A stretch of 64,000 nt of DNA from Acidimicrobiales bacterium (GTDB taxonomy: Bacteria; Actinomycetota; Acidimicrobiia; Acidimicrobiales; Acidimicrobilacustridaceae): contig JALOLR010000015.1 of the NCBI GenBank assembly GCA_025455885.1, positions 1 to 64,000 on the forward strand, read 5' to 3'. The translations under genes were made by a program, and so were the position numbers. A model generated the notes under the pieces. The model was not told the DNA's origin and searched no databases. It saw only the letters and a program-made list of their open reading frames with translations. Shown here in pieces: positions 1 to 64,000 of the stretch (the first letter of the stretch is position 1; each line of letters begins with the position of its first letter).

Positions 1-1
1 C

Positions 2-262
2 GAGGGGCGGACGTCGGGGGACCTCGCCCGGTTCCTGGGCGTCACCGAATCGCGCGTCAGCCAGCTCCGCTCCGAGGCCCTGGAGATGCTCAAGGTCGGC
101 ATCGAGGCGCAGTACGAGCCGACGGGCGGTGGGGGCGGGACCCACCGCCGGGTCGGTGTGCGTCTGTCGCAGCGGCGGGCCGACTACGCGGCCGCCATCG
201 CCGACGCGTCGCCGTGGCAGTCACGCCTCGATCGTCGCTTCGACCAGGCGGGCCGCCGCTGA
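2..262 (+). CDS. C-terminal end of a FliA/WhiG-type sigma factor (5' truncated)
   Basis: The reading frame is open from the window edge to a TGA and gives 86 residues. The first ~40 hold a sigma-70 region 4.2 helix-turn-helix (DLARFLGVTESRVSQLRSEA), which reads the -35 element. The GVTESRVSQL form resembles FliA/WhiG-type sigma factors more than SigA or ECF factors. A ~45-residue basic tail follows. The start, regions 2 and 3 and the promoter lie outside the window, so the regulon cannot be judged. It converges on the ycnI-like gene with 24 bases between stops. A class II regulator with a similar HTH is a less likely alternative. Confidence 0.75.
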   Translation, partial: EGRTSGDLARFLGVTESRVSQLRSEALEMLKVGIEAQYEPTGGGGGTHRRVGVRLSQRRADYAAAIADASPWQSRLDRRFDQAGRR

Positions 263-286
263 TCTCCCGGGTCCGTCGGCTCGGCG

Positions 287-982
287 TCAGCCGGGACGGC
301 GGCGGTGGCGGAAGTAGAGGATGATCCCGCCGCCGACGATGACCGCCATCACGACGAGGAAGACCACGAGCCCTGCGGTGCTCTGCTCGGTGGCGGTCGA
401 GGAGATGGGCGAGTCCTGGAGCGGGACCCTGGTCGTGGGCGGGGCCGTCGTCGGGGCAGGCGTCGTGGACCCGACGGGCTCGGGGGCGAGGGCGGCGTCC
501 GGAGCGGCGCCGACGACGATCTGCGGGGCGGGGTACTCGGGTTCGGGGTTCGCGGCATCGGGAACCTGGATCCACGCCGACTCGGCACCGGGGCAGCCCT
601 GGATCGTCGGGAATCGGACGACGGTGCCCTCGGGCTGGTCGATGGTCATGACGGCGACGAAGCTCGCCACCTGGGCGTCGGGGATCGATCCGCCCTCCCA
701 GCGCATCTCCTCGTCGGTGACCGTCGATGTCCAGCCCGGTGGGTCCTCGGTGACGACGTCGCGGACCCCGGCGGGGATCTGGACCCGCAGGGAGGTGGTG
801 GGCTGACCGGCGCAGCCGTGGTCGAAGCTGAACGTGACGGGGGTCCGACTGCCGGCTGCGACCGGTTCCTCGGACGACTGCACGTGTGCGCCCGCCGGGG
901 CGGCGAGGACCGTCGTGGCGACGACCACGGCGAGGAGGGCGGGGAGGCGTCGACGCCGGCGCGTCGGATCCGTTCGGCTCAT
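287..982 (-). CDS. YcnI-like DUF1775 secreted copper-related protein
   Basis: Predicted 231-residue exported protein. An Arg-rich n-region and a hydrophobic segment end at APAGAHVQ, so the mature N-terminus would carry the conserved His of the YcnI family, a copper-binding position. The central domain (about residues 35-150) is DUF1775-like, with a hydrophilic Pro/Thr linker and a C-terminal membrane anchor (VVFLVVMAVIVGGGIILYF) followed by RHRRRPG. I chose the ATG giving MSRTDPTRR because it starts just before the signal peptide; an upstream ATG exists but would add an implausible leader. It lies 28 bases downstream of the CopC-CopD fusion on the same strand, an arrangement like ycnJ-ycnI of Bacillus. 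Periplasmic copper handling is inferred from family and context. Confidence 0.8.
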   Translation of the reverse strand: MSRTDPTRRRRRLPALLAVVVATTVLAAPAGAHVQSSEEPVAAGSRTPVTFSFDHGCAGQPTTSLRVQIPAGVRDVVTEDPPGWTSTVTDEEMRWEGGSIPDAQVASFVAVMTIDQPEGTVVRFPTIQGCPGAESAWIQVPDAANPEPEYPAPQIVVGAAPDAALAPEPVGSTTPAPTTAPPTTRVPLQDSPISSTATEQSTAGLVVFLVVMAVIVGGGIILYFRHRRRPG

Positions 983-1010
983 GATCGGGGGCTCACAGAC
1001 GTCGGTCGGG

Positions 1011-2870
1011 TCAGCGGATCTCGACAGCGAACGGCGTGCGGAGTTCGCGGAAGTCGGAGGGACGGACGACGAGGTCGATCTCCCACTCACCGGGGATCGA
1101 CAACTCGGATCCTTCCAGGACGAAGCTACCCGGGCCGACCTTCACGACCTCGCGCGCGATCGGGCCCAGTCCGGCGGCGGGAAGGCTGAACTCGGCTCGG
1201 AGGGTGGTCGCCACGTCCAGCACCCCACCGGCCTCGTCGAGGTACTGGACCCGGATCGTGTTCACCCCGGCCGCGGCGGGCGTGACCGTCATCGTGACGG
1301 TCCCGTCGTCCGCCGGTGCGGTGAGCTCGACCACGGAGGCTGCGCTGGCGACGGCGTTGCGGGCGGGCACCACGTTGACGAGCACGGCGGTCACGGCGAG
1401 GGCGGCGAGGAGCACGACGACCTCGCCGAGGACGTTGCTGCGCAGCCGCCGCCAGTCCGCCGTCGCCGTCCCGGGGTCGGCAGGTCGTCCGGCCGTGGCC
1501 TCGACGGCGCTCTCGGCCGGGCCCGGCTCGTCGTCGTTCGTGGTCAGGCGGGGAACCAGGCGGTAGCGGTTGTGGGCGGCGAGGGCGAGGACGACCACCA
1601 CCAGTCCCACCTTGGTGAGCAGGAGCCGGCCGTAGGTGGTGCTCCACAGCGCGGTCGGGTCGCCGCCGGACTGGATCCAGGTCATGGCCACGCCGCTGAC
1701 GAGCAGGACGACCACGCTGACCGCCGCCGCGGTGGAGAACCGGTCGAGCACGCCGAGTGTGGATGTGAGCAGCTCGCGGCGGGGGGCGGTCGTGGTCTCG
1801 ACCTCGGGCCGGGTCGAGAGGGCGACGCCGCCACCGCCCGGCTCGACCGCGGGTGGATCCGGGGTCGCCTCCCCGGCGAGTCGGGACGCCCGGTGTCGCA
1901 GTGTGAGGGCCAGGCCCACCAGGCCCCCGAACCAGATGGCGGCGGCGGCCACGTGGGTGCCGTCGGACAGCACCGAGAGCCACCGGTAGGGCGACTCGAT
2001 GGCGTGGCCCCACAGCACGAACGACACGGTCACGGCCAGTCCGCCGTAGAACGCACACCCCTGGGCGAGCAACAGGCGGTTCGTGTCGGTGGAGAGGTGC
2101 ACCAGGGCGAGGCCGACGAGCAGGACCACCGCCGACCAGCCCAGGGTGTCGACGAGCACGGTACGGATCACGTCGAGGTCGGTCACGGCGTCGAGACCCC
2201 GACCGGTGGCCAGCGCGGCCTGGGCGGCGATGGAGCCGCCGATCCCGAAGAGCCCCGTGAGGGCGGCGATGCGCACGATCGGGGCGATGGACCAGCGATC
2301 GGAGCGTTGGTCGTGGAGGAACGCGAGGTAGAAGGCCAGACCGGCGGCCAGCAACGCCGCCACGAAGGTCACGAAGCGGGCGACGGCGCCGATCACCTCC
2401 CACGTGGGGTCGGTCCGGGCGCTGAGCCCGCTGACACCGGCGGCGTCGACGGGAACGCCGACCGCGAAGAGCACCGAGCCCGAGATGGCGTGGCCGTCGG
2501 TCGACACGACGCGCCAGGTGCCTACGTAGGTGCCCTCGTCGAGGTCGGGACGCAGCGCGACGCGCAGCACCCGGCCTCCGTCCCCGGTGACCGTCTCGCC
2601 GTCGTCCACGCGGTTCCCGTCGCCGTCGAGCACGCTCAACCCGCCGAGCTCGACGTCGACCGGCTCGCTGAACGTGACCGTGAACTCCGCCGGTGACTCC
2701 GGGACGGACTGGCCGTCGGTCGGCGTGGTGGTGAGCACGGACGCGTGGGCGGCGGCCGGACCGGTGGTCGCGACGAGCACGGCGAGGACCACCCCCACGA
2801 GGGTGGCCACGGCGAGGGCGCTGTGCCCCGACGCGGAGATGCGGCTCGTCACATCCCCATCCTCGCTCAT
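1011..2870 (-). CDS. CopC-CopD fusion, copper resistance/uptake membrane protein (YcnJ-like)
   Basis: 619 residues. After a hydrophobic signal segment, the mature part begins AAAHASVLTTTPTDG, and the His directly after the cleavage region is the CopC copper ligand. CopC occupies about residues 40-135 (FSEPV..., TYVGTWRVVSTDGHAISG). A CopD membrane domain with about eight helices follows, then a soluble C-terminal domain of ~110 residues. The family binds copper outside the membrane and moves it inward. The gene probably leads a two-gene unit with the YcnI-like gene. GAGGGG precedes the ATG. Family assignment is firm; direction of transport is not shown by sequence. Confidence 0.87.
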   Translation of the reverse strand: MSEDGDVTSRISASGHSALAVATLVGVVLAVLVATTGPAAAHASVLTTTPTDGQSVPESPAEFTVTFSEPVDVELGGLSVLDGDGNRVDDGETVTGDGGRVLRVALRPDLDEGTYVGTWRVVSTDGHAISGSVLFAVGVPVDAAGVSGLSARTDPTWEVIGAVARFVTFVAALLAAGLAFYLAFLHDQRSDRWSIAPIVRIAALTGLFGIGGSIAAQAALATGRGLDAVTDLDVIRTVLVDTLGWSAVVLLVGLALVHLSTDTNRLLLAQGCAFYGGLAVTVSFVLWGHAIESPYRWLSVLSDGTHVAAAAIWFGGLVGLALTLRHRASRLAGEATPDPPAVEPGGGGVALSTRPEVETTTAPRRELLTSTLGVLDRFSTAAAVSVVVLLVSGVAMTWIQSGGDPTALWSTTYGRLLLTKVGLVVVVLALAAHNRYRLVPRLTTNDDEPGPAESAVEATAGRPADPGTATADWRRLRSNVLGEVVVLLAALAVTAVLVNVVPARNAVASAASVVELTAPADDGTVTMTVTPAAAGVNTIRVQYLDEAGGVLDVATTLRAEFSLPAAGLGPIAREVVKVGPGSFVLEGSELSIPGEWEIDLVVRPSDFRELRTPFAVEIR

Positions 2871-3018
2871 GGTCCCCTCGGGATGCCCCTCGCGACCGGC
2901 TGCTCCGCCGCAGGGGGTTCAGGGGGGTGTCAGCGTGAGCGGTCCCGGCGACGGTCCGTGCCGGGTGGTCGATCCGTGGTCAGGGCCCGATCTATCGTCG
3001 AGCGAGGGGTCACCGAGC

Positions 3019-4626
3019 ATGCAGACCGCGTCGCCAACCGGGGGTTCCGCCACGTCGGGCGGCCCGGCGCGGGCCGGCGCCGTCCTCGGCACCCTCATCG
3101 TCGTCGCTGCGATCGCCAACCTCCCGCTGGCGGTCGCCAACGTGGCGCTGCCGTCGATCGGGCTCGCCTTCGACGCGTCGCAGACCCAGCTGAACCTGGT
3201 GGCGGTGGGCTACTCGTTGGGCCTCGCGGCGTCCGTCCTGTGGCTCGGCGCGGTGGGGGACCGCTACGGCCGCAAGCGGATGTTGCTCATCGGCGTCCTG
3301 CTCTCGTTGCCGGCTGCGCTGGCGTCGGCGTGGGCGCCGGGGATCGAGCTGCTCATCGCGGCGAGGATCGTCGGGGGCCTGGCGGCCGGCATGGCCTATC
3401 CCACCACGCTGGCCCTGATCACCGCCCTGTGGCGCGAGGGGCCGGGGCGCACCCGGTCGATCGCGCTGTGGTCGGCGATCGGTGGCGCCGTCTCGGCCCT
3501 CGGCCCTCTCATCTCCGGCCTCCTGCTCTCCGACTTCTGGTGGGGTTCGGTCTTCCTCGTCACCCTGCCCCTGATCGTCGTCGCCGTCCCGCTGATCCAC
3601 CGGCTGGTCCCCGCGCACGTCAACGAGGGCACCGAACCGGTCGACAACCTGGGTGGCCTCCTGTCGGTGATCCTCGTCGGTGCGCTGATCCTGGCCATCA
3701 ACTTCGCCACCGTGCCCGACGCCGGGACCCTGGCGCTCGGGTTGACCTTCGTGGCGGCGGCGGCGGTCATCGGGTTCGTGATCCGGCAGCGAAGGGCCGC
3801 GAACCCACTCTACGACCTCCACGTCGCCGGACGACGCATCTTCTGGGTGGCGGCGTGTGCCGGCATCATCGTGTTCGGCTCGCTCATGGGCGCGATGTTC
3901 ATCGGCCAGCAGTTCCTCCAGAACGTGCTCGACTACTCCACGATCGAAGCCGGGCTCGCAGTGCTCCCCGCCGCCGTGTTCATGGTCGTCATCGCCCCTC
4001 GCTCCGCGAAGCTCGTCGAGGCCCGGGGTGCACGGTTCACCCTCCTGGTCGGTTACTCCTGCGTGCTCCTGGGCTTCGTCACGATGCTGGTGACCTGGCG
4101 CGACGGGGTGTCCTACCTGCCGATCGGCATCGGGTACGCGCTCGTCGGTGCGGGCGTGGGCTTCGCGGGTACGCCGGCGTCGCGCTCGCTCACCGGGTCG
4201 GTGCCCGTGACCCGGGCGGGCATGGCCTCGGGCACCGCCGACCTCCAACGCGACCTCGGTGGGGCCATCCTCCAGTCGGCGATGGGCGCGCTGCTCACCG
4301 CGGGGTACGCCTCCGCCATGGCCGGGCTGATCGGCACCTCCCCCGACGCCGCGCAGGTGACGACCTCGGTGGAGGGCCAGCTCACGAAGTCGTTCAGCGG
4401 CGCCGAGGCCATCGCCGCCCAGTACCCCCAGTACGCCCAGCAGATCGTGGCCGGCGCCCGCCAGTCGTTCGTGGAGGGCCAGGACTGGGCGTACGTGGCG
4501 GGCATCGCCTTCGTCGTGGCGGGTGCCGCGCTCGTGTTCCTCCTGTTCCCGAAGCGTGACGCCGAGAGGGCCCTGCTCGCCGAGTACGCCGCCGAGGACG
4601 CCGCCGGTCAGAGCGCGGCGGCGTGA
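3019..4626 (+). CDS. MFS drug exporter, DHA2/EmrB-like (14 TM)
   Basis: 535 residues with about 14 hydrophobic segments. The loop 2-3 motif (GDRYGRKRMLLIG) is the MFS motif A, and NVALPSIGLAF in helix 1 is typical of the DHA2 proton-drug antiporter branch. Substrate cannot be read from sequence. The start is the ATG after GAGCGAGGGG, with a TATCGT -10-like hexamer at 2993-2998; longer in-frame extensions upstream run antisense to copCD and were not used. Its last 19 bases overlap the convergent phosphatase gene. Confidence 0.85.
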   Translation: MQTASPTGGSATSGGPARAGAVLGTLIVVAAIANLPLAVANVALPSIGLAFDASQTQLNLVAVGYSLGLAASVLWLGAVGDRYGRKRMLLIGVLLSLPAALASAWAPGIELLIAARIVGGLAAGMAYPTTLALITALWREGPGRTRSIALWSAIGGAVSALGPLISGLLLSDFWWGSVFLVTLPLIVVAVPLIHRLVPAHVNEGTEPVDNLGGLLSVILVGALILAINFATVPDAGTLALGLTFVAAAAVIGFVIRQRRAANPLYDLHVAGRRIFWVAACAGIIVFGSLMGAMFIGQQFLQNVLDYSTIEAGLAVLPAAVFMVVIAPRSAKLVEARGARFTLLVGYSCVLLGFVTMLVTWRDGVSYLPIGIGYALVGAGVGFAGTPASRSLTGSVPVTRAGMASGTADLQRDLGGAILQSAMGALLTAGYASAMAGLIGTSPDAAQVTTSVEGQLTKSFSGAEAIAAQYPQYAQQIVAGARQSFVEGQDWAYVAGIAFVVAGAALVFLLFPKRDAERALLAEYAAEDAAGQSAAA

Positions 4627-5408
4627 CCGGCGAGGCAGGCGACCACGGCCTCGTGCACCAGGCCGTTGGTGGCCACCCCCGACACGGGCGCGCCCGGTGA
4701 CAGCACCGGCTCGCGTCCGGCGGGATCGGTGAAGCGGCCCCCCGCCTCGGCCAGGATCACCGGCATCGGGGCGAGGTCCCAGAGCGAGACGAGACCGTCG
4801 ACCATGGCCTCGATGGCTCCGGTCGCCACCATGGCGTAGCCGAAGCCGTCACCCCAGGTGCGCACCTGGAACCCCGCGTGCTTCACGGCGAGCAGATCGT
4901 CGTCGGGCCAGCGCGTGACGTCACTCGTGGAGAGCACCGACTCGGACGGGTCGACGCGTCGGGACACCCCGGTGGGCCGACCGTCGAGGAAGCATCCCCG
5001 ACCACGGCCGGCCCACACGGTGTGACCGAGGGCGGGCAGGTCGATCACCCCGATCGCCGGTCCGTGCTCGTCGTGCACGGCCAGCAGGCTCGAGTAGAGC
5101 GGGATCCCCCGGGTGAAGGCCTTGGTGCCGTCGATCGGGTCGATGATCCACGTCCGTCCCGAGGTGCCGAGCAGGTCGGGCTCCTCCTCGCCGAGGACGG
5201 TGTCGTTCGGGTGCGAGCCGGCGAGCCGCTCCCGCACCAGGCGCTCGGCGGCGCGGTCCGCCTCGGTGACCGGGGTGCCGTCGCCCTTGGCGTCCACCGC
5301 CAGTCCGGGCTGGGCGAACCACCGCAGGGTGTACGCGCCTGCGGCCCGTGAGATGCTCACCGCCTCGTCGAGCAGGTCGACGTCGACGGGAGGGACGGTG
5401 ACGGACAT
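4608..5408 (-). CDS. Inositol monophosphatase-family phosphatase, probably HisN-like
   Basis: 266 residues with the metal-binding signature of the Li-sensitive phosphatase family: GEEEPDLL around residue 70, DPIDGTKAF around 88-96 and WDLAPMPVI near residue 210. The family hydrolyses inositol phosphates, histidinol phosphate or PAP with Mg2+. DPIDGTKAFTRGIP resembles histidinol-phosphate phosphatases (HisN) of actinobacteria, but substrate is inferred. CACGAT sits 6 bases upstream of the ATG, fitting a leaderless promoter divergent from the P450 gene. Confidence 0.82.
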   Translation of the reverse strand: MSVTVPPVDVDLLDEAVSISRAAGAYTLRWFAQPGLAVDAKGDGTPVTEADRAAERLVRERLAGSHPNDTVLGEEEPDLLGTSGRTWIIDPIDGTKAFTRGIPLYSSLLAVHDEHGPAIGVIDLPALGHTVWAGRGRGCFLDGRPTGVSRRVDPSESVLSTSDVTRWPDDDLLAVKHAGFQVRTWGDGFGYAMVATGAIEAMVDGLVSLWDLAPMPVILAEAGGRFTDPAGREPVLSPGAPVSGVATNGLVHEAVVACLAGHAAAL

Positions 5409-5465
5409 GCCAGCATCGTGCCACGGGCGCGGTCTCGTCCCGATCGCCCTGCCCGAGGAGAGCCG

Positions 5466-6761
5466 ATGCCCGACGACGTCCACCTGCCCGACGCGCCGCT
5501 GCCGGTCTTCGACCCGTTCGCCGCAGGGTTCTTCGACGACCCGTACCCCACCTATGCCCGTCAGCGCGAGGCGGACCCGGTTCATCTCAGCCCGCTCGGC
5601 CCGTGGATCCTGTTCCGGCACGGGGACGCCTCGGCGCTGCTGCGCGACCCGAGCCTGAGCGTCGACGTCCGCAAGGCGGTGGAGATCGATCCCCGCTCCC
5701 GTCGCCGCCGGGACGAGATGCTCGACGACCTCTTCCCGGGCCGGGAGCGCCGGGAGGACACCTCGATCCTCAACGTCGACCCGCCCGACCACACCCGGCT
5801 GCGACGGTTGGTGTCGAAGGTCTTCACGCCGCGGCGTGTCGAGGACCTGCGGCCGCTGGTGCGCCGACTGGTCGACGAACGTCTCGATGCCGTCGCCACC
5901 GACGGTCGGATGGACGTCATCGCCGACCTCGCCTTCCCACTTCCGTTCGCCGTCATCAGCGAGATGCTCGGGATGCCCGAGGGCGACCGTGACGAGCTGC
6001 GGCGCTGGTCCCACTCGGTCGTGCAGCTCCTCGACATCACCCTCACCCCCGACGAGGTGCGCGAGGGCGTCGTCGCGGCCGAGAGGATGCGCGCCCACGT
6101 CGCCCGGGCGATCGCCTGGAAGCGGGAGCGCCCGGCCGACGACCTGCTCACGGCGCTCATCACCGCCGAGGACGAGGGCGATGTGCTCTCCGAGACCGAG
6201 CTCGTGGACCAGATCGTGCTGTCGTTCATCGCCGGCCACGAGACGACCGTGAACCTCATCGGGAACGGCACCCTCGCGCTGCTCCGCCACCCCGAGCAGC
6301 TCGAACGGTGGCGTGACGACGTCACCCTCGACGCCAACGCCGTGCACGAGCTGCTCCGGTTCGACTCCCCGGTGCAGTTCTCCCGGCGGATCGCACTGCA
6401 CCGGTTGGAGATCGGCGGCCGGGTCATCGAGCCGGGCCGCTTCGTGATGACCTGCCTCGGGAGCGCCAACCGCGACCCGGCGGTCTTCGGCCCCGACGCC
6501 GACGTGCTCGACCTCGGCCGGCCGTCCGCCCCGTTGCACCTGTCGTTCGGCAGCGGCACGCACTACTGCCTCGGGTCGGCCCTGGCCCGGCTCGAGGGGG
6601 CCGAGGCCATCGGGGCGCTGATCCGGCGCTTCGACGGGCTGCGTCTGGCCACGGACCGCCCGATGTGGAACGGGCGCCTGGTGCTGCGGGGCCTCGACGC
6701 CCTGCCGGTCACCTTCTCGTCGGCCCGGTCGGTTCGGTCCGTCGCCGCGGTGCTCTCGTGA
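5466..6761 (+). CDS. Cytochrome P450 (class I bacterial type)
   Basis: 431 residues, normal for a soluble bacterial P450. The oxygen-binding I helix is AGHETT near residue 256, the K-helix ExxR is ELLR near 293, and the haem loop FGSGTHYCLG gives the thiolate Cys near 367. It should hydroxylate an unknown hydrophobic substrate using ferredoxin and a reductase; neither partner gene is adjacent. The ATG after GAGGAGAGCC was chosen on its ribosome binding site. The stop overlaps the GTG of the next gene (GTGA), so the two are probably translated together. Confidence 0.92.
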   Translation: MPDDVHLPDAPLPVFDPFAAGFFDDPYPTYARQREADPVHLSPLGPWILFRHGDASALLRDPSLSVDVRKAVEIDPRSRRRRDEMLDDLFPGRERREDTSILNVDPPDHTRLRRLVSKVFTPRRVEDLRPLVRRLVDERLDAVATDGRMDVIADLAFPLPFAVISEMLGMPEGDRDELRRWSHSVVQLLDITLTPDEVREGVVAAERMRAHVARAIAWKRERPADDLLTALITAEDEGDVLSETELVDQIVLSFIAGHETTVNLIGNGTLALLRHPEQLERWRDDVTLDANAVHELLRFDSPVQFSRRIALHRLEIGGRVIEPGRFVMTCLGSANRDPAVFGPDADVLDLGRPSAPLHLSFGSGTHYCLGSALARLEGAEAIGALIRRFDGLRLATDRPMWNGRLVLRGLDALPVTFSSARSVRSVAAVLS

Positions 6762-7180
6762 CCGGCTCCGGCGGTTCCCCTCCCGGACGCATCGTGGGGC
6801 TGGTCGGTGTGTACCACGCCAACGGGTCGCTGACCGGCGAGCTGGCCTACTGGGTGGGGGCGCGCCTCGGCCGGGCCCACTGCGCCCTGTGCGACATCAC
6901 CCACGGGACGTTCCGGGCCAAGCCGGAGTTCGCGCGCTGCCGCGCCGATCTGGCGGTGCCGTTCGAGACGGTGCACCTCGACGAGCGCAGCGCGGAGCTG
7001 GCGGTGGTCACCGAGGGCCACACGCCGTGCGTCGTGGCCAGGGTCGACGAGGGGGACGGTGGCGTACGCCACCGGGTGCTGCTCGGTCCAGACGCCCTCG
7101 AGGCCTGCCAGGGCGAGCCGGCGGCGCTGATGGGGGCGATCGAGGTGGCCGCCGCCGCGTCCTCGCTCAGCTGGGCCTGA
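6758..7180 (+). CDS. Uncharacterised CxxC protein coupled to the P450
   Basis: 140 residues; I do not recognise the family. It starts with GTG overlapping the P450 stop by four bases. The N-terminal half has GRIVGLVGVYHANGSL and then CALCDITHG, a CxxC motif that could be a thiol-redox or metal site, with single cysteines later. There is no signal peptide or membrane segment. Overlap with the P450 suggests a linked function, for example electron supply or substrate handling, but that is inference. It ends 14 bases inside the convergent membrane-protein gene. Confidence 0.7.
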   Translation: MTGSGGSPPGRIVGLVGVYHANGSLTGELAYWVGARLGRAHCALCDITHGTFRAKPEFARCRADLAVPFETVHLDERSAELAVVTEGHTPCVVARVDEGDGGVRHRVLLGPDALEACQGEPAALMGAIEVAAAASSLSWA

Positions 7181-7778
7181 CGCCGACCTCGCGCAGCTGC
7201 CGGTACCACTCGCCGGCGACGAGGACACCGACACCCACCTCGGCGATGTCCCATCCCGGGACGAGGTCGAGCACGTGGGTGGTGTCGCCCTGGAGGAGCA
7301 CGAGCTCGGGGCGCCACAGGGTCGGCGCCGGGCCGAGGCGCAGCTCGTGGGGTTCGGCGTCGAGCAGCACCATCGGCGGGCCGCGGCGGTCGGCGCCCGA
7401 CGGCGTCGCGTCGGCGACGAAGCTCAGTCGGCCCGCGGCCCAGGTGAGCCGGCCGACCTGGCGGCGCCGCTCCCGCGCTCTGCGTTCGGGTGCCCAGGTG
7501 GCGTCCACGGCGACGGGGTCGTGGTCGGGGCCGGCGCGGAGGAGACGCCCGGGTGAGAGTGTCGTCTCCTCGGGACCGCGCCGCTGGGCCAGGGCGACGG
7601 TGTTGGCCCCGGCGAGCGCGCCGATCGCGCCGAGCGGGATGACGAGGAACCAGGGGCCGCCCGCCCCCAGCCCGACGGCGAGGGCGACGACCACCACCCA
7701 TCCGATGGCCAGCTCGACCTCGCGACGCCGCCGACCCCGGGCCCGGAGCTCGCCGGGCTCGGGGTTCGCCGTGGTCAT
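7167..7778 (-). CDS. Uncharacterised two-TM membrane protein, copy 1 of a tandem pair
   Basis: 203 residues. A basic N-terminus is followed by two close hydrophobic segments (about residues 25-65) and then a soluble domain of ~130 residues. The soluble domain includes AAGRLSFVAD, and its end reads GEWYRQL. The gene behind it encodes the same layout with AAGRLSFETA and QEWCLQL, so the two look like diverged duplicates. Function unknown. It lies 18 bases downstream of copy 2 and probably shares its transcript. Confidence 0.65.
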   Translation of the reverse strand: MTTANPEPGELRARGRRRREVELAIGWVVVVALAVGLGAGGPWFLVIPLGAIGALAGANTVALAQRRGPEETTLSPGRLLRAGPDHDPVAVDATWAPERRARERRRQVGRLTWAAGRLSFVADATPSGADRRGPPMVLLDAEPHELRLGPAPTLWRPELVLLQGDTTHVLDLVPGWDIAEVGVGVLVAGEWYRQLREVGVRPS

Positions 7779-7796
7779 GGGTCGGTCACGGGGCGA

Positions 7797-8381
7797 TCAG
7801 GCCGGCCCCGACGCCCCGGCGGCCTCGAGCTGGAGGCACCACTCCTGGGCGACGGTCGGTCCGACGAAGGTGGCACCGAGGTCCCAGACGGGGAACAGCC
7901 GGATGGTGTGGACGCCGCTCGCCAGCTCGACGTCGAGCTGGGGGCGCAGGAAGCTCGGGACGGTGGGGAGGCCGATCTGGGTGATGGCCACGTCGAAGCC
8001 GGTGTCGCCGTCGGCGGTCTCGAACGACAGCCGCCCGGCCGCGGCACGCAGGACGCCCGACTGGGCGGTCCCCGGACGGGCCCCGCCCGGCGGGACCCAC
8101 TGGCCCGGGGCGGTGACCGGCCGGCCCTTCCGGGACGCCGCGATCGCGCCGGGCGCGGGCGTGAAGCGCTCCGGGGCCCGGGCGGAGAGGGCCAGGCGCG
8201 TGGTGGCGAAGGCGCCGAGGGCGAAGCCCACCGCGGGGATCCAGAAGACGAACTGGCCGACGACGACCGCGTTGTAGACGAACACGCCGACGAAGATCCA
8301 CCAGAGGATCGTGGAGTACACCCGGCGCTGGCGGGCGCGGGTGGCGGCGGTGGGCCCGACGGGGGAGGGGGAGCGGGCCAT
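7797..8381 (-). CDS. Uncharacterised two-TM membrane protein, copy 2 of a tandem pair
   Basis: 194 residues with two hydrophobic segments near residues 25-65 (ILWWIFVGVFVYNAVVVGQF and the next) and a soluble C-terminal domain. It is a probable paralogue of the adjacent downstream gene, sharing the TM hairpin, the GRLSF strand and the EW..QL ending. It is not clearly related to a characterised family. It follows the nitroreductase stop by 6 bases, so nitroreductase, copy 2 and copy 1 may form one transcript. Confidence 0.65.
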   Translation of the reverse strand: MARSPSPVGPTAATRARQRRVYSTILWWIFVGVFVYNAVVVGQFVFWIPAVGFALGAFATTRLALSARAPERFTPAPGAIAASRKGRPVTAPGQWVPPGGARPGTAQSGVLRAAAGRLSFETADGDTGFDVAITQIGLPTVPSFLRPQLDVELASGVHTIRLFPVWDLGATFVGPTVAQEWCLQLEAAGASGPA

Positions 8382-8387
8382 CGGGGC

Positions 8388-9008
8388 TCAGCGGGCGGCG
8401 CGGGGGTCGTGGTCGAGGTGGGCCACGGCCGGCGCGGGACGCTCGGCGGGCGCGGTCGGCTCCGACACCGGCCAGCCGAGGTATACGAGGCCCACCAGCG
8501 TGTCGTCGCCCGAGAAGCCGCACAGCTCGATGATGCGGCGCGACCGGGCCGCCGCGCCGGTGGACCAGAGGGTGGCCAGCCCGGCGGCGGTCGCGCCGAG
8601 CAGGAGGGTCTGCACCGCGGCGGCGACGGCGTCGCGGTTCTCGGCGGTGGTGACCGGGTCGGAGCCGGCTGCGGACGCCACGACGAGCACCACCGGCGCC
8701 CGGGTGTACTTGGTGCGGGCTTTGGCGATCTTGGCGGCGTGGTCCTCGCCCGCCTCGAGGAGGTCCTCGGCCAGAGCCTCGCCGATGGCGTGGCGGCCGT
8801 CGCCGGTGACGGCGCAGAACCGCCATGGGGCGGTGCGATGGTGGTTCGGGGCCCAGGAGGCCAGTCGGCACAGGCGGTCGAGCAGCTCGGCGGGCACCGG
8901 GCGGTCGGGGTCGACCCGCAGGTTCGACCGGCGGCGCCAGGCCACGTCCTCGAGGCCCGCCAGGGTGAGCTCCCCGGCCTCGGCCGCCGGCTCTGACGTC
9001 GTCGGCAT
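8388..9008 (-). CDS. Nitroreductase-family FMN oxidoreductase
   Basis: 206 residues. RRSNLRV and LASWAPNHHRTAPWRF are the N-terminal FMN-contact region of the nitroreductase fold; the C-terminal half has GLATLWSTG and LGWP, also typical. The family reduces nitro groups, enones or flavins with NAD(P)H, so substrate is open. TACCGT ends 6 bases upstream of the ATG, predicting a leaderless transcript. It heads a possible three-gene unit with the two membrane proteins. Confidence 0.83.
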   Translation of the reverse strand: MPTTSEPAAEAGELTLAGLEDVAWRRRSNLRVDPDRPVPAELLDRLCRLASWAPNHHRTAPWRFCAVTGDGRHAIGEALAEDLLEAGEDHAAKIAKARTKYTRAPVVLVVASAAGSDPVTTAENRDAVAAAVQTLLLGATAAGLATLWSTGAAARSRRIIELCGFSGDDTLVGLVYLGWPVSEPTAPAERPAPAVAHLDHDPRAAR

Positions 9009-9134
9009 CTCGCGACGGTAGCGGTGCAGATCGACCCCTGGTGCAATCCGGGCGGCCGCGGTACGGTGTGCGGGCTCCAGGGCGGAGTGTGGGTCTTCCT
9101 CGCGATCGACGACGTGCGATCCCGAGAGGTTGCG

Positions 9135-10424
9135 ATGTCCCCGCTGCCCCCTGAAGTCCGACGACCGGTGCGAGCTGTCGTGATCGGCGCGCTCGTGGTG
9201 GCGGTCGTGGCCGGGGGCGGCGGACGGGTCGGGGCCGAGGACGTGCGCCAGGAGCGGGCGCGGGTGCAGGCCGAGCGGGCCGAGGTGGCCACGCAGGTGG
9301 ACGTCCTCCAGGCCGACCAGGCCCGGGTGAGCGAGGCCCTGGCGGCCATCGAGGCCAACGTCCGCACACAGGAGCAGGTCGCCGCCGAGGCGGCCCGTGC
9401 CGCCGAGACCGCGGCGGCCGAGGCCGAGAGTGCTCGCGTCGCCGCCGAGGCCAGCGAGGCCGAGCTGGCCGAGCTGCGCGTCCGGCTGACCCGCCTCGCG
9501 GTGTCCGCCTACGTCGACCCCCCCGGCGAGGACCTCCTGCGCCGCTTCGAAGCGGGCTCGGCCCAGGAGGACGCCACCCGTCGGGCGTTCATGGCGATGC
9601 GCTCGGGGCGCGACGTCGACGTGATCGACCAGGTGCGGGCGGTGCAGCGCCGGCTCGAGGACGAGGTCCGCCGTGCCGAGGCCGCCCGGGTCGAGGCCGA
9701 GGCCACCCAGGCGTCGGCCCAGGCCGCGGTCGAATCGCTCGGCGAGGCCCGGAGCGCCCAGCAGGGCTTCGCAGAGCAGGTCCGCCAGCGTCTCGGCTCG
9801 AGGCTCGCCGAGGCCGCCGCGCTGGCCGGCCTCGACGCCGGCCTCGCCGACCGCATCGCCGCCGAGGAGGCGGCCCTCGCCGCGGCGGTGGCCCGCGTCG
9901 CTCCGCCCGCCGAGGCCGCCGCGCCCCCGACGGGTGGTCAGGCCCCGGGCCCGGCTCCCGGGGGTGGGCCCGCCCCGGCCCCCGCCCCTGCGCCCCCGCC
10001 CCCGACGACCCGTCCGGTGCCCCGCCCGCCCACCCCGTCGCTGCGGACCGTGGGAGGCATCACCGTCAACGTGGCCATCGCCGACCAGCTGGCCGGTCTG
10101 CTCGACGCCGCCCGGGCCGACGGCATCGTGCTCGGCGGGTCGGGCTACCGGGACATCAACGCCCAGATCCAGCTCCGGCGACAGAACTGCGGCACGTCCG
10201 ACTACGCCATCTGGGACATGCCGCCCGACCAGTGCAGCCCCCCGACGGCACGCCCGGGGCTGTCGCTGCACGAGCAGGGTCTGGCCGTCGACTTCACCGC
10301 CAACGGCCGGTTCATCACCAGCCGCAGCGATCCCGGGTTCGTCTGGTTGGCGGCCAACGCCGGCCGCTTCGGCTTCCGGAACCTCCCGAGCGAACCCTGG
10401 CACTGGTCGCTCAGCGGGGGATGA
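9135..10424 (+). CDS. Secreted coiled-coil protein with M15 (VanY-like) D,D-carboxypeptidase domain
   Basis: 429 residues. An N-terminal signal or anchor segment (AVVIGALVVAVVAG) is followed by ~230 residues of Ala/Glu/Arg-rich coiled coil, a Pro/Ala linker (about 265-300), and a C-terminal peptidase. The zinc site is SLHEQGLAVDF (S-x-H-x6-D type) and EPWHWS supplies the last His. The family trims D-Ala-D-Ala ends of peptidoglycan stem peptides outside the cell. The coiled coil recalls the regulatory arms of NlpC/P60 and M23 cell-division hydrolases, so a division or wall-remodelling role is plausible. The ATG is preceded by GAGAGG. The gene stands alone. Confidence 0.85.
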   Translation: MSPLPPEVRRPVRAVVIGALVVAVVAGGGGRVGAEDVRQERARVQAERAEVATQVDVLQADQARVSEALAAIEANVRTQEQVAAEAARAAETAAAEAESARVAAEASEAELAELRVRLTRLAVSAYVDPPGEDLLRRFEAGSAQEDATRRAFMAMRSGRDVDVIDQVRAVQRRLEDEVRRAEAARVEAEATQASAQAAVESLGEARSAQQGFAEQVRQRLGSRLAEAAALAGLDAGLADRIAAEEAALAAAVARVAPPAEAAAPPTGGQAPGPAPGGGPAPAPAPAPPPPTTRPVPRPPTPSLRTVGGITVNVAIADQLAGLLDAARADGIVLGGSGYRDINAQIQLRRQNCGTSDYAIWDMPPDQCSPPTARPGLSLHEQGLAVDFTANGRFITSRSDPGFVWLAANAGRFGFRNLPSEPWHWSLSGG

Positions 10425-10469
10425 CCCTGCGGGACCGGGAGGCGTCGACCTGCTCGGTAGGGTGACGCC

Positions 10470-10706
10470 GTGAGCCCCGAGGTCATCGAACGACCCGACA
10501 CCCGCCCCTCCGACCCTGATCTCGAGGAGGGGAAGGTGGCGCACATCATCCGCAAGGACGACCAGATGCGTGGCTACGTGATGGGTGAGGAGGTCGTCGC
10601 GCTGTGCGGCGTCCGGTTCGTGCCGACCCGTGACCCCGAGCGCTATCCGGTGTGCGACGCGTGCAAGGCGACGCTGGCCCGGTTGCGGGGGAGCGGCGGC
10701 AACTGA
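10470..10706 (+). CDS. DUF3039 small protein with CxxC
   Basis: 78 residues, matching the actinobacterial DUF3039 pattern: acidic N-terminus, HIIRKDDQMRGYV, then ALCGVRFVP and VCDACKATLARL. The cysteines (one in ALCG, a pair in CDAC) suggest a small zinc ribbon. Function unknown. It starts with GTG exactly 6 bases after TAGGGT (10458-10463), so the transcript is probably leaderless. Its end overlaps the start region of the GH76-like gene. Confidence 0.82.
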   Translation: MSPEVIERPDTRPSDPDLEEGKVAHIIRKDDQMRGYVMGEEVVALCGVRFVPTRDPERYPVCDACKATLARLRGSGGN

Positions 10707-11752
10707 GCGACGCCGACCGGGCCGGGGCGGCGTGGTCGGCGCTGGTCGACCTGTACCTCGACCGCGGGCGGGGAGGTCGGGTGAAGGTGCGCGACCAGCC
10801 GGGGAGCTTCTCCCCGGTGGCGGCGCTCTGGCCGCTGACCCAGGTGATGGCCGGAGCCCTCCACGTCGCCCGGCTCCACGGTGACGACGAGCTCGTGGCA
10901 CCCCTGTTCGCCCTGCTCGACGGGTACCGGCCCCGCCGGAGTGACGGCTACCTGCCGTTCCCCGGCCGGCCACCGCTCTACTACGACGACAACGCGTGGG
11001 TGGGCCTGGTCCAGGTGCAGGCGGCGTTCCTCGCCTCGGCCCGAGGGGACCGGGCGGCCGCCGACGGCTTCGGCGCCGCGGCGTTGCGCACGTTCCACGT
11101 CGTGGCGGCCGGGCAGCGCCCGGACGGGGCGGTCCGGTGGCGGGATCGGCCCGACAGCCCGGTGAACACCTGCGCCACCGCACCTCTGGTGCAGCTGGCG
11201 CTGCGGCTGGCGGCGCACGACGAGCCCGGCGAGCGCCGCGACCGGCTCGTTGCGGTGGCCGCCGCCGCCGACGGCGCGCTCGCCCGGCTGCTCCGGCGCG
11301 ACGACGCCCTCTATGCCGATCACGTCGAGCCCGACGGTCGGGTCGATCCCGCCGTCTGGGCCTACAACCAGGGGACCCCGGCCGGGGCCGACGTGTCGTG
11401 GTGGCGCCTGACCGGCGACGAGTCCCGTCTCGAACGGGCCGCGGCCACGGCCACCGCGTCGCTCCGGCTCTTCGCCGGCGAACGGCTGTGGGTGCACCCA
11501 CCGGTGTTCGTGGCGGTGTGGTTCCGCAACCTGTTGACCCTCCACGCCGTTCGCCCCGTGCCCGGGCTGCTCGACGCACTCGACGGCTATCTGGACCGGG
11601 TGTGGCGGGAGGCGCGCCATCCGGGGTCGGGGGCGTTCGGCGGCGGCGGCCTGGGGCGCTACGGCGACGGTGGGGTGATCGATCACGCCGGCCTCACCCA
11701 GCTGTACGCCCTGCGGGCCTGGGACCCGCGGTGGTGGCCCGAGATCTGCTGA
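10652..11752 (+). CDS. GH76-like six-hairpin glycosidase family protein
   Basis: Up to 366 residues. YYDDNAWVGL near residue 110 holds the Asp-Asp pair that GH76 alpha-1,6-mannanases use as catalytic residues, and YNQGTPAGADVSWW near 240 is the second conserved block of the fold. No signal peptide is visible, so it is probably cytoplasmic, unlike secreted mannanases; a related thiol-disulfide/sugar-epimerase-type (alpha/alpha)6 protein is the alternative. The start is uncertain: GTG at 10652 or 10661 overlaps DUF3039 by about 50 bases, and no downstream ATG fits before the conserved sequence. Confidence 0.65.
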   Translation: MRRVQGDAGPVAGERRQLSDADRAGAAWSALVDLYLDRGRGGRVKVRDQPGSFSPVAALWPLTQVMAGALHVARLHGDDELVAPLFALLDGYRPRRSDGYLPFPGRPPLYYDDNAWVGLVQVQAAFLASARGDRAAADGFGAAALRTFHVVAAGQRPDGAVRWRDRPDSPVNTCATAPLVQLALRLAAHDEPGERRDRLVAVAAAADGALARLLRRDDALYADHVEPDGRVDPAVWAYNQGTPAGADVSWWRLTGDESRLERAAATATASLRLFAGERLWVHPPVFVAVWFRNLLTLHAVRPVPGLLDALDGYLDRVWREARHPGSGAFGGGGLGRYGDGGVIDHAGLTQLYALRAWDPRWWPEIC

Positions 11753-11810
11753 GCGACGGCGTGGGGGCGGCCTCGGCGCGTGGCGGCCCGCGGCTCCTAC
11801 CCTGCCCGAC

Positions 11811-12698
11811 GTGGGCGACGCGAACCGGTGGTGGACGGTGCGGGTGGTCGTGCCGGCCCCCGACGCCGAGGCGGCCGTCGCCGTGCTGTGGTCGGCGGGG
11901 GTCGCGGGCATCGAGGAGCGCCCCGGCGGCGACGCCCCCACCGGCGAGCGGCATCTGCTGGCCGGCGTCGAGGGAGCCGCGGTGGACGCCGTCCTCGATG
12001 CCCTGGGCGCCCGCTGGGAGGTCGAGGTCCTCCCCGTCGCCGGCGACGAGTGGCTCGACGAGTGGCGTCGTTGGGCCCGGCCGTGGCGGGCGGGCCGGCG
12101 CTTCGTGGTGGTGCCGAGCTGGCAGGAGCCGCCGCCCTGGGCGGGTGACGACGACGTGGTGCTGGCCATCGACCCGGGCCGGGCCTTCGGCAGCGGTGCC
12201 CATGCCACCACCCGGCTCTGCCTCGCCGTCCTCGAGGACCGGGTGGCGCCCGGTGCCCGGGTCGTGGACGTGGGGTGCGGGAGCGGTGTGCTGGCCGTCG
12301 CCGCGGCGCGGTCGGGCGCCGCCCACGTCGAGGCCGTGGACGTGGACCCCGAGGCGGTCCGCGTGACCGCGGTCAACGCGGCGCGCAACGGGGTGGCCGA
12401 CCGGGTGCGCGCCTCGTCGAGCGGGGTCGACGAGCTGACCGCGACCGCCGACGTCGTGGTGGCCAACATCGGCGCCTCGGTCCTGGTGGCGCTGGCCCCG
12501 GCTCTGGTGAGGGCCACCGCCCAGGGGGGCTCGCTGGTGCTGAGCGGACTGCTGAGCGACCAGCTCGGCGGCGTCGCGACGGCGTTCGCCGCCGCCGGGG
12601 CCGCCCCGGTCGACGACGGGGTCGAGGGGGAGTGGCACGTCCTCGTGCTGGAGCATCGACCCAGCCGGGGCGGATCAGGGCCGCGGGCGCGCCGATAG
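11811..12698 (+). CDS. prmA: Ribosomal protein L11 methyltransferase PrmA
   Basis: 295 residues. An N-terminal substrate domain (about 1-110) contains DEWLDEWRRWARPW, the usual PrmA linker motif. The SAM domain has DPGRAFGSGAHATTRLCL, VVDVGCGSGVLAVAAA and the catalytic-pocket motif VVVANIGASVL. The enzyme methylates ribosomal protein L11. The GTG start lies 7 bases after TACCCT (11798-11803), fitting a leaderless transcript. Confidence 0.9.
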   Translation: MGDANRWWTVRVVVPAPDAEAAVAVLWSAGVAGIEERPGGDAPTGERHLLAGVEGAAVDAVLDALGARWEVEVLPVAGDEWLDEWRRWARPWRAGRRFVVVPSWQEPPPWAGDDDVVLAIDPGRAFGSGAHATTRLCLAVLEDRVAPGARVVDVGCGSGVLAVAAARSGAAHVEAVDVDPEAVRVTAVNAARNGVADRVRASSSGVDELTATADVVVANIGASVLVALAPALVRATAQGGSLVLSGLLSDQLGGVATAFAAAGAAPVDDGVEGEWHVLVLEHRPSRGGSGPRARR

Positions 12699-12707
12699 GT
12701 TGGCGTG

Positions 12708-13085
12708 ATGAGCGAACCCACCAAGCCCGAGGTGTCCATCCCCGACGAGGCGGCTCCTGTCGAGCTCGTGATCGAGGACCTCGACGTCGGTGACGGCGCC
12801 GAGGCCGTCGCCGGGTCCAACGTGACCGTCCACTACGTCGGCGTGGCCTGGAGCACCGGCCAGCAGTTCGACGCCTCGTGGGACCGCCGGGACACCTTCG
12901 AGTTCCGCCTCGGGGCCGGCCAGGTCATCACCGGGTGGGACGAGGGCGTGCAGGGGATGAAGGTCGGGGGCCGTCGGCGTCTGACGATCCCGCCCCACAA
13001 GGGCTACGGCGACCGCGGCGCCGGCGGGGTGATCCGGGGCGGCGAGACGTTGGTCTTCGTCGTCGACCTCGTCAACGTCGGGTGA
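12708..13085 (+). CDS. FKBP-type peptidyl-prolyl cis-trans isomerase
   Basis: 125 residues, a single cytosolic FKBP domain without signal peptide. TVHYVGVAWSTGQQFDASW, the catalytic-pocket GQVITGWDEGVQGMKVGG, and IPPHKGYGDRGAG are the standard strands and loops; the pocket Trp and Tyr are present. It catalyses X-Pro isomerisation in protein folding. The second of two adjacent start codons was chosen because TAGGTT (12696-12701) ends exactly 6 bases before it. It overlaps the end of mftF by 14 bases. Confidence 0.92.
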   Translation: MSEPTKPEVSIPDEAAPVELVIEDLDVGDGAEAVAGSNVTVHYVGVAWSTGQQFDASWDRRDTFEFRLGAGQVITGWDEGVQGMKVGGRRRLTIPPHKGYGDRGAGGVIRGGETLVFVVDLVNVG

Positions 13086-14532
13086 GCGACGTCCGCCATC
13101 TGGTGTAGCGGCCCGGCCGGGGCCAGCTCGTGAGCTCCGGCACCAGCGGATCGGCGGTGCGCGCCCGGGCCGAGCCCGCCCACACGCCCGCGGCATAGGC
13201 GGCCTGGTCGGCCAGCCGGAACGCCACCCATCGCACCGGGTCGAGCGGTGGTCGCGTCCGTGCCCAGTCCCACAGCGGTGGGCCCACGGCGGCGGCCACG
13301 ACCACCCGGCGGCCCCGGCGTGACGTCACCCCGATGGCGACGGCCAACGGCCACCACGGGCGCACCACCGCGTCGCTCAGCATGCGGGCGGTGGCGAGGT
13401 GGGCCTGCGCGGCGATGCGCGACGCGACGGGGAACGGGTGGTCCAGCGACGCCAGTCCGCGGGCCAACAGGTCCACCGTCGTCGCACCGGCGACCGCGGC
13501 GGCCAGGGGGTGCCCGGTGCCCAGCAGACCCCACACGGCGATGCTCCACGGCGACGCCTCGACGGGGGCGAGGGCGCCGGGGTGGCGAACGGCGAGGGGC
13601 CCGGCCGAGGTTCCGTAGTCGAAGCGCCGGCGCAACCACGCCGCCGGGGCCGTGCGGTGGTGGTGGACGACCTCGACGGTGGGCTCGTAGCGCACCGACC
13701 ACCCGGCCTCGTCGAGCCGCCACACGAGGTCGACGTCCTCCCCGACCGCCATGGTCTCGTCGAAGCCGCCCAGGCCGCGGACCACGTCGGTCCGTGCCAC
13801 GAGCGCCGCGGAGGGCACGTAGGCGACCCGGGTCCGGGCCCGCACCCGTGACGGGAGGGCGCCGAGGTCGAGTGGGGAGCGGTTCGCCTCGTAACGGGCC
13901 AGCGCGGGTGCGCCGGTCGTGTCGGGCGACGTGACCCGCGGAGCGACGGCGGCCACGAGGGGATCGCCGAAGTGGCCGACCAGCCCGTCGAGCCAGGTCG
14001 TGTCGGGGACGCAGTCGGCGTCCACGAACGCCGTCAGCGGGGTCCGCACGTGCCCCAGACCGGTGTTGCGAGCCGCGGAGGGCCCTCCGCAGGTCTCGCG
14101 TCGCACCACTTCGACGGCGCCGCCCGGGCCGGCCAGCGGGGTCTCGCTGGCGTCGTCGACCAGGATCACCCGGGTGTGCCCCGACGCCGCCACGAGCTGC
14201 TCGGCGAGGGTCGGGTGGAGCCGGCCTCGCACCGGGACGACCACCGTGACGTCGTCCCGGTCGAGCCCGCACCGCGGGAGGTCGGGGTGGGCGAGCCCAC
14301 CGTCGAGGAGGCGGCGGGCGAGCTCGGTGGCCGCCCGTCCGGCGGGGACGGGCTCGCCGACGGCCAGGCGGTGCACGAGCGCGGCACCGTGCTCCGTGAG
14401 GCGGGCGAGGCGCAGTGGCGACCCTCCGAGCAGCACCCGGCCGTCCTCGATCACGCGCACCGAGGGGTCGAGGGTGAGGGTGAGGCCCTCGAGGTCGTCG
14501 GCGGGGAGGGGGACGGCCCTCGGGTCCGTCAC
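13072..14532 (-). CDS. mftF: Mycofactocin glycosyltransferase MftF
   Basis: 486 residues. A ~85-residue N-terminal domain is followed by a GT2 domain (about 90-330) with DVTVVVPVRGR, ILVDDASETPL and the DxD-type FVDADCVPD, then ~150 residues rich in hydrophobic stretches that probably touch the membrane. This layout matches MftF, which in mycobacteria adds a beta-1,4-glucose chain to premycofactocin. It overlaps mftE by four bases (ATGA), so the two are translationally coupled. mftA-D lie over 10 kb away. The assignment rests on architecture plus mftE and the rest of the pathway in the window. Confidence 0.88.
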   Translation of the reverse strand: MTDPRAVPLPADDLEGLTLTLDPSVRVIEDGRVLLGGSPLRLARLTEHGAALVHRLAVGEPVPAGRAATELARRLLDGGLAHPDLPRCGLDRDDVTVVVPVRGRLHPTLAEQLVAASGHTRVILVDDASETPLAGPGGAVEVVRRETCGGPSAARNTGLGHVRTPLTAFVDADCVPDTTWLDGLVGHFGDPLVAAVAPRVTSPDTTGAPALARYEANRSPLDLGALPSRVRARTRVAYVPSAALVARTDVVRGLGGFDETMAVGEDVDLVWRLDEAGWSVRYEPTVEVVHHHRTAPAAWLRRRFDYGTSAGPLAVRHPGALAPVEASPWSIAVWGLLGTGHPLAAAVAGATTVDLLARGLASLDHPFPVASRIAAQAHLATARMLSDAVVRPWWPLAVAIGVTSRRGRRVVVAAAVGPPLWDWARTRPPLDPVRWVAFRLADQAAYAAGVWAGSARARTADPLVPELTSWPRPGRYTRWRTSLTRR

Positions 14533-15215
14533 GGGTGTGCGAACCCGTCGACCACGCCGCCGAGGTCGGCCACGAGGCCGTCGAGCAGTCGGGCTCCTTC
14601 TTCGGCGGTGGCCCCGGCGGGGTCGCCGAGGACGCCGTTGGCGGCCACCGAGATCACTCCGCCCCGGCGGAGGTCGTCGATGACGTCGGCCAGTGGCGCG
14701 GTGATCCCCGCCTCGGCCCGGTCGAGGCGCACCGCCGCGGGGTCGACGGCCAGCATGATCGACGTCTCGGTGCGGCCGGCGTGGTGGTCACCCCCGGGCA
14801 CGGACGCGTGCCAGGCCCGCACGGACCGGCCCTCGGCGCGGAGGGTGGCGACCGCCCGGGCCAGCGGCTCGGCGTTGCCGCCGTGCCCGCAGACGACGAC
14901 CACACCGCGGAAGTGGTCGGCCGACCGGCACAGCTCGACGACGACCAGCTCGAGCGCCGCCCGGCCGATGGAGAGGGTGCCCGGGAAGCCGGCGTGCTCG
15001 CCGCTCGATCCCACGGGCAGCGCCGGCGCCACCACCACCCCGGGGCGGGCGCGGGCGACGCGCTCGGCGACGACCGCGGCGATGCGGGTGTCGGTGTCGA
15101 GGGGGAGGTGCGGGCCGTGCTGCTCGGTGCTGCCGAGGGGCACCAGCAGCAGAGGGGCCGGTTCGAGCGCCTCGACGTCGGGCCACGTCAGCCCGGCGAG
15201 GTGGGACGACGTCAT
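14529..15215 (-). CDS. mftE: Mycofactocin precursor peptidase MftE (creatininase family)
   Basis: 228 residues. LGSTEQHGPHLPLDTDT carries the Glu, His and Asp metal ligands of the creatininase fold, and CGHGGNAEPL is the second signature. MftE releases the C-terminal Val-Tyr-derived unit from MftA after MftC action. I chose the ATG giving MTSSHLAGL because it sits just before the conserved core; an upstream start would add 40 low-complexity residues and overlap the acyltransferase gene. A 40-base gap separates it from the acyltransferase upstream. Confidence 0.88.
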   Translation of the reverse strand: MTSSHLAGLTWPDVEALEPAPLLLVPLGSTEQHGPHLPLDTDTRIAAVVAERVARARPGVVVAPALPVGSSGEHAGFPGTLSIGRAALELVVVELCRSADHFRGVVVVCGHGGNAEPLARAVATLRAEGRSVRAWHASVPGGDHHAGRTETSIMLAVDPAAVRLDRAEAGITAPLADVIDDLRRGGVISVAANGVLGDPAGATAEEGARLLDGLVADLGGVVDGFAHP

Positions 15216-15255
15216 CGCGGCCAGCTTCGCGCCCCGGTCCGCGAGGGTGCGTCGA

Positions 15256-17334
15256 TCATCCGGCCGAGGCGGCGGCCTTGGCGCCCAGCACGTCGATGAC
15301 GGTGTTGGCGATGGCGGTGGCGGCGCGTCGCTCACCCGCGGCGGCTTCGGGGCGGACGCATCCCCGGGCCGGGAAGTCGGCGTCGGTGCAGAAGTGCAGG
15401 CCGTCGACGAAGCGGACCGGGACCGTGCCGTCCTCCCGGCACCCGGCCTCGTCGGGTCCGGCGCACGGCATCCGCCACAGGTAGGTGCCGTCCACGTCGC
15501 GCAGGAAGCGTCCCGCGTCGACCAGGGTCACGTTCTGGGGGTCGGCGAGCGCCAGGAGGCCGTAGTGCTCGACCTCGAGGTCGATGCCGGGCTGCAGCTC
15601 CTCCATCCCCCCGGCGGGGATGGACACGCTCGGCACGAGGAAGACGTGGGTGCCCTGGGACGTCCAGGTGGCGACGAGCTCGTCGACCGTGCGGTGCCAG
15701 GGGTCGCCGCAGCGGTCGTCGTAGGCGACGAACAGGAAGAGGATGGCGGCATCGGGGCGGGTCTCGGGATCGGTGGCCTGCTCCCGGATGGCGGCCGCCT
15801 CGTCGCACAGGAGGAAGTCGGGTGGGTTGACCGTGACCATCTCGACGCCCCGACGGCCGAGGATGTCCGTCAGGCACGGCCGTACTTCGCCGGCGAGGGA
15901 GTTCCCGATGTGGGTGACGGTCAGCGTCCCGTCCGGCGACAGCGGTGCGACGTCGGGTTCGGCGACGTCGCAGCGGGGGCTGGTGGCGTAGCTCCCCGTC
16001 GTCGTGACCAGCTGCGCCGAGGGTGCAGGGCCTTCGGGGGCCACGGGGATCGCCGGGTTCGCGATCACCGGTACCAGGAAGCCCAGGCTCAAGGCCGCGA
16101 CGGCGACGGGCGTGACCCACAGTCGCCGTCTCCCGCCCCAGTCGAGCCCCCGGTGGCGGATCGGCTGCTCGACGAGGTGGTAGCTGGCCAGCGAGGCACC
16201 GAGGGTCAGGGCGCTGCGCAGCGCGAAGAGGGCCGGTTCGCCGAGCCCGGTGGACTCGGCGGTCACCCACACGGTGATCGGCCAGTGCCAGAGGTAGACG
16301 CCGTAGGAGATCAGCCCCATCCCCACGAGCGGACGGACACCGAGGACCCGGGCCAGCGGGTTGCGGCCCCCTTGGCCGGCTCCGAGGAGCACCGCCCCGA
16401 AGACGAGGGCGATCACGGCGTAGCCGCCCGCGTACAGCCACTCGTCGGAGGTCTCGACCCGGAACGTGGCCACGAGCAGGGCGACCACCCCGAGCGAGCC
16501 GAGGGCGATGACCGGGATCCTCCACGGACCGGGCACCTGGGGTCGGCCGGCGGTCACGGCGCCGATGGCGGCGCCGACGAGGATCATGAAGACCCTCGTG
16601 TCGGTGCCGTAGTAGAGCCGGTCGAGGTCGGCCCCGTTGCGGTACAGCGCCACCATCCAGCCGGCCGAGGCGACGGCCAGCACCGCGGACACCACCGCCA
16701 GGGCCGGACGCACCGACGGGTGGCCGTGGCGACCTCGCGCCCCGAACCGGCGGACCGCCGCGGCGGTGGCGAGGGCCACCAGCGGCCACAGGACGTAGAA
16801 CTGCTCCTCGATGGCGAGCGACCACATGTGGCGCAGCGGGCTCGGATCGCTCTGGATGAACTGCATCACGTAGGACTGGCCGCTGGCGATGAAGCGCCAG
16901 TTGGCCACGTAGAAGAGCGATGCCAACCCGTCGAGGCCGAGTTGGTGGTTCTCGCTCGGCGTGGCGAAGACGAGCCCGTGCACGGCGACGACGGCGAGGA
17001 CGAGCAGCAGCGCGGGGAAGAGCCGGCGGGCCCGGCGGATCCAGAACCGGCCGAGGGCGATCCCCCCGTTCGAGTCCCACTCCGACACCAGCAGGCTGGT
17101 GATGAGGAAGCCGCTGAGCAGGAAGAACAGGTCGACGCCGAGGAACCCGCCCGGGGTCGCGCCGGGGGTGAAGTGGGACAGCACGACCACCACGACGGCC
17201 AGCCCCCGGAGGCCGTCGAGGGCGCGCAGGTGGGGGAAGCGCGCCGGCGTCGGGGTGGCCGGTTCCGAGGTGGTCGGCGGCTCCGGGTCGGGCGTCGTCG
17301 GATCGCCGGTGAGCGTGGTGGGGGGCGAGCTCAT
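15256..17334 (-). CDS. Acyltransferase-3 membrane protein with C-terminal SGNH domain (OafA-like)
   Basis: 692 residues. After a ~40-residue Pro/Thr-rich head comes the acyltransferase-3 signature LRALDGLRGLAVVVVVLSHF and ten or so TM segments (to about residue 410). A periplasm-side SGNH-hydrolase-like domain follows, with HIGNSLAGE as block I (Asn in place of the usual Asp, Ser kept) and VDGLHFC holding the DxxH block. Proteins of this build O-acylate sugars of envelope polymers or glycolipids. It lies 40 bases upstream of mftE on the same strand. TAACCT at 17346-17351 may be its own promoter, so operon unity with the VWA gene is uncertain. Whether it acts on the mycofactocin glycan is speculation. 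Confidence 0.85.
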   Translation of the reverse strand: MSSPPTTLTGDPTTPDPEPPTTSEPATPTPARFPHLRALDGLRGLAVVVVVLSHFTPGATPGGFLGVDLFFLLSGFLITSLLVSEWDSNGGIALGRFWIRRARRLFPALLLVLAVVAVHGLVFATPSENHQLGLDGLASLFYVANWRFIASGQSYVMQFIQSDPSPLRHMWSLAIEEQFYVLWPLVALATAAAVRRFGARGRHGHPSVRPALAVVSAVLAVASAGWMVALYRNGADLDRLYYGTDTRVFMILVGAAIGAVTAGRPQVPGPWRIPVIALGSLGVVALLVATFRVETSDEWLYAGGYAVIALVFGAVLLGAGQGGRNPLARVLGVRPLVGMGLISYGVYLWHWPITVWVTAESTGLGEPALFALRSALTLGASLASYHLVEQPIRHRGLDWGGRRRLWVTPVAVAALSLGFLVPVIANPAIPVAPEGPAPSAQLVTTTGSYATSPRCDVAEPDVAPLSPDGTLTVTHIGNSLAGEVRPCLTDILGRRGVEMVTVNPPDFLLCDEAAAIREQATDPETRPDAAILFLFVAYDDRCGDPWHRTVDELVATWTSQGTHVFLVPSVSIPAGGMEELQPGIDLEVEHYGLLALADPQNVTLVDAGRFLRDVDGTYLWRMPCAGPDEAGCREDGTVPVRFVDGLHFCTDADFPARGCVRPEAAAGERRAATAIANTVIDVLGAKAAASAG

Positions 17335-17404
17335 GAGGTCGGTCGAGGTTACCGGGGCGACCGGGGCCGGTCCCAGGCGGCACCCGGCCGGCCGGGCGGG
17401 ATCG

Positions 17405-18367
17405 TCAGCCGGCGAAGGCCTCGGTGAGCACCTCGGGGACCGCGCTGGGCCCGTCGAGCGTGTGGCACCGCGCGCCCACCGCCGCGGCCAGGCGCCGGGC
17501 GTCCTCGGCGTCGTCGGTGGGCGCCACCAGCACGAGCTCGTCGAGCGCGGCCGCCGCCGCCGTCGGGTCGTCGCCGAGGGTGGCCCGGGCGTCGGACAGG
17601 ACGACGGCGACGCGCCGCGCCGCGGTCGAGCGGTCGAGCTGCTCCCTGGCGGCGCGCAGCGCGGCGGCGAGGTCGGTCGGGCCGTGGCCGCGCAGGCAGA
17701 ACAGGTCGTCGACGACCTCCTCCACCGGCCGGGCCGATCCTTGTGGCGCCAGCACGACGACCCGCTCGGCGAAGGCCAGGACCGACGTGTCGAGGGGGGA
17801 GCGCCACCTGCACGCCGCGGCGGCCATGGCCGCCGTGGCCAGCCGGGCACCGCCCATCGAGCCCGACCGGTCGACCACGAGGCAGACGGCCAGCTCGGGA
17901 CGTCCCCACTCGCGCGCCCGCAGGTCCGCGAGGTTCGGTGCGCTGCCGGTGGCACGGGCGTCGACCAGCGCGTCGATCGACCGGTCGAGGTCGACGTCGG
18001 CGAGGGCGCGATCGGCGGCCACGTCGCGCAGCCGTCCCACGCCTCGGCGGCGCACCGCGCCGGTGCGACCGAGGTCCACGACGAGGCGACCGGCCAGTCG
18101 GCGGGCCGTGGCCCTCAGGCGCTCGTCGGTGGCGCCGGTCAGCTCGGCGAGCAGGGTCAGGGCGGCGTCGGGGTCGTCGGCGAAGGCGTCGTCGAGGGCG
18201 GCCTCGTCCAGGACGCCCACCTCGGGGGAGACCTCTGCGAAGTGAGGTCGGCGGGCCAGCTCCCGGCGGGACGTCGTGCGCCGCCGGGCCTCGTCGACGG
18301 CCTCGCGGCCCGCAGCGCCCTCGTCGACCCGGTCGTCCCCCGTGCCACCCCCCGCGTGGGGGGTCAG
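17405..18367 (-). CDS. VWA-domain protein (CoxE/MoxR-partner type)
   Basis: About 320 residues. The N-terminal half is Arg/Ala-rich and helical; the C-terminal half is a von Willebrand A domain with the metal-adhesion site LVVDRSGSMGG near residue 165, HGPTDLAAAL (the conserved Thr) and VVLSDAR. It has no TM segment. MoxR-VWA pairs act as chaperone systems that insert metals or remodel enzymes. The start is unclear: no ATG lies near the 5' end, and I give a CTG overlapping the MoxR stop as the tightest coupling; an in-frame GTG at 18487 is the alternative. A perfect 14-bp GC palindrome (17383-17396) follows the stop. Confidence 0.75.
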   Translation of the reverse strand: MTPHAGGGTGDDRVDEGAAGREAVDEARRRTTSRRELARRPHFAEVSPEVGVLDEAALDDAFADDPDAALTLLAELTGATDERLRATARRLAGRLVVDLGRTGAVRRRGVGRLRDVAADRALADVDLDRSIDALVDARATGSAPNLADLRAREWGRPELAVCLVVDRSGSMGGARLATAAMAAAACRWRSPLDTSVLAFAERVVVLAPQGSARPVEEVVDDLFCLRGHGPTDLAAALRAAREQLDRSTAARRVAVVLSDARATLGDDPTAAAAALDELVLVAPTDDAEDARRLAAAVGARCHTLDGPSAVPEVLTEAFAG

Positions 18368-19326
18368 GCTTTTCCCGCGTCGGCGCGGCCGCTCCCGGTG
18401 TCCGGGCGGGTCGTGCCGCCCCCGTCGGGGTCGGCGGCCGACGCCGCCCACAGCTCGCGGACCAGGTCCTCGGCGCTGCGGCCGCACCCCTCCCGCATGC
18501 GGATCCGACCCGAGAGCGCCGCCAGGGCGGCGTCGAGGCCGGTGGCGTCGTCGTCGGAGCCGGTGCTCCGGAGGGCGGCGAGGCGATCGGCCACCGTCAC
18601 GAGGTCGATGGCCCCCCGCACCGAGGAACCGACCCGCACGTCGGGGTGGTCACGTGTCGCCCGCACCACGCGAACCGCCCGTCGCACCAGCGGCTCGACC
18701 GCCGTGGGATCGGCCCGGCGGACGATCTCGCGTTCCGCGTCCTCGTCCTGGTAGCCCATGGCCACCCGGCACACCCGGTCGTAGACCGCCGAGGAGATGC
18801 GGGCGGTGCCGATGGCGTCGAAGGGGTTCATGGCGGCCACCACCCGGAACCCCGGCGCCGCCTCGACCCGGCCGAGCCGCGGGACGTGGAGCTCGCCCTC
18901 GCTCATGGCGGTGATGACGACGTTCAGCGTCTCCTCGGGGACCCGGTTGATCTCCTCGAGGTAGAGCAGGGCCCCGGTGCGCATCGCGTCGATCAGCGGG
19001 CCGTCGAGGAACACCTCGGGCCGGTAGCCCTCGGCCAGCACCCGGGCCGGATCGAAGGATCCGGTCAGGCGGGCCGGGGTCAGCTCGGCGTTGCCCTCGA
19101 CGAACACGAGGTCGAGGCCGGCCGCGCCGGCCAGCGCCCTCAACAGGGTGGACTTGCCGGTGCCGGGGGGACCCTCGAGGAGGACGTGGCGTTCGGCGGC
19201 GAGGGCGGCGAGCACGACCTCGATCTCGGGGCGTCGCCCGACCATGGTGGCGTCGAGGTCGTCGACGACGGCCTTCGTGAGGGCGATGCCGGTCGGGGCG
19301 GCCGGCGGCTCCTCCGGCGCGCTCAC
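18364..19326 (-). CDS. MoxR-family AAA+ ATPase
   Basis: 320 residues. Walker A is EGPPGTGKSTLLRAL near residue 55, Walker B is LLYLEEINR (Glu where most MoxR proteins have Asp), and sensor 1 is AAMNPFD near 165. MoxR ATPases form hexamers that work with VWA proteins to mature other enzymes. The GTG start overlaps the SDR stop (GTGA), and the stop abuts the VWA gene, so SDR, MoxR and VWA are tightly coupled. Confidence 0.87.
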   Translation of the reverse strand: MSAPEEPPAAPTGIALTKAVVDDLDATMVGRRPEIEVVLAALAAERHVLLEGPPGTGKSTLLRALAGAAGLDLVFVEGNAELTPARLTGSFDPARVLAEGYRPEVFLDGPLIDAMRTGALLYLEEINRVPEETLNVVITAMSEGELHVPRLGRVEAAPGFRVVAAMNPFDAIGTARISSAVYDRVCRVAMGYQDEDAEREIVRRADPTAVEPLVRRAVRVVRATRDHPDVRVGSSVRGAIDLVTVADRLAALRSTGSDDDATGLDAALAALSGRIRMREGCGRSAEDLVRELWAASAADPDGGGTTRPDTGSGRADAGKA

Positions 19327-20141
19327 GGGCGGAACCCGCCGTCGACGTCGAGCACGGCGCCCGTGAGCGCTCCCGGGGCGTCGGTGCACAACCAGGCGAT
19401 GGTGGCGGCGATCTCGTCGGGGTCGATGGCCCGCTGGATGCGGGTCTGGCGAGCGAACGACCCGGGCTCGGACAGCCCGTAGATAACCGCGCTGGCGTGG
19501 AGCATCTCGGTCATCGTCGACCCCGGGGCCACGGCGTTGGCCGTCACGCCGGTGGGGCCCAACTCGGCGGCGAGGGCCTTCACCAGCCCGGCCACGCCGT
19601 GCTTCGACGCGCTGTAGGCGGCCAGGCTGGGCAGGCCGTGGTGGGCGGCGCTCGAGGCCACGGCCACGAAGCGACCCCGGCGCGGCTCCGGGCGGGCCAG
19701 CAGGTGCGGCACACCGGCCCGGGCCAGGTGGAACACACCGGTGAGGTTCACGTCGATCATGGCGTGCCACGCGGCGTCGTCGGTCTCCCAGGTCGGCGGC
19801 CCGCCCGCCACCGCGCCGGCGGCGGCGACGAGCGCGTCGATGCGGCCGTGGGTCTCCGCGACGGCGTCGACGACGGCGCCGAGGGCGGCGGCGTCGCGGA
19901 CGTCGACGGCATGGGCTTCGGCGGCGGGCCCGCACCTCTGCGCGGCGGCGTCGAGCTCGGCCCGCGTGGCCGGTCGGTAGGGCCCGGGAAGGTCGGTGGC
20001 GCCGGGCTCCGCGGAGCCGGCGGCCAGATCGAGGAGGGCGACGCGCCAGCCGGCGGCCACGAGGCGCGAGCCGGTGGCCGCGCCCATCCCCCGCGCCCCG
20101 CCGGTGATGACGGCCACCGGCGCCGAATCGGGACCGGTCAC
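19323..20141 (-). CDS. Mycofactocin-type SDR oxidoreductase
   Basis: 272 residues. Cofactor motif is ITGGARGMGAATG, and the active site has VASSAAHHG then YSASK. Between strand 2 (VALLDLA) and the DVRD motif there are about 45 residues instead of the usual ~25, including PGPYRPATRAELDAA. An insert here marks mycofactocin-dependent SDRs, which hold NAD(H) tightly and pass electrons to mycofactocin. Substrate unknown, presumably an alcohol. GTG was chosen because CACCTT lies 6 bases upstream and the Rossmann strand starts ~10 residues later. It heads the SDR-MoxR-VWA unit. Confidence 0.82.
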   Translation of the reverse strand: MTGPDSAPVAVITGGARGMGAATGSRLVAAGWRVALLDLAAGSAEPGATDLPGPYRPATRAELDAAAQRCGPAAEAHAVDVRDAAALGAVVDAVAETHGRIDALVAAAGAVAGGPPTWETDDAAWHAMIDVNLTGVFHLARAGVPHLLARPEPRRGRFVAVASSAAHHGLPSLAAYSASKHGVAGLVKALAAELGPTGVTANAVAPGSTMTEMLHASAVIYGLSEPGSFARQTRIQRAIDPDEIAATIAWLCTDAPGALTGAVLDVDGGFRP

Positions 20142-20272
20142 GGGTGGAAGGTGCAGGTCGGGGGCATCGCCCGGGGATCCTACGGCGACGGCGACCGCCG
20201 TCCCCCGTCCTCGCCGGTCGACGGTGCCCGGGGGTCGCGCGGGTGTTCGGAGCGTGACGGTACGGTGGCGGC

Positions 20273-21679
20273 GTGGCCGCCGCACCGAGCAACGAGCCCA
20301 CCCGGCGCCGGCCGACCACGACGTCGAATTTCGGGGTGTCCCGGCGTGAGAGCCACGACGCCTCGGGCTTCTACGGACGCTTCCGGCCACCCGAGCTGTC
20401 GACGGACAGCGCGGTGGCTCCTCCGCAGCCCGTCGACGAGCCCTTCGTGTGCGGCGACGCTCGCCGCATGACCTCGGTCGGCGACGCCAGCGTGGCCCTC
20501 GTCGTGACCTCGCCTCCCTATTTTGCCGGCAAACAGTATGAGGAGGAGCTCGGCCGCGACGGCGTGCCGGCGTCCTACATCGAGTACCTGGCGATGCTGC
20601 GTGACGTGTTCGCCGAGTGCGTGCGGGTGCTCGAGCCGGGTGGCCGGATCGCCGTCAACGTGGCCAACCTGGGGCGCAAGCCGTACCGGTCGCTGTCCGC
20701 CGACGTGATCGGACTCCTCCAGGACGACCTCGGTCTGTTGCTGCGGGGCGAGGTGATCTGGCAGAAGGCCGAGGGGGCCAGCGGCTCGTGTGCGTGGGGG
20801 TCGTTCCGCAGCGCGGCGAACCCGGTCCTGCGCGATGTCACCGAGCGGGTCGTGATCGCCAGCAAGGGCCGCTTCGACCGGGCCCTCTCGACGAAGCAGC
20901 GGGCGGCGGCGGGGCTCCCCAGCGAGAGCACGGTGGGCACCGACGACTTCATGGCCCTCACCCTCGACGTGTGGTCGGTCCCCACCGAGAGCGCGCGCCG
21001 CGTCGGCCATCCCGCCCCGTTCCCGGTCGAGCTGCCCGAGCGGCTCATCCGGCTCTACACGTTCGCGGACGACCTGGTCCTCGACCCGTTCATGGGGAGC
21101 GGGTCCACCCTCGTCGCGGCCGCGACCACCGGCCGCCGCTACGTGGGCTACGACCTCGATCCGGCCTATGTCGCGTTGGCGCGTGAGCGGGTGGCGGCGT
21201 CGGTCGGCGGCGACGGCGGTCACCCGGACCGGTTCGGCGCGGCCCCCGCCGGCGGCGAGGGGCGTTCGTCGCGGGCCTGGGCCGAGGACGTCCTCGTCGA
21301 TGCAGGCTTCGCGGTCGTCGGCCGAGATCGACGTCTCCGGGGGGCCGGCGTCTCGGCGGACCTCGTGGTCCGCGGCCACGACGGGACGGAGTGGCCGGTG
21401 CTCGTCGCCGGTCCGGCGTCCGCCCACCGCCCGGGCCTCTCCCGCCTGTCCACGGTGCTCGAGGTGCTCGGTCGGGCGACGGTGGTGCACGCGTCGACCG
21501 GCGGCCGGGTGCTCGTGGCGACCCCGGACGCCCCCCGACCCGGCACGGACGGCGATCGAGCGATGCGCACCGCCGCGGCGTCGGTCGGCGTCGATCTCGT
21601 GGTCCTGGGCGATCCCGGCACGCCGCGGGCGCTCGCGCGACGTTGTCAGGGGTCCCACGGGGCCACGCCGGGGGTCTGA
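20273..21679 (+). CDS. Orphan beta-class DNA methyltransferase with C-terminal extension
   Basis: 468 residues. The catalytic motif TSPPYFAGKQYE (near 78-90) comes before the SAM motif DPFMGSGSTL (near 280), the beta-class order. SPPY at the active site is usual for N4-cytosine and some N6-adenine enzymes. After residue ~320 there is a ~145-residue extension with SADLVVRGHDGTEWPVLVAG, which looks like a core beta-sheet of a small nuclease-like or recognition domain; it is not part of the MTase fold. No restriction endonuclease or Vsr gene is beside it, so it is probably a solitary methylase. GTG starts 6 bases after TACGGT (20261-20266). Confidence 0.85.
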   Translation: MAAAPSNEPTRRRPTTTSNFGVSRRESHDASGFYGRFRPPELSTDSAVAPPQPVDEPFVCGDARRMTSVGDASVALVVTSPPYFAGKQYEEELGRDGVPASYIEYLAMLRDVFAECVRVLEPGGRIAVNVANLGRKPYRSLSADVIGLLQDDLGLLLRGEVIWQKAEGASGSCAWGSFRSAANPVLRDVTERVVIASKGRFDRALSTKQRAAAGLPSESTVGTDDFMALTLDVWSVPTESARRVGHPAPFPVELPERLIRLYTFADDLVLDPFMGSGSTLVAAATTGRRYVGYDLDPAYVALARERVAASVGGDGGHPDRFGAAPAGGEGRSSRAWAEDVLVDAGFAVVGRDRRLRGAGVSADLVVRGHDGTEWPVLVAGPASAHRPGLSRLSTVLEVLGRATVVHASTGGRVLVATPDAPRPGTDGDRAMRTAAASVGVDLVVLGDPGTPRALARRCQGSHGATPGV

Positions 21680-21756
21680 CGCGGACGGCACCGCACGTGC
21701 GCCGGTCCAGGGTCCCGGTGGTTCGCGACCGGACGCCGGGCTGGCAGGCTGGGCCG

Positions 21757-22212
21757 GTGGCCGCCCCACTGCACGTCGTCCTCGACCTCGCCGATCCCGA
21801 CACGGTGGGGGTGCTCAACGACGTCGTCCTCGCCATCCGTGGCCACGTCATGGGATCGGACGCACCGGTCACCGCCACCGTGGCCGCCCCCGAGGGGTGG
21901 CACCGGGTGATGATCACCGCCATGCCCGGCGGTCACGTGGTGCTCGGTGTCCGCTTCGTCGGGCTCACCCGGAGCCGGACCAACAACGTCGCCGAGGCGC
22001 TCGACCGTCGGGGCTGGCAGCTCGACGAGGACGGGGAGGGCGCCACCCACCGTCACCCGCCGGGGACCGATGCCATGACCATCGCCTTCGAGGTGCTCAC
22101 CATGGTCGGCGCGGCCGGCGCCCCCCGAACCGCCCGTCGGGTCACCGCGGTCGACCCCGCCGGGTCACCGGTGGCCGTCGGCCTCGACGCGCGCCTCGAC
22201 CTCGGCGAGTAG
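21757..22212 (+). CDS. Uncharacterised conserved-looking protein
   Basis: 151 residues, soluble, no cysteines, no TM segment and no family I recognise. It alternates predicted strands and helices, with RTNNVAEALDRRGWQLDEDG in the middle. The GTG is supported by CAGGCT at 21745-21750, 6 bases upstream, the same spacing as other leaderless starts here. It follows the methyltransferase by 77 bases and converges on the SnoaL gene. Confidence 0.6.
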   Translation: MAAPLHVVLDLADPDTVGVLNDVVLAIRGHVMGSDAPVTATVAAPEGWHRVMITAMPGGHVVLGVRFVGLTRSRTNNVAEALDRRGWQLDEDGEGATHRHPPGTDAMTIAFEVLTMVGAAGAPRTARRVTAVDPAGSPVAVGLDARLDLGE

Positions 22213-22226
22213 GGCGTCGGCGGCGT

Positions 22227-22724
22227 TCAGAGCTGGTCGAGGTCGAACACCGGGAGCGGGAAGACGTCCTGCTCGACGTCGGAGCCGGGGGCGGCCGTGC
22301 GCGAGAAGCTGCCGTAGCGGCGGCGGGCGATCCACCAGCGACCGTCGGCGTCGCGCTCGAAGTGGTCGTGGTACACGCCGTAGGCGTTCGTCCGCCGGCC
22401 CCCGTCGACGTCCTGGCGCAGCTCCTGCATGTACAGGCGGGCTCCTGCGGTCCCGGCTTCCACGTCGACCTTCACGACCGAGTTGAGGATCACGAATTCG
22501 AAGAAGGAGAAGCGCTGCAGCTCGGTGCCGATGAACGACCCGATGGCGTCGGGCCCGTCGAAGCGCATCGTGCGGTCGCCGAGGTCGAGGTCCAGCGTGC
22601 ACGTCGGTCGCATCACGTCGTGGAGCTCGGTCCATGCCCGTCGGGTCACGATGTCGGCGTAGGCGTTGTGCAACCGCCGCACCGCCCACTCGTCGAGTGC
22701 CTCGGCCAGTCGTCGTTCGTCCAT
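22227..22724 (-). CDS. SnoaL-like / NTF2-fold protein
   Basis: 165 residues. WAVRRLHNAYADIVTRRAW and the later YGVYHDHFERDADGRWWIA match SnoaL_4/NTF2-like proteins, which act as small-molecule cyclases, dehydratases or hydratases or just bind ligands. No catalytic assignment is safe. AGGGGGA lies before the ATG. It is divergent from the first DUF1214-like gene across a 120-base spacer. Confidence 0.75.
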   Translation of the reverse strand: MDERRLAEALDEWAVRRLHNAYADIVTRRAWTELHDVMRPTCTLDLDLGDRTMRFDGPDAIGSFIGTELQRFSFFEFVILNSVVKVDVEAGTAGARLYMQELRQDVDGGRRTNAYGVYHDHFERDADGRWWIARRRYGSFSRTAAPGSDVEQDVFPLPVFDLDQL

Positions 22725-22844
22725 CCGGATCCCCCTGGTGCTCGCCGTCGCCGCGGATGCGCCCGGCGACCGTAGCCCGGCGTCGGCAGGGCGCCTCCCG
22801 ATCCGCGAGGATGCACGCACGCCGATCCGATCCCTGGGGGAACG

Positions 22845-23954
22845 ATGACCGAACTGCAGTCGCGAGCGGCCTTCGACGAGCTCCTCGAGACGTTGCGTGC
22901 CGCGGCCGACACCTGGGTGGTGCCCGGCCCGGCCATGAGCGACGACGACGTCGCGGAGGGCTTCCGGAACCTCACCCACATCCTCCAGAGCGCCCTCTAC
23001 TCCCATCAGGAGTTCGACCCGGAGCGCCCCGTCTTCCACCGCATCGTCTCGCCCACCCGCAGCTTCACCGGCGACAACAGCGATGCCGTGTACTACGAGA
23101 CGCCGGTCGCGCCCGGGCTCGAGTACGTCGTCCGGGGCAACCTCGCCGGCGCCGTCTACACCTCGTTCACGATGGAGGCCGGTGCCGCCGACGGCGCGTA
23201 CGCGACGCACAACTCCGGCGTGCTGAACGACAACGACATCGACGTCGACGCCGAGGGCAACTACGAGATCCGCCTCGGCGGCCAGCCGGCCGACCGCAAC
23301 TGGATGGACATCGGCGAGAACGGGGGCCGGATCACCACCCGCCACTACTTCGAGACGGTCGAGTCCGCCTCGGCGTCGCAGACGCTGCACGTCCCCATCA
23401 GCATCGAGGTCGTCGACCCGCCCCCGCCCCCGCCCCGGTGGAACGACGAGCGGGTGGCCGCCGCTCTGCGCCGGGTGAACCGCCACGTGTACGACAAGAC
23501 CGTCGGTCAGCCGGCGCGTGACGACGTGGGCTCGATCCCCTTCGTGTCGACGGTGCCCAACGAGTTCCCCAAGCCGGTGGTGCCCGGCGACATGGCGTTC
23601 GCGGCGGCCGACGCCGCGTACTCGATGGCCCCGTACCTGATCGGTCCGGACGAGGCTCTCGTGATCACCGGCCGGTGGCCGGCGTGTCGTTTCGCCAACG
23701 TGTGCCTCTGGAACCGGTGGTCGCAGATGTACGACTACGTCAACCGTCAGGTGTCGTTGAACCGGGTGCAGACCCACCTCGAACCCGATGGGTCGTTCCG
23801 GTTGGTCCTGGCGCACGAGGATCCGGGCCTGCCGAACTGGATCGACACCGAGGGACGGGCGCTGGGCACTGTCTTCTTCCGGTTCTTCCTCCCGGAGGAG
23901 GACGTCGAGACCCCGGTGGCGACCGTCGTGAAGTTCGCCGAGCTCACGCCCTGA
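22845..23954 (+). CDS. DUF1214-like protein, copy 1
   Basis: 369 residues. The C-terminal ~120 residues (DEALVITGRWPACRFANVCL, NRVQTHLEPDGSFRLVLAH, PNWIDTEG) match the DUF1214 region found in DUF1254/DUF1214 proteins. The N-terminal part has strands such as YYETPVAPGLEYVVRGN. There is no signal peptide. Biochemical role unknown; relatives occur in lipid, steroid and xenobiotic gene clusters. It converges with a second copy, overlapping by 11 bases. GGGGGAACG precedes the ATG. Confidence 0.75.
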   Translation: MTELQSRAAFDELLETLRAAADTWVVPGPAMSDDDVAEGFRNLTHILQSALYSHQEFDPERPVFHRIVSPTRSFTGDNSDAVYYETPVAPGLEYVVRGNLAGAVYTSFTMEAGAADGAYATHNSGVLNDNDIDVDAEGNYEIRLGGQPADRNWMDIGENGGRITTRHYFETVESASASQTLHVPISIEVVDPPPPPPRWNDERVAAALRRVNRHVYDKTVGQPARDDVGSIPFVSTVPNEFPKPVVPGDMAFAAADAAYSMAPYLIGPDEALVITGRWPACRFANVCLWNRWSQMYDYVNRQVSLNRVQTHLEPDGSFRLVLAHEDPGLPNWIDTEGRALGTVFFRFFLPEEDVETPVATVVKFAELTP

Positions 23955-25104
23955 CGGCGTCGAACGCCACGACCTCGGTGGTGAGGTCGGCGATCGGCTC
24001 GGTGGGCAGCAGGAACCGCCAGAACATCGTGCCGTGGGGCAGGCCCCGGGTGTCGAGCCAGTTGGGCACGCCGGGGTCGCGGTGGGCGAGGACCATGCGG
24101 AACGAGCCGTCGTCCTCGTGGACCGTCTGCACCCGGTTGAGCGACACCGCCCGCCGGTCGTAGGGCAGCGTCTGCATGTGGTTGTTGAACAGCACGACGT
24201 TGGCGAACCGGCAGCGGGGGAACCGCCCGGCGATCACCAGCGCCTCGTCCGGACCGAGCTCCCAGCGGGCGCTGCGGTACACGTTGTCGGCGGCGGCATA
24301 GCCGATGCCGAGGTTCCCGTCGTCCGGGGGCGGGTTGGTGAACGCGTTGGGCTCCGACGAGACCCACGGGATGGCGCCGGGCGGCATGGGGTGGTGGCCC
24401 CAGTCGACCGTGACCGAGCGCAGGAAGGTGACGACCCGACGGATGTCGGCGGCGGTGGCCTCGTCGTCGGGGACGGGCGGAGGTCCGGGGTCGTCGAGGG
24501 GCACGATCGACAGCGGGACCTCGAGGGTGGGGTCGAGTGCCGCGCAGCGGGCCCACTCGAAGTAGTGGCGGGTGGTGATCGACCCGGCGTCGGGGGCCAG
24601 GGGCAGCCAGTTGCGGCCGTGGTCGCCGGGACCGTCGGCCTCGGGTCCGACGAGGAGCTCGAAGCTGCCGTCGGCGGCCACGTCGAACTGGTCGTCGTTG
24701 AGCGTGTGCCCGAGGCGCTGCGACATGGCGCCACCGGCGGTGCCCATCTCGACGGTGAACGACGTGTAGCAGGCGTTGGCGGTGTTGCCCCGCAGCCGGT
24801 ACGACCGGGTGGGGTCGATCACCGTCCCGTAGTAGACGGTGTCGGGGTTGTCGCCGAGGAGCTTCAGGCTGGGCGTGAACCAGCGGTGGAACCACGGGCG
24901 GGCGGGGTCGGCCTCGAGCCAGAACTGCAGGCCGTGGTGCAGGGCGTGCATGGCGAACCGGCGGTACGACGCCCGGTCCTGGTCGGTGGTGAAGTCCCAT
25001 CGGGGGTGGTCGGCGTCGGCGTTCACCGCCGCCACCAGCTCTGCCAACTCGGCCATCGCCGCCGACGCGGCGCTGCTCGCGTTCGTGTCCGTCCCGACGT
25101 CCAT
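23944..25104 (-). CDS. DUF1214-like protein, copy 2
   Basis: 386 residues, clearly homologous to the facing gene along its whole length: TVYYGTVIDPTRSYRLRGN parallels the YYETPV region, and DEALVIAGRFPRCRFANVVL, VSLNRVQTVHEDDGSFRMVL and VPNWLDTRG parallel the C-terminal half. Function unknown. It is divergent from mftD across 208 bases, so it may respond to the same signals, but no shared operator is proven. Confidence 0.75.
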   Translation of the reverse strand: MDVGTDTNASSAASAAMAELAELVAAVNADADHPRWDFTTDQDRASYRRFAMHALHHGLQFWLEADPARPWFHRWFTPSLKLLGDNPDTVYYGTVIDPTRSYRLRGNTANACYTSFTVEMGTAGGAMSQRLGHTLNDDQFDVAADGSFELLVGPEADGPGDHGRNWLPLAPDAGSITTRHYFEWARCAALDPTLEVPLSIVPLDDPGPPPVPDDEATAADIRRVVTFLRSVTVDWGHHPMPPGAIPWVSSEPNAFTNPPPDDGNLGIGYAAADNVYRSARWELGPDEALVIAGRFPRCRFANVVLFNNHMQTLPYDRRAVSLNRVQTVHEDDGSFRMVLAHRDPGVPNWLDTRGLPHGTMFWRFLLPTEPIADLTTEVVAFDAVRA

Positions 25105-25264
25105 CGGCCACCCCCGGTCTCGGGCGGCCGGAGCCGCCGGACGACGACCCCCGTCGTCCTCTCGTCCCGTCGATCCTGCCAGACCTCGCGGTCGGTCCCC
25201 GCCCGCCGTCGACGGTGGGAGCGCACCGAGGGACCCTCACCTCGGCCGGCACGCCTTGGGGCCT

Positions 25265-25292
25265 CGGGGGCACCGGAAGTAGGGTGCCCCCG
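25265..25292 (+). promoter_or_regulatory. mftD promoter with perfect inverted repeat
   Basis: CGGGGGCACC (25265-25274) and GGTGCCCCCG (25283-25292) are perfect 10-bp inverted copies with an 8-base spacer. A TAGGGT -10-like hexamer (25280-25285) sits across the spacer and second arm. A repressor or activator bound here would control mftD; the same sequence could form a hairpin only if transcription began upstream. Leader to the ATG is about 20 bases, with GGGAGGGCG as ribosome binding site. Confidence 0.55.
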
Positions 25293-25312
25293 TTCCCGAG
25301 GGAGGGCGATCG

Positions 25313-26488
25313 ATGGCTGGTGCGTGGTTCGAGACGGTGGCCGTGGCGCAGAAGCGCGCCAAGCGACGCCTGCCGTCGTCGGTCTACGGCGCCATCATCG
25401 GCGGCGCCGAGAAGGGCGTGTCGCTCGAGGCCAACCTCGGCTCCTTCGACCGCTTGGGCTTCGCTCCCCACGTCGCCGGCCTCCAGCCCGAGCGCTCGAT
25501 GGGAACCCGGGTCATGGGCCTCGACATCTCGATGCCGGTCGTCATCTCGCCGACCGGGGTCCAGGCCGTGCACCCGGACGGCGAGGTGGCGGTGGCCCGC
25601 GCCGCCGCCAACCGGGGCATCCCGATGGGGCTCAGCTCCTTCGCCTCCAAGTCCATGGAGGAGGTGGCGGCGGTCAACGACCAGCTGCTCTTCCAGATGT
25701 ACTGGTCCGGGGGCCGCGAGGTCATGGTCCAGCGCCTCGAACGGGCGAAGGCGGCCGGCGCCAAGGGCATCATCCTCACCCTCGACTGGACCTTCTCGAA
25801 CGGCCGTGACTGGGGCAGCCCGTTCATCCCGGAGAAGATCGATCTCAGGACCGCCCTGAAGCTCGCCCCCCAGGCGCTGTCCCGCCCGGCGTGGTTCGCC
25901 GCCTACCTGCGCCAGGGCCACATCCCCGACCTCTCGACCCCCAACATGGCCAAGCCCGGCGAGGCGCCGCCCGCCTTCTTCGGGGCCTACTACGAGTGGA
26001 TGCAGATGCCGCCCCCCAGCTGGGACGACGTGGCGTGGCTCCGCTCCCAGTGGGAGGGCCCGTTCATGGTCAAGGGCGTCTGCCGCGTCGACGACGCCAA
26101 GCGGGTGCGCGACGCCGGGTGCACCGCCCTGTCCGTGTCCAACCACGGGGGCAACAATCTCGACGGCACGCCGTCGCCGATCCGGGTGCTGCCGTCGATC
26201 GTCGACGCTGTCGGCGACGAGATCGAGGTCGTGCTCGACGGCGGCGTGCGGCGCGGCTCCGACGTGGTCAAGGCGGTCGCCTTCGGCGCGAAGGCGGTGA
26301 TGATCGGGCGGGCCTACCTGTGGGGGCTCGCCGTCAACGGCCAGGTCGGGGTCGAGAACGTGCTCGACATCCTGCGCGGGGGGATCGACGCCTGCCTGCT
26401 CGGCCTCGGCAAGGCCAGCATCGCCGAGCTGTCGGCCGACGACATCGTGGTGCCGAAGGACTTCTTCCTCACCCTCGGCGACAAGTAG
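25313..26488 (+). CDS. mftD: Mycofactocin oxidase MftD (FMN alpha-hydroxyacid oxidase family)
   Basis: 391 residues, an FMN TIM barrel of the lactate oxidase family. Visible blocks: MPVVISPTGVQAVHPDGEVA, PMGLSSFASKSMEEVA, the catalytic SNHGGNNLDGTPSP with the base His, and the phosphate loop VLDGGVRRGSDVVKA plus MIGRAYLWGLA. MftD oxidatively deaminates the cyclised 3-amino-5-hydroxyphenyl-dimethylpyrrolidinone intermediate to the redox-active premycofactocin. Its tail runs toward mftC from the opposite strand, unlike the usual collinear mft order. Confidence 0.92.
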   Translation: MAGAWFETVAVAQKRAKRRLPSSVYGAIIGGAEKGVSLEANLGSFDRLGFAPHVAGLQPERSMGTRVMGLDISMPVVISPTGVQAVHPDGEVAVARAAANRGIPMGLSSFASKSMEEVAAVNDQLLFQMYWSGGREVMVQRLERAKAAGAKGIILTLDWTFSNGRDWGSPFIPEKIDLRTALKLAPQALSRPAWFAAYLRQGHIPDLSTPNMAKPGEAPPAFFGAYYEWMQMPPPSWDDVAWLRSQWEGPFMVKGVCRVDDAKRVRDAGCTALSVSNHGGNNLDGTPSPIRVLPSIVDAVGDEIEVVLDGGVRRGSDVVKAVAFGAKAVMIGRAYLWGLAVNGQVGVENVLDILRGGIDACLLGLGKASIAELSADDIVVPKDFFLTLGDK

Positions 26489-26545
26489 CGACCCGCCCCC
26501 GAGCCGACCGGGGGACCCGGGCGCCGGGCCAAGGGCACCGTGGGC
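26489..26545. terminator. Possible bidirectional terminator between mftD and mftC
   Basis: The 57-base gap between the two facing stops holds CCCGG GCG CCGGG (26516-26528) and, just before, CCCCC...GGGGG arms. The hairpins are GC-rich but no U-run follows, so intrinsic termination is uncertain. Confidence 0.35.
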
Positions 26546-27679
26546 TCAGAGCACCGTGACGGGGATGCGGCGACGGCCGACGCCGAGGGGCTTGGAGTGG
26601 TCGGCGCTCACCGTGGGGCGGTCGACGGGGCCCCGCGCGGCCAGCTCGGCGAGGGCCTCCTCGCCGTGGCCGAAGACGCACTCGGGGTCGGGGGCGTCGA
26701 GGGGGAGGCCGGTGAAGAACTTGGCGGCCATGCAGCCGCCGCCGCAGGCGTCGTAGCTGCCGCACGAGCCGCACGCGCCGGGCGAGGAGGGCTCGCGCAG
26801 GGACGTGAACAGATCGCTCGTGCGCCACACGGCGGCGAAGCCGCCCTCGTCGCGCACGTTCCCGGCCTTGAACTCGTCGTGGAGCACGAACGGGCAGGCG
26901 TAGACGTCGCCGACGGGGTCGATGAGGCAGACCACCCGACCGGCACCGCACAGGTTGAGCCCGGGGAGGGGCTCGCCCAGCGCGGAGAGGTGGAAGAACG
27001 AGTCGCCGGTGAGGACGTGGGGCCGGGCCAACAGCCAGTGGTACAACTCGCGCTGCTGTCGGGACGTCGGGTGCAGGTCGTGCCAGGTGTCGATGCCGCG
27101 ACCCGAGGGCCGGAACCGGGTGAGGCGCAGCTCGGCGCCGTACTCGGCGGCGAGGGCCTCGTACGCGTCGACCTGCTCCACGTTGGCCCGCGTCATCACG
27201 ACGCTGAGCTTGAACGACCCGAAGTCGGCGTCGCGGAGGTGGTCCATGGCCCGGCGCACCCGGGCGTGGGTGCCCTCGCCCCGGATGACGTCGTTGGTCG
27301 CCTCGTCGATGCCGTCGAGGGAGATCTGGATGTCGACGTAGTCGAGGGCGGCGAGGCGGCGTGCGTTCTCGGCGGTGATGCGGCCCCCGTTGGTCGAGAA
27401 CTTCACCCCGACCCCCCGCTCGACGCAGTACTCGACGATCTCGAAGAAGTCGGGACGCAGCATCGGCTCGCCGCCGCCGATGTTGACGTAGAAGACCTGC
27501 ATCTCGGCGAGCTGGTCGACGATGGCGCGCATCTCGGCGGTGGTCAGCTCGTTCGGATCGCGCCGTCCCGAGCTCGACAGGCAGTGGACGCAGGCGAGGT
27601 CGCAGGCGTAGGTCCACTCCCAGGTGAGGCAGATGGGGGCGTTGAGGCCGAGCGTGAGCTCGTCGGTGAGCGCGGTCAT
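26546..27679 (-). CDS. mftC: Mycofactocin radical SAM maturase MftC
   Basis: 377 residues. The radical SAM cluster motif is CDLACVHC (CxxxCxxC) near residues 27-34; GGGEPMLRPDF is the SAM-binding GGE region. The C-terminal SPASM domain has the Cys series in LCGAGRVVCL, YACPF, CGSCGSYDACGGGC and CVFGHG for auxiliary Fe-S clusters. MftC decarboxylates the C-terminal Tyr of MftA and crosslinks it to the preceding Val. Its ATG overlaps the mftB stop (ATGA), which fixes the start. Confidence 0.95.
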   Translation of the reverse strand: MTALTDELTLGLNAPICLTWEWTYACDLACVHCLSSSGRRDPNELTTAEMRAIVDQLAEMQVFYVNIGGGEPMLRPDFFEIVEYCVERGVGVKFSTNGGRITAENARRLAALDYVDIQISLDGIDEATNDVIRGEGTHARVRRAMDHLRDADFGSFKLSVVMTRANVEQVDAYEALAAEYGAELRLTRFRPSGRGIDTWHDLHPTSRQQRELYHWLLARPHVLTGDSFFHLSALGEPLPGLNLCGAGRVVCLIDPVGDVYACPFVLHDEFKAGNVRDEGGFAAVWRTSDLFTSLREPSSPGACGSCGSYDACGGGCMAAKFFTGLPLDAPDPECVFGHGEEALAELAARGPVDRPTVSADHSKPLGVGRRRIPVTVL

Positions 27680-27990
27680 GCGCGGTCCTCGGGTTCGGGG
27701 GGCGTGGGCACGATGAAGTCGCCGGCGGCGAGCGAGGTGAGGGCCCTCTCGAACGAGGGCCACCGACGGTCCTCGAGGCCGGCGGCGGCGAACGCCGTCC
27801 GGGCGTCGGGCGCCTCCCCCAGGCCCTCGACGACCGCGACGAGGTCGGGGGAGCGCAGGAACGTGAGGCGCCGGTTGCCGTAGTGGTACGCGAGCGCCCC
27901 GAACGGTTCGGGGCGCAGCGCCACGCGGTCGTGCAGGCGCCACGGCCGGCCGGCGTCGAAGCCGGTCGTGTCAGGGGTGGTCGTGGTCAT
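27676..27990 (-). CDS. mftB: Mycofactocin peptide chaperone MftB (RRE protein)
   Basis: 104 residues, PqqD-like size and fold signature: WRLHDRVALRPEPFGALAYHYG followed by LTFLRSPDLVAVVEGL. MftB binds the MftA leader and delivers it to MftC. It overlaps mftC by four bases and starts 28 bases after the mftA stop, so mftA-mftB-mftC is one transcript. Confidence 0.92.
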   Translation of the reverse strand: MTTTTPDTTGFDAGRPWRLHDRVALRPEPFGALAYHYGNRRLTFLRSPDLVAVVEGLGEAPDARTAFAAAGLEDRRWPSFERALTSLAAGDFIVPTPPEPEDRA

Positions 27991-28018
27991 GGTCGGCGAA
28001 CCGGGACCGGGTTCGGGC

Positions 28019-28147
28019 TCAGTAGACGCCGCACATGCCGTCGATGGAGATCTCCTCGACCAACAGCTCGTCGTCGGTGGCCTCCGCGTCGGTCTCGGCG
28101 GCCGGCGTGGTCTCCGGGGCCTCGGTGGCCTCCAGGGTCTGGTCCAT
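28019..28147 (-). CDS. mftA: Mycofactocin precursor peptide MftA
   Basis: 42-residue peptide. The acidic Thr/Glu/Ala leader (MDQTLEATEAPETT...) is followed by LLVEEISIDGMCGVY, whose last eight residues IDGMCGVY are the hallmark of MftA. The final Val-Tyr pair becomes mycofactocin. GAGGGGAA lies 6 bases upstream of the ATG. It is easy to miss at this length. The next genes on the strand are mftB and mftC. Confidence 0.96.
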   Translation of the reverse strand: MDQTLEATEAPETTPAAETDAEATDDELLVEEISIDGMCGVY

Positions 28148-28181
28148 GGTGTTCCCCTCGTGGGCGGTGGCGACGGAGCTC

Positions 28182-28198
28182 ATCCTACCGATGGTGCC
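28182..28198 (-). promoter_or_regulatory. Putative mftA promoter element
   Basis: On the minus strand GGCACC (28193-28198), five bases, then TAGGAT (28182-28187) precede mftA with a leader of about 28 bases. The same GGCACC-N5-TAGGRT order occurs upstream of mftD. The second arm of the mftD inverted repeat is not present here. Confidence 0.45.
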
Positions 28199-28231
28199 GA
28201 GGGCGCCCGCCAGCGGCGCCCCGGTGCTCGT

Positions 28232-29197
28232 TCACGTCGTTGGGGTGTCGACCTCTGGCGGCCCGGCGAGACGGTCGCGCCACCAGGCGACGGTGGTGGC
28301 GGCGGTCTCGGCGAGCGGCGTGGCCCGCAACCCGAAGACGGCCTCGGCGTCGCTGGCGTCGATGACGAAGGGGTGCTCGAACTGGTACGCGGTCTCGCGC
28401 AGCTCCTTCATGAGCGGGGAGAACCATCCGAGCGCCACGAGCACGCCTCGCGGGACGCCCGAGACCGGGGGGGCGGGGACGCCGGCGGCGTCGGCGAGGA
28501 CCCCGACGAGCTCGCGCACCGAGCACGCCGGCGCGGTGGGGACGTGCCAGGGCCGTCCGAGCGCCCGCTCGTCGGTGCCCAGCACGGCCAGGGTCCGGGC
28601 GACGTCGTCCGTGGAGGTCCAGCTGTGGGCGGCGTCGGGGTCGCCGATGGTGCGGACCCGCTTCCCGGCGAGGACCATGGGGACCACCCGCTCGCCCATG
28701 GCGGCGTCGACGACCCCGGGCCCGATGAAGTCCGACGCCCGCGCCTCGGTCACCCGGACCCGACCGGCCTCGTGGGCCGCGAGGGCGTCCTGCCACATCC
28801 GTGCCCTCACCCGCCCTTTGGTGCCGATGGCGGCGAGGGGGAGCTCCTCGGTCATCGGTTGCGCGCTGCCCGGGCCGTAGGCGTAGAGGTTCGACATCGT
28901 GACCAGCACGGCGTCGTTCGCCTCGGCGGCGGCCAGCAGTGCGGCGGCGATCGGCGGCCAGGTGGTGGCCCAGGCGGCGTAGGGAGGGTTGACGCAGTTG
29001 TAGACGGCGTCGGCGCCGATCGTGACCTCGACCATCCGTTCGGCGTGGCTCGCGTCGGCGGCCACCGCGTCGATGCCGTCGTGGGCGACGGTCGTCCCTC
29101 GCCGGGTCACGAGCCGCACCTCGTGGCCGCTCTCGGCCAGGCGCACGGCGGTGCCTCGCCCGGTCGGTCCTGCGCCGATGACCACGTGTCGTCCCAT
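28232..29197 (-). CDS. NAD-dependent epimerase/dehydratase-like protein (atypical SDR)
   Basis: 321 residues. HVVIGAGPTGRGTAVRL is the Rossmann nucleotide loop; ASDFIGPGVVDAAMGERV and AHSWTSTDDVARTLAVLG resemble atypical extended SDRs. The canonical YxxxK pair is not obvious, so it may be an NAD-binding reductase, not a sugar epimerase. GGAGG precedes the ATG. It is divergent from the TetR gene with two operator-like palindromes between them. It lies 84 bases upstream of mftA on the same strand. Confidence 0.75.
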   Translation of the reverse strand: MGRHVVIGAGPTGRGTAVRLAESGHEVRLVTRRGTTVAHDGIDAVAADASHAERMVEVTIGADAVYNCVNPPYAAWATTWPPIAAALLAAAEANDAVLVTMSNLYAYGPGSAQPMTEELPLAAIGTKGRVRARMWQDALAAHEAGRVRVTEARASDFIGPGVVDAAMGERVVPMVLAGKRVRTIGDPDAAHSWTSTDDVARTLAVLGTDERALGRPWHVPTAPACSVRELVGVLADAAGVPAPPVSGVPRGVLVALGWFSPLMKELRETAYQFEHPFVIDASDAEAVFGLRATPLAETAATTVAWWRDRLAGPPEVDTPTT

Positions 29198-29224
29198 GTC
29201 GAGCCTCCGCTCCGCCCACTCTGT

Positions 29225-29236
29225 GAGCACTGCTCT
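29225..29236. promoter_or_regulatory. TetR operator-like palindrome 1
   Basis: GAGCACTGCTCT, opposite orientation AGAGCAGTGCTC. It shares AGAGC-N2/3-GCTC symmetry with the site at 29266-29278, and both lie in the spacer between the epimerase and TetR genes. Confidence 0.5.
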
Positions 29237-29265
29237 CATCTTGGGGCACTGATCGGCCCCCGTCA

Positions 29266-29278
29266 AGAGCAACGCTCT
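29266..29278. promoter_or_regulatory. TetR operator-like palindrome 2
   Basis: AGAGC AAC GCTCT is a perfect inverted repeat. It lies about 40 bases from site 1 and about 45 bases upstream of the TetR start, so binding could block both divergent promoters. Confidence 0.55.
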
Positions 29279-29321
29279 CGACACGGTGCACCGCTCGCGA
29301 GAACGTGCCAGGATGGCGGTC

Positions 29322-30023
29322 GTGAGCGCCCCCAGAACGGCCCGGCAGCGGGCCCGCGCCGAGATCACCGGCGAGATCCTCGCCACGGCCCGCGCCCACC
29401 TCGCAGCGCGCGGCCCGGCCGACCTGTCGCTGCGGGCCGTCGCCCGCGACCTCGGCATGACCTCGTCGGCGGTGTACCGCTACTTCGCCAGCCGCGACGC
29501 GCTGCTCACCGCGCTCATCGTCGAGGGCTACGAGGCGATGGGCAGCGCGGTCGAATCCGCCGAGGCGAGGGTTCGACGGCGCGACCTCGCGGCGCGGTGG
29601 CGCACGGCGTCGACCGCCGTCCGGACCTGGGCCCTGGCCCATCCCCACGAGTACGCGCTGCTCTACGGCACCCCGGTGCCCGGCTATGAGGCGCCGGCGA
29701 CCACCGTCGACCCGGCGACCAGGGTGGCCCGGGTGCTCGTCGCCATCCTGGCCGACGCCGCCGCTTCGGCCCCGACCGATCCGCCGCCCCAGTGGTGGCC
29801 CCCGCTCGTCGCCCACCTGCGCGCCGACGTGGTGGCGGGCGCCGGGGCCATCGCGCCGGACGTCCCCCCGGCCTGGCTCGCCCGCGGCCTCCTGGCCTGG
29901 ATCGGGCTCTACGGCTTCGTCTCCTTCGAGCTCTTCGGGCACCTCGTCGGTTCGGTGGAGGACCCCGGACTGCTCTTCGAGCAGTTCCTCCTCGACTCCA
30001 CCGTGGCGCTCGGCCTGCGCTGA
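29322..30023 (+). CDS. TetR-family transcriptional regulator
   Basis: 233 residues. The N-terminal HTH is LSLRAVARDLGMTSSAVYRYFASRDALLTAL. The C-terminal ligand domain has WALAHPHEYALLYGTPVPGYE, common in TetR_C WHG-type regulators. I favour the GTG giving VSAPRTARQ because CAGGAT ends 7 bases upstream; ATG 29313 and GTG 29286 are possible. It probably controls itself and the divergent epimerase through the two palindromes. Distance and orientation argue against it being MftR. Confidence 0.85.
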   Translation: MSAPRTARQRARAEITGEILATARAHLAARGPADLSLRAVARDLGMTSSAVYRYFASRDALLTALIVEGYEAMGSAVESAEARVRRRDLAARWRTASTAVRTWALAHPHEYALLYGTPVPGYEAPATTVDPATRVARVLVAILADAAASAPTDPPPQWWPPLVAHLRADVVAGAGAIAPDVPPAWLARGLLAWIGLYGFVSFELFGHLVGSVEDPGLLFEQFLLDSTVALGLR

Positions 30024-30128
30024 GCGGGCGCCTCGCGCCGACGCCCTACGATTCCCCGGCCGGAGGAGGGGGCGACCGCCGGACGGGTGCGCCGACGCGT
30101 GCTGCGACGCCGCCCGAGCGAGGAGACC

Positions 30129-30998
30129 ATGGCCTACCCCGACGGCATCGGTGCGATCGACCTGATGATCGGCTTCCCCTTCCGCGACAAGAAGGCGGTC
30201 TACGAGTACCTCGGGGCAGGCCTGAAGGACCCGGGCTCCGACTCGCTCGAGATGCCGGCGGGCTACATGTTCAAGGACGTGCCCGAAGAGGCCGCCGACG
30301 AGGTCGACCCGATCGACGTGACCTTCGGTGAGATGGACCGGTGGGGTGTCGCGGCCGGGCTCTTCGGGGTGTCCGAGCAGTCCGTCGAGGCCCGTCGCCG
30401 TCACCCCGGACGGGTGTTCCTCTCCCTCGAGGTCGATCCCAACGACATCACCGGCTGCGTACGGCGCATCCGTGACACCCACGCCGAGCACGGCCTGAGC
30501 GCGGTCACCACGTTCCCCGCCGGCTGCAACCCCCAGGTACCCGTCAGCGACCGCCGCTACTACCCCGTGTACCAGACCTGCATCGACCTCGACATCCCGA
30601 TCATCGCCAACGCCGGCATCCCCGGGCCCCGCTTCCCGGCCGAGTGCCAGCACGTGATGCACTTCGACCAGGTCTGCTACGACTTCCCCGAGCTGCGGAT
30701 CGTGATGCGCCACGGAGCCGAGCCGTGGGAGGACCTGGCCGTCAAGCTCATGCTCAAGTGGCCCGGGCTCCACTACATGCCGAGCGCGTTCGCCCCGAAG
30801 TACTACCCGGAGGCCATCGTCCGCTACGCCAACAGCCGAGGCGCCGACAAGGTCATGTACGCCGGCTACTACCCGGCCGGCCTGACCCTCGAGCGCATCT
30901 TCACCGAGCTCCGCGACGTGCCCCTTCGCGACCACGTCTGGCCCAAGTTCCTGCGGGAGAACGCCATTCGGGTCTTCAAGCTCGACGGCGTCGCCTGA
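30129..30998 (+). CDS. Amidohydrolase-2 family (TIM-barrel) protein
   Basis: 289 residues. The central region EVDPNDITGC, FPAGCNPQVPVSDRRYYPVY and NAGIPGPRF fits the amidohydrolase_2 family (decarboxylases such as gamma-resorcylate and ACMS decarboxylase). RIVMRHGAEPWEDL supplies one metal-type His, but the N-terminal HxH is not seen (IDLMIGF instead), so it may lack the usual metal site. AGGAG is 8 bases before the ATG. It is a distant parallel of the larger amidohydrolase at 37.6 kb. Confidence 0.75.
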   Translation: MAYPDGIGAIDLMIGFPFRDKKAVYEYLGAGLKDPGSDSLEMPAGYMFKDVPEEAADEVDPIDVTFGEMDRWGVAAGLFGVSEQSVEARRRHPGRVFLSLEVDPNDITGCVRRIRDTHAEHGLSAVTTFPAGCNPQVPVSDRRYYPVYQTCIDLDIPIIANAGIPGPRFPAECQHVMHFDQVCYDFPELRIVMRHGAEPWEDLAVKLMLKWPGLHYMPSAFAPKYYPEAIVRYANSRGADKVMYAGYYPAGLTLERIFTELRDVPLRDHVWPKFLRENAIRVFKLDGVA

Positions 30999-31007
30999 GC
31001 GGGCTCG

Positions 31008-31808
31008 TCAGCCGCCGGTGCGGCTCGCAGCGATCTCGGCGCTCAGCACCGCCACCCCGAACGGCGTGCAGGCCGTGTCGAGGTAGCCGACCGCCTCCAC
31101 GAAGCACTCGGCGACCACCTCGAGCGACTGCATCGAGTTCGGGTCGAGCCCGAGGGTGACCATGACGCGGCGGAACCGCACCGGGTCGTCCATGTGCCAG
31201 GCGTGGCCCACCTCGTGCACGATCACCCCCACGACCTCCCGCTGGCACCGACCGTCGACGGTGCGCTGGGCGACGTGCATCACCCGGGCGACCGGCGGGC
31301 CCCCCATCTGGGCGCAGACGTGATCGGCGTGCGTGACCCCGGGGACGTCGAGGACGATCTCGCAGCTCGCCACCGAGACCTCGTCGGGGGTGAAGCCCGA
31401 GCGGGCGAAGCCCTCGGCGAAGGGCTCGGCTGCGCACCCGACGCCCGTCACCGCCGCGCCGGCGAAGGCCAGCAGCGGGCCGCCGACCGGTGGTTCCGTC
31501 ACGGCGGTCGCCGCCGGAGGGACGCTCGTGGGGACCGGCGCAGGAGCCACCGCCGCAGGGGGCGGTGCGGTCGTCGGCGGCACCGCCGCCGCTCCCGCTG
31601 CCGTGGGCGGGGTGGGATCGGCCTGCGTCGCCGCAGGGCGGGAGGGGGCGGAGGTCGCCCGCGGCCCGGCTGCGGACGTGAGGTCGGCCGCCATCGGCGC
31701 GGCGGCCCGGGCCGGATCCGTCGGGGCGTCGCTCGTGGCCGAGCGCACCAGGTTCACCCCGGCCAGGAGGGCCAACCCGGCCATGAACACGGCGGCTGGT
31801 CGGGGCAT
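31008..31808 (-). CDS. Secreted protein with HExxH motif, putative metalloprotease-like
   Basis: 266 residues. N-terminal signal or anchor (VFMAGLALLAGVNLV), then ~80 residues of Ala/Pro/Thr linker, then a C-terminal domain with VIVHEVGHAWHM near residue 205. HExxH is the zinc site of gluzincins and metzincins; the Glu in AECFVEAVGY about 30 residues on is a candidate third ligand. Four or more cysteines in the domain suggest disulfides. No named family recognised. CAGAGT lies 7 bases upstream of the ATG. Confidence 0.65.
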   Translation of the reverse strand: MPRPAAVFMAGLALLAGVNLVRSATSDAPTDPARAAAPMAADLTSAAGPRATSAPSRPAATQADPTPPTAAGAAAVPPTTAPPPAAVAPAPVPTSVPPAATAVTEPPVGGPLLAFAGAAVTGVGCAAEPFAEGFARSGFTPDEVSVASCEIVLDVPGVTHADHVCAQMGGPPVARVMHVAQRTVDGRCQREVVGVIVHEVGHAWHMDDPVRFRRVMVTLGLDPNSMQSLEVVAECFVEAVGYLDTACTPFGVAVLSAEIAASRTGG

Positions 31809-31870
31809 GTCGCCAACTCTGGCACGATCAAGGAAGGCTGCCGTCGCGGGCGGACGAGGAGGAGTCGACG

Positions 31871-32590
31871 ATGGGGATCGCCGTGGTCACCGGTGCCGGG
31901 CAGGGACTCGGTCGGGCCACCGCCGAACGGCTGGCTCGCGACGGTCACCACGTCGTGGCTCTCGACCTGGACGGGGAACGAGCCGCGGCGACCGCCGCGG
32001 CGGTCGACGGCGACTGGCGGCAGTGCGACGTCACCGACCCCGACGCGGTGCACGCCGTCGCGGCGTCGCTCGACGGCTGTCAGATCCTCGTCAACAACGC
32101 CGGGATCTGGGCGTTCCACTCGATCCTCGAGATGTCGCCGGACGACGCCCGCGCCGTGATCGAGGTCAACGTGCTCGGCGTCGTCTGGTGCACCCAGGCC
32201 TTCGCCCCGCTCATGAAGGCCGGCGGCGGAGGGAGCATCGTGAACCTCTCCTCGGGCGCGGCGTACACGAACTCGCCGGGCCTCGGGACCTACCCCGCCA
32301 CCAAGGCCGCGGTGGAGTCGCTCACGCGGACCATGGCCCTCGAGCTCGGCCCCTCGGGCATCCGCACCAACGCCGTGGGGCCCGGCCTGATCGTCAGCGA
32401 CGGGACCGCCGCCAACTACCAGGGCGATCGGGCCGCAGAACGGGCCAAGGGGGTGCCGCTCGGGCGGGTGGGCACACCCGCCGACATCGCCGACGTGATC
32501 GCCTTCCTCTGCGCCGACGACTCGCGGTACGTGAACGGCCAGGTGATCTACGTCGACGGCGGGATCACCGCCGGCCGCATGCCCATGTAG
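31871..32590 (+). CDS. SDR family oxidoreductase
   Basis: 239 residues, classical SDR: VVTGAGQGLGRATA, the structural NNAG, catalytic NLSSGAAY then YPATKAA, and GVPLGRVGTPADIADVIAFL near the end. It has a normal-length strand 2 region and lacks the mycofactocin-type insert, so it should use free NAD(P). Substrate unknown. GAGGAGG precedes the ATG. It may be cotranscribed with the epoxide hydrolase 44 bases downstream. Confidence 0.87.
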   Translation: MGIAVVTGAGQGLGRATAERLARDGHHVVALDLDGERAAATAAAVDGDWRQCDVTDPDAVHAVAASLDGCQILVNNAGIWAFHSILEMSPDDARAVIEVNVLGVVWCTQAFAPLMKAGGGGSIVNLSSGAAYTNSPGLGTYPATKAAVESLTRTMALELGPSGIRTNAVGPGLIVSDGTAANYQGDRAAERAKGVPLGRVGTPADIADVIAFLCADDSRYVNGQVIYVDGGITAGRMPM

Positions 32591-32634
32591 CGGCGCGGCG
32601 CGGGCGCCCCCGCCGCTGGGCCAGCATGGCGGGC

Positions 32635-33804
32635 ATGCCCACCCCGGAGCCCTTCACGATCGCCGTCCCCGACGAGGTCCTCGACGACCTCCACCGGCGA
32701 CTCGACAACGCCCGCTGGCCGGATCAGCCCCCCGGTGAGCCCTGGTCGTTCGGCATCCCCGTGAGCGAGGTGCGGGCCGCCGTCGACCACTGGCGCCACC
32801 GCTACGACTGGCGGGCCCGCGAGGCGGCCATGAACCGCCGGCCCCAGTTCCTCACCGAGGCCGAGGGCGAGACCGTTCACTTCCTGCACGTCCGCTCGCC
32901 GCACGACGGCGCCACGCCGCTGCTGCTCACCCACGGGTGGCCCGGCTCGTTCGTCGAGTTCCTCGACGTGATCGAGCCGCTCACCGATCCCGAGGCCCAC
33001 GGCGGGACGGCCGCGGACGCCTTCCACGTCGTCATCCCGTCCATGCCGGGCTACGGGTTCTCCGGACCGACCCGCACCCCGGGGCTCGACGCCCGACGGG
33101 TGGCGTCGGCCCTCGCCGAGGTGATGACGCAGCTCGGGTACGACCGGTTCGTGGCCCAGGGCGGCGACTGGGGGGCCGTCGTGACCCGGTGGATGGGTCG
33201 CGACCACGCGGAGCGCCTCATCGGCCTGCACGTGAACATGATCTTCGCCTTCCCCGACGCGGATGACCCCGACGCCATGGCGGGGGTGACCGAGGCCGAC
33301 ATGGCCCGCTTCGCGGTGGCCGGCGAGCGCATCGCCGACGGCACCGGCTACATGGCCATCCAGAGCACCCGGCCCCAGACCCTCGCCTACGGCCTCACCG
33401 ACTCCCCGGTCGGGCTCGCCGCCTGGATCCTCGAGAAGTTCCACGTCTGGAGCGATCTCGACGACGCGAGCATGGCCGCCACCTTCGGCTGGGACCGCCT
33501 CCTCGACAACCTCATGGCCTACTGGGTCACGAACACCGCCGGGTCCGCCGCTCGCCTCTACGCCGAGTCGGCACGCGCCGGCACCTCACCCACCGACCCG
33601 GTCGGCGGCCGGGTGGACGTGGCGACCGGGCACACCGTCTACCCGTTCGAGCTGCTGCAGACCCCGCGGGCGTGGGCCGAGAAGGCCTACGACCTCGTGT
33701 ACTGGGGAGAGCAGGCCCGAGGCGGGCACTTCGCGGCCTTCGAGCGGCCGGGCCCCTTCGTCGACGAGGTCCGAGCCTTCGGGCGGGTCCTGCGGGAGCG
33801 CTGA
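32635..33804 (+). CDS. Epoxide hydrolase with EHN N-terminal domain
   Basis: 389 residues. The EHN cap (FTIAVPDEVLDDLHRRLDNARWP) is followed by an alpha/beta-hydrolase. LLTHGWPGSFVEF is the HGxP oxyanion motif, AQGGDWGAVV carries the nucleophile Asp, and the final HFAAFERP supplies the catalytic His. It opens epoxides to diols. I chose the ATG at 32635 since CAGCAT ends 7 bases upstream; ATG 32626 adds three residues. Confidence 0.9.
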   Translation: MPTPEPFTIAVPDEVLDDLHRRLDNARWPDQPPGEPWSFGIPVSEVRAAVDHWRHRYDWRAREAAMNRRPQFLTEAEGETVHFLHVRSPHDGATPLLLTHGWPGSFVEFLDVIEPLTDPEAHGGTAADAFHVVIPSMPGYGFSGPTRTPGLDARRVASALAEVMTQLGYDRFVAQGGDWGAVVTRWMGRDHAERLIGLHVNMIFAFPDADDPDAMAGVTEADMARFAVAGERIADGTGYMAIQSTRPQTLAYGLTDSPVGLAAWILEKFHVWSDLDDASMAATFGWDRLLDNLMAYWVTNTAGSAARLYAESARAGTSPTDPVGGRVDVATGHTVYPFELLQTPRAWAEKAYDLVYWGEQARGGHFAAFERPGPFVDEVRAFGRVLRER

Positions 33805-33806
33805 GC

Positions 33807-34220
33807 TCAAGCCCCGCCGGTGGGGCTCGCCGCCGGGTTGTAGTACTCGCGTTGACGGACGATGCGGCCGTCGCGGAACCCGAACACGGCGATGTAGCGG
33901 TTCGCGTAGGCCGACCCGGTCGGCCGGTGGCGGCCCGTGCCCGAGAACTCCACGACCAGCTCGTCGGGGTCGAGCCCGGCGTGGACCTCGTCGATGACGA
34001 GGTCGAGCTCGAAGGCACCGAGGGCGGCGCCGAGGTAGGCCAGGGCGGCGTCCTTCCCCTCCACGCGCCTGGGTGGCGAGGCGTAGGGAAGTTCGATCAC
34101 CAGGTCGTCGGTGTAGTGCTCCAGCTGGCGGGCGGCGTCACCGGCACCGATGCCCGCGAAGGCCCCCTCGACGGCGGCCAGGTTGCGGGCCCGGTGCGCG
34201 TCGAGCGGTGCGGCGACCAC
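33807..34220 (-). CDS. SnoaL-like / NTF2-fold protein
   Basis: 137 residues: NLAAVEGAFAGIGAGDAARQ, then ELPYASPPRRVEGKDAALAYL, and FGFRDGRIVRQREYYNP are the usual SnoaL-like strands and helices. Ligand and reaction unknown. It starts with GTG 7 bases after the upstream stop, so it is coupled to the 114-residue protein gene. It converges on the epoxide hydrolase with 2 bases between stops. Confidence 0.78.
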   Translation of the reverse strand: MVAAPLDAHRARNLAAVEGAFAGIGAGDAARQLEHYTDDLVIELPYASPPRRVEGKDAALAYLGAALGAFELDLVIDEVHAGLDPDELVVEFSGTGRHRPTGSAYANRYIAVFGFRDGRIVRQREYYNPAASPTGGA

Positions 34221-34227
34221 CGTGCGG

Positions 34228-34572
34228 TCAGCCGTTCCCGTTGGCGTCGCCGTCCCGACGGGCCCGGCGCCGGTCGGGGACGAGGCCCTCGAGCCGATCG
34301 CCGACGGACTCGATCACCGCGTCGGGCGGGGTGACGTCGTCGACGACGAGGCCCAGCAGCGCCTCGTGCTCCTCGGCGCTGAGGACGAGCAGGCGGCCCT
34401 GGTACTTCGACGCGCTGGCCTTCGTGAACTGCCGCGGGTTGCGCAGCTTGGCCATGATGGCGTCGAGGACGTCCTCGTCGGCGTCGCCGGGCTCGTCGCG
34501 GACGAGGTCCAACAGCTCCCAGATCTGGCGGGGCGTGAGCACGACGCCCAGGAGCGCGGTATCGGTCATCAT
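34228..34572 (-). CDS. Uncharacterised small protein
   Basis: 114 residues, soluble and mostly helical, beginning MMTDTALLGVVLTPRQIWEL. A basic tail (PDRRRARRDG) ends it. I do not recognise a family. Two adjacent ATG codons make the start ambiguous by one residue. It is the first gene of a probable two-gene unit with the SnoaL-like gene. Confidence 0.6.
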   Translation of the reverse strand: MMTDTALLGVVLTPRQIWELLDLVRDEPGDADEDVLDAIMAKLRNPRQFTKASASKYQGRLLVLSAEEHEALLGLVVDDVTPPDAVIESVGDRLEGLVPDRRRARRDGDANGNG

Positions 34573-34654
34573 CTCGGCTGCACACTCCGGTGCTCGGCGA
34601 CCCTTCGGGCCGATCTCTCCGTCACATCGACGCTCGGCGAGGCCCTCGCATTCC

Positions 34655-34669
34655 CGGCACCTGGTGCCG
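34655..34669. promoter_or_regulatory. Perfect palindrome in a divergent spacer
   Basis: CGGCACC T GGTGCCG lies in the 242-base spacer between the 114-residue protein gene and the Dabb gene. It is a possible operator. The rest of the spacer is GC-rich with G-runs, and I see no gene in it. Confidence 0.4.
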
Positions 34670-34814
34670 TGGCCCGAGCGAACCCGCTGACGCCGCCTTT
34701 CCTACTCCTCCCCGGGGCGCGACACAACCCTCTGCGAGGCCGGTCTCGACGGGGTGGGGCCCACAGGGGTGGGTCCGGGTGGAGTGCCCGGCGGGGTTCG
34801 GCCAGGCTGTGCCC

Positions 34815-35114
34815 ATGTCCTTTCGCCACGTGGTGCTGTTGACCTTCCACCCGGGCACCGGCGCCGACGAGGTCGACGCCGTCGTCGAGGCGCTCCGGGC
34901 GTTGCCCGAGCAGATCCCGATGCGCGACTACGTGGTCGGGCTCGACCTGGGCCTGGGGGCGGACAACGCCTCCGTGGCCGTCGTCGCCGACTTCGACGAC
35001 CGGGCCGGATGGGAGCTCTACCGCGACCATCCCGCCCATCGTCGGGTGGTCGACCAGCTGATCGCGCCGAGGCTCGCCGCCCGGGCCGCCGTCCAGCACG
35101 AACGACCCGACTGA
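34815..35114 (+). CDS. Dabb (stress-responsive A/B barrel) domain protein
   Basis: 99 residues, one complete Dabb domain: FRHVVLLTFHPGTGADEV, VVGLDLGLGADNASVAVVAD, and the end DRAGWELYRDHPAHRRVV. Such proteins are dimeric ferredoxin-like barrels, some catalytic as cyclases. Role here unknown. CAGGCT ends 6 bases before the ATG, so the transcript may be leaderless. Confidence 0.85.
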   Translation: MSFRHVVLLTFHPGTGADEVDAVVEALRALPEQIPMRDYVVGLDLGLGADNASVAVVADFDDRAGWELYRDHPAHRRVVDQLIAPRLAARAAVQHERPD

Positions 35115-35196
35115 CCACCGCGGCTCCCCGGTGCCCGCCCCGGCCGCCGTCGGGCCTGGGTGGACACGTTCCAGCGCCATCGTTACGGTCCCGACG

Positions 35197-37602
35197 GTGG
35201 GGGACACCGGCTCGCCAGCCCGACCGATCGCGCCGCTGCGCGGGATCCGGGTGCTCGACACCTCCGACGGCCTCCCGGGGGCCTACTGCGCCAAGCTCCT
35301 CGGCGACGCCGGCGCCGACGTCGTCCGCGTCGAGCCGGTCGACGGCGACCCGCTCCGGCGCTGGCGCTGGGGCGCCGATGCGCCCTCCGGAGAGGACGGC
35401 GCGCTCTACCGGTACCTCCGGCACGGCCACCGCTGCGTCCCGAGCGGCGACCTGGACCGCTGGCGTCGGGAGGCCCACCTGGTGGTGGTCGGCGGGCCGA
35501 CGACGTCCCCCGATCCCGAGCGTCTCGCCGCCTGGCGTCGTGACGACCCGGCGCTGGTGATCGCCGCGGCCACCGTCTACGGCCTCGACGGGCCGTGGGC
35601 GGGACGGCCGGGCACCGAGTTCACGGCCCAGGCCGAGAGCGGGGGCCTCTCGATCCGAGGTGGACCCGAGCGTCCTCCCATCCAGGCCGGAGGCCGCATC
35701 GTCGACTGGGTGACCGGTGCCTACGCGGCGGTCGGCGCCCTGGCCGCGGTCCGCCGTGCGCTGGGCACGGGTGAGGGGGAGCTGGTCGACGTCAGCGTGC
35801 ACGACATCGCCAACCTCACCTGCACCGTCTTCAACGACCTCTTCCAGTCGCTGGCCGGGCGTCCGCCCTTCGACCCCGCTCTGCCCTCCCGCCAGTTCGA
35901 GACGCCGTCCATCGAGCCCACCAGCGACGGCTACGTGGGTTTCAACACCAACACCCGCGACCAGTTCGACGCCTTCCTGGTGCTCATCGAGCGCCCCGAT
36001 CTGCTCGGCGACGACGAATGGGCGTCGCTGGCCACGCGGGTCGCCCGTCGCGTGGAGTGGAACGAGATCGTCCGGGCCTGGACCACGCAGCACACGACAG
36101 CCGAGATCGTCGACGCCGCCGCGCTGCTGCGGATCCCGGTGGCCCCCGTGAGCGACCCGACCCAGGTCGCCTCGCTCGACCAGGCCGTCGAGCGAGGCGT
36201 CTTCGGTCCCGATCCGACCGGCACGTTCCTCATGCCCCGCCGCCCGTGGCGGATCGACGGTCAGGATCCCCCTCCGCCGCGTCCTGCGCCGCTCGCCGGC
36301 GAGCACGCGGGCGGGGACTGGACCACCGACGAGCCCGCCGCGCCCACCCGACCCCGTCCTCGCCCCGCCGAGCTGCCGCTCGTGGGGCTCAAGGTCCTGG
36401 ACCTCACCGCCTGGTGGGCCGGACCCTCGTCGACCGCGCTGCTGGCCGGACTCGGGGCCGACGTCGTGCACGTCGAGTCCACCCGTCGCCTCGACGGCAT
36501 GCGCCTCACCGGCGGAGCCTTCGCCGCCCTGCCGCAGTGGTGGGAGCGCAGCGCCTTCTTCCTGCAGGCCAACGCCAACAAGCGCGACCTCACCCTCGAC
36601 CTCGACGACGAGCGGGGACGGGCCCTCGCCCTCCGTCTCGTCGAGTGGGCCGACGTCGTCGTCGACAACTTCACGCCCCGCGTCCTCGAGTCCTTCGGGC
36701 TCGACTGGGACGTGGTGCACGCCACGAACCCGGCGGCCGTCCTCGTCCGGATGCCCGCGTTCGGGCTGAGCGGCCCGTGGCGGGATCGCCCGGGGTTCGC
36801 GCAGACGATGGAGCAGGTGACGGGGCTGGCGTGGGTGACGGGCCACCCCGACGATCAGCCCCGCATCCAAAGGGGACCCTGCGACCCCAACGGCGGGGTG
36901 CACGCCGCGTTCGCGACCCTCGTGGCCCTCGCCCACCGCGACCGCACCGGCGAGGGGTGCCTCGTCGAGGCCCCGATGTTCGAGGCCGCGCTCAACGTCG
37001 CCGCCGAACCGGTGCTCGAGTGGAGCGCCTACGGCCACGTGGTCGAGCGCGACGGCAACCGCGGCCCCGAGGGGAGCCCGCAGAACCTCTACGCGTGCGC
37101 CGGGACGGAGCGCTGGCTGGCCCTCGCGGTGGTCACCGACGACCAGTGGCAGGCGCTCACCGCGGTGATGGGGCGTGACGACCTCGCCGCCGACCCGGCG
37201 CTCGCCACCTCCGCCGGCCGGCGGGCGGCCCATGACCGCATCGACGCCGAGGTGGCGTCGTGGGCGGCGGGCGTCGACCGCGACGCGGCCGTCGAGGCCC
37301 TCGTCGCCGCGGGTGTGCCCGCCGGGCGCAGCGTCGACCCACGGGCCAGCTCCGACCACCCGCAGTACGTCCACCGCGGGACCTTCGAGCACTCCGAGCA
37401 CCCGGTCGCGGGCACGCACCCGGTGATGGGCCTGCCGTTCCGCTACGCCGGCGTCGAGCGCTGGATCCGCACGCCCGCGCCGCTCCTCGGGCAGCACTCG
37501 CGTGAGATCCTCGTGGACCAGCTCGGACTCGACCCGCACACGTTCGAGGAGCTCGAGGCCGACGGTGTCACCGGCACCTGGCCCCAGGGAATGCCCCGTT
37601 GA
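35197..37602 (+). CDS. Tandem family III CoA-transferase (CaiB/BaiF), two fused domains
   Basis: 801 residues, about twice the size of a single CaiB/BaiF subunit. Both halves begin with the same nucleotide-type block: GIRVLDTSDGLPGAYCAKLL (near 17) and LKVLDLTAWWAGPSSTALLA (near 400). Each keeps the acid expected to form the CoA-ester anhydride: RIVDWVTGAYAAVGAL in domain 1 and CDPNGGVHAAFATL in domain 2. It should move CoA between carboxylic acids. The GTG lies 7 bases after TACGGT. An amidohydrolase and an enoyl-CoA hydratase follow closely, suggesting one catabolic transcript. Confidence 0.88.
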   Translation: MGDTGSPARPIAPLRGIRVLDTSDGLPGAYCAKLLGDAGADVVRVEPVDGDPLRRWRWGADAPSGEDGALYRYLRHGHRCVPSGDLDRWRREAHLVVVGGPTTSPDPERLAAWRRDDPALVIAAATVYGLDGPWAGRPGTEFTAQAESGGLSIRGGPERPPIQAGGRIVDWVTGAYAAVGALAAVRRALGTGEGELVDVSVHDIANLTCTVFNDLFQSLAGRPPFDPALPSRQFETPSIEPTSDGYVGFNTNTRDQFDAFLVLIERPDLLGDDEWASLATRVARRVEWNEIVRAWTTQHTTAEIVDAAALLRIPVAPVSDPTQVASLDQAVERGVFGPDPTGTFLMPRRPWRIDGQDPPPPRPAPLAGEHAGGDWTTDEPAAPTRPRPRPAELPLVGLKVLDLTAWWAGPSSTALLAGLGADVVHVESTRRLDGMRLTGGAFAALPQWWERSAFFLQANANKRDLTLDLDDERGRALALRLVEWADVVVDNFTPRVLESFGLDWDVVHATNPAAVLVRMPAFGLSGPWRDRPGFAQTMEQVTGLAWVTGHPDDQPRIQRGPCDPNGGVHAAFATLVALAHRDRTGEGCLVEAPMFEAALNVAAEPVLEWSAYGHVVERDGNRGPEGSPQNLYACAGTERWLALAVVTDDQWQALTAVMGRDDLAADPALATSAGRRAAHDRIDAEVASWAAGVDRDAAVEALVAAGVPAGRSVDPRASSDHPQYVHRGTFEHSEHPVAGTHPVMGLPFRYAGVERWIRTPAPLLGQHSREILVDQLGLDPHTFEELEADGVTGTWPQGMPR

Positions 37603-37633
37603 CCGCCGCCCCCACCACCCACTGGAGCGCACC

Positions 37634-38830
37634 ATGACCCTCACCGCGGACGCCGACACCACCACCGGCGATCTCTTCGACCGCCACCGGGTGATCGACG
37701 TCGACACCCATCTCACCGAGCCACCCGACACGTGGACGCGAGCGTTCCCCGCGTCGCGTCACGACCAGGTCCCCCACATCGAGCGCATCGACGGCCGCGA
37801 CACCTGGGTGGCCGGCGGCGAGCGGATCGGTTCGCCGGGTTACTACTCCATGGCCGGGCACGACGGCATCATGCCGGCGTCGATCCCCGAGACGTTCGAC
37901 GACATCGCCCCGGCGATGTACGACCCCCACGCCCGCCTCGAGTTCCTCGACCGCGAGGGCATCGACGCCCAGGTGCTGTACCCCAACGTGGGCGGGTTCG
38001 GCAACGGCTACTTCCTCCGCCTCGGCGACCGTGAGCTCGTGGCCCAGTGCGTGCGGGCCTACAACGACTTCCTCGTCGACTGGTGCTCCGCCGACCCCGA
38101 CCGGCTCATCGCCATCACCGCACTGCCCTTCTGGGACCTCGAGCTGTCGATCGCCGAGATCGACCGGTGCCTGGCCAACGGGCACCGCGCCATCAACTTC
38201 TGCAACCAGCCCCAGGACTACGGCATGCCGCCGCTCGCCCACCGCCACTGGGACCCGATCTGGGCGCGGGCGCAGGAGGCCGGCATCCCCGTCAACTTCC
38301 ACGTGGGGGGAGGGTCGATGGGAACGATGTTCAACGACGAGGCGGACATGGGGTGGATGACGAACTTCGCCAAGGTCAGCTCGCTCATCTTCCTCGACAA
38401 CATGCGCTGCGTGGCCGACCTCGTCTTCGGCGGCGTGTGCCACCGGTTCCCGGACCTGAAGTTCGTCTCGGTGGAGAGCGGCGTCGGTTGGGTGCCCGGC
38501 GCGCTCGAGACGTTCGACTGGCAGTGGCGCAACGGCGGCATCCGCCTCGAGCACCCCGAGTACGACCTGCTCCCGAGCGAGTACTACCGCCGTCAGATCT
38601 ACGGCTGCTTCTGGTTCGAGGAGCAGGTCGCCCGCGACGCCATCACGGCCTACCCGGACAACATCCTCTTCGAGACCGACTACCCCCACCCCACCTGCCA
38701 GCACCCCGGACCCCAGACGCCGGCGCAGCGTCCCCGGGTCTACGCCGAGCGGGTGATGGGCGGTCTCGACGACGCGGTCGTCGAGAAGGTCCTGTGGAGC
38801 AACGCCGCCGCGCTGTACGGGCTGGACTGA
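37634..38830 (+). CDS. Amidohydrolase-2 family metal-dependent hydrolase/decarboxylase
   Basis: 398 residues. RVIDVDTHLTEPPDTW gives the metal-binding DxDxH-type N-terminus; NFHVGGGSMG and FVSVESGVGWVPGALE are further barrel-strand motifs, and FETDYPHPTC holds the late Asp. This subgroup is common in actinobacteria next to CoA-transferase and enoyl-CoA hydratase genes. Reaction unknown; decarboxylation or C-C hydrolysis of a ring acid is typical. GGAG precedes the ATG, 31 bases after the CoA-transferase stop. Confidence 0.85.
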   Translation: MTLTADADTTTGDLFDRHRVIDVDTHLTEPPDTWTRAFPASRHDQVPHIERIDGRDTWVAGGERIGSPGYYSMAGHDGIMPASIPETFDDIAPAMYDPHARLEFLDREGIDAQVLYPNVGGFGNGYFLRLGDRELVAQCVRAYNDFLVDWCSADPDRLIAITALPFWDLELSIAEIDRCLANGHRAINFCNQPQDYGMPPLAHRHWDPIWARAQEAGIPVNFHVGGGSMGTMFNDEADMGWMTNFAKVSSLIFLDNMRCVADLVFGGVCHRFPDLKFVSVESGVGWVPGALETFDWQWRNGGIRLEHPEYDLLPSEYYRRQIYGCFWFEEQVARDAITAYPDNILFETDYPHPTCQHPGPQTPAQRPRVYAERVMGGLDDAVVEKVLWSNAAALYGLD

Positions 38831-38831
38831 C

Positions 38832-39623
38832 GTGAGCGACGACGACCTCCAACTCGAACTGCCCGACTTCGGTACCCGCTTCATCGTGGCGGAGCTGCGC
38901 GGGCGGGTGCTGCACCTGCGCATCGACCGCACCGAGCGGCGCAACTCCTTCACCCAGGACATGTACCGGGCCCTGAAGCGGGCCGCCATCTGGGCCGACG
39001 GCCAGGCCGAGCTCGACGCCGTCTGCCTGACGGGCACCGACGAGTGGTTCGGGGCCGGTGGCGACATGGCCGGCAACGCCGAGGACACCGAGGGCCTGGC
39101 CGTCGAGTGGGACTCCACCGACCAGTTCCCGTTCCGTCACATCGAGCGGTGCCGCAAGCTCTGGGTGGCCAAGGTCAACGGCCTCTGCCACGCCGGCGGC
39201 CTCGACCTCACCTTGTGCTGCGACGTCTCGGTGGCCTCCGACCGCGCCCGGTTCCGGGTACCGGAGCTGCTGCGGGGCATCCCCGATCCGGTGATGGTGG
39301 CCCGGCTCGGCGAGGTGGTCGGGCTCGCCCGGTCGCGCTACCTGCTCTTCACCGCCGGGGAGATCGACGCCACCGAGGCGGCGGCGATGGGGCTGGTGGG
39401 CAAGGTGGTGCCCCACGAGGAGCTCGACGCCCACGTCGACTGGGTGCTCGAACAGATCGCCCTCACCGGTCCGAAGGCCCGCATCGAGGTGAAGCACAGC
39501 ATCAACCAGCGCCTGCCTCCGGTCGACCAGGGCATGTTCCACCGGGCGATGATGACGCCCGAGATGATGGAAGGGCTGGCGTCGTTCGTGCAGAAGCGCC
39601 CCCCGGAGTGGCCCCGCGGGTGA
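38832..39623 (+). CDS. Enoyl-CoA hydratase/isomerase family protein
   Basis: 263 residues. The oxyanion-hole regions are GAGGDMAGNAED and NGLCHAGGLDLTLCCDVSVA of the crotonase fold; the Glu residues that act in hydration are at the expected places (CDVSVASDRARFRVPEL). It should act on a CoA thioester. The GTG start is 1 base after the amidohydrolase stop, indicating one operon with it and the CoA-transferase. Confidence 0.88.
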   Translation: MSDDDLQLELPDFGTRFIVAELRGRVLHLRIDRTERRNSFTQDMYRALKRAAIWADGQAELDAVCLTGTDEWFGAGGDMAGNAEDTEGLAVEWDSTDQFPFRHIERCRKLWVAKVNGLCHAGGLDLTLCCDVSVASDRARFRVPELLRGIPDPVMVARLGEVVGLARSRYLLFTAGEIDATEAAAMGLVGKVVPHEELDAHVDWVLEQIALTGPKARIEVKHSINQRLPPVDQGMFHRAMMTPEMMEGLASFVQKRPPEWPRG

Positions 39624-39744
39624 CCGGTGGACCGGCGGGCCGCGGAATCGCCCGAACAGGGTGACGCACCGGGCCTGACGGCGGACCTACAGTCTCGCCT
39701 GGCCGTCTGCACCACCGCACGGCACGACGCAAGGGAGCAACCAC

Positions 39745-40143
39745 ATGTTCGCAGCCGAATGGGGCACCGGTGAGGTGTTCCTGTCGATGGTCTACTTCTT
39801 CTTGATCTTCATCTGGATCATGTTGCTGTTCCAGGTGTTCATCGACCTGTTCTCCGATCGCGAGACGAACGGGTTCGCGAAGTTCCTCTGGGTGCTGTTC
39901 GTCCTCGTGCTCCCGTACCTCGGGGTGTTCATCTACCTCATCGTGCGCGGCGGGGGAATGGCCGAGCGCCGGATGGCCGCCGCCCAGGCGCAGCAGAAGG
40001 CCATGGACAGCTACATCCGTGAGACCGCGACCGGGGGGTCGCCGGCCGAGCAGCTCAAGCAGCTGTCCGACCTGCACGACGCGGGCAAGCTGAGTGACGA
40101 GGAGTTCGCCTCGGCGAAGGCCAAGATCGTCAGCAACGCCTGA
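39745..40143 (+). CDS. Membrane protein with PLDc_N and SHOCT domains
   Basis: 132 residues. Two TM helices (about 10-32 and 45-65, FLWVLFVLVLPYLGVFIYLI) form the PLDc_N hairpin. After a helical linker the end (SPAEQLKQLSDLHDAGKLSDEEFASAKAKIV) is a SHOCT domain, a short oligomerisation module. Role unknown. AAGGGAGC is the ribosome binding site and TACAGT lies further upstream. A strong terminator follows. Confidence 0.85.
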   Translation: MFAAEWGTGEVFLSMVYFFLIFIWIMLLFQVFIDLFSDRETNGFAKFLWVLFVLVLPYLGVFIYLIVRGGGMAERRMAAAQAQQKAMDSYIRETATGGSPAEQLKQLSDLHDAGKLSDEEFASAKAKIVSNA

Positions 40144-40161
40144 CCCTTCCCACTCCGTCGG

Positions 40162-40198
40162 GACGGCCGGGGCCACGTGCCCCGGCCGTCGCCGTTTT
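40162..40198 (+). terminator. Rho-independent-type terminator
   Basis: GACGGCCGGGGC and GCCCCGGCCGTC form a 12-bp stem with a 5-base loop (40162-40190), followed by GCCG and TTTT (40195-40198). It ends the PLDc_N-SHOCT gene just before the GH3 promoter. Confidence 0.8.
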
Positions 40199-40220
40199 CG
40201 GGTTGTCGTAGGGTGGGCCC

Positions 40221-42782
40221 GTGGCCCGGGACCTCGTCGCTGTCGTCGCACAGCTGACCGTCGCCGAGAAGGCCGCCCTGCTCGCCGGTGCCGACCTCTG
40301 GTCGACGGTGGCCGTGGACCGACTGGGGATCCCGTCGGTGCGCGTCACCGACGGTCCGAACGGGGCCCGGGGAACGTCGTTGCCCGGCCTGGGCGCCGAG
40401 GCGTCGACGTCGGTGTGCATCCCGTGCGGCGCCGCCCTCGGGGCCACCTGGGACGTCGAGGTCGTCGAGGGGCTGGGCGCGCTGCTCGGCGAGGAGACCC
40501 GGGCCAAGACCTGCCGGGTGCTGTTGGCCCCGACGGTGAACCTGCACCGCTCCCCTCTGGGCGGTCGGAACTTCGAGTCGTACTCCGAGGACCCCCTCCT
40601 GGCCGGGCGGCTGGCCGCGGCGTTCGTGCGGGGGGCCCAATCGCAGGGCGTGGCGACCACGGTGAAGCACTTCGCCGGCAACGAGTCCGAGCTCGATCGC
40701 ATGAGCGCCGACACGGTGGCCGACGAGCGCACCCTCCGCGAGCTCTACCTGTTGCCGTTCGAGATGGCGGTGCGCGACGGCGGGGCACTCGGGGTGATGA
40801 CCGGCTACAACCGGCTCAACGGAGAGTTCTGCGCCGACAGCTCGTGGCTGCTCCGCGACGTCCTGCGCGGCGAATGGGGCTTCGAGGGGTTCGTCGTCAG
40901 CGACTGGTTCGCCCTCGCCGACACCGAGGCGGCCATCGCCGCCGGGCTCGACCTCGAGATGCCCGGCACCGGCCGGGCCTACGGCCCGGCCTTGGCCGCG
41001 GCCGTCGGGGCCGGCCGCGTCGACGAGTCCCTCCTCGACGCCGCGCTGCTCCGGCTCCTCGGGGTGTTCGATCGCCTCGGGGCCCTCGACGACCCGCCGG
41101 GGGAGGCGCCGACGTCCGTCGACGATCCCGTCCACCGCGCCCAGGTCCGGGAGGCGGCCGCGGCGGCGGCGGTGCTCCTGGTCAACGACGGGATCCTCCC
41201 CCTCGAGCCGGCGGCCCTGCGTCGCGTGGCCGTCCTCGGGCCGAACGCCGACCGGGCCCAGATCATGGGCGGTGGCTCGGCCCAGCTCCCCGCGCACTAC
41301 CTGCGCTCGCCCCTCGAGGCGCTCGCCGACCGGCTCGGGCCGGGCGTGGAGATCGTGCACGAGCCCGGTGTCGACATCTCGCTCACGACACCCGAGGTCC
41401 CCTCCGAGTGGCTCACGCGGCCCGACGGCGAGCCCGGCCTGTTGGTCGAGTACTTCGCCGCCGACGACCTCGGGGGCACGGTCGTCGGCCACACCCACCG
41501 TGACGCCGCCACGCTCCTCGCCCTCGGTCCGCCGACGGCCGGCGTGGGGAGCGCCTATGCGCTGCGGGCCTCCGCACGCCTGCGGCCGCCGACGGCCGGG
41601 CGGTGGTTGCTGTCGCTCGTCCAGACCGGCCCCGCCCGCCTGCTGGTCGACGGGGAGGTGGTGATCGACGGCACGGGCCCGCCGCGGCCACCGGGCCACG
41701 ACTTCTTCGGCTTCGGCGGCCTGGAGCTGACCGCCGAGCTCGAGCTGGACCCGGACCGGCCCCGCGACATCGTCGTCGAGCTCACGAACGCCGACGGTGC
41801 GTTGATCTCCGGGGTCAAGCTGGGGGCCCGTCCCGCGGCCCGGGCGGACGGCATCGAGCGGGCGGTCGCCGCCGCGGCGTCGGCCGACGCCGTGGTGGTG
41901 GTCGTCGGCACCGACGCCGACTGGGAGTCCGAGGGTGCCGACCGGGTGTCGATGGACCTCCCCGGTCGCCAGGACGAGCTGGTCGAACGGGTGCTGGCGG
42001 TGGCCCCCGACGCCGTCGTCGTGCTCAACACCGGTTCCCCGGTCACCCTGCAGTGGGCCGACCGGGTGCGGGCACTCCTGCAGATCTGGTTCGGGGGCCA
42101 GGAGATGTCCGAGGCGCTCACCGACGTCCTCCTCGGCGACGCCGAGCCGGGCGGCCGCCTTCCCACGACCTTCCCCGAACGGCTCGAGCACAACCCGTCG
42201 TGGGGGAACTTCCCGGCCGAGAACGGCCGCATCGTCTACGGCGAGGGTGTGCTGGTGGGCTACCGCTGGTACGACGACCGCCACCTCCCGGTCCGGTTCC
42301 CGTTCGGGCACGGGCTGTCGTATTCGTCGTTCACGGTGGGCGAGCCCCGCCTGTCGGCGGCCACGTTCACCGCCGGCGACACCCTGGTGGTCGAGGCCGA
42401 CGTGACCAACACCGGACATCGTCGGGGGAGCGAGGTCGTCCAGCTCTACGTGGGGTCGCGGGCACCGCTGCTGCACCGACCACCCAAGGAGCTCAAGGCG
42501 TTCGCCAAGGTCGTGCTCGACCCGGGGGAGACCACGACCGTGCGCCTCGAGCTCGGCGACCGGGCGTTCGCGTACTGGCAGGCGGGTGACCCCGACGCCG
42601 AGTCGATCGGGGAGCGCCTGGTCACGTCGGTGGCCTGGATGAAGCAGCCGTCGGCCAAGGGACGGGTGCGGGGCTGGGCCCTCGACGCCGGCCGCCACGA
42701 CCTGTTCGTCGGTCGTTCCGCGACGGCCATCGACCACGTGGTCGCCGTCGAGGTCACCGCAGCGGCGACGCTGCCGTTCTGA
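40221..42782 (+). CDS. GH3 beta-glucosidase-type enzyme with PA14 insert and fibronectin III end
   Basis: 853 residues, no signal peptide, so cytoplasmic. VTDGPNGARGTSLPG and GRNFESYSEDPLLAG are GH3 substrate loops; FVVSDWFALADT gives the nucleophile Asp near residue 230. A PA14-like region lies about 400-530, the GH3 C-terminal domain follows, and a fibronectin-III-like domain ends it (SYSSFTVGEP, VQLYVG, ELKAFAKV). It hydrolyses beta-glucosides of unknown aglycone. GTG is exactly 6 bases after TAGGGT (40209-40214). Confidence 0.9.
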   Translation: MARDLVAVVAQLTVAEKAALLAGADLWSTVAVDRLGIPSVRVTDGPNGARGTSLPGLGAEASTSVCIPCGAALGATWDVEVVEGLGALLGEETRAKTCRVLLAPTVNLHRSPLGGRNFESYSEDPLLAGRLAAAFVRGAQSQGVATTVKHFAGNESELDRMSADTVADERTLRELYLLPFEMAVRDGGALGVMTGYNRLNGEFCADSSWLLRDVLRGEWGFEGFVVSDWFALADTEAAIAAGLDLEMPGTGRAYGPALAAAVGAGRVDESLLDAALLRLLGVFDRLGALDDPPGEAPTSVDDPVHRAQVREAAAAAAVLLVNDGILPLEPAALRRVAVLGPNADRAQIMGGGSAQLPAHYLRSPLEALADRLGPGVEIVHEPGVDISLTTPEVPSEWLTRPDGEPGLLVEYFAADDLGGTVVGHTHRDAATLLALGPPTAGVGSAYALRASARLRPPTAGRWLLSLVQTGPARLLVDGEVVIDGTGPPRPPGHDFFGFGGLELTAELELDPDRPRDIVVELTNADGALISGVKLGARPAARADGIERAVAAAASADAVVVVVGTDADWESEGADRVSMDLPGRQDELVERVLAVAPDAVVVLNTGSPVTLQWADRVRALLQIWFGGQEMSEALTDVLLGDAEPGGRLPTTFPERLEHNPSWGNFPAENGRIVYGEGVLVGYRWYDDRHLPVRFPFGHGLSYSSFTVGEPRLSAATFTAGDTLVVEADVTNTGHRRGSEVVQLYVGSRAPLLHRPPKELKAFAKVVLDPGETTTVRLELGDRAFAYWQAGDPDAESIGERLVTSVAWMKQPSAKGRVRGWALDAGRHDLFVGRSATAIDHVVAVEVTAAATLPF

Positions 42783-42843
42783 CCAGTGGGCGCCCGCCAC
42801 CCCCGCCCTCGGTGGAGCGGGGCGGCGTCGGGCAGGATGTGAC

Positions 42844-43059
42844 GTGCGCGACGTGGCGATACGGGACGAGGGCATCCGGCTCGGGCAGCTCCTGAAGCTG
42901 GCCGGATTCATCGACACGGGGTCCGACGCCAAGGTGCTGCTCGAGGACGGGGCGGTGACGGTGAACGGTGAGGTCGAGCACCGGCGGGGTCGCCAGCTCC
43001 GGGTCGGCGACGTCGTGGCGCTCGACGGCGAGTCGGTGCGGGTCACGTCGGCCGGCTGA
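42844..43059 (+). CDS. S4-domain RNA-binding protein (YaaA/YbcJ-like)
   Basis: 71 residues comprising one S4 domain: IRLGQLLKLAGFIDTGSDAK, VLLEDGAVTVNGEVEHRRGR and LRVGDVVAL. Small single S4 proteins bind structured RNA, often rRNA or tRNA. The GTG lies 5 bases after CAGGAT. It converges on the GH2 gene with 23 bases between stops, a spacer able to form a CACCG/CGGTG hairpin. Confidence 0.85.
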   Translation: MRDVAIRDEGIRLGQLLKLAGFIDTGSDAKVLLEDGAVTVNGEVEHRRGRQLRVGDVVALDGESVRVTSAG

Positions 43060-43082
43060 CACCGAGCGGGCCGGTGCCGGAG

Positions 43083-46247
<3,165 letters not shown>

Positions 46248-46321
46248 TTACCGACGACCCCGTCGCCGGCCCCGGGACGCCGCCCCGGCACCGCGCGTCG
46301 CCGTGGCTACCGTGACCGGCC

Positions 46322-47497
46322 ATGGACGATGCCGAGGTGCGCCGTTGCCTGGAGGCCGGGCTCGCCGAGCGGGAGGGCGAGCCGGTCGAGGTCACCGTCC
46401 TCGCCCCGCACCGTGCGCCGGCCGTCGAGGCTGACGAGCCCTGGCTGGAGGCCAAGTACGGCGCCGGCGGGGGCTGGAACGGCGTCGTGCCCGCCACCCT
46501 CGCGTGGCGCACGGCGAGCGGCCGCGACGCAGCCGTCCGTGAGGTGGTGGTCAAGGTCTCGCCGCCCCGAGGGCTCGCCGAGGGCCTGATCCCCTGGATC
46601 GTGGAGCGGTACGGGATCCCGCTCCCCCGCCCCTACGGGGCCTGGCGGGCCGCCACCGAGACGACCGGCACCGCCCGCCGCGAGCTCGAGGCGCAGCGCC
46701 TCGGGGGGCCGGTCGTCACCCACGGGCCCGGCCTGGTGGCCACCGCGGTGGGCGGGTCGGGAGAGGGCGTGGTGGTCCTGGACCTGGTCAGCCCGCTGGC
46801 GGCGTGCGACGTGGCCGGCCGGCTCGACGGATGGACCCCCGACCGGGTCGACGTGGCCCTCGCCGCCGTGGCCGAGGTCCATGCTGCCCACTTCCCGACC
46901 GCCGAGCACCTGATCTGGGCCGGGCCGCGCCGACGCACCGACGATCGCGAGGCGGACGCCGCGCTCTGGGGGGCGATCCTCGACGACGCCCGGCGGCGCT
47001 TCCCCGACATCGTCGACGACCGGCGGTGGCGGCGCCGTCGGGCGCTCGTCGAGACCATCGGCGCCTGGCACCCGGCCCGTGACGTCGTGGCGACCACGCT
47101 CGTCCACGACGACTTCAACGTCCGCAACGTGGGGTTCCGCACCGACGGTCGAGCGGTCGTGTTCGACTGGGAGCTGGCCTCACGCGACACCCCCTGGCGT
47201 GACGTCGTCGAGATGCTGACCTTCGCGCTCGAACCGACCGTCGAGCGGACCACCGTCGATCGGCACCTCGGCGCGTACCTGCGTGCCCTCGACGCCGCCT
47301 GCACCGATCGCGGGGTGGGCCCCGACCTGCGTCCCGGGCCCGACCTCGAGGCGTCGCTCCCGGCGATCGCCGCCGAGGTGCGCACCGAGGCCGTCGACCG
47401 GATGAGCATGCAGTTCCTCTTCGGGGCGGCGTTCCCGCTCCTCTACCTCGGTCGGATCAACGCCACCGTCGATCGCCTCGTCGAGCTCTACCCCTGA
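46322..47497 (+). CDS. APH/ecdysteroid-kinase-like phosphotransferase
   Basis: 391 residues. LVHDDFNVRNVGF is the catalytic-loop motif (HxDxxxxN) and VVFDWELASRDTPWRD supplies the metal-binding Asp. These are the hallmarks of the aminoglycoside phosphotransferase/choline-kinase fold. N-terminal VVVKVSPP is the ATP Lys strand. The substrate is not an obvious drug; EcKinase-like enzymes phosphorylate steroids, sugars or amino alcohols. TACCGT lies 8 bases before the ATG, and the gene is divergent from GH2. Confidence 0.8.
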   Translation: MDDAEVRRCLEAGLAEREGEPVEVTVLAPHRAPAVEADEPWLEAKYGAGGGWNGVVPATLAWRTASGRDAAVREVVVKVSPPRGLAEGLIPWIVERYGIPLPRPYGAWRAATETTGTARRELEAQRLGGPVVTHGPGLVATAVGGSGEGVVVLDLVSPLAACDVAGRLDGWTPDRVDVALAAVAEVHAAHFPTAEHLIWAGPRRRTDDREADAALWGAILDDARRRFPDIVDDRRWRRRRALVETIGAWHPARDVVATTLVHDDFNVRNVGFRTDGRAVVFDWELASRDTPWRDVVEMLTFALEPTVERTTVDRHLGAYLRALDAACTDRGVGPDLRPGPDLEASLPAIAAEVRTEAVDRMSMQFLFGAAFPLLYLGRINATVDRLVELYP

Positions 47498-48033
47498 TCG
47501 TCGCGGTCGGGTCGGGTCGAGGCGGGCGGCAGGTGTCGGTGCCGGGACGCCCGCAGCGGGATCACCACCCAGAACACCGCCATCGCCAGGGCGATCGCAC
47601 CGACGAAGACGACCGCGACGGCCGTGTCGAACACGAACCGGGTGACGAGCAACGAGCCCGACAGCAGCGCCAGGGCGAGGAACGCCAGTCCGGCCCGGGT
47701 GCTGCGGATCCCCATCACCAGCCGCTCGGCGCGCAACGTACGCCCGCCGACGCGGTGGAAGACCGTCGGGGACACGAAGCTGATCACCGCCATGAGCCCG
47801 GACCCCAGCGCCACCCCGTAGAGGCGCCGACCGGTGGTGTCGAGCTCCTCGAAGCCGAGCGCGAACGGCACGGTGAGCAGGAACCCGACCAGGACCTGCA
47901 CGCCCGGCAGGAGGACGCGGAGCTCCTGGAGCAGCCCGTAGTAGCGCTGGCGGAGCTCCTCTTGGTGGTGCTCCTCGACGAGCTGGTGCGCCGACATGTC
48001 GCCGTAGGCATCGGCATCGGCGCGGTCGGTCAT
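47488..48033 (-). CDS. DUF6328 four-TM membrane protein
   Basis: 181 residues. A hydrophilic helical N-terminus (QLVEEHHQEELRQRYYGLLQ) is followed by four TM segments (VGFLLTVPFALGF, LGSGLMAVISFVSP, GLAFLALALLSGSL, VVFVGAIALAMAVFWVVIP). It fits DUF6328, of unknown function. Its end overlaps the kinase gene by 10 bases. A GTG one codon earlier is possible. Confidence 0.75.
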   Translation of the reverse strand: MTDRADADAYGDMSAHQLVEEHHQEELRQRYYGLLQELRVLLPGVQVLVGFLLTVPFALGFEELDTTGRRLYGVALGSGLMAVISFVSPTVFHRVGGRTLRAERLVMGIRSTRAGLAFLALALLSGSLLVTRFVFDTAVAVVFVGAIALAMAVFWVVIPLRASRHRHLPPASTRPDRDDQG

Positions 48034-48068
48034 CACCGCCTTTCTACCCCGGCGTAACGTCGGGAGGA

Positions 48069-50171
48069 ATGGATCACACCGCCCTGCTCTCGCCCGGCCG
48101 CATCGGCTCGTTGAACCTTCCCAACCGCATCGTCATGCCGGCGATGGACCAGAACACCTGTGACGACGGTGAGATCACCGACCTCACGATCGCCCACTAC
48201 GAGGCCCGCGCCCGTGGCGGGGTCGGCCTGTTGATCCTCGAGACCTCGGCCGTGGCCTGGCCGGTGGGCGCCACCTCCCGCCACCAACCGGCCCTCTCCG
48301 ACGACCGCTTCGTCCCCGGCCTCACCCGGCTGGGTGAGGCCGTCCACCGCCACGACACGAAGCTGATCGTGCAGATGTGCCACCACGGCAAGACCGCGGG
48401 AGTCGACGCCCAGGACGATCGACCTCAGCTCGTGCCGTCGGTCCCCCTGCCCGAGGACGAGCTCGACATCAGCGCCATCTCGATGGACGAGCTGATGAAG
48501 ATGGCCGTCCAGACGGGTGGGAAGCGCCCCACGCACCGCGCCGCCACCACCGACGACCTCGCCTGGGTGGTCGACGCCTTCGCCGACGCGGCCGCCCGGG
48601 TCCAGGCCGCCGGCCTCGACGGCGTGGAGATCCACGCCGCCCACGGCTACCTGCTCTCGACGTTCCTCTCGCCGCGGTTCAACCGCCGGGACGACGACTA
48701 CGGCGGATCGGTCGAGAACCGGGCCCGCCTCCTCACCGAGGTCGTCACCGCCGTACGTCGCCGATGCGGCGCGTTCGCCCTCGTCGTGCGCCTCGACGGT
48801 CGTGAGTACGCGGCCGGCGGCATCACCCCCGACCTCGCGGCCCGCTACGCCCGCTTGGCCGAGATCGCCGGAGCCGACGCCGTGCACGTGAGCGCCAGCT
48901 CGCCCAACGCCATGGGGACGGGGTTCACCGACGGGCCGTTGCCCTGGCAACCGAACCAGTACGTCGAGCTCGCCCGACAGGTCAAGCACTCCGTCGGCGT
49001 CCCGGTGATCGCCGTCGGGCGGATCCTCCCCGACGCCGCCGAGGAGCTCGTCGCCGACGGCGTCTGCGACTTCGTGTCGATGGGCCGCCAGCTCCTCGCC
49101 GACCCGGAGATCCCGCTGCGCCTCCGCGAGGGCCGTCCCGACCTGGTGCGCACCTGCATCAACTGCTTCGTGTGCGTCGCCCAGAACTTCTGGGACGGCA
49201 CGCCGGTGTGCGCCGTCAACGCCGAGCTGGGCCACTACGACGAGGGCCCCCTCGAGGCGGCACCGACCCGACGCCACGTCGTCGTGGTCGGGGGCGGCCC
49301 CGGCGGCATGGAGGCCGCCCGCGTGGCGGCCACGCGTGGCCACCGGGTCACGCTCCTCGAGAAGAGCGGCCACCTGGGCGGCACCGCCCGCTTCTCCTCG
49401 CTCACCACCCCGATAAACGCCGAGCTGGTGCGCTACCTCACCGCGGCCGTCGCCGACGCGGGCGTCGAGGTCCGCCTCGACACGCCGGTCGACGAGACGG
49501 TGCTGCGCGGGCTCGCCCCCGACGTCGTCGTCGTGGCCACCGGCGCCCGCCGATCGCGACCCGACGTGCCCGGGGCGTTCCTGCCCCACGTGCTGTCCGG
49601 CGACGACCTGCGGGCCCTGCTCACCGGTGACGATCCCCGCGTCACCCGCCGCCTCGCCTGGTACCAGCGGATCGTCGTCGGCGCCGGCCGCCGTCTCGGG
49701 CTCACCCGCGACATGGCGACGGTGCGGCGGCTGTCGCGGCGCTGGATGCCCCTCGGCCGCGACGTGGTGGTCGTCGGGGGTGGCCTCGTCGGGGTGGAGC
49801 TGGCCGAGTTCCTCGCCGAGCGAGGCCGCCGTGTCACGGTGCTCGAGGAGGGCGAGAAGCTCGGTCTGGAGATGGCCCATCCCCGCCGGGCCCGGGCGCT
49901 CCACGAGGCGAGGGCCCACGGCGTCCGCTTCGTGACCGGTGCCGAGCTGTCGGAGATCCGCAGCGGCGAGGTCGTCTACCGGGAGGGCGGACGCGACGAG
50001 GTGGCGCCGGCCGACCAGGTGATCCTGGCCAGCGGCGTCGAGGCCGACACCGACCTCGCCGATGCGCTGCGGGCCTCCGGATTCGACGTGGAGGTGGTCG
50101 GCGACGCCGCGACGGTGGGCTACATCGAGGGTGCGGTGCGCTCCGGGTACCTCGTCGGTCGCTCGGTCTGA
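48069..50171 (+). CDS. FadH/OYE-type NADH:flavin oxidoreductase, two-domain
   Basis: 700 residues. N-terminal OYE barrel (about 1-375) has IVMPAMDQ, VQMCHHGK, EIHAAHGYLLSTFLSPRFN and YGGSVENR. CINCFVC with the later VCAVN is the 4Fe-4S ligand set of the 2,4-dienoyl-CoA reductase group. The C-terminal half holds an FAD loop (VVVVGGGPGGMEAARVAA) and an NADH loop (VVVVGGGLVGVELAEFLAERG). It reduces conjugated double bonds. This build also fits the FadH/OYE oxidoreductases that accompany mycofactocin genes; that link is inference. GGAGG lies 2 bases from the ATG and TAACGT is 8 bases upstream. Confidence 0.87.
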   Translation: MDHTALLSPGRIGSLNLPNRIVMPAMDQNTCDDGEITDLTIAHYEARARGGVGLLILETSAVAWPVGATSRHQPALSDDRFVPGLTRLGEAVHRHDTKLIVQMCHHGKTAGVDAQDDRPQLVPSVPLPEDELDISAISMDELMKMAVQTGGKRPTHRAATTDDLAWVVDAFADAAARVQAAGLDGVEIHAAHGYLLSTFLSPRFNRRDDDYGGSVENRARLLTEVVTAVRRRCGAFALVVRLDGREYAAGGITPDLAARYARLAEIAGADAVHVSASSPNAMGTGFTDGPLPWQPNQYVELARQVKHSVGVPVIAVGRILPDAAEELVADGVCDFVSMGRQLLADPEIPLRLREGRPDLVRTCINCFVCVAQNFWDGTPVCAVNAELGHYDEGPLEAAPTRRHVVVVGGGPGGMEAARVAATRGHRVTLLEKSGHLGGTARFSSLTTPINAELVRYLTAAVADAGVEVRLDTPVDETVLRGLAPDVVVVATGARRSRPDVPGAFLPHVLSGDDLRALLTGDDPRVTRRLAWYQRIVVGAGRRLGLTRDMATVRRLSRRWMPLGRDVVVVGGGLVGVELAEFLAERGRRVTVLEEGEKLGLEMAHPRRARALHEARAHGVRFVTGAELSEIRSGEVVYREGGRDEVAPADQVILASGVEADTDLADALRASGFDVEVVGDAATVGYIEGAVRSGYLVGRSV

Positions 50172-50260
50172 TCGCCGGCATGGCGCGCGGGCGCGTCGAT
50201 CGACCGGTAGCGTGTCATGGTCGTTCCGATCAGGGAGCGGCGCCGCTGCGCTGAGAGGCC

Positions 50261-50302
50261 CCACCGTCGAGGTGGCGAGGTCTGGTCCGCCACGCGGACC
50301 TC
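50261..50302 (+). promoter_or_regulatory. Two tandem hairpins in the DEAD-box helicase leader
   Basis: CCACC-GTCGA-GGTGG (50261-50275), then a GAGGT...TCCGC-CAC-GCGGA...CCTC stem (50277-50302) with a 5-base bulge. They sit 20 bases before the helicase start. They could regulate translation or transcript stability. No known riboswitch family is recognised. Confidence 0.45.
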
Positions 50303-50320
50303 ACCCGAAGGAAGTCAGCC

Positions 50321-51829
50321 ATGGCGCCCCGTCGCCCCCACGTGTCCTCGTCCCCCACCGCGTCCCCGGCGCCGGTCAGATCCCCCCACGGCGGCGAAGC
50401 CACCTTCGCCGACCTCGGTGTGCCCGACGAGCTCTGCGTCGCCCTGTCGCGGCTCGGAATCACCCTCCCGTTCCCCATCCAGACCGCCACGCTGCCCGAC
50501 TCGCTCGCCGGCCGCGACGTCCTCGGTCGCGGCCGCACCGGTTCGGGCAAGACGCTCGCCTTCGCACTCCCGGTCCTCACCCGGCTCGCCGCCGACCGCC
50601 GGGACCGCAAGCCCGGTCGGCCCCGGGCGCTGATCCTCGCCCCCACCCGTGAGCTCGTCAGCCAGATCGAGGAGACGATCCGACCCCTCGCCCGTCCTCT
50701 CGGACTGCGCACCCTCACCGTCTTCGGCGGTGTCGGCCAGGGCCCCCAGGTGAGCAGCCTGCGTGCCGGTGTCGACATCGTCGTCGCCTGCCCCGGCCGC
50801 CTCGAGGATCTCATCGGCCAGGGCCACGCGTCGCTCGACCGCATCGAGATCACCGTGCTCGACGAGGCCGATCACATGGCCGACCTCGGGTTCCTCCCCG
50901 TGGTGAAGCGCCTCCTCGACCGCACCCCCCAGGTGGGCCAGCGGATGCTCTTCTCGGCGACGCTCGACAACGGCATCGACGTGATCGTGCGTCGGTACCT
51001 CACCGACCCCGTCACCCACTCGGTCGATGCCGTGGAGTCCCCGGTGGCCACGATGGTCCACCACGTGCTGCACGTGAGCACCGCCGACCGCCTGCCCGTC
51101 CTCGTCGACCTCACCTCGGCCCCCGGGCGGACGATGGTCTTCACCCGCACCAAGCACCGCGCCAAGCAGCTCACCCGCCAGCTCAACGCCCACGGGGTGC
51201 CGGCCGTCGAGATGCACGGGAACCTCGCCCAGAACGCCCGCACCCGCAACCTGGCCGCGTTCGCCGACGGCCGCGCCACCGCCCTCGTGGCCACCGACAT
51301 CGCCGCCCGGGGGATCCACGTCGACGACGTCACGCTCGTCATCCACGCCGACCCGCCGGTCGAGCACAAGGCGTACCTGCACCGGTCGGGGCGCACGGCC
51401 CGCGCCGGCGCGGACGGCACCGTGGTGACGCTCGCCACGGAGAGCCAGCACGGCGACGTCCGCCAGCTCGCCCGCAAGGCCGGCATCGACCCCACCACCA
51501 CGACGGCCCACCCCGGTCACCCGCTGCTCGCCGAGCTGGCCCCCGGTGCCCGGTCCCGCCGCTCCGCGGCCGAGATCGCCGACGCTCTCGACCGGCCCGC
51601 CCCCGACGGCGCGGGGCGGGGTGGCGCACCGAACTCGCGACGTCGTACCACCAAGGTCACCGCCACCGGCGAGGCCGCCGGGTCGCCGTCGTCGCGTCGA
51701 CGTCGCTCCGGTGGAGCGGGCCGGCCGGAGGGCTCGGGACGCGGCGGTCGCTCCCGCAGCGGTGGACCGGGGTCGTCGTCGTCGGGTCGGGGCGGCGGGC
51801 ACGGTGCACGCGGCTCCCGCCGAGGCTGA
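50321..51829 (+). CDS. DEAD-box RNA helicase, RhlE/CsdA-like
   Basis: 502 residues. Q-motif region TFADLGVPDEL, Walker A GRGRTGSGKT, PTREL (motif Ia), the VLDEADHMADLGF DEAD box, LFSAT (motif III), ARGIHVDDV and YLHRSGRTARAG (motifs V-VI). The tail (~80 residues) is Arg/Gly/Ser-rich (GGRSRSGGPGSSSSGRGGGH), an RNA-binding feature. It unwinds RNA duplexes in ribosome assembly or mRNA decay. AAGGAAG lies before the ATG, after a structured leader. Confidence 0.93.
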   Translation: MAPRRPHVSSSPTASPAPVRSPHGGEATFADLGVPDELCVALSRLGITLPFPIQTATLPDSLAGRDVLGRGRTGSGKTLAFALPVLTRLAADRRDRKPGRPRALILAPTRELVSQIEETIRPLARPLGLRTLTVFGGVGQGPQVSSLRAGVDIVVACPGRLEDLIGQGHASLDRIEITVLDEADHMADLGFLPVVKRLLDRTPQVGQRMLFSATLDNGIDVIVRRYLTDPVTHSVDAVESPVATMVHHVLHVSTADRLPVLVDLTSAPGRTMVFTRTKHRAKQLTRQLNAHGVPAVEMHGNLAQNARTRNLAAFADGRATALVATDIAARGIHVDDVTLVIHADPPVEHKAYLHRSGRTARAGADGTVVTLATESQHGDVRQLARKAGIDPTTTTAHPGHPLLAELAPGARSRRSAAEIADALDRPAPDGAGRGGAPNSRRRTTKVTATGEAAGSPSSRRRRSGGAGRPEGSGRGGRSRSGGPGSSSSGRGGGHGARGSRRG

Positions 51830-51859
51830 TCTGCGGGTCGCGGCGGGTACCTTCTCGCC

Positions 51860-52825
51860 GTGACCGACATCGCCGGCCTGGCCGCCCAGGGGGCCGCCAC
51901 ACCGCCAGAGCCCGACGGGCTGGCCCTGCCCCGTGACTTCGAGGCCGCCTACGGGCGGCGCCTCGGTTCGACCCTGTGCCTCGGAGGCGGCGGCCTGTAC
52001 TTCGTGGCATGGCAGATCACCTACCTCCACGAGCTGTCCGAACGGGGCATCGACCTCGGCGGCGCCGAACGGGTGGTGGGCACGTCGGCGGGTTCGCTCG
52101 TCGCCTCGGTCCTCGAGGCCGGCAACATCGGCCGGCTCCGCAAGGAGCTGACCGTGTTGGCCAAGCTCCCGAAGCTCATGGGGGCGCTGGCGCCGGCTGA
52201 CGGGCTCGGACCGAGCCAGCAGCGCGCCCTCGAGGCGTTCGCGACCGCGACCGACGCCGAGCCCGACACCATCCGCCGGATCGGCCACGCCGCGCTCGCG
52301 GCGCGGACCCCCTCCCCGGCCACCATGACCCGGAACCTCACCGCGGTGCTGGCGGCGCGGGGGTGGCCCTCCGATGCGTTGCACCTCACGTGCGTCGACG
52401 CCTACACCGGCGAGCGGTGCGTCGTGACGAGGGCCGCGAAGGTCCGCACGGCCAGGGCGGTCGCGGCGAGCAGCGCCGTGCCCGGTCTCTTCCCGCCCCA
52501 GCCCGTCCTCGACCGTCGCTGCATGGACGGGGGCGTGAGCGGCACGGGGCTCCACCTCGATCTCCTCGCCGGGTCGCGCCGAGCCGTCGTCCTGGCCCTC
52601 AGCGACGGCGCCGGGGTCGAGGAGGCGATGATGACCCACGGCCCGGGGAGCATCGTCGCCGAGCTCGACGCGCTGCGGGCGACGGGCACCGCGGTGTTCG
52701 TGCGCACGCCGGAGACCATGGACGTCCTGACCCTCATGGACCCCCGCGCCGTCCCCGACGCCGTGGCGATGGCCCGCCGTCAGGCCGCCGCCGACGCCGA
52801 CGAACTGCGGGCCTTCTGGTCCTGA
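51860..52825 (+). CDS. Patatin-like phospholipase family protein
   Basis: 321 residues. The oxyanion loop is LCLGGGGLYFVAWQITYL, the nucleophile is in VGTSAGSL (GxSxG), and the Asp partner is in RCMDGGVSG. It has no signal peptide. It should hydrolyse acyl esters of lipids. GTG starts 6 bases after TACCTT (51848-51853). Confidence 0.87.
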   Translation: MTDIAGLAAQGAATPPEPDGLALPRDFEAAYGRRLGSTLCLGGGGLYFVAWQITYLHELSERGIDLGGAERVVGTSAGSLVASVLEAGNIGRLRKELTVLAKLPKLMGALAPADGLGPSQQRALEAFATATDAEPDTIRRIGHAALAARTPSPATMTRNLTAVLAARGWPSDALHLTCVDAYTGERCVVTRAAKVRTARAVAASSAVPGLFPPQPVLDRRCMDGGVSGTGLHLDLLAGSRRAVVLALSDGAGVEEAMMTHGPGSIVAELDALRATGTAVFVRTPETMDVLTLMDPRAVPDAVAMARRQAAADADELRAFWS

Positions 52826-52883
52826 GGCCCGCGGCGCCGGCCGGGTTGGTCCCCCGCCGGCTCCGGTTGGCTAGGTTCGGGCC

Positions 52884-53141
<258 letters not shown>

Positions 53142-53162
53142 CCGGTCGGTCCGTCGTCGCCC

Positions 53163-54719
53163 TCAGATGATCTGGGGGACGACGGCCTGGACCAGCGCGG
53201 GGCCACGTCGGGCGAGCGCCGCGCCCAGCTGCTCTGCGAACGCGTCGGCCGTGTCGGCCCTGGTGGCCGGCACGCCCATCGCCTCGGCCAGCGCCACGAA
53301 GTCGATCGCGGGGTCGGAGAGGTCGAACAGCGACCGGGCCACCGGCCCGGCCTCCCCGCCACCCACCCGGGCCAGCTCCATGTTCAGCACCGAGTACGAC
53401 CGGTTGTCGTAGAGCACGACGGTCACGTCGAGGTCCTCGCGGGCCATGGTCCACAGCGCCTGGAGGGTGTACATGGCGCTGCCGTCGGCCTGCAGCGCCA
53501 CGACCGGTCGCCCGGGGCAGGCGACGGCTGCGCCCACGGCGACCGGGAGGCCCTGGCCGATGGCGCCCCCGGTGAGCGTGAGCCAGTCGTGGGGTGGGCA
53601 GCCGGCGGTGTGCCCGGGTGCGAACAGCCCCGAGGTGTTCGACTCGTCGGAGACGATGGCGCCCTCGGGCAGCAGGGCACCGAGGGCCTGGGCGACGGCG
53701 TCGGCGGTGAGGGCCCCGGTCGGGAGGTCGGGGCGGAGGGGGGGTTGGAGCGGCGCGGCGCCGGGGGCGGCGCCGACTGCGTCGGCGAGGAGGGCGAGGC
53801 TGGCGCCCATGTCGATCTCCGGTCCGCCGAGGGTGTGCACGAGGCAGCCCTCGGGGACGAGGTCGCCGTCGACGCCCGGGTAGGCGAAGAACGAGACCGG
53901 CGAGGCGGCGTCGACGAGCACCAGGTGGCGCAGGCCGTCGAGCTGCAGCCGCGCGAACTCGGCGAGGTAGGCGAGCCGCTCGACGGCCGGCCGGCCGGCC
54001 CCGCGTTCCATCCGGGCGGGGAAGGTCTCCCCGAGGAGCCGGGCGCCCGTCGTGGCGGCCACCCGGGCGGCGTCGACGAGGGCCGGACCGTGGAAGGCCC
54101 GCCCGCCCACCAGCAGCGCGGCGGGCTCGCCCGAGCCGAGGACCGTGGCCAGGGTGGCGACGACCCCGGCCGCCGTCGGCGCCGCGGGGGTCGGGGCGGC
54201 CGGTGGCGCGGGCTCGGCGCCGTCGCCCCACGACACGTCGGCGGGGAGGACGAGCGTGGCGACCTGGCCGGGAGGCCCGGTGGCGGCGGCCACGGCGTCG
54301 GCGGCGTCGGCGGCCACGGTGTCGGAGGATCCCGACGAGCGGATCCAGGTGGACACGTTGCGGGCCACGGTCTCGATGTCGGATTGCAGCTGGGCGTCGT
54401 AGCGCTGGTGTTCGAGGGCATGGTCACCCACGATGTTCACGATCGGGGTGCGGGCCCGGCGGGCGTTGTGGAGGTTGGCCAGGCCGTTGCCGAGCCCCGG
54501 TCCGAGGTGCAACAAGGTGGCGGCCGGGCGGCCGGCCATCCGGCCGTACCCGTCGGCGGCGCCGGTGGCGACCCCCTCGAACAGGGCGAGCACGCCCCGC
54601 ATCGCCGGGACGTCGTCGAGGGCTGCGACGAAGTGCATCTCCGAGGTGCCCGGGTTGGTGAAGCACACCTCCACTCCGCTGTCGACGAGGGTGTGCAGCA
54701 GGGCTCGGGCGCCGTTCAC
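53163..54719 (-). CDS. ThDP-dependent decarboxylase/acetolactate-synthase-like enzyme
   Basis: 518 residues. The N-terminal activating Glu is in LFEGVATGAADGYGRM; the ThDP motif is ADGSAMYTLQALWTMARED followed by VVLYDNRSY (GDG-x(n)-N class, with Ala for the first Gly). The GNG region is SWGDGAEPA. These enzymes decarboxylate 2-oxo acids or join them to aldehydes; it is shorter than true IlvB and lacks a regulatory-subunit partner, so it is probably a benzoylformate- or oxo-acid-decarboxylase relative. The GTG overlaps the FAD-oxidase stop by four bases. Confidence 0.85.
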   Translation of the reverse strand: MNGARALLHTLVDSGVEVCFTNPGTSEMHFVAALDDVPAMRGVLALFEGVATGAADGYGRMAGRPAATLLHLGPGLGNGLANLHNARRARTPIVNIVGDHALEHQRYDAQLQSDIETVARNVSTWIRSSGSSDTVAADAADAVAAATGPPGQVATLVLPADVSWGDGAEPAPPAAPTPAAPTAAGVVATLATVLGSGEPAALLVGGRAFHGPALVDAARVAATTGARLLGETFPARMERGAGRPAVERLAYLAEFARLQLDGLRHLVLVDAASPVSFFAYPGVDGDLVPEGCLVHTLGGPEIDMGASLALLADAVGAAPGAAPLQPPLRPDLPTGALTADAVAQALGALLPEGAIVSDESNTSGLFAPGHTAGCPPHDWLTLTGGAIGQGLPVAVGAAVACPGRPVVALQADGSAMYTLQALWTMAREDLDVTVVLYDNRSYSVLNMELARVGGGEAGPVARSLFDLSDPAIDFVALAEAMGVPATRADTADAFAEQLGAALARRGPALVQAVVPQII

Positions 54720-56104
54720 GTCGGGCCCTCGACGTCCCAGATGGCCCCCGGGTTGAGGATGCCGTGCGGGTCGAAGGCGTGCTTGATGCGGGCCATGAGG
54801 GCCAGCTTCGCGGGATTCTCGAGGTCGCGTAGGTAGGACCGCTTCTCGCTGCCGATGCCGTGCTCGCCCGAGATGGCCCCGCCCATGGCCACCCCGGCGG
54901 CGAAGAGGTCGTGGAGCACCCGGTCGCGCACCTCCGGGTCCGGTTGGAAGATCGAGAGGTGCACGTTGCCGTCCCCGGCGTGGCCGCATCCCGGGATGAA
55001 CGACGCGGAGGCCTGGGCGAGCTCGGCGACCGTCGCCAGGTAGGCGGGGATCGACGCCCGGGGGACGACCATGTCGATGATGTCGTCGGCGCCGTTGGCC
55101 TTCGCGGCCCAGAACACCTTCTCCCGGGCGGCGATGAGCGCCGCTCCGGCACCGGGCGGGAGCGCGTAGACGTCGATGGCGCCCAGCTCGCCGAGCATCA
55201 CGGCGAGCTCCTCGGCGTCCTCGTCGAGGCGGGCCTCGGAGCGGTCCTCGAGTACGACCACCAGGTACGCCAACGTCTCGGCGCGCACCTCCGGCGCCAC
55301 GCCGATCTCGATCCCGCTGGCGGCCTCGATGCCGGCCATGGCCACGATGTCGATGTACTCGAGGATCATCGGCCCCACCCCGCTGGCCACGATGCGGGGC
55401 ACGGCCTCGGCGATGGCCTCCATGGTGGCGAAGGGGGCGAGGATCGTGGCCGTGTGCTCGGGGCGCGGGTAGAGCCGCAGCGTGGCCTCGGTGACGATGG
55501 CCAGCGTGCCCTCGGAGCCGACGACGAGCTGGGTGAGGTCGTAGCCGCTCGTCGACTTCACGAACTTGCCGCCGCTGCGGATCACCTCGCCGGTGCCGAG
55601 CACGGCTTCGATCCCGAGCACCTGGTGGCGGGTGACGCCGTACTTCACGGCCCGCATGCCCCCGGCGTTGGTGGCCACGTTGCCGCCGAGGCTGGCGCTG
55701 TTCTCGCCGGGGAAGACCGGGTAGACGAGGCCGTGCTCGGCGGTGGCGGCGTCGAGCTGGTCGAGGGTCACGCCGGGTTGCACGACGGCCACGTGGTTGG
55801 CGAGGTCGATCTCGAGGATGGCGGCCATGCGCTCGAACGAGACGAGGATCCCGCCGTGGCGGGGGATGCAGGCTCCTGACAGCCCGGTCCCCGAGCCCCG
55901 GGCGGTGACCGGCACGCCGAGCTCGGCGGCCACCGCCACGACGGCGGCCACCTGGGCGGCGTCGGCGGGGCGGGCCACGACGTCGGGTCGGTGGGGGACG
56001 GCGGTGAGGGCTTCGTCGTGGGCGAGGTCGTCGCTGACGGCCTCGCCGTGCACGACGGCGTCGGGGCCGACGATCGCCGTCAGCCGTTCGATCAGGTCCC
56101 CCAT
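54716..56104 (-). CDS. FAD-linked 2-hydroxyacid dehydrogenase (GlcD/D-lactate type)
   Basis: 462 residues. The FAD-binding PCMH-type domain has VTARGSGTGLSGACIP, VQPGVTLDQLD, and SLGGNVATNAGGMRAVKYGVT. The C-terminal cap ends with CGHAGDGNVHLSIF (metal/substrate His) and ISGEHGIGSEKRSYL. It oxidises D-2-hydroxy acids to 2-oxo acids. Being overlapped by a ThDP decarboxylase, the product may be passed on to become an aldehyde. GGGGGG precedes the ATG. Confidence 0.9.
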   Translation of the reverse strand: MGDLIERLTAIVGPDAVVHGEAVSDDLAHDEALTAVPHRPDVVARPADAAQVAAVVAVAAELGVPVTARGSGTGLSGACIPRHGGILVSFERMAAILEIDLANHVAVVQPGVTLDQLDAATAEHGLVYPVFPGENSASLGGNVATNAGGMRAVKYGVTRHQVLGIEAVLGTGEVIRSGGKFVKSTSGYDLTQLVVGSEGTLAIVTEATLRLYPRPEHTATILAPFATMEAIAEAVPRIVASGVGPMILEYIDIVAMAGIEAASGIEIGVAPEVRAETLAYLVVVLEDRSEARLDEDAEELAVMLGELGAIDVYALPPGAGAALIAAREKVFWAAKANGADDIIDMVVPRASIPAYLATVAELAQASASFIPGCGHAGDGNVHLSIFQPDPEVRDRVLHDLFAAGVAMGGAISGEHGIGSEKRSYLRDLENPAKLALMARIKHAFDPHGILNPGAIWDVEGPT

Positions 56105-56219
56105 GTGCGCCCCCCGGTGCCGTTCCGGTCCCACGGTACCGGTCCCTCCGCGGCGGGTGCCGGGTCCCGGCGGCGACCGGAGGTCCCCCCGGTCGCTCCG
56201 GCGCCGTTACCGTCGTCGC

Positions 56220-57038
56220 GTGAACCCCGTCGCGTTGGCCGTCGTCGCCGTCCTGACGGCGGCGCTGGGATCCCTCGGCGGCCTCGGCGGCGCGGTGTTG
56301 CTCGTCCCGATCCTGGTGATCTCCGGGGTCGACGCGAGGGTGGCGGCGCCGCTGGGACTGGTGCTCGTGGCGGCCTCGTCGCTGGCGGCCGCGCCGCGCC
56401 AGCTCGCCGATCGGATCGTCAACCACCGCCTCGGGGTCGCGACCGAGATCGTCGGCTCGTCGGCGGCCCTGGTCGGCGCCCTGGTGTCGGGCCTCGTCGG
56501 CCAGTCGGTGCTGGCCGTCGTGCTCGGACTCGTGGCCATCGCCTCCGCGGTCGTGGGGGCGCGGCGCAAGGGCATCCGGAACCGTCCCGACCCGACGCTC
56601 GACGCGGCGGCGGTGGGCGAGACGCCCGCGTCGTTCTCGGGGGTGTACCCCCTCGGCGACGGCTTCGTGCCCTACGCGGCCCGACGGGTGCCCGTCGGGC
56701 TGTTCGGGATGGCCGCGGCCGGGCTCATCGCCGGTCTGGCCGGGGTCAGCGGAGGGTTCATCAAGACCCCGACGACCACCGAGGTCATGCACGTGCCGGT
56801 GAAGGTGGCGGCGGCGACGACGACGTTCACGGTGGGGATCACCTCCGCGGTGGCGCTGCTCGTCTACGCCTCGCAGGGTCGGATCGTCGCCAGCGACGCG
56901 GCGCTCGTGGCGGGCGCGGCCCTTGTCGGGGGCTCGCTCGGCGCGCGGCTGCAGTCGGTCCTCTCGCCTCCTGCGGTGCGCATGGCGCTGTCGGTCCTCC
57001 TGGTCGTCGTGGGTGTCGTGCTGATCGTGCGCCGGTGA
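56220..57038 (+). CDS. TauE/SafE-family membrane exporter
   Basis: 272 residues with about eight hydrophobic helices. The two repeats carry the family core: GSLGGLGGAVLLVPILVISG near the start and GLAGVSGGFIKTPTTTEVMH in the middle. Members move sulfite, sulfonates or small anions out of or into the cell. Substrate open. The GTG is 6 bases after TACCGT (56208-56213). It overlaps the DUF1634-like gene. Confidence 0.87.
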   Translation: MNPVALAVVAVLTAALGSLGGLGGAVLLVPILVISGVDARVAAPLGLVLVAASSLAAAPRQLADRIVNHRLGVATEIVGSSAALVGALVSGLVGQSVLAVVLGLVAIASAVVGARRKGIRNRPDPTLDAAAVGETPASFSGVYPLGDGFVPYAARRVPVGLFGMAAAGLIAGLAGVSGGFIKTPTTTEVMHVPVKVAAATTTFTVGITSAVALLVYASQGRIVASDAALVAGAALVGGSLGARLQSVLSPPAVRMALSVLLVVVGVVLIVRR

Positions 57039-57298
57039 ACGACGTGAGCGCCATGGTGCGCGTCCTTCGGGTTGCCCTGGTGCTGGCCTTCGTGTTCGCC
57101 CTGGGCGGGGCGTTCGTGCCCGGCCGCCTCGGTACCGCGAGCAGCGTGGCCTGCCTCACCGTGCTCATCGGCGTCCCGGTCGTGCGGGTGGGGTGGTTGA
57201 CCGCCGTCTGGGTGCGGATGGGCGATCGGCGTTCGGCGACGCTCGGGGCCGTGCTGTTGGGCGTGCTCCTGGTCGGCGGTGTGGTGGCGCTGCTCTGA
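57035..57298 (+). CDS. Small membrane protein, DUF1634-like
   Basis: 87 residues with three hydrophobic stretches (VALVLAFVFALGGAF, VACLTVLIGVPVVRV, LGAVLLGVLLVGGVVALL) and a positively charged loop. GTG overlaps the exporter stop (GTGA). DUF1634 proteins commonly sit behind TauE transporters, and position is the main support here. It is probably an accessory subunit. Confidence 0.7.
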   Translation: MNDVSAMVRVLRVALVLAFVFALGGAFVPGRLGTASSVACLTVLIGVPVVRVGWLTAVWVRMGDRRSATLGAVLLGVLLVGGVVALL

Positions 57299-57299
57299 G

Positions 57300-58130
57300 T
57301 CAGGCGGCGGTGGCCGTCACCTGCATCGCGCCGTCGGCGTCGCGCAGGGTGAGGGTGGTGCCCGAGACCTCGAAGGTGGTCGATGCCACGAGCGCGGCGA
57401 GGTACTGCGCCTCGAGCTCGCTCACCGCCGGCTCGCACCCGATGAGGGTGGTGGCCAGGTCGTTCGCCACCGTGATGGTGTCGTCGGCGGTGGTGTAGGT
57501 GCCGCTGAAGGAGTTGCAGCCGCCGTTGCCGCTGATGGTGCCGTCGGCGCCGAAGGCAAGGGTGAGCTCGGGCGTCCCCGGGGTGCCGACGAGGGCCTCC
57601 TGCCCGTTGTTCACCCCGGTGACCACCCACGAGGTGCCGGCGAGGTCGTCGCTCTGCGCGGCGAAGGTGAACAGGGCGGCGCCGTCGGCGTCGCGCAGCT
57701 CGAGTTGCTCGCCGGTCACGGCGAAGGCGGTCACGAGGGGGAGGCCGGCGACCAGCGCGGCCTCCTGGGCCTCGGGGGCGGGGTCGGCGCAGGCCCGCAG
57801 CGTCATCGGCCCGGGCGTGATCGTCAGCTCGTCGCCCGAGGTCGTGTAGGAGCCACCCAACACGTTGCAGCCGGTGGTGGCGCTGAACGATCCGTCGTCG
57901 ACGAACTTCATGGTCGCCGCGGCACCGGGCGCCGCCGGGGTGTCGCCGGACGGCCCGGCGTAGCTCTCGAGGACCCACCCTCCGACGAGGGTCACGGTGC
58001 CGCCGTCCGGGACGGTCGTGGTGGTGGCGCCGGAGCCCGAGTCGTCGTCGGTGCCACAGGCGGCGAGCAGGAGGGCGATGGCGAGGCCGAGCACGACCAG
58101 ACCACGCCGGGGGGAGGAGGAGACGGCCAT
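57300..58130 (-). CDS. Lipoprotein with two META domains
   Basis: 276 residues. The signal peptide ends in a lipobox (LLLAAC), so it is a membrane-anchored lipoprotein with an acidic/Ser/Thr spacer. Two repeats follow: GSFSATTGCNVLGGSYTTSG with LRACADP, and GTISGNGGCNSFSGTYTTAD with TLIGCEP. These are META/HslJ domains, each with a paired-Cys pattern. HslJ-like proteins are linked to stress and antibiotic tolerance. TAAGTT lies 7 bases upstream of the ATG. Confidence 0.87.
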   Translation of the reverse strand: MAVSSSPRRGLVVLGLAIALLLAACGTDDDSGSGATTTTVPDGGTVTLVGGWVLESYAGPSGDTPAAPGAAATMKFVDDGSFSATTGCNVLGGSYTTSGDELTITPGPMTLRACADPAPEAQEAALVAGLPLVTAFAVTGEQLELRDADGAALFTFAAQSDDLAGTSWVVTGVNNGQEALVGTPGTPELTLAFGADGTISGNGGCNSFSGTYTTADDTITVANDLATTLIGCEPAVSELEAQYLAALVASTTFEVSGTTLTLRDADGAMQVTATAA

Positions 58131-58155
58131 GGCGGAGAACTTAGGCGGCCGACGG

Positions 58156-59016
58156 TCACGGCAGCGAGCGGTCGTCCCGGCCGAGGTCACCGGCGAGTCG
58201 GATGACCTCGTCCTCGGCCGGGGGGCGCAGCGGGAGCCTGGTGACCTTGCGGACCGACAGCGCCGACATGGTGCCGCCGACGGCGACGCCGACGACCGGG
58301 AGGAGGGCCCGGGCGAAGCGTCGCCCCGTCCGCTTCAGGAGCGCGCCGCCCAGCCATCGGGCGGCGTCGCGGGCCACGTGGTTGCTGGCCCTCCGGCCCA
58401 TGGCGTCGCCGTACCCGGCGGCCTCGGCGAGGTCGGTGATGACGAGCCCGGTGTCGGGGGACCGGCGGGCCTGGCGGTACTGCTGCACCCGGGCGGAGGC
58501 GGCGACGTAGGTCTCGAGCACCTCGCCGGCGATGGCGGCGACGATGGCCGTGGTGGTGGCGGCGCCCATCGTGCCGTAGGCAGCCACCTCCTGGGCGGCT
58601 GCGGCGGCCGCCCCGCCTGCCCCGCCGGCGGCGATGTGGCGCCAGTCGGCGTCACCGGCCAGCGGCTTCTGCACGGCGGCGACGATGACGACGCGCTGGG
58701 CTTGCAGGAACCGGTTCCCCACACGGTCCAGGACCCGGTCGACCCGGTCACGGCTGAACGCCGTGCGGCGCTTCAGGCCGGTCACCTCGTCGTAGACGTC
58801 GGCCACGATCCCGTCCCAGAGCTGCGCGAGCTCCTGGCGCACCTCCGGAGGAAGGGCGTCGTTGCGCAACCGCCGGGGGGCCGCCGACTCGAATCGCAGG
58901 CGGTCGGCGAGGGCGGGCGGGAGGTCCGACAGCTCGACGTGGCGGGCCGGGTGGTGGGTCGGCGTGGTGGCCAGGGCCCGTTCGGGCGGGTCGGGCGGCG
59001 GGGGGAGGTCGCTCAC
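58156..59016 (-). CDS. Uncharacterised protein with Gly/Ala-rich hydrophobic core
   Basis: 286 residues. After a Pro-rich head (SDLPPPPDPPE) there is a helical stretch with KRRTAFSRDRVDRVLDRVGNRF, then a long Ala/Gly-rich hydrophobic section (HIAAGGAGGAAAAAAQEVAA, TTTAIVAAIAGEVLETY) and LLPVVGVAVGGTMSALSV near the end. It may be membrane-associated and faintly recalls EcsC-like proteins, but I do not assign a family. The GTG start avoids a long Arg/Thr leader. It is 16 bases downstream of the ferritin-like gene. Confidence 0.6.
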   Translation of the reverse strand: MSDLPPPPDPPERALATTPTHHPARHVELSDLPPALADRLRFESAAPRRLRNDALPPEVRQELAQLWDGIVADVYDEVTGLKRRTAFSRDRVDRVLDRVGNRFLQAQRVVIVAAVQKPLAGDADWRHIAAGGAGGAAAAAAQEVAAYGTMGAATTTAIVAAIAGEVLETYVAASARVQQYRQARRSPDTGLVITDLAEAAGYGDAMGRRASNHVARDAARWLGGALLKRTGRRFARALLPVVGVAVGGTMSALSVRKVTRLPLRPPAEDEVIRLAGDLGRDDRSLP

Positions 59017-59032
59017 GGACGGGGCGCGCCGC

Positions 59033-60172
59033 TCAGGCGGAGGCGCGGTCCTTGGCCACCTCGTCGAGGGACTCGTACTCCTCACCGGTGTCGACCCAGT
59101 CCTCGAACTGGGTGACGCCCAGCGTGTCGAACCGGGCCCGGAGCCATCCGTCGTTGGCGTCGAGCAGGCCCAGCTTCTTGCAGTTCGGCACGATCTTGGA
59201 GAAGAGCAGCTGTTGGAACGGGTCCTCGTTCTTGAGCTTCGGGTCGTCCTGGCGGAACACCCGGATCGCGTCGGCCGCCGGCACGCCGAGGCGCTCCCAC
59301 ACCTCCTGGAGCAGGAAGCGGTCCCGCATCCGCACGGCCGCCTCGAAGGCGAACTCCTGGCGGTCCAGCAGCTCGGCGTCGCTCAGCTCCGCGTAGTACT
59401 CCTTCAGCGACAGCACCCCGAAGGCCACGTGGCGGGCCTCGTCGCTCATGACGTAGCGGAGCAGCTGCTTGAGCAGCGGGTCGCTGGTCATCTGCATCGC
59501 CAGTCCGAACGACGCCAGGGCCAGGCCCTCCACCATGATCTGCATGCCGAGGTAGGTCATGTCCCACCGGCTGTCGGCGATGATGTCGTCGAGGAGCATC
59601 TTCAGGTGGTGGTTGACCGGGTAGTGCCCGTCGAGCTTCGTGTCGAGGTACTTCGCGAAGACCTCGACGTGGCGGGCCTCGTCCATCACCTGGGTCGACG
59701 CGTAGTACTTGGCGTCGATCCACGGGACGGTCTCGACGATCTTGGCGGTGCAGACCAGCGCACCCTGCTCGCCGTGGAGGAACTGGCTGAGGCTCCACTG
59801 CTGGCGGTGGATCCCGAACTGGATCCAGTCGTCGTCGGTCCACCGGCTGAGTGCGGTGGTGCCGAGGTCGATGCCGAGGGCCTCGAGGCCGGCCACGCTG
59901 GGGGTGAGGGGGTTCTCGCGGGCCAGGCGTTCGGGGTCCACGTCGATCGTCCAGTCGAGATCGGTCTCGGCGTTCCACTGCGACGTCTTGGCCTTCTCGT
60001 AGAGCCTGGCCAGCGGTTCCCGGCTGCGCTCGTAGTCCCAGGTGAAGATGGTGTCGGCGTTGTCGGTGACGGTGTGGATGGCCGCATCGACGTCGGTGTT
60101 GCTGAGCGCCAGGATGGCGTCGAGGTCGTCGACCTCGTCCCTCCCGAGGATCTCGGCGTTCGATCGGCCCAT
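59033..60172 (-). CDS. Ferritin-like di-iron protein, R2-related
   Basis: 379 residues. Helix motifs fit a di-iron four-helix bundle: HGEQGALVCTAKIV, then VMDEARHVEVFAKYL, then MVEGLALASFGLAMQ, then VMSDEARHVAFGVLSLK; the two EARH motifs and the two separate Glu residues are the ligands of class Ib/R2-like and AurF-like oxygenases. It may be an oxygenase or oxidase; no radical Tyr can be assigned. GGGAG precedes the ATG. The downstream gene may share its transcript. Confidence 0.82.
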   Translation of the reverse strand: MGRSNAEILGRDEVDDLDAILALSNTDVDAAIHTVTDNADTIFTWDYERSREPLARLYEKAKTSQWNAETDLDWTIDVDPERLARENPLTPSVAGLEALGIDLGTTALSRWTDDDWIQFGIHRQQWSLSQFLHGEQGALVCTAKIVETVPWIDAKYYASTQVMDEARHVEVFAKYLDTKLDGHYPVNHHLKMLLDDIIADSRWDMTYLGMQIMVEGLALASFGLAMQMTSDPLLKQLLRYVMSDEARHVAFGVLSLKEYYAELSDAELLDRQEFAFEAAVRMRDRFLLQEVWERLGVPAADAIRVFRQDDPKLKNEDPFQQLLFSKIVPNCKKLGLLDANDGWLRARFDTLGVTQFEDWVDTGEEYESLDEVAKDRASA

Positions 60173-60227
60173 GGCGGTGGCTCCCTCGGCTGGGCGACCC
60201 GCACTCAGGGGCCGCGTGTGACGGCCG

Positions 60228-61115
60228 TCATGCTAGGCCCGGGACGTCCTCGTCCCGGGATCGGTCGGCAGCGTGGTCGTGGCGCCGCCGACCGACCGTG
60301 GCCAACGTCACGAGCCAGATCACGAACACCAGCGAGACCACGAAGAAGCTCGGTGGCAGGTTGAACATGGTGGACAGCACCAGGCCCCCGACGACCCCGA
60401 ACAGGGCGATGCCGGTGCCCAGCGCCGCGGCCATGGCCGGGCGTGCCGTGAAGCGCAGCGCGGTGGCGGCCGGGGTGACCACGAGCGCGAACAGCAGCAG
60501 CGTGCCGACGACCTGGACGGCCATGGTGATCACGAGGGCCAGCAGGATCAGGAAGGCCACGCCCAGGCTCCGCACGGGCACCCGGCGGGCCTCGGCGACC
60601 CGTTCGTTCACCGACGCGAACGTCAGGGGCCGGGCGATGACGGCCAGCACGACCACGATGCCGGTGGTGATGAGGCCGAACGTCACCAGCTCGTCGTCGG
60701 AGATGGCGAGGAGGTTGCCGAACAGGACGTTGGTGACGGTGTTGGCGCTCTTGGTGGCGAGGGAGTTGAACAGCACGCCGAGGCCCGTGGCGAAGGCGAG
60801 GATCGAGCCGGTCGACACCTCGCGGTCGGTCAGGCGCTTGCCGAGCAGGCCGATGGCCAGCGCCCCGCCGATGGTGAAGACGGCCAGGCCGAGGGTGACG
60901 GGGACGCCGATCAGGACGGCGCCGGTGGCGCCGGGGAAGCCGATGTGGGCCAGGGCGTGGGCGGCGAAGGCGTGCTGGCGCACGATCACGAAGTAGCCGA
61001 GGAGCCCGGCGGCGACGGCGACGATGCAACCGCCGATGAGGGCGTTGCGCATGAAGTCGGACTGCAGCACGTCCCACCAGTCGGGCTGGAAGGCGACCTC
61101 GGCCAGCACCGTCAC
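60228..61115 (-). CDS. znuB: Zinc/manganese ABC transporter permease (ZnuB type)
   Basis: 295 residues with eight or so TM helices; AAHALAHIGFPGATGAVLIG and the EVSTGSILAFATGLGVLF stretch are the ABC-3 family signatures. It forms the membrane channel for divalent metal uptake with the adjacent ATPase and binding protein. It overlaps the ATPase stop by 4 bases. Metal preference (zinc over manganese) is inferred from the Fur/Zur and ArsR neighbours. Confidence 0.87.
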   Translation of the reverse strand: MTVLAEVAFQPDWWDVLQSDFMRNALIGGCIVAVAAGLLGYFVIVRQHAFAAHALAHIGFPGATGAVLIGVPVTLGLAVFTIGGALAIGLLGKRLTDREVSTGSILAFATGLGVLFNSLATKSANTVTNVLFGNLLAISDDELVTFGLITTGIVVVLAVIARPLTFASVNERVAEARRVPVRSLGVAFLILLALVITMAVQVVGTLLLFALVVTPAATALRFTARPAMAAALGTGIALFGVVGGLVLSTMFNLPPSFFVVSLVFVIWLVTLATVGRRRHDHAADRSRDEDVPGLA

Positions 61116-61927
61116 GGCGCGCTGCGGGTGAAGAGGTCGCCGGTGGCGGTGCGGACCACCCGGACCTGTGTGCCGTACAGGTGGGTGAGCAGCTCCTCGT
61201 CGACGACGTCACCGACCGCCCCGTAGTGGGCGTGCCCGTCGAGGAGGTAGATGGCGCCGTCGAGGACCGACAGCAGCGGGTTGAGGTCGTGGGCGACGAT
61301 GACGATGGTCACCCCGCGCTCGATCCGGAGACGGGACAGGACGTCGACGATCTCGCGCTGGTTGCGCAGGTCGAGGTTGGCGAGCGGCTCGTCGAGCAGC
61401 AGGATCTCGGGGTCGCCGACGAGCGCCTGGGCGATCGCCACCCGCTGGCGCTGGCCCCCGGACAGCTCGGACATGCGCCGGTCGGCGAACCCGCCGGCGC
61501 CGACGGCGTCGAGCGTGGCGGTGATGCGGGCGCGGTCGGTCGGGGAGAGCCGGCCGAGACCCCAGCGCCGACCGGCCAGGCCCAGAGCGACGAGGTCCCG
61601 GGCTCGCACGGCCTCGCCGATGGTGGCCGAGTCGTTCTGGGGCACGTAGCCGATGCGGTCCTCGCCTCGTCGGGGGGGACGGCCGAAGATCTCGATGTGC
61701 CCTCTCGCCACCGGGACGAGGCCGAGGAGGGCCTCGAGGAGCGTGGTCTTCCCCGAGCCGTTGGGACCGATGGCGGCGACGATCGATCGCGCCCTGATGG
61801 CCATCGTGCCGCGCGACCAGATCATCTTCCCGCCGCGCGCCACCGCCACGTCGTCGAGGACGATCGGGTCGGTGGGGCTCGCGGTGCCCGGGGATGCGGC
61901 GCCGCCGGGGCCGCGCCCGTCAGCCAA
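61112..61927 (-). CDS. znuC: Zinc/manganese ABC transporter ATPase (ZnuC type)
   Basis: 271 residues. Walker A GPNGSGKTTLLEAL, Q-loop YVPQND, signature LSGGQRQRVAIAQAL, Walker B ILLLDEPLANLD and the switch HDLN. A TTG at 61927 overlapping the binding-protein stop by 8 bases is the likely start; a later GTG is possible. It energises the permease and is the middle gene of a znuA-znuC-znuB operon. Confidence 0.88.
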   Translation of the reverse strand: MADGRGPGGAASPGTASPTDPIVLDDVAVARGGKMIWSRGTMAIRARSIVAAIGPNGSGKTTLLEALLGLVPVARGHIEIFGRPPRRGEDRIGYVPQNDSATIGEAVRARDLVALGLAGRRWGLGRLSPTDRARITATLDAVGAGGFADRRMSELSGGQRQRVAIAQALVGDPEILLLDEPLANLDLRNQREIVDVLSRLRIERGVTIVIVAHDLNPLLSVLDGAIYLLDGHAHYGAVGDVVDEELLTHLYGTQVRVVRTATGDLFTRSAP

Positions 61928-62882
61928 GCGCCGTCCGCAGCGCCTGGAGCTGGGTCACCTGCCACTCGACGAAGGAGTCGACGCCCGGGGGCACCGTCTC
62001 GGTGACGTCGACGACGGGGACCTGGGACTCGGTCGCGACGCTCCGGAGCTGCTCGGGCACGGACCCCTCGGTCTGGGTGTTGTAGATCAGCACCGCCATC
62101 GACCCGTCGCGCAGGGCCTGCTGGAACTCGGCCACGTCGCCCGGAGCGGGATCCGACTCGTTGGCGGCGGCGTTCCGGTAGCCCTGCGGGGTGGCGTTCA
62201 CGAGGCCCAGGGCGTCGGCCATATAGTCGAAGACGGATTCGGTCGACCCGAACGAGGTCCCCGTGGCGGCGGTCCTGATGGCGTCGATCTCCGCGAAGTA
62301 GGGCTCGAGGGCGGCGTCCCAGTCGGTGGCCCGGTCGGCGAAGTACGCCGCCGCCGCCGGCTCGAGGGCGGAGAGCTCGGCGGTGACCGCCTGGGAGACC
62401 TGGGTGACGAAGTCGGGGCCGTACCAGATGTGGGGGTTGTCGCCTTCGTCGACGCCGACGACCTCGCCGGCGTCGACGAGGGCCGGCTGTGGCGACAGGG
62501 CCTCGACGGCATCCGAGGCCCAGTGGTCGTAGTCGGCGCCGTTCACGACCACCAGCCTGGCATCGGAGAACTCGGCCGTGTCGGCGGCGGTCGGCTCGTA
62601 GTCGTGCGGGTCGGCCGACGAGCCCTGGATGATGGTGGTGACCTCGGTGCAGGTGCCGCCGAGCTGCTCGACGATGTCGCCCCACTGGTCGACCGAGACG
62701 ACGACCGGGATGGGGGCGACGGGGCACGGGGCCTCGGCGGCCGTGGTGGGCGGCGCAGTGGTCGGAGCCGGGGCGGCGGTGGTCGGTGCGGAGGCCTGGT
62801 CGGTGTCGCCGTCGCTCCCGCATGCTGCCAGGGTGAGCACGGCGACGACCGTCAGGGGGACGAGGGCGGTGGGGCGGCGCAT
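61920..62882 (-). CDS. znuA: Metal-binding lipoprotein of the zinc ABC transporter (ZnuA type)
   Basis: 320 residues. Signal peptide with lipobox LTLAAC, then an Ala/Pro/Thr linker, then a cluster A-I domain. Metal His candidates are in SADPHDYEPT, GADYDHWAS and DNPHIWYG, the expected three positions. It lacks the His-rich loop seen in many ZnuA proteins. TAGGGT (62889-62894) ends 6 bases before the ATG, with Zur-like repeats just upstream. Confidence 0.9.
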   Translation of the reverse strand: MRRPTALVPLTVVAVLTLAACGSDGDTDQASAPTTAAPAPTTAPPTTAAEAPCPVAPIPVVVSVDQWGDIVEQLGGTCTEVTTIIQGSSADPHDYEPTAADTAEFSDARLVVVNGADYDHWASDAVEALSPQPALVDAGEVVGVDEGDNPHIWYGPDFVTQVSQAVTAELSALEPAAAAYFADRATDWDAALEPYFAEIDAIRTAATGTSFGSTESVFDYMADALGLVNATPQGYRNAAANESDPAPGDVAEFQQALRDGSMAVLIYNTQTEGSVPEQLRSVATESQVPVVDVTETVPPGVDSFVEWQVTQLQALRTALG

Positions 62883-62888
62883 GCCACG

Positions 62889-62894
62889 ACCCTA
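62889..62894 (-). promoter_or_regulatory. -10 hexamer of the znuA promoter
   Basis: TAGGGT on the minus strand, six bases before the znuA ATG, so the mRNA probably starts at the ATG. It lies next to repeat 1 of the putative Zur sites. Confidence 0.6.
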
Positions 62895-62898
62895 GAAC

Positions 62899-62945
62899 GG
62901 GAGTGATTCTCGATACAAGTTGGATTGGGAGTGATTCCCGGGATA
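62899..62945. promoter_or_regulatory. Paired putative Zur operator repeats
   Basis: GGGAGTGATTCTCG starts at 62899 and GGGAGTGATTCCCG at 62927, direct copies with a 28-base period; each is an imperfect palindrome (the second matches its own reverse in 10 of 13 positions). They fill the spacer between the divergent znuA and zur promoters, where a zinc-loaded Fur-family repressor would bind. Confidence 0.6.
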
Positions 62946-62954
62946 TGTCGTCGC

Positions 62955-62960
62955 TAGGGT
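62955..62960 (+). promoter_or_regulatory. -10 hexamer of the zur-like gene
   Basis: TAGGGT six bases before the ATG at 62967, mirrored by the znuA promoter on the other strand. Confidence 0.6.
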
Positions 62961-62966
62961 CTGGTC

Positions 62967-63410
62967 ATGCGCACCGACCTCCACGAGATCACCGCCCAGC
63001 GCCTGCGGCTGGAGGGACAGCGCTACACGAGGAACCGCCAGGCCATCGTCGACATCCTCGGCGATGCCGATCGCCCGTTGGCGCTCGCCGAGGTGCTCTC
63101 CCACGACGACGGGCTGGCACAGAGCTCGGTGTACCGCAACCTGGCCGTGCTCGAGCAGGCCGGCGTCGTGCGCCGGGTGGTGGCCACCGATGAGTTCGCC
63201 CGCTACGAACTGGCCGAGGACCTGACCGAGCACCACCACCACCTGCTCTGCTCGGGATGTGGCGCGGTCGAGGACTTCGTCCTGCCGGGTCGCGTGGAGC
63301 GGGCGGTCGAGACCGCCCTGGCGAGCGTGGCCGAGGAGGTCGGATTCGAGGGCGTCCACCACCGCCTCGATCTCGTCGGCCTGTGCGCCCGCTGCCGCAC
63401 CGCCGACTGA
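62967..63410 (+). CDS. zur: Fur-family regulator, probably Zur
   Basis: 147 residues. Wing-helix region YTRNRQAIVDILGDAD and GLAQSSVYRNLAVLEQAG; the metal site EHHHHLLCSGCGAVEDF (His cluster plus CxxC) and the final CARC give the four structural Cys. The single metal-regulatory His/Cys pattern and the divergent zinc transporter suggest Zur. It should repress znuACB, and itself, when zinc is replete. Leaderless ATG after TAGGGT. Confidence 0.88.
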   Translation: MRTDLHEITAQRLRLEGQRYTRNRQAIVDILGDADRPLALAEVLSHDDGLAQSSVYRNLAVLEQAGVVRRVVATDEFARYELAEDLTEHHHHLLCSGCGAVEDFVLPGRVERAVETALASVAEEVGFEGVHHRLDLVGLCARCRTAD

Positions 63411-63498
63411 CACCGGCGCCGGCACCCACTTCGATCCGGCGCCCGCTGCTCCGGGCAGGGTGCTTCGCGAAGGAAGGGTTGACCTCTCCCCGGATCCA

Positions 63499-63514
63499 TG
63501 CAAGCATTGCAATG
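63499..63514. promoter_or_regulatory. Operator palindromes over the arsR-family promoter
   Basis: TGCAA GCA TTGCA (63499-63511) and CATTGCAATG (63505-63514) are overlapping perfect palindromes. They lie on a -10-like AAGCAT (63502-63507), itself 17 bases from TTGACC (63479-63484) and 6 bases before the GTG. Binding would block this promoter, as expected for autorepression. Confidence 0.6.
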
Positions 63515-63861
63515 TGACATCAAGTACGGCCCGCTTCGACACGACCGCAGAGCTGCTGCGGGCGTTGGCCAACCCCCTGCGGGTCGCCATCGTCACCGAG
63601 CTCGCGGCGGGGGAGCGCTGCGTCCACGAGCTCGTCGACGCGATCGGTGTCACCCAGCCCCTCGTCTCGCAACATCTCCGGGTCCTGCGCACCGCACACG
63701 TGATCGTGGGCACCCCGCGAGGTCGAGAGGTCGCCTACCGACTGACGGACGGCCACATCGCCCACATCGTGGCCGACGCCGTCGCCCACGCCGGTGAGCA
63801 AGGGCCGACACGCACACCGGCAACCCCGTCCACGACACGACCCCGAGAGGAAGCCCGATGA
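63514..63861 (+). CDS. ArsR/SmtB-family metal sensor
   Basis: 115 residues. HTH: GVTQPLVSQHLRVLRTAHVI; wing: VGTPRGREVAYRL. Helix 5 reads DGHIAHIVADAVAHAGE, that is D-x-H-x10-H-x2-E, the alpha5 zinc site of SmtB/CzrA. An extra Cys (GERCVHEL) lies in the alpha3 region. It should release DNA when zinc (or a similar ion) binds. GTG is preceded by the operator described above. Its stop overlaps the next ATG (ATGA), so it is coupled to the His-rich protein. Confidence 0.87.
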   Translation: MTSSTARFDTTAELLRALANPLRVAIVTELAAGERCVHELVDAIGVTQPLVSQHLRVLRTAHVIVGTPRGREVAYRLTDGHIAHIVADAVAHAGEQGPTRTPATPSTTRPREEAR

Positions 63862-64000
63862 CGGCCACCGACCACGCCACCCATGCCACCCACGACCACA
63901 CCCACGGTCCCGACTGCGGTCACGTCGCCGTCCAGCACGGCGACCACGTCGACTACCTCCACGACGGCCACGCCCACCACGACCACGAGGGCCACTGGGA
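63858..64000 (+). CDS. His-rich zinc-binding protein, truncated by the window end
   Basis: 47 visible residues from the ATG, 14 of them His: MTATDHATHATHDHTHGPDCGH, then HGDHVDYLHDGHAHHDHEGHW. The THGPDCGH and HGDHVDYLHDGH blocks match small actinobacterial His-rich proteins often labelled zinc transporter permease, probably zinc-storage or shuttle proteins. The ATGA overlap with the ArsR gene implies control by that sensor. The end lies outside the window. Confidence 0.8.
   Translation, partial: MTATDHATHATHDHTHGPDCGHVAVQHGDHVDYLHDGHAHHDHEGHW

Follow-up and report, generated by a model that had tools for sequence, protein, structure and literature searches.

The locus analysed here raises the question of why a MoxR ATPase and a VWA-domain protein are encoded beside a mycofactocin-coupled SDR and the mycofactocin genes mftE and mftF. 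The window, a 64,000-nt stretch of an Acidimicrobiales contig (JALOLR010000015.1), is as a whole best explained, and quite probably so, as holding a member of a conserved actinobacterial cassette comprised of a mycofactocin-coupled dehydrogenase, a MoxR of the NorQ/CbbQ type and a NorD/CoxE-like VWA protein, the latter two forming a frameshifted activase or maturase. Its features are as follows.

19323..20141, minus strand: mycofactocin-coupled SDR (TIGR04504/NF040491), the likely client enzyme, from HMM matches and an insert seen against 3PGX
18364..19326, minus strand: MoxR AAA+ ATPase, short zero-frame product of 320 aa, with an AAA_5 match and a NorQ/CbbQ-like fold
18370..18376, minus strand: slippery heptamer G GGA AAA in the zero frame, predicted -1 frameshift site
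18364..18366, minus strand: TGA stop of the zero-frame MoxR product, starting 10 nt downstream of the heptamer's first base
18348..18363, minus strand: GC hairpin CCCCCC-ACGC-GGGGGG, predicted stimulator, starting 6 nt after the heptamer
17405..18370, minus strand: VWA (CoxE/NorD-like) extension in the -1 frame, MIDAS DRSGS; the predicted MoxR-VWA fusion has about 640 aa (319 + 321)
about 15256..17334, minus strand: OafA-like acyltransferase (Acyl_transf_3)
14529..15335, minus strand: mftE (TIGR03964, 278.6 bits)
13072..14532, minus strand: mftF (TIGR03965, 442.6 bits)
25313..26488, plus strand: mftD
26546..27679, minus strand: mftC
27676..27990, minus strand: mftB, from its translation and an HMM built from relatives and the window locus
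28019..28183, minus strand: mftA precursor peptide ending IDGMCGVY, found in the same way as mftB

Profile matches bear out the run of six genes on one strand (SDR, MoxR, VWA, OafA-like acyltransferase, mftE and mftF) described in the first-pass annotation; the range given for it, 14529-20141, encloses the other genes but leaves mftF outside except for a 4-base overlap. The SDR exceeds the cut-offs of two 'mycofactocin-coupled SDR' profiles, TIGR04504 (317.0 bits, cut-off 250) and NF040491 (301.6 bits, cut-off 265), and the mycofactocin-type insert attributed to it is visible near the NAD site on alignment with 3PGX. Its reported overlap with MoxR amounts to four bases, in which the GTG start of MoxR runs into the stop of the SDR (GTGA, 19326-19323). 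With mftA, B, C, D, E and F all present, the mycofactocin locus of the window is complete. Both the 70-base gap with a GC palindrome and the TAACCT upstream of the acyltransferase, noted earlier, are present in the sequence. In the sister genome G083 and in five f1/g2 genomes, the acyltransferase was not found in the interval from VWA to mftE; it therefore looks like a private insertion and was rejected as a cassette member. At locus L133, another Acyl_transf_3 gene sits between the ADH and MoxR.

The window MoxR matches AAA_5 with 90.7 bits, its GPPGTGK motif is invariant, and EEINR, N and R are conserved (Walker A, sensor and arginine residues). In a Foldseek search its structural model is nearest to NorQ (E 1.7e-19), followed by CbbQ (1.8e-18); by sequence profile, midasin scores above NorQ. 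The VWA protein matches VWA_CoxE (PF05762) with 38.1 bits (gathering cut-off 26.4), and D155, S157 and S159 of its MIDAS motif DxSxS are invariant in 19 sequences. The four best structure matches of its model are chain G of NorQ-NorD entries, which from the entry titles would be the NorD VWA domain, at a modest similarity (TM-score 0.43-0.45 by query). On these residues and models the window MoxR can be assigned to the NorQ/CbbQ type, with putative ATPase activity and a putative hexamer with its VWA partner. Membership in GvpN (TIGR02640) was rejected at 71.4 bits against a cut-off of 266.8. The bpMoxR profile (PF20030) is matched with 30.9 bits against a cut-off of 27, best over 128 residues of MoxR; a MoxR-vWA-beta-propeller ternary system was rejected, the neighbours being the SDR, the acyltransferase, mftE and mftF, with no adjoining beta-propeller gene.

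The cassette extends far beyond this genome. In samples of genomes drawn from the larger groups of the order, class and phylum, orthologous MoxR was found in 69 of 248 genomes of the order, and mftC occurs in 66 of these 69 as against 33 of the 179 MoxR-less genomes, so that MoxR is not equally frequent without mft genes. Two of the three MoxR genomes without mftC (G343 and G275) have mftF over the cut-off, and only G267 lacks both. Within the phylum sample, G434 and G445, which have no mftC, were judged to be non-members by their long branches on the MoxR tree and their low scores, and the assembly of G563, also without mftC, is 89% complete and split into 580 contigs. After removal of five loci in which the central 300 nt of MoxR matched another locus, 130 distinct MoxR-bearing loci were retained, some of them still near-identical; they come from 21 families of the order and from further actinobacterial families among the matches listed, and the gene order is thus not private to one strain. 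VWA follows MoxR in all 125 loci where the contig continues, five with a contig end at the expected place of VWA being left out. A single-sequence VWA search (2 of 198 class genomes) had suggested that the pair is private; this was a failure of sensitivity, since VWA adjoins MoxR in 65 of the 69 fetched loci. No mft gene is present in the stretch examined at 54 of the 130 loci, many of these stretches being short, nor at 23 of the 67 loci that are flanked by 8 kb or more on each side. Conversely, mftC without MoxR is found in 33 of 99 mftC genomes of the order and in 15 of 36 in the phylum sample, the latter including all eight mftC-bearing genomes of family f113; mycofactocin enzymes can therefore work without MoxR. 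At the level of gene content, these comparisons establish the conservation of the cassette and its tie to mycofactocin genomes. They also support the earlier idea that a chaperone pair serves specifically either a mycofactocin-dependent dehydrogenase or the assembly of mycofactocin, a function that we infer, with the link to the dehydrogenase being the better supported of the two.

VWA had been described as merely abutting MoxR. The two do adjoin, but VWA appears to be a -1-frame extension of MoxR. Of the 104 loci where a MoxR stop precedes VWA, 103 have VWA in the -1 frame, and isolates are among them (Geodermatophilus DSM 45219, G. sabuli, Modestobacter VKM Ac-2985 and Blastococcus); in 45 of these 103 no ATG, GTG or TTG is available upstream in the VWA frame. 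Within the last 120 nt of the MoxR frame, a zero-frame GGGAAAA is present in 86 of 102 loci and CCCAAAA in three more, giving an NNNAAAN heptamer in 89 of 102 (L190 was left out of both totals). At the end of MoxR, GGGAAAA occurs 86 times in the zero frame and once in another frame; its zero-frame form is not found in the surrounding genes (148,640 codon positions), and the last 120 nt of 358 other genes at these loci hold none in the zero frame and one in another. In all 90 cases (L190 included) the heptamer lies within the doubly open stretch. A perfect stem of at least 5 bp starts 5-7 nt after the heptamer in 75 of 89 loci, compared with a mean of 9.0 and a maximum of 16 in shuffles. We took these counts, in place of covariation, as the support for the hairpin, the stem being nearly invariant among 33 sequences pre-selected for pairing (the 5-bp hairpin subset). 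In the window, the hairpin reaches -15.3 kcal/mol (z -1.70), which 15 of 200 shuffles match, and the 47-nt stretch has a z of -1.34, with 21 of 200 as good. Three Pseudonocardiaceae loci carry T TTT TTC with a hairpin. On a tree of 121 rows, built without L187, L190, L096 (early stop in the MoxR frame) and L098, nine rows show no recognised slippery site and no fusion either. A word search of an E. coli heptamer survey (PMC4066793) did not find GGGAAAA.

A conserved -1 recoding signal, read from the sequence as a heptamer, a spacer of ~6 nt, a GC hairpin and a -1 extension that is often startless, thus joins MoxR and VWA. The two look like one gene, and the locus probably makes both MoxR and, by a predicted -1 frameshift, a MoxR-VWA fusion. 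Eight same-frame MoxR-VWA fusions keep GGGAAAA in a dnaX-like layout, with the -1-frame stop three codons after the site in six of them and 7 and 9 codons after it in the other two. The site survives this exchange of frames between the long and the short product, an argument that selection preserves the making of both. Ten further same-frame fusions have no slippery site, and two-product output is therefore not universal. L139 and L196, with VWA in other frames than MoxR, were counted in neither group, although the labels of the 121-row tree give them as fusions with and without the site, respectively.

Could the junction instead reflect two ordinary, translationally coupled genes, in which VWA starts at a rare codon, a CTG that overlaps the TGA, or at a GTG within MoxR, while the motif serves as a coupling signal? 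CTGA is present at many junctions, some start codon exists upstream in the VWA frame in 58 of 103 loci, and five loci have a start codon overlapping the MoxR stop (ATGA in L081 and L177; GTGA in L080, L092 and L102). However, the MoxR stop is TAG or TAA in 25 of 89 loci, which rules out CTGA there, and the heptamer lies anywhere from 10 to 106 nt before the stop yet is always in the zero frame and inside the doubly open stretch. Nor can coupling explain why the site persists in the eight fusions, in which slipping by -1 soon runs into a stop, and plain MoxR-VWA fusions exist as well; we regard it as very improbable. An error of sequencing or assembly as the cause of the frame break might be suspected from the many metagenome-assembled genomes and the inconsistent frames of L139 and L196, but a -1 frame common to 103 loci, isolates among them, and a heptamer in 89 of 102 make its likelihood negligible. 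Transcriptional slippage needs longer runs than four A, and was judged unlikely at a site with only four.

The preferred reading, a recoded MoxR-VWA gene, leads to the question of its client. The gene directly upstream of MoxR, as classified by HMMs built in this analysis, encodes a TIGR03989-type ADH in 91 and an SDR in 15 of the 130 loci; neither is found there in the remaining 24, three of which are contig ends. All five ADHs tested exceed TIGR03989, and all nine SDRs tested exceed TIGR03971 or TIGR04504. On the MoxR tree (128 rows, two fragments of 200 aa or less left out) the SDR-linked MoxRs fall in five separate places. Arrays of the order mftE-SDR-ADH-MoxR-VWA-mftF exist within the order (L119 and L082), and the SDR beside MoxR in the window's family may therefore have been left by loss of an ADH gene. 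Elsewhere in the window's genome there are two TIGR03989 ADHs, so that MoxR-VWA could act on them in trans. A single clade of MoxR-linked ADHs was rejected, given 27 label changes on an ADH tree of 149 rows (two fragments of 300 aa or less left out).

The frequent position of MoxR-VWA beside mftF or mftABC, and the way its presence tracks mftC, would also fit a role in the maturation of mycofactocin itself, for example of MftC, MftE or MftF, rather than of dehydrogenases. We find this improbable: an ADH or SDR is kept directly upstream in 20 of the 23 mft-less loci whose flanks each reach 8 kb or more, G454 and G621 each have one ADH cassette and a separate SDR cassette, both far from mftC, and the pair is absent from a third of the mftC genomes of the order. 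Somewhat less improbable, though still unlikely, is the insertion of zinc into the TIGR03989 ADH, with the SDR neighbours as bystanders after ADH loss. In its favour, an ADH is the most frequent neighbour, the sites served by NorQ/NorD and CoxD/CoxE are metal sites, and there are SDR-ADH-MoxR-VWA arrays such as L119. This explanation is opposed by SDR-only cassettes with TIGR03971 SDRs (L191 and L195 in f101, L154 in Pseudonocardia), which branch elsewhere on the MoxR tree, and SDRs are not known to have a catalytic metal. The clients, a zinc MDR-type ADH and an SDR, are two unrelated folds that have mycofactocin in common but no metal, which makes metal insertion a less likely common role.

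We therefore favour an ATP-driven activase or maturase that would serve dehydrogenases with buried NAD. In this mechanism, the ribosome would slip by -1 at G GGA AAA to make two products from one gene, MoxR (320 aa) and MoxR-VWA (about 640 aa), which would assemble into mixed hexamers; the VWA arm would recognise the dehydrogenase, and ATP hydrolysis would remodel its cofactor site. The step would be the loading or re-opening of the buried non-exchangeable NAD(H), making the enzyme usable by mycofactocin. The specific form of a dedicated activase for mycofactocin nicotinoproteins, with mixed hexamers at a ratio set by -1 frameshifting that open the NAD site in SDRs and zinc ADHs alike, so that locked-in NAD(H) can be loaded, exchanged or repaired, is put forward tentatively. 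Such an activase is possibly the 'specialized adaptor machinery' speculated on for mycofactocin SDRs in the excerpted text of PMC5264612.

MoxR-VWA appears to be an added component of the mycofactocin system, of which we found no description, and the -1 signal of its gene family is conserved and very clear, with 86 of 102 loci having it and no occurrence in the controls. It points to an activation step for mycofactocin-dependent alcohol-oxidising enzymes, and makes it testable how enzymes with locked-in NAD obtain and keep a working cofactor; if true, the activase would provide non-exchangeable cofactors with a service like that of Rubisco activase. The VWA half will probably be mis-called by automatic annotation, as truncated or startless.

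Among known systems, NorQ-NorD and CbbQ-CbbO have an ATPase gene followed by a VWA gene beside the client enzyme, a gene order shared by the cassette, and the MoxR and VWA models likewise lie nearest to NorQ, then CbbQ, and to chain G of NorQ-NorD. The structures compared have separate chains, whereas VWA here appears to be fused by recoding, and the neighbours here are mycofactocin-coupled ADHs and SDRs. The longer chelatase part encoded by chlD also carries a VWA domain. As far as the excerpts of PMC3711429, PMC9227772 and PMC5009743 describe them, Mg- or Co-chelatase genes of the chlD type use -1 recoding, with a potential downstream RNA structure, to yield a short AAA+ subunit as well as a longer one, and fused and two-ORF forms coexist; all of these traits have observed or predicted counterparts here. 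The differences are a MoxR of the NorQ/CbbQ type as the AAA+ family, GGGAAAA in place of the A_AAA_AAR given for chlD in these excerpts, and a nicotinoprotein dehydrogenase as the proposed client instead of a tetrapyrrole chelatase. E. coli dnaX (tau/gamma) is similar in yielding an AAA+ protein in two lengths, and the reversed lineages, with the long product in the zero frame and the short one by -1 and a quick stop, resemble it as excerpted in PMC3711429; the protein, the site and the downstream domain are different. Finally, the mycofactocin system (Haft 2011, PMC3023750) is matched by mftA-F and the coupled SDR in the window, and by the TIGR03989 ADH, which occurs in the window's genome as well as in related cassettes. 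A word search of the main text of that paper found neither 'ATPase' nor 'chaperone', and MoxR-VWA would extend the system by an additional component.

The MoxR ATPase and VWA genes that follow a mycofactocin-coupled dehydrogenase look like one recoded gene, a prediction based on their sequences. The MoxR frame of the window closes with GAC GCG GGA AAA GCC TGA. VWA is open in the -1 frame and has no usual start codon close to where its conservation begins; going upstream in its frame, the first is a GTG ~85 nt ahead of the MoxR stop. The MoxR stop precedes VWA in 104 of the 125 loci with VWA, and VWA lies in the -1 frame in 103 of these 104; for 45 of the 103 the VWA frame lacks any ATG, GTG or TTG upstream. 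A zero-frame NNNAAAN heptamer occurs at most 120 nt before the MoxR stop in 90 of the 103 (86 GGGAAAA, three CCCAAAA, one AAAAAAA), in every case within the stretch open in both frames. The MoxR frame stays open beyond the VWA start in 21 of the 125 loci, of which 18 are true same-frame fusions and three (L139, L187, L196) have VWA in other frames. The AAAAAAA locus, L190 of genome G445, is a distant MoxR-VWA pair with VWA in the -1 frame and the heptamer 16 nt before the MoxR stop; it may indicate wider recoding among such pairs, and is not counted as a family member, so that later counts refer to 102 loci.

GGGAAAA is present in 86 of the 102 loci, 86 times in the zero frame versus once in another. 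Across 148,640 codon positions drawn from the MoxR, VWA, ADH (alcohol dehydrogenase), SDR and mft coding sequence of the same loci, it never occurs in the zero frame and occurs seven times in any frame; the final 120 nt of 358 further genes there contain no zero-frame copy and one in another frame. The 17-base site of the window is unique in its genome with up to one mismatch allowed, and no GGGAAAA occurs in the sequence surrounding two further MoxR genes there. An ATG or GTG overlaps the MoxR stop in five loci (L080, L081, L092, L102, L177), four of which also have a heptamer. At L123, L146 and L197 the junction reads GGGGGAA in place of GGGAAAA, with a hairpin-like inverted repeat kept just after the stop; such a junction could be an altered slip site or one that works less well.

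In 75 of 89 loci a perfect stem of at least 5 bp begins 5-7 nt downstream of the heptamer, most often at 6 nt, compared with a mean of 9.0 (maximum 16) in dinucleotide shuffles and 5.7 (maximum 14) at random MoxR positions. Folding energies of a 26-nt window average -11.7 kcal/mol when it is placed 10 nt from the heptamer start, and -4.3 to -7.4 kcal/mol at the other offsets tried. The window hairpin alone (-15.3 kcal/mol) has z -1.70, with 15 of 200 shuffles as good, and its 47-nt stretch z -1.34, with 21 of 200 as good; the single copy is therefore not striking, and the strength of the signal is its conservation.

An in-frame GGGAAAA is also kept in the linker of eight of the 18 same-frame fusions, where slipping by -1 would run into a stop after three codons in six, and after seven and nine in the other two. 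In these fusions the zero frame gives the long form, and the slip would give the short one. At L139 site and stop are the same, but VWA is spread over other frames; three Pseudonocardiaceae loci carry T TTT TTC with a hairpin ~6 nt on. The ten fusions without the site are mostly from genomes of family f101. On a 121-row MoxR tree, with L139 and L196 labelled as fusions and nine rows having neither site nor fusion, the five layouts need 11 changes versus a shuffled mean of 31.1.

The first-pass annotation had named an SDR, MoxR, VWA, an acyltransferase, mftE and mftF, and all are borne out by curated models: the SDR exceeds the cut-offs of TIGR04504 and NF040491, MoxR is an AAA_5/AAA_3-type ATPase, VWA_CoxE and Acyl_transf_3 are matched, and mftE and mftF pass TIGR03964 and TIGR03965. 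The reported overlap of SDR and MoxR likewise holds, the SDR stop and MoxR start sharing four bases. The window also contains mftC and mftD, and direct sequence reading identified mftB and mftA (C-terminus IDGMCGVY). Further neighbours are:

15256-17334, minus strand: OafA-like acyltransferase that forms an insertion between VWA and mftE; none was found at this position in the relatives of family f1 used for comparison
20273-21679, plus strand: N6_N4 DNA methylase, oriented divergently to the SDR
22845-23954, plus strand, and 23944-25104, minus strand: two homologous convergent genes between mftD and the SDR, each matching the other

The acyltransferase might, speculatively, decorate the mycofactocin glycan; at L133 another Acyl_transf_3 gene sits between the alcohol dehydrogenase (ADH) and MoxR. 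Methylase homologs lie near MoxR in only two of 69 loci. The convergent genes have matches in some f1 relatives and no NCBIfam match at E 1e-15.

A MoxR protein search of 248 Acidimicrobiales genomes, sampled from a larger group and including the window's own, gave a bimodal identity distribution: orthologs with at least 50% identity (E <1e-79) in 69 genomes, and remaining listed matches at 40% or below. mftC and the TIGR03989 ADH are each present in 99 of the 248. MoxR and mftC are found together in 66 genomes, MoxR only in three, mftC only in 33 and neither in 146; for the ADH the corresponding numbers are 67, 2, 32 and 147, both comparisons being uncorrected for shared ancestry. MoxR is thus not equally frequent without mft genes, and the block is not private to one strain, with 130 distinct loci among the matches listed and 21 families of the order carrying MoxR. 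In G035, from the window's own family, MoxR, mftF, mftC and ADH are absent together. Of 296 Actinomycetota genomes, 24 have a MoxR match, 36 mftC and 21 both; two of the three with MoxR alone are long branches judged to lie outside the family, and the third is a fragmentary assembly. The eight genomes of family f113 with mftC gave no MoxR match in this sample. At L226, L227 and L228, from mft genomes without MoxR-VWA, mftF directly follows ADH, which would fit loss of an intervening pair. The contig of L105, recorded as a 'Bifidobacterium breve' MAG, has this mft locus and agrees in length and match position with contig C5 of G403, a genome belonging to the family of the window; its record is probably misnamed.

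Clustering of reading frames from the first 69 loci around MoxR matches revealed a third conserved family, represented in 52 loci. Its median distance upstream of MoxR is 1.1 kb, and 50 of its 55 copies share the MoxR strand; all five representatives pass TIGR03989, the NDMA-dependent ADH. The 130 loci (window included) combine those of the order, those of the phylum and matches listed from an 84,980-species collection. Among these, the gene directly upstream of MoxR on the same strand is ADH in 91, SDR in 15 and mftE in two; nothing is recognised in 19 and the contig ends in three. VWA is next after MoxR in 125, and in the other five the contig ends first. In 21 loci the upstream gene is mftE or is not recognised; a Pfam scan of 10 of them turned up two other SDRs (L125, L140), the L133 acyltransferase and, at L098, an aldo/keto reductase. 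This reductase gene immediately precedes a divergent MoxR that has a VWA close by, and may represent another class of client. No mft gene is seen in 23 of the 67 loci flanked by at least 8 kb on each side; 20 of the 23 retain ADH or SDR directly upstream.

Nine SDRs from SDR cassettes were tested; six pass TIGR03971 and three TIGR04504/NF040491. The SDR label requires five changes on the MoxR tree, the same at both ends of the 5-95% bootstrap-tree range, and some could be losses. Since mftE-SDR-ADH-MoxR-VWA-mftF arrays exist (L082, L119), the window's family may have SDR beside MoxR through loss of ADH. The window's genome has two distant TIGR03989 ADHs, with no such MoxR within ~3.5 kb of either.

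The AlphaFold2 models are confident (pLDDT 87.3 for VWA, 90.7 for MoxR). MoxR is closest to NorQ and then CbbQ (TM-score by query ~0.7), with midasin above NorQ by sequence profile alone; for VWA, chain G of NorQ-NorD entries provides the four best matches, at modest TM-scores of 0.43-0.45 by query. The aligned sets show no variation at the Walker A and MIDAS residues. NorQ/NorD and CbbQ/CbbO remodel the active site of their clients at the expense of ATP. TIGR03971 SDRs hold their NAD buried beneath an insertion, with no exchange of it in NMR tests, and an adaptor machinery for redox exchange was speculated upon by the authors (PMC5264612). Because of this fold, the buried NAD and the analogous ATP-driven remodelling, we infer that the cassette pair may act as an activase or maturase of mycofactocin dehydrogenases at the buried NAD site.

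Open-literature searches found only a prophage study for mycofactocin with MoxR, only papers apparently on other subjects for ribosomal frameshifting with MoxR, and nothing for frameshifting with mycofactocin; in further searches, no title or abstract opening was recognised as describing a frameshifted MoxR-VWA. Neither MoxR nor mycofactocin appears in the first 300,000 characters of a 2016 review (PMC5009743), word searches of Haft 2011 (PMC3023750) returned no 'ATPase' or 'chaperone', and the one instance of each word found in the MftG paper (PMC11778925) concerns other matters. The searches covered the main text of open papers, so that an earlier prediction in a supplementary table is possible. 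A word search through the main text of a 2013 survey of frame transitions (PMC3711429) gave no hit for MoxR, VWA or Willebrand; the closest precedent is the magnesium chelatase cluster of that survey. GGGAAAA itself is a reported -1 site of actinobacterial phages, in mycobacteriophage TM4 (PMC4626039) and for the tail chaperones of phage Bush (PMC11749239). The site-bearing fusions have the layout of E. coli dnaX, with a long zero-frame product and a short one predicted to arise by slipping. Genomes G454 and G621 have, besides an ADH-MoxR-VWA cassette, a separate SDR-SDR-MoxR-(MoxR-VWA fusion) array elsewhere (L191, L195), in which, in contrast to the putatively recoded loci, the same short and long ATPase forms come from two genes instead of one.
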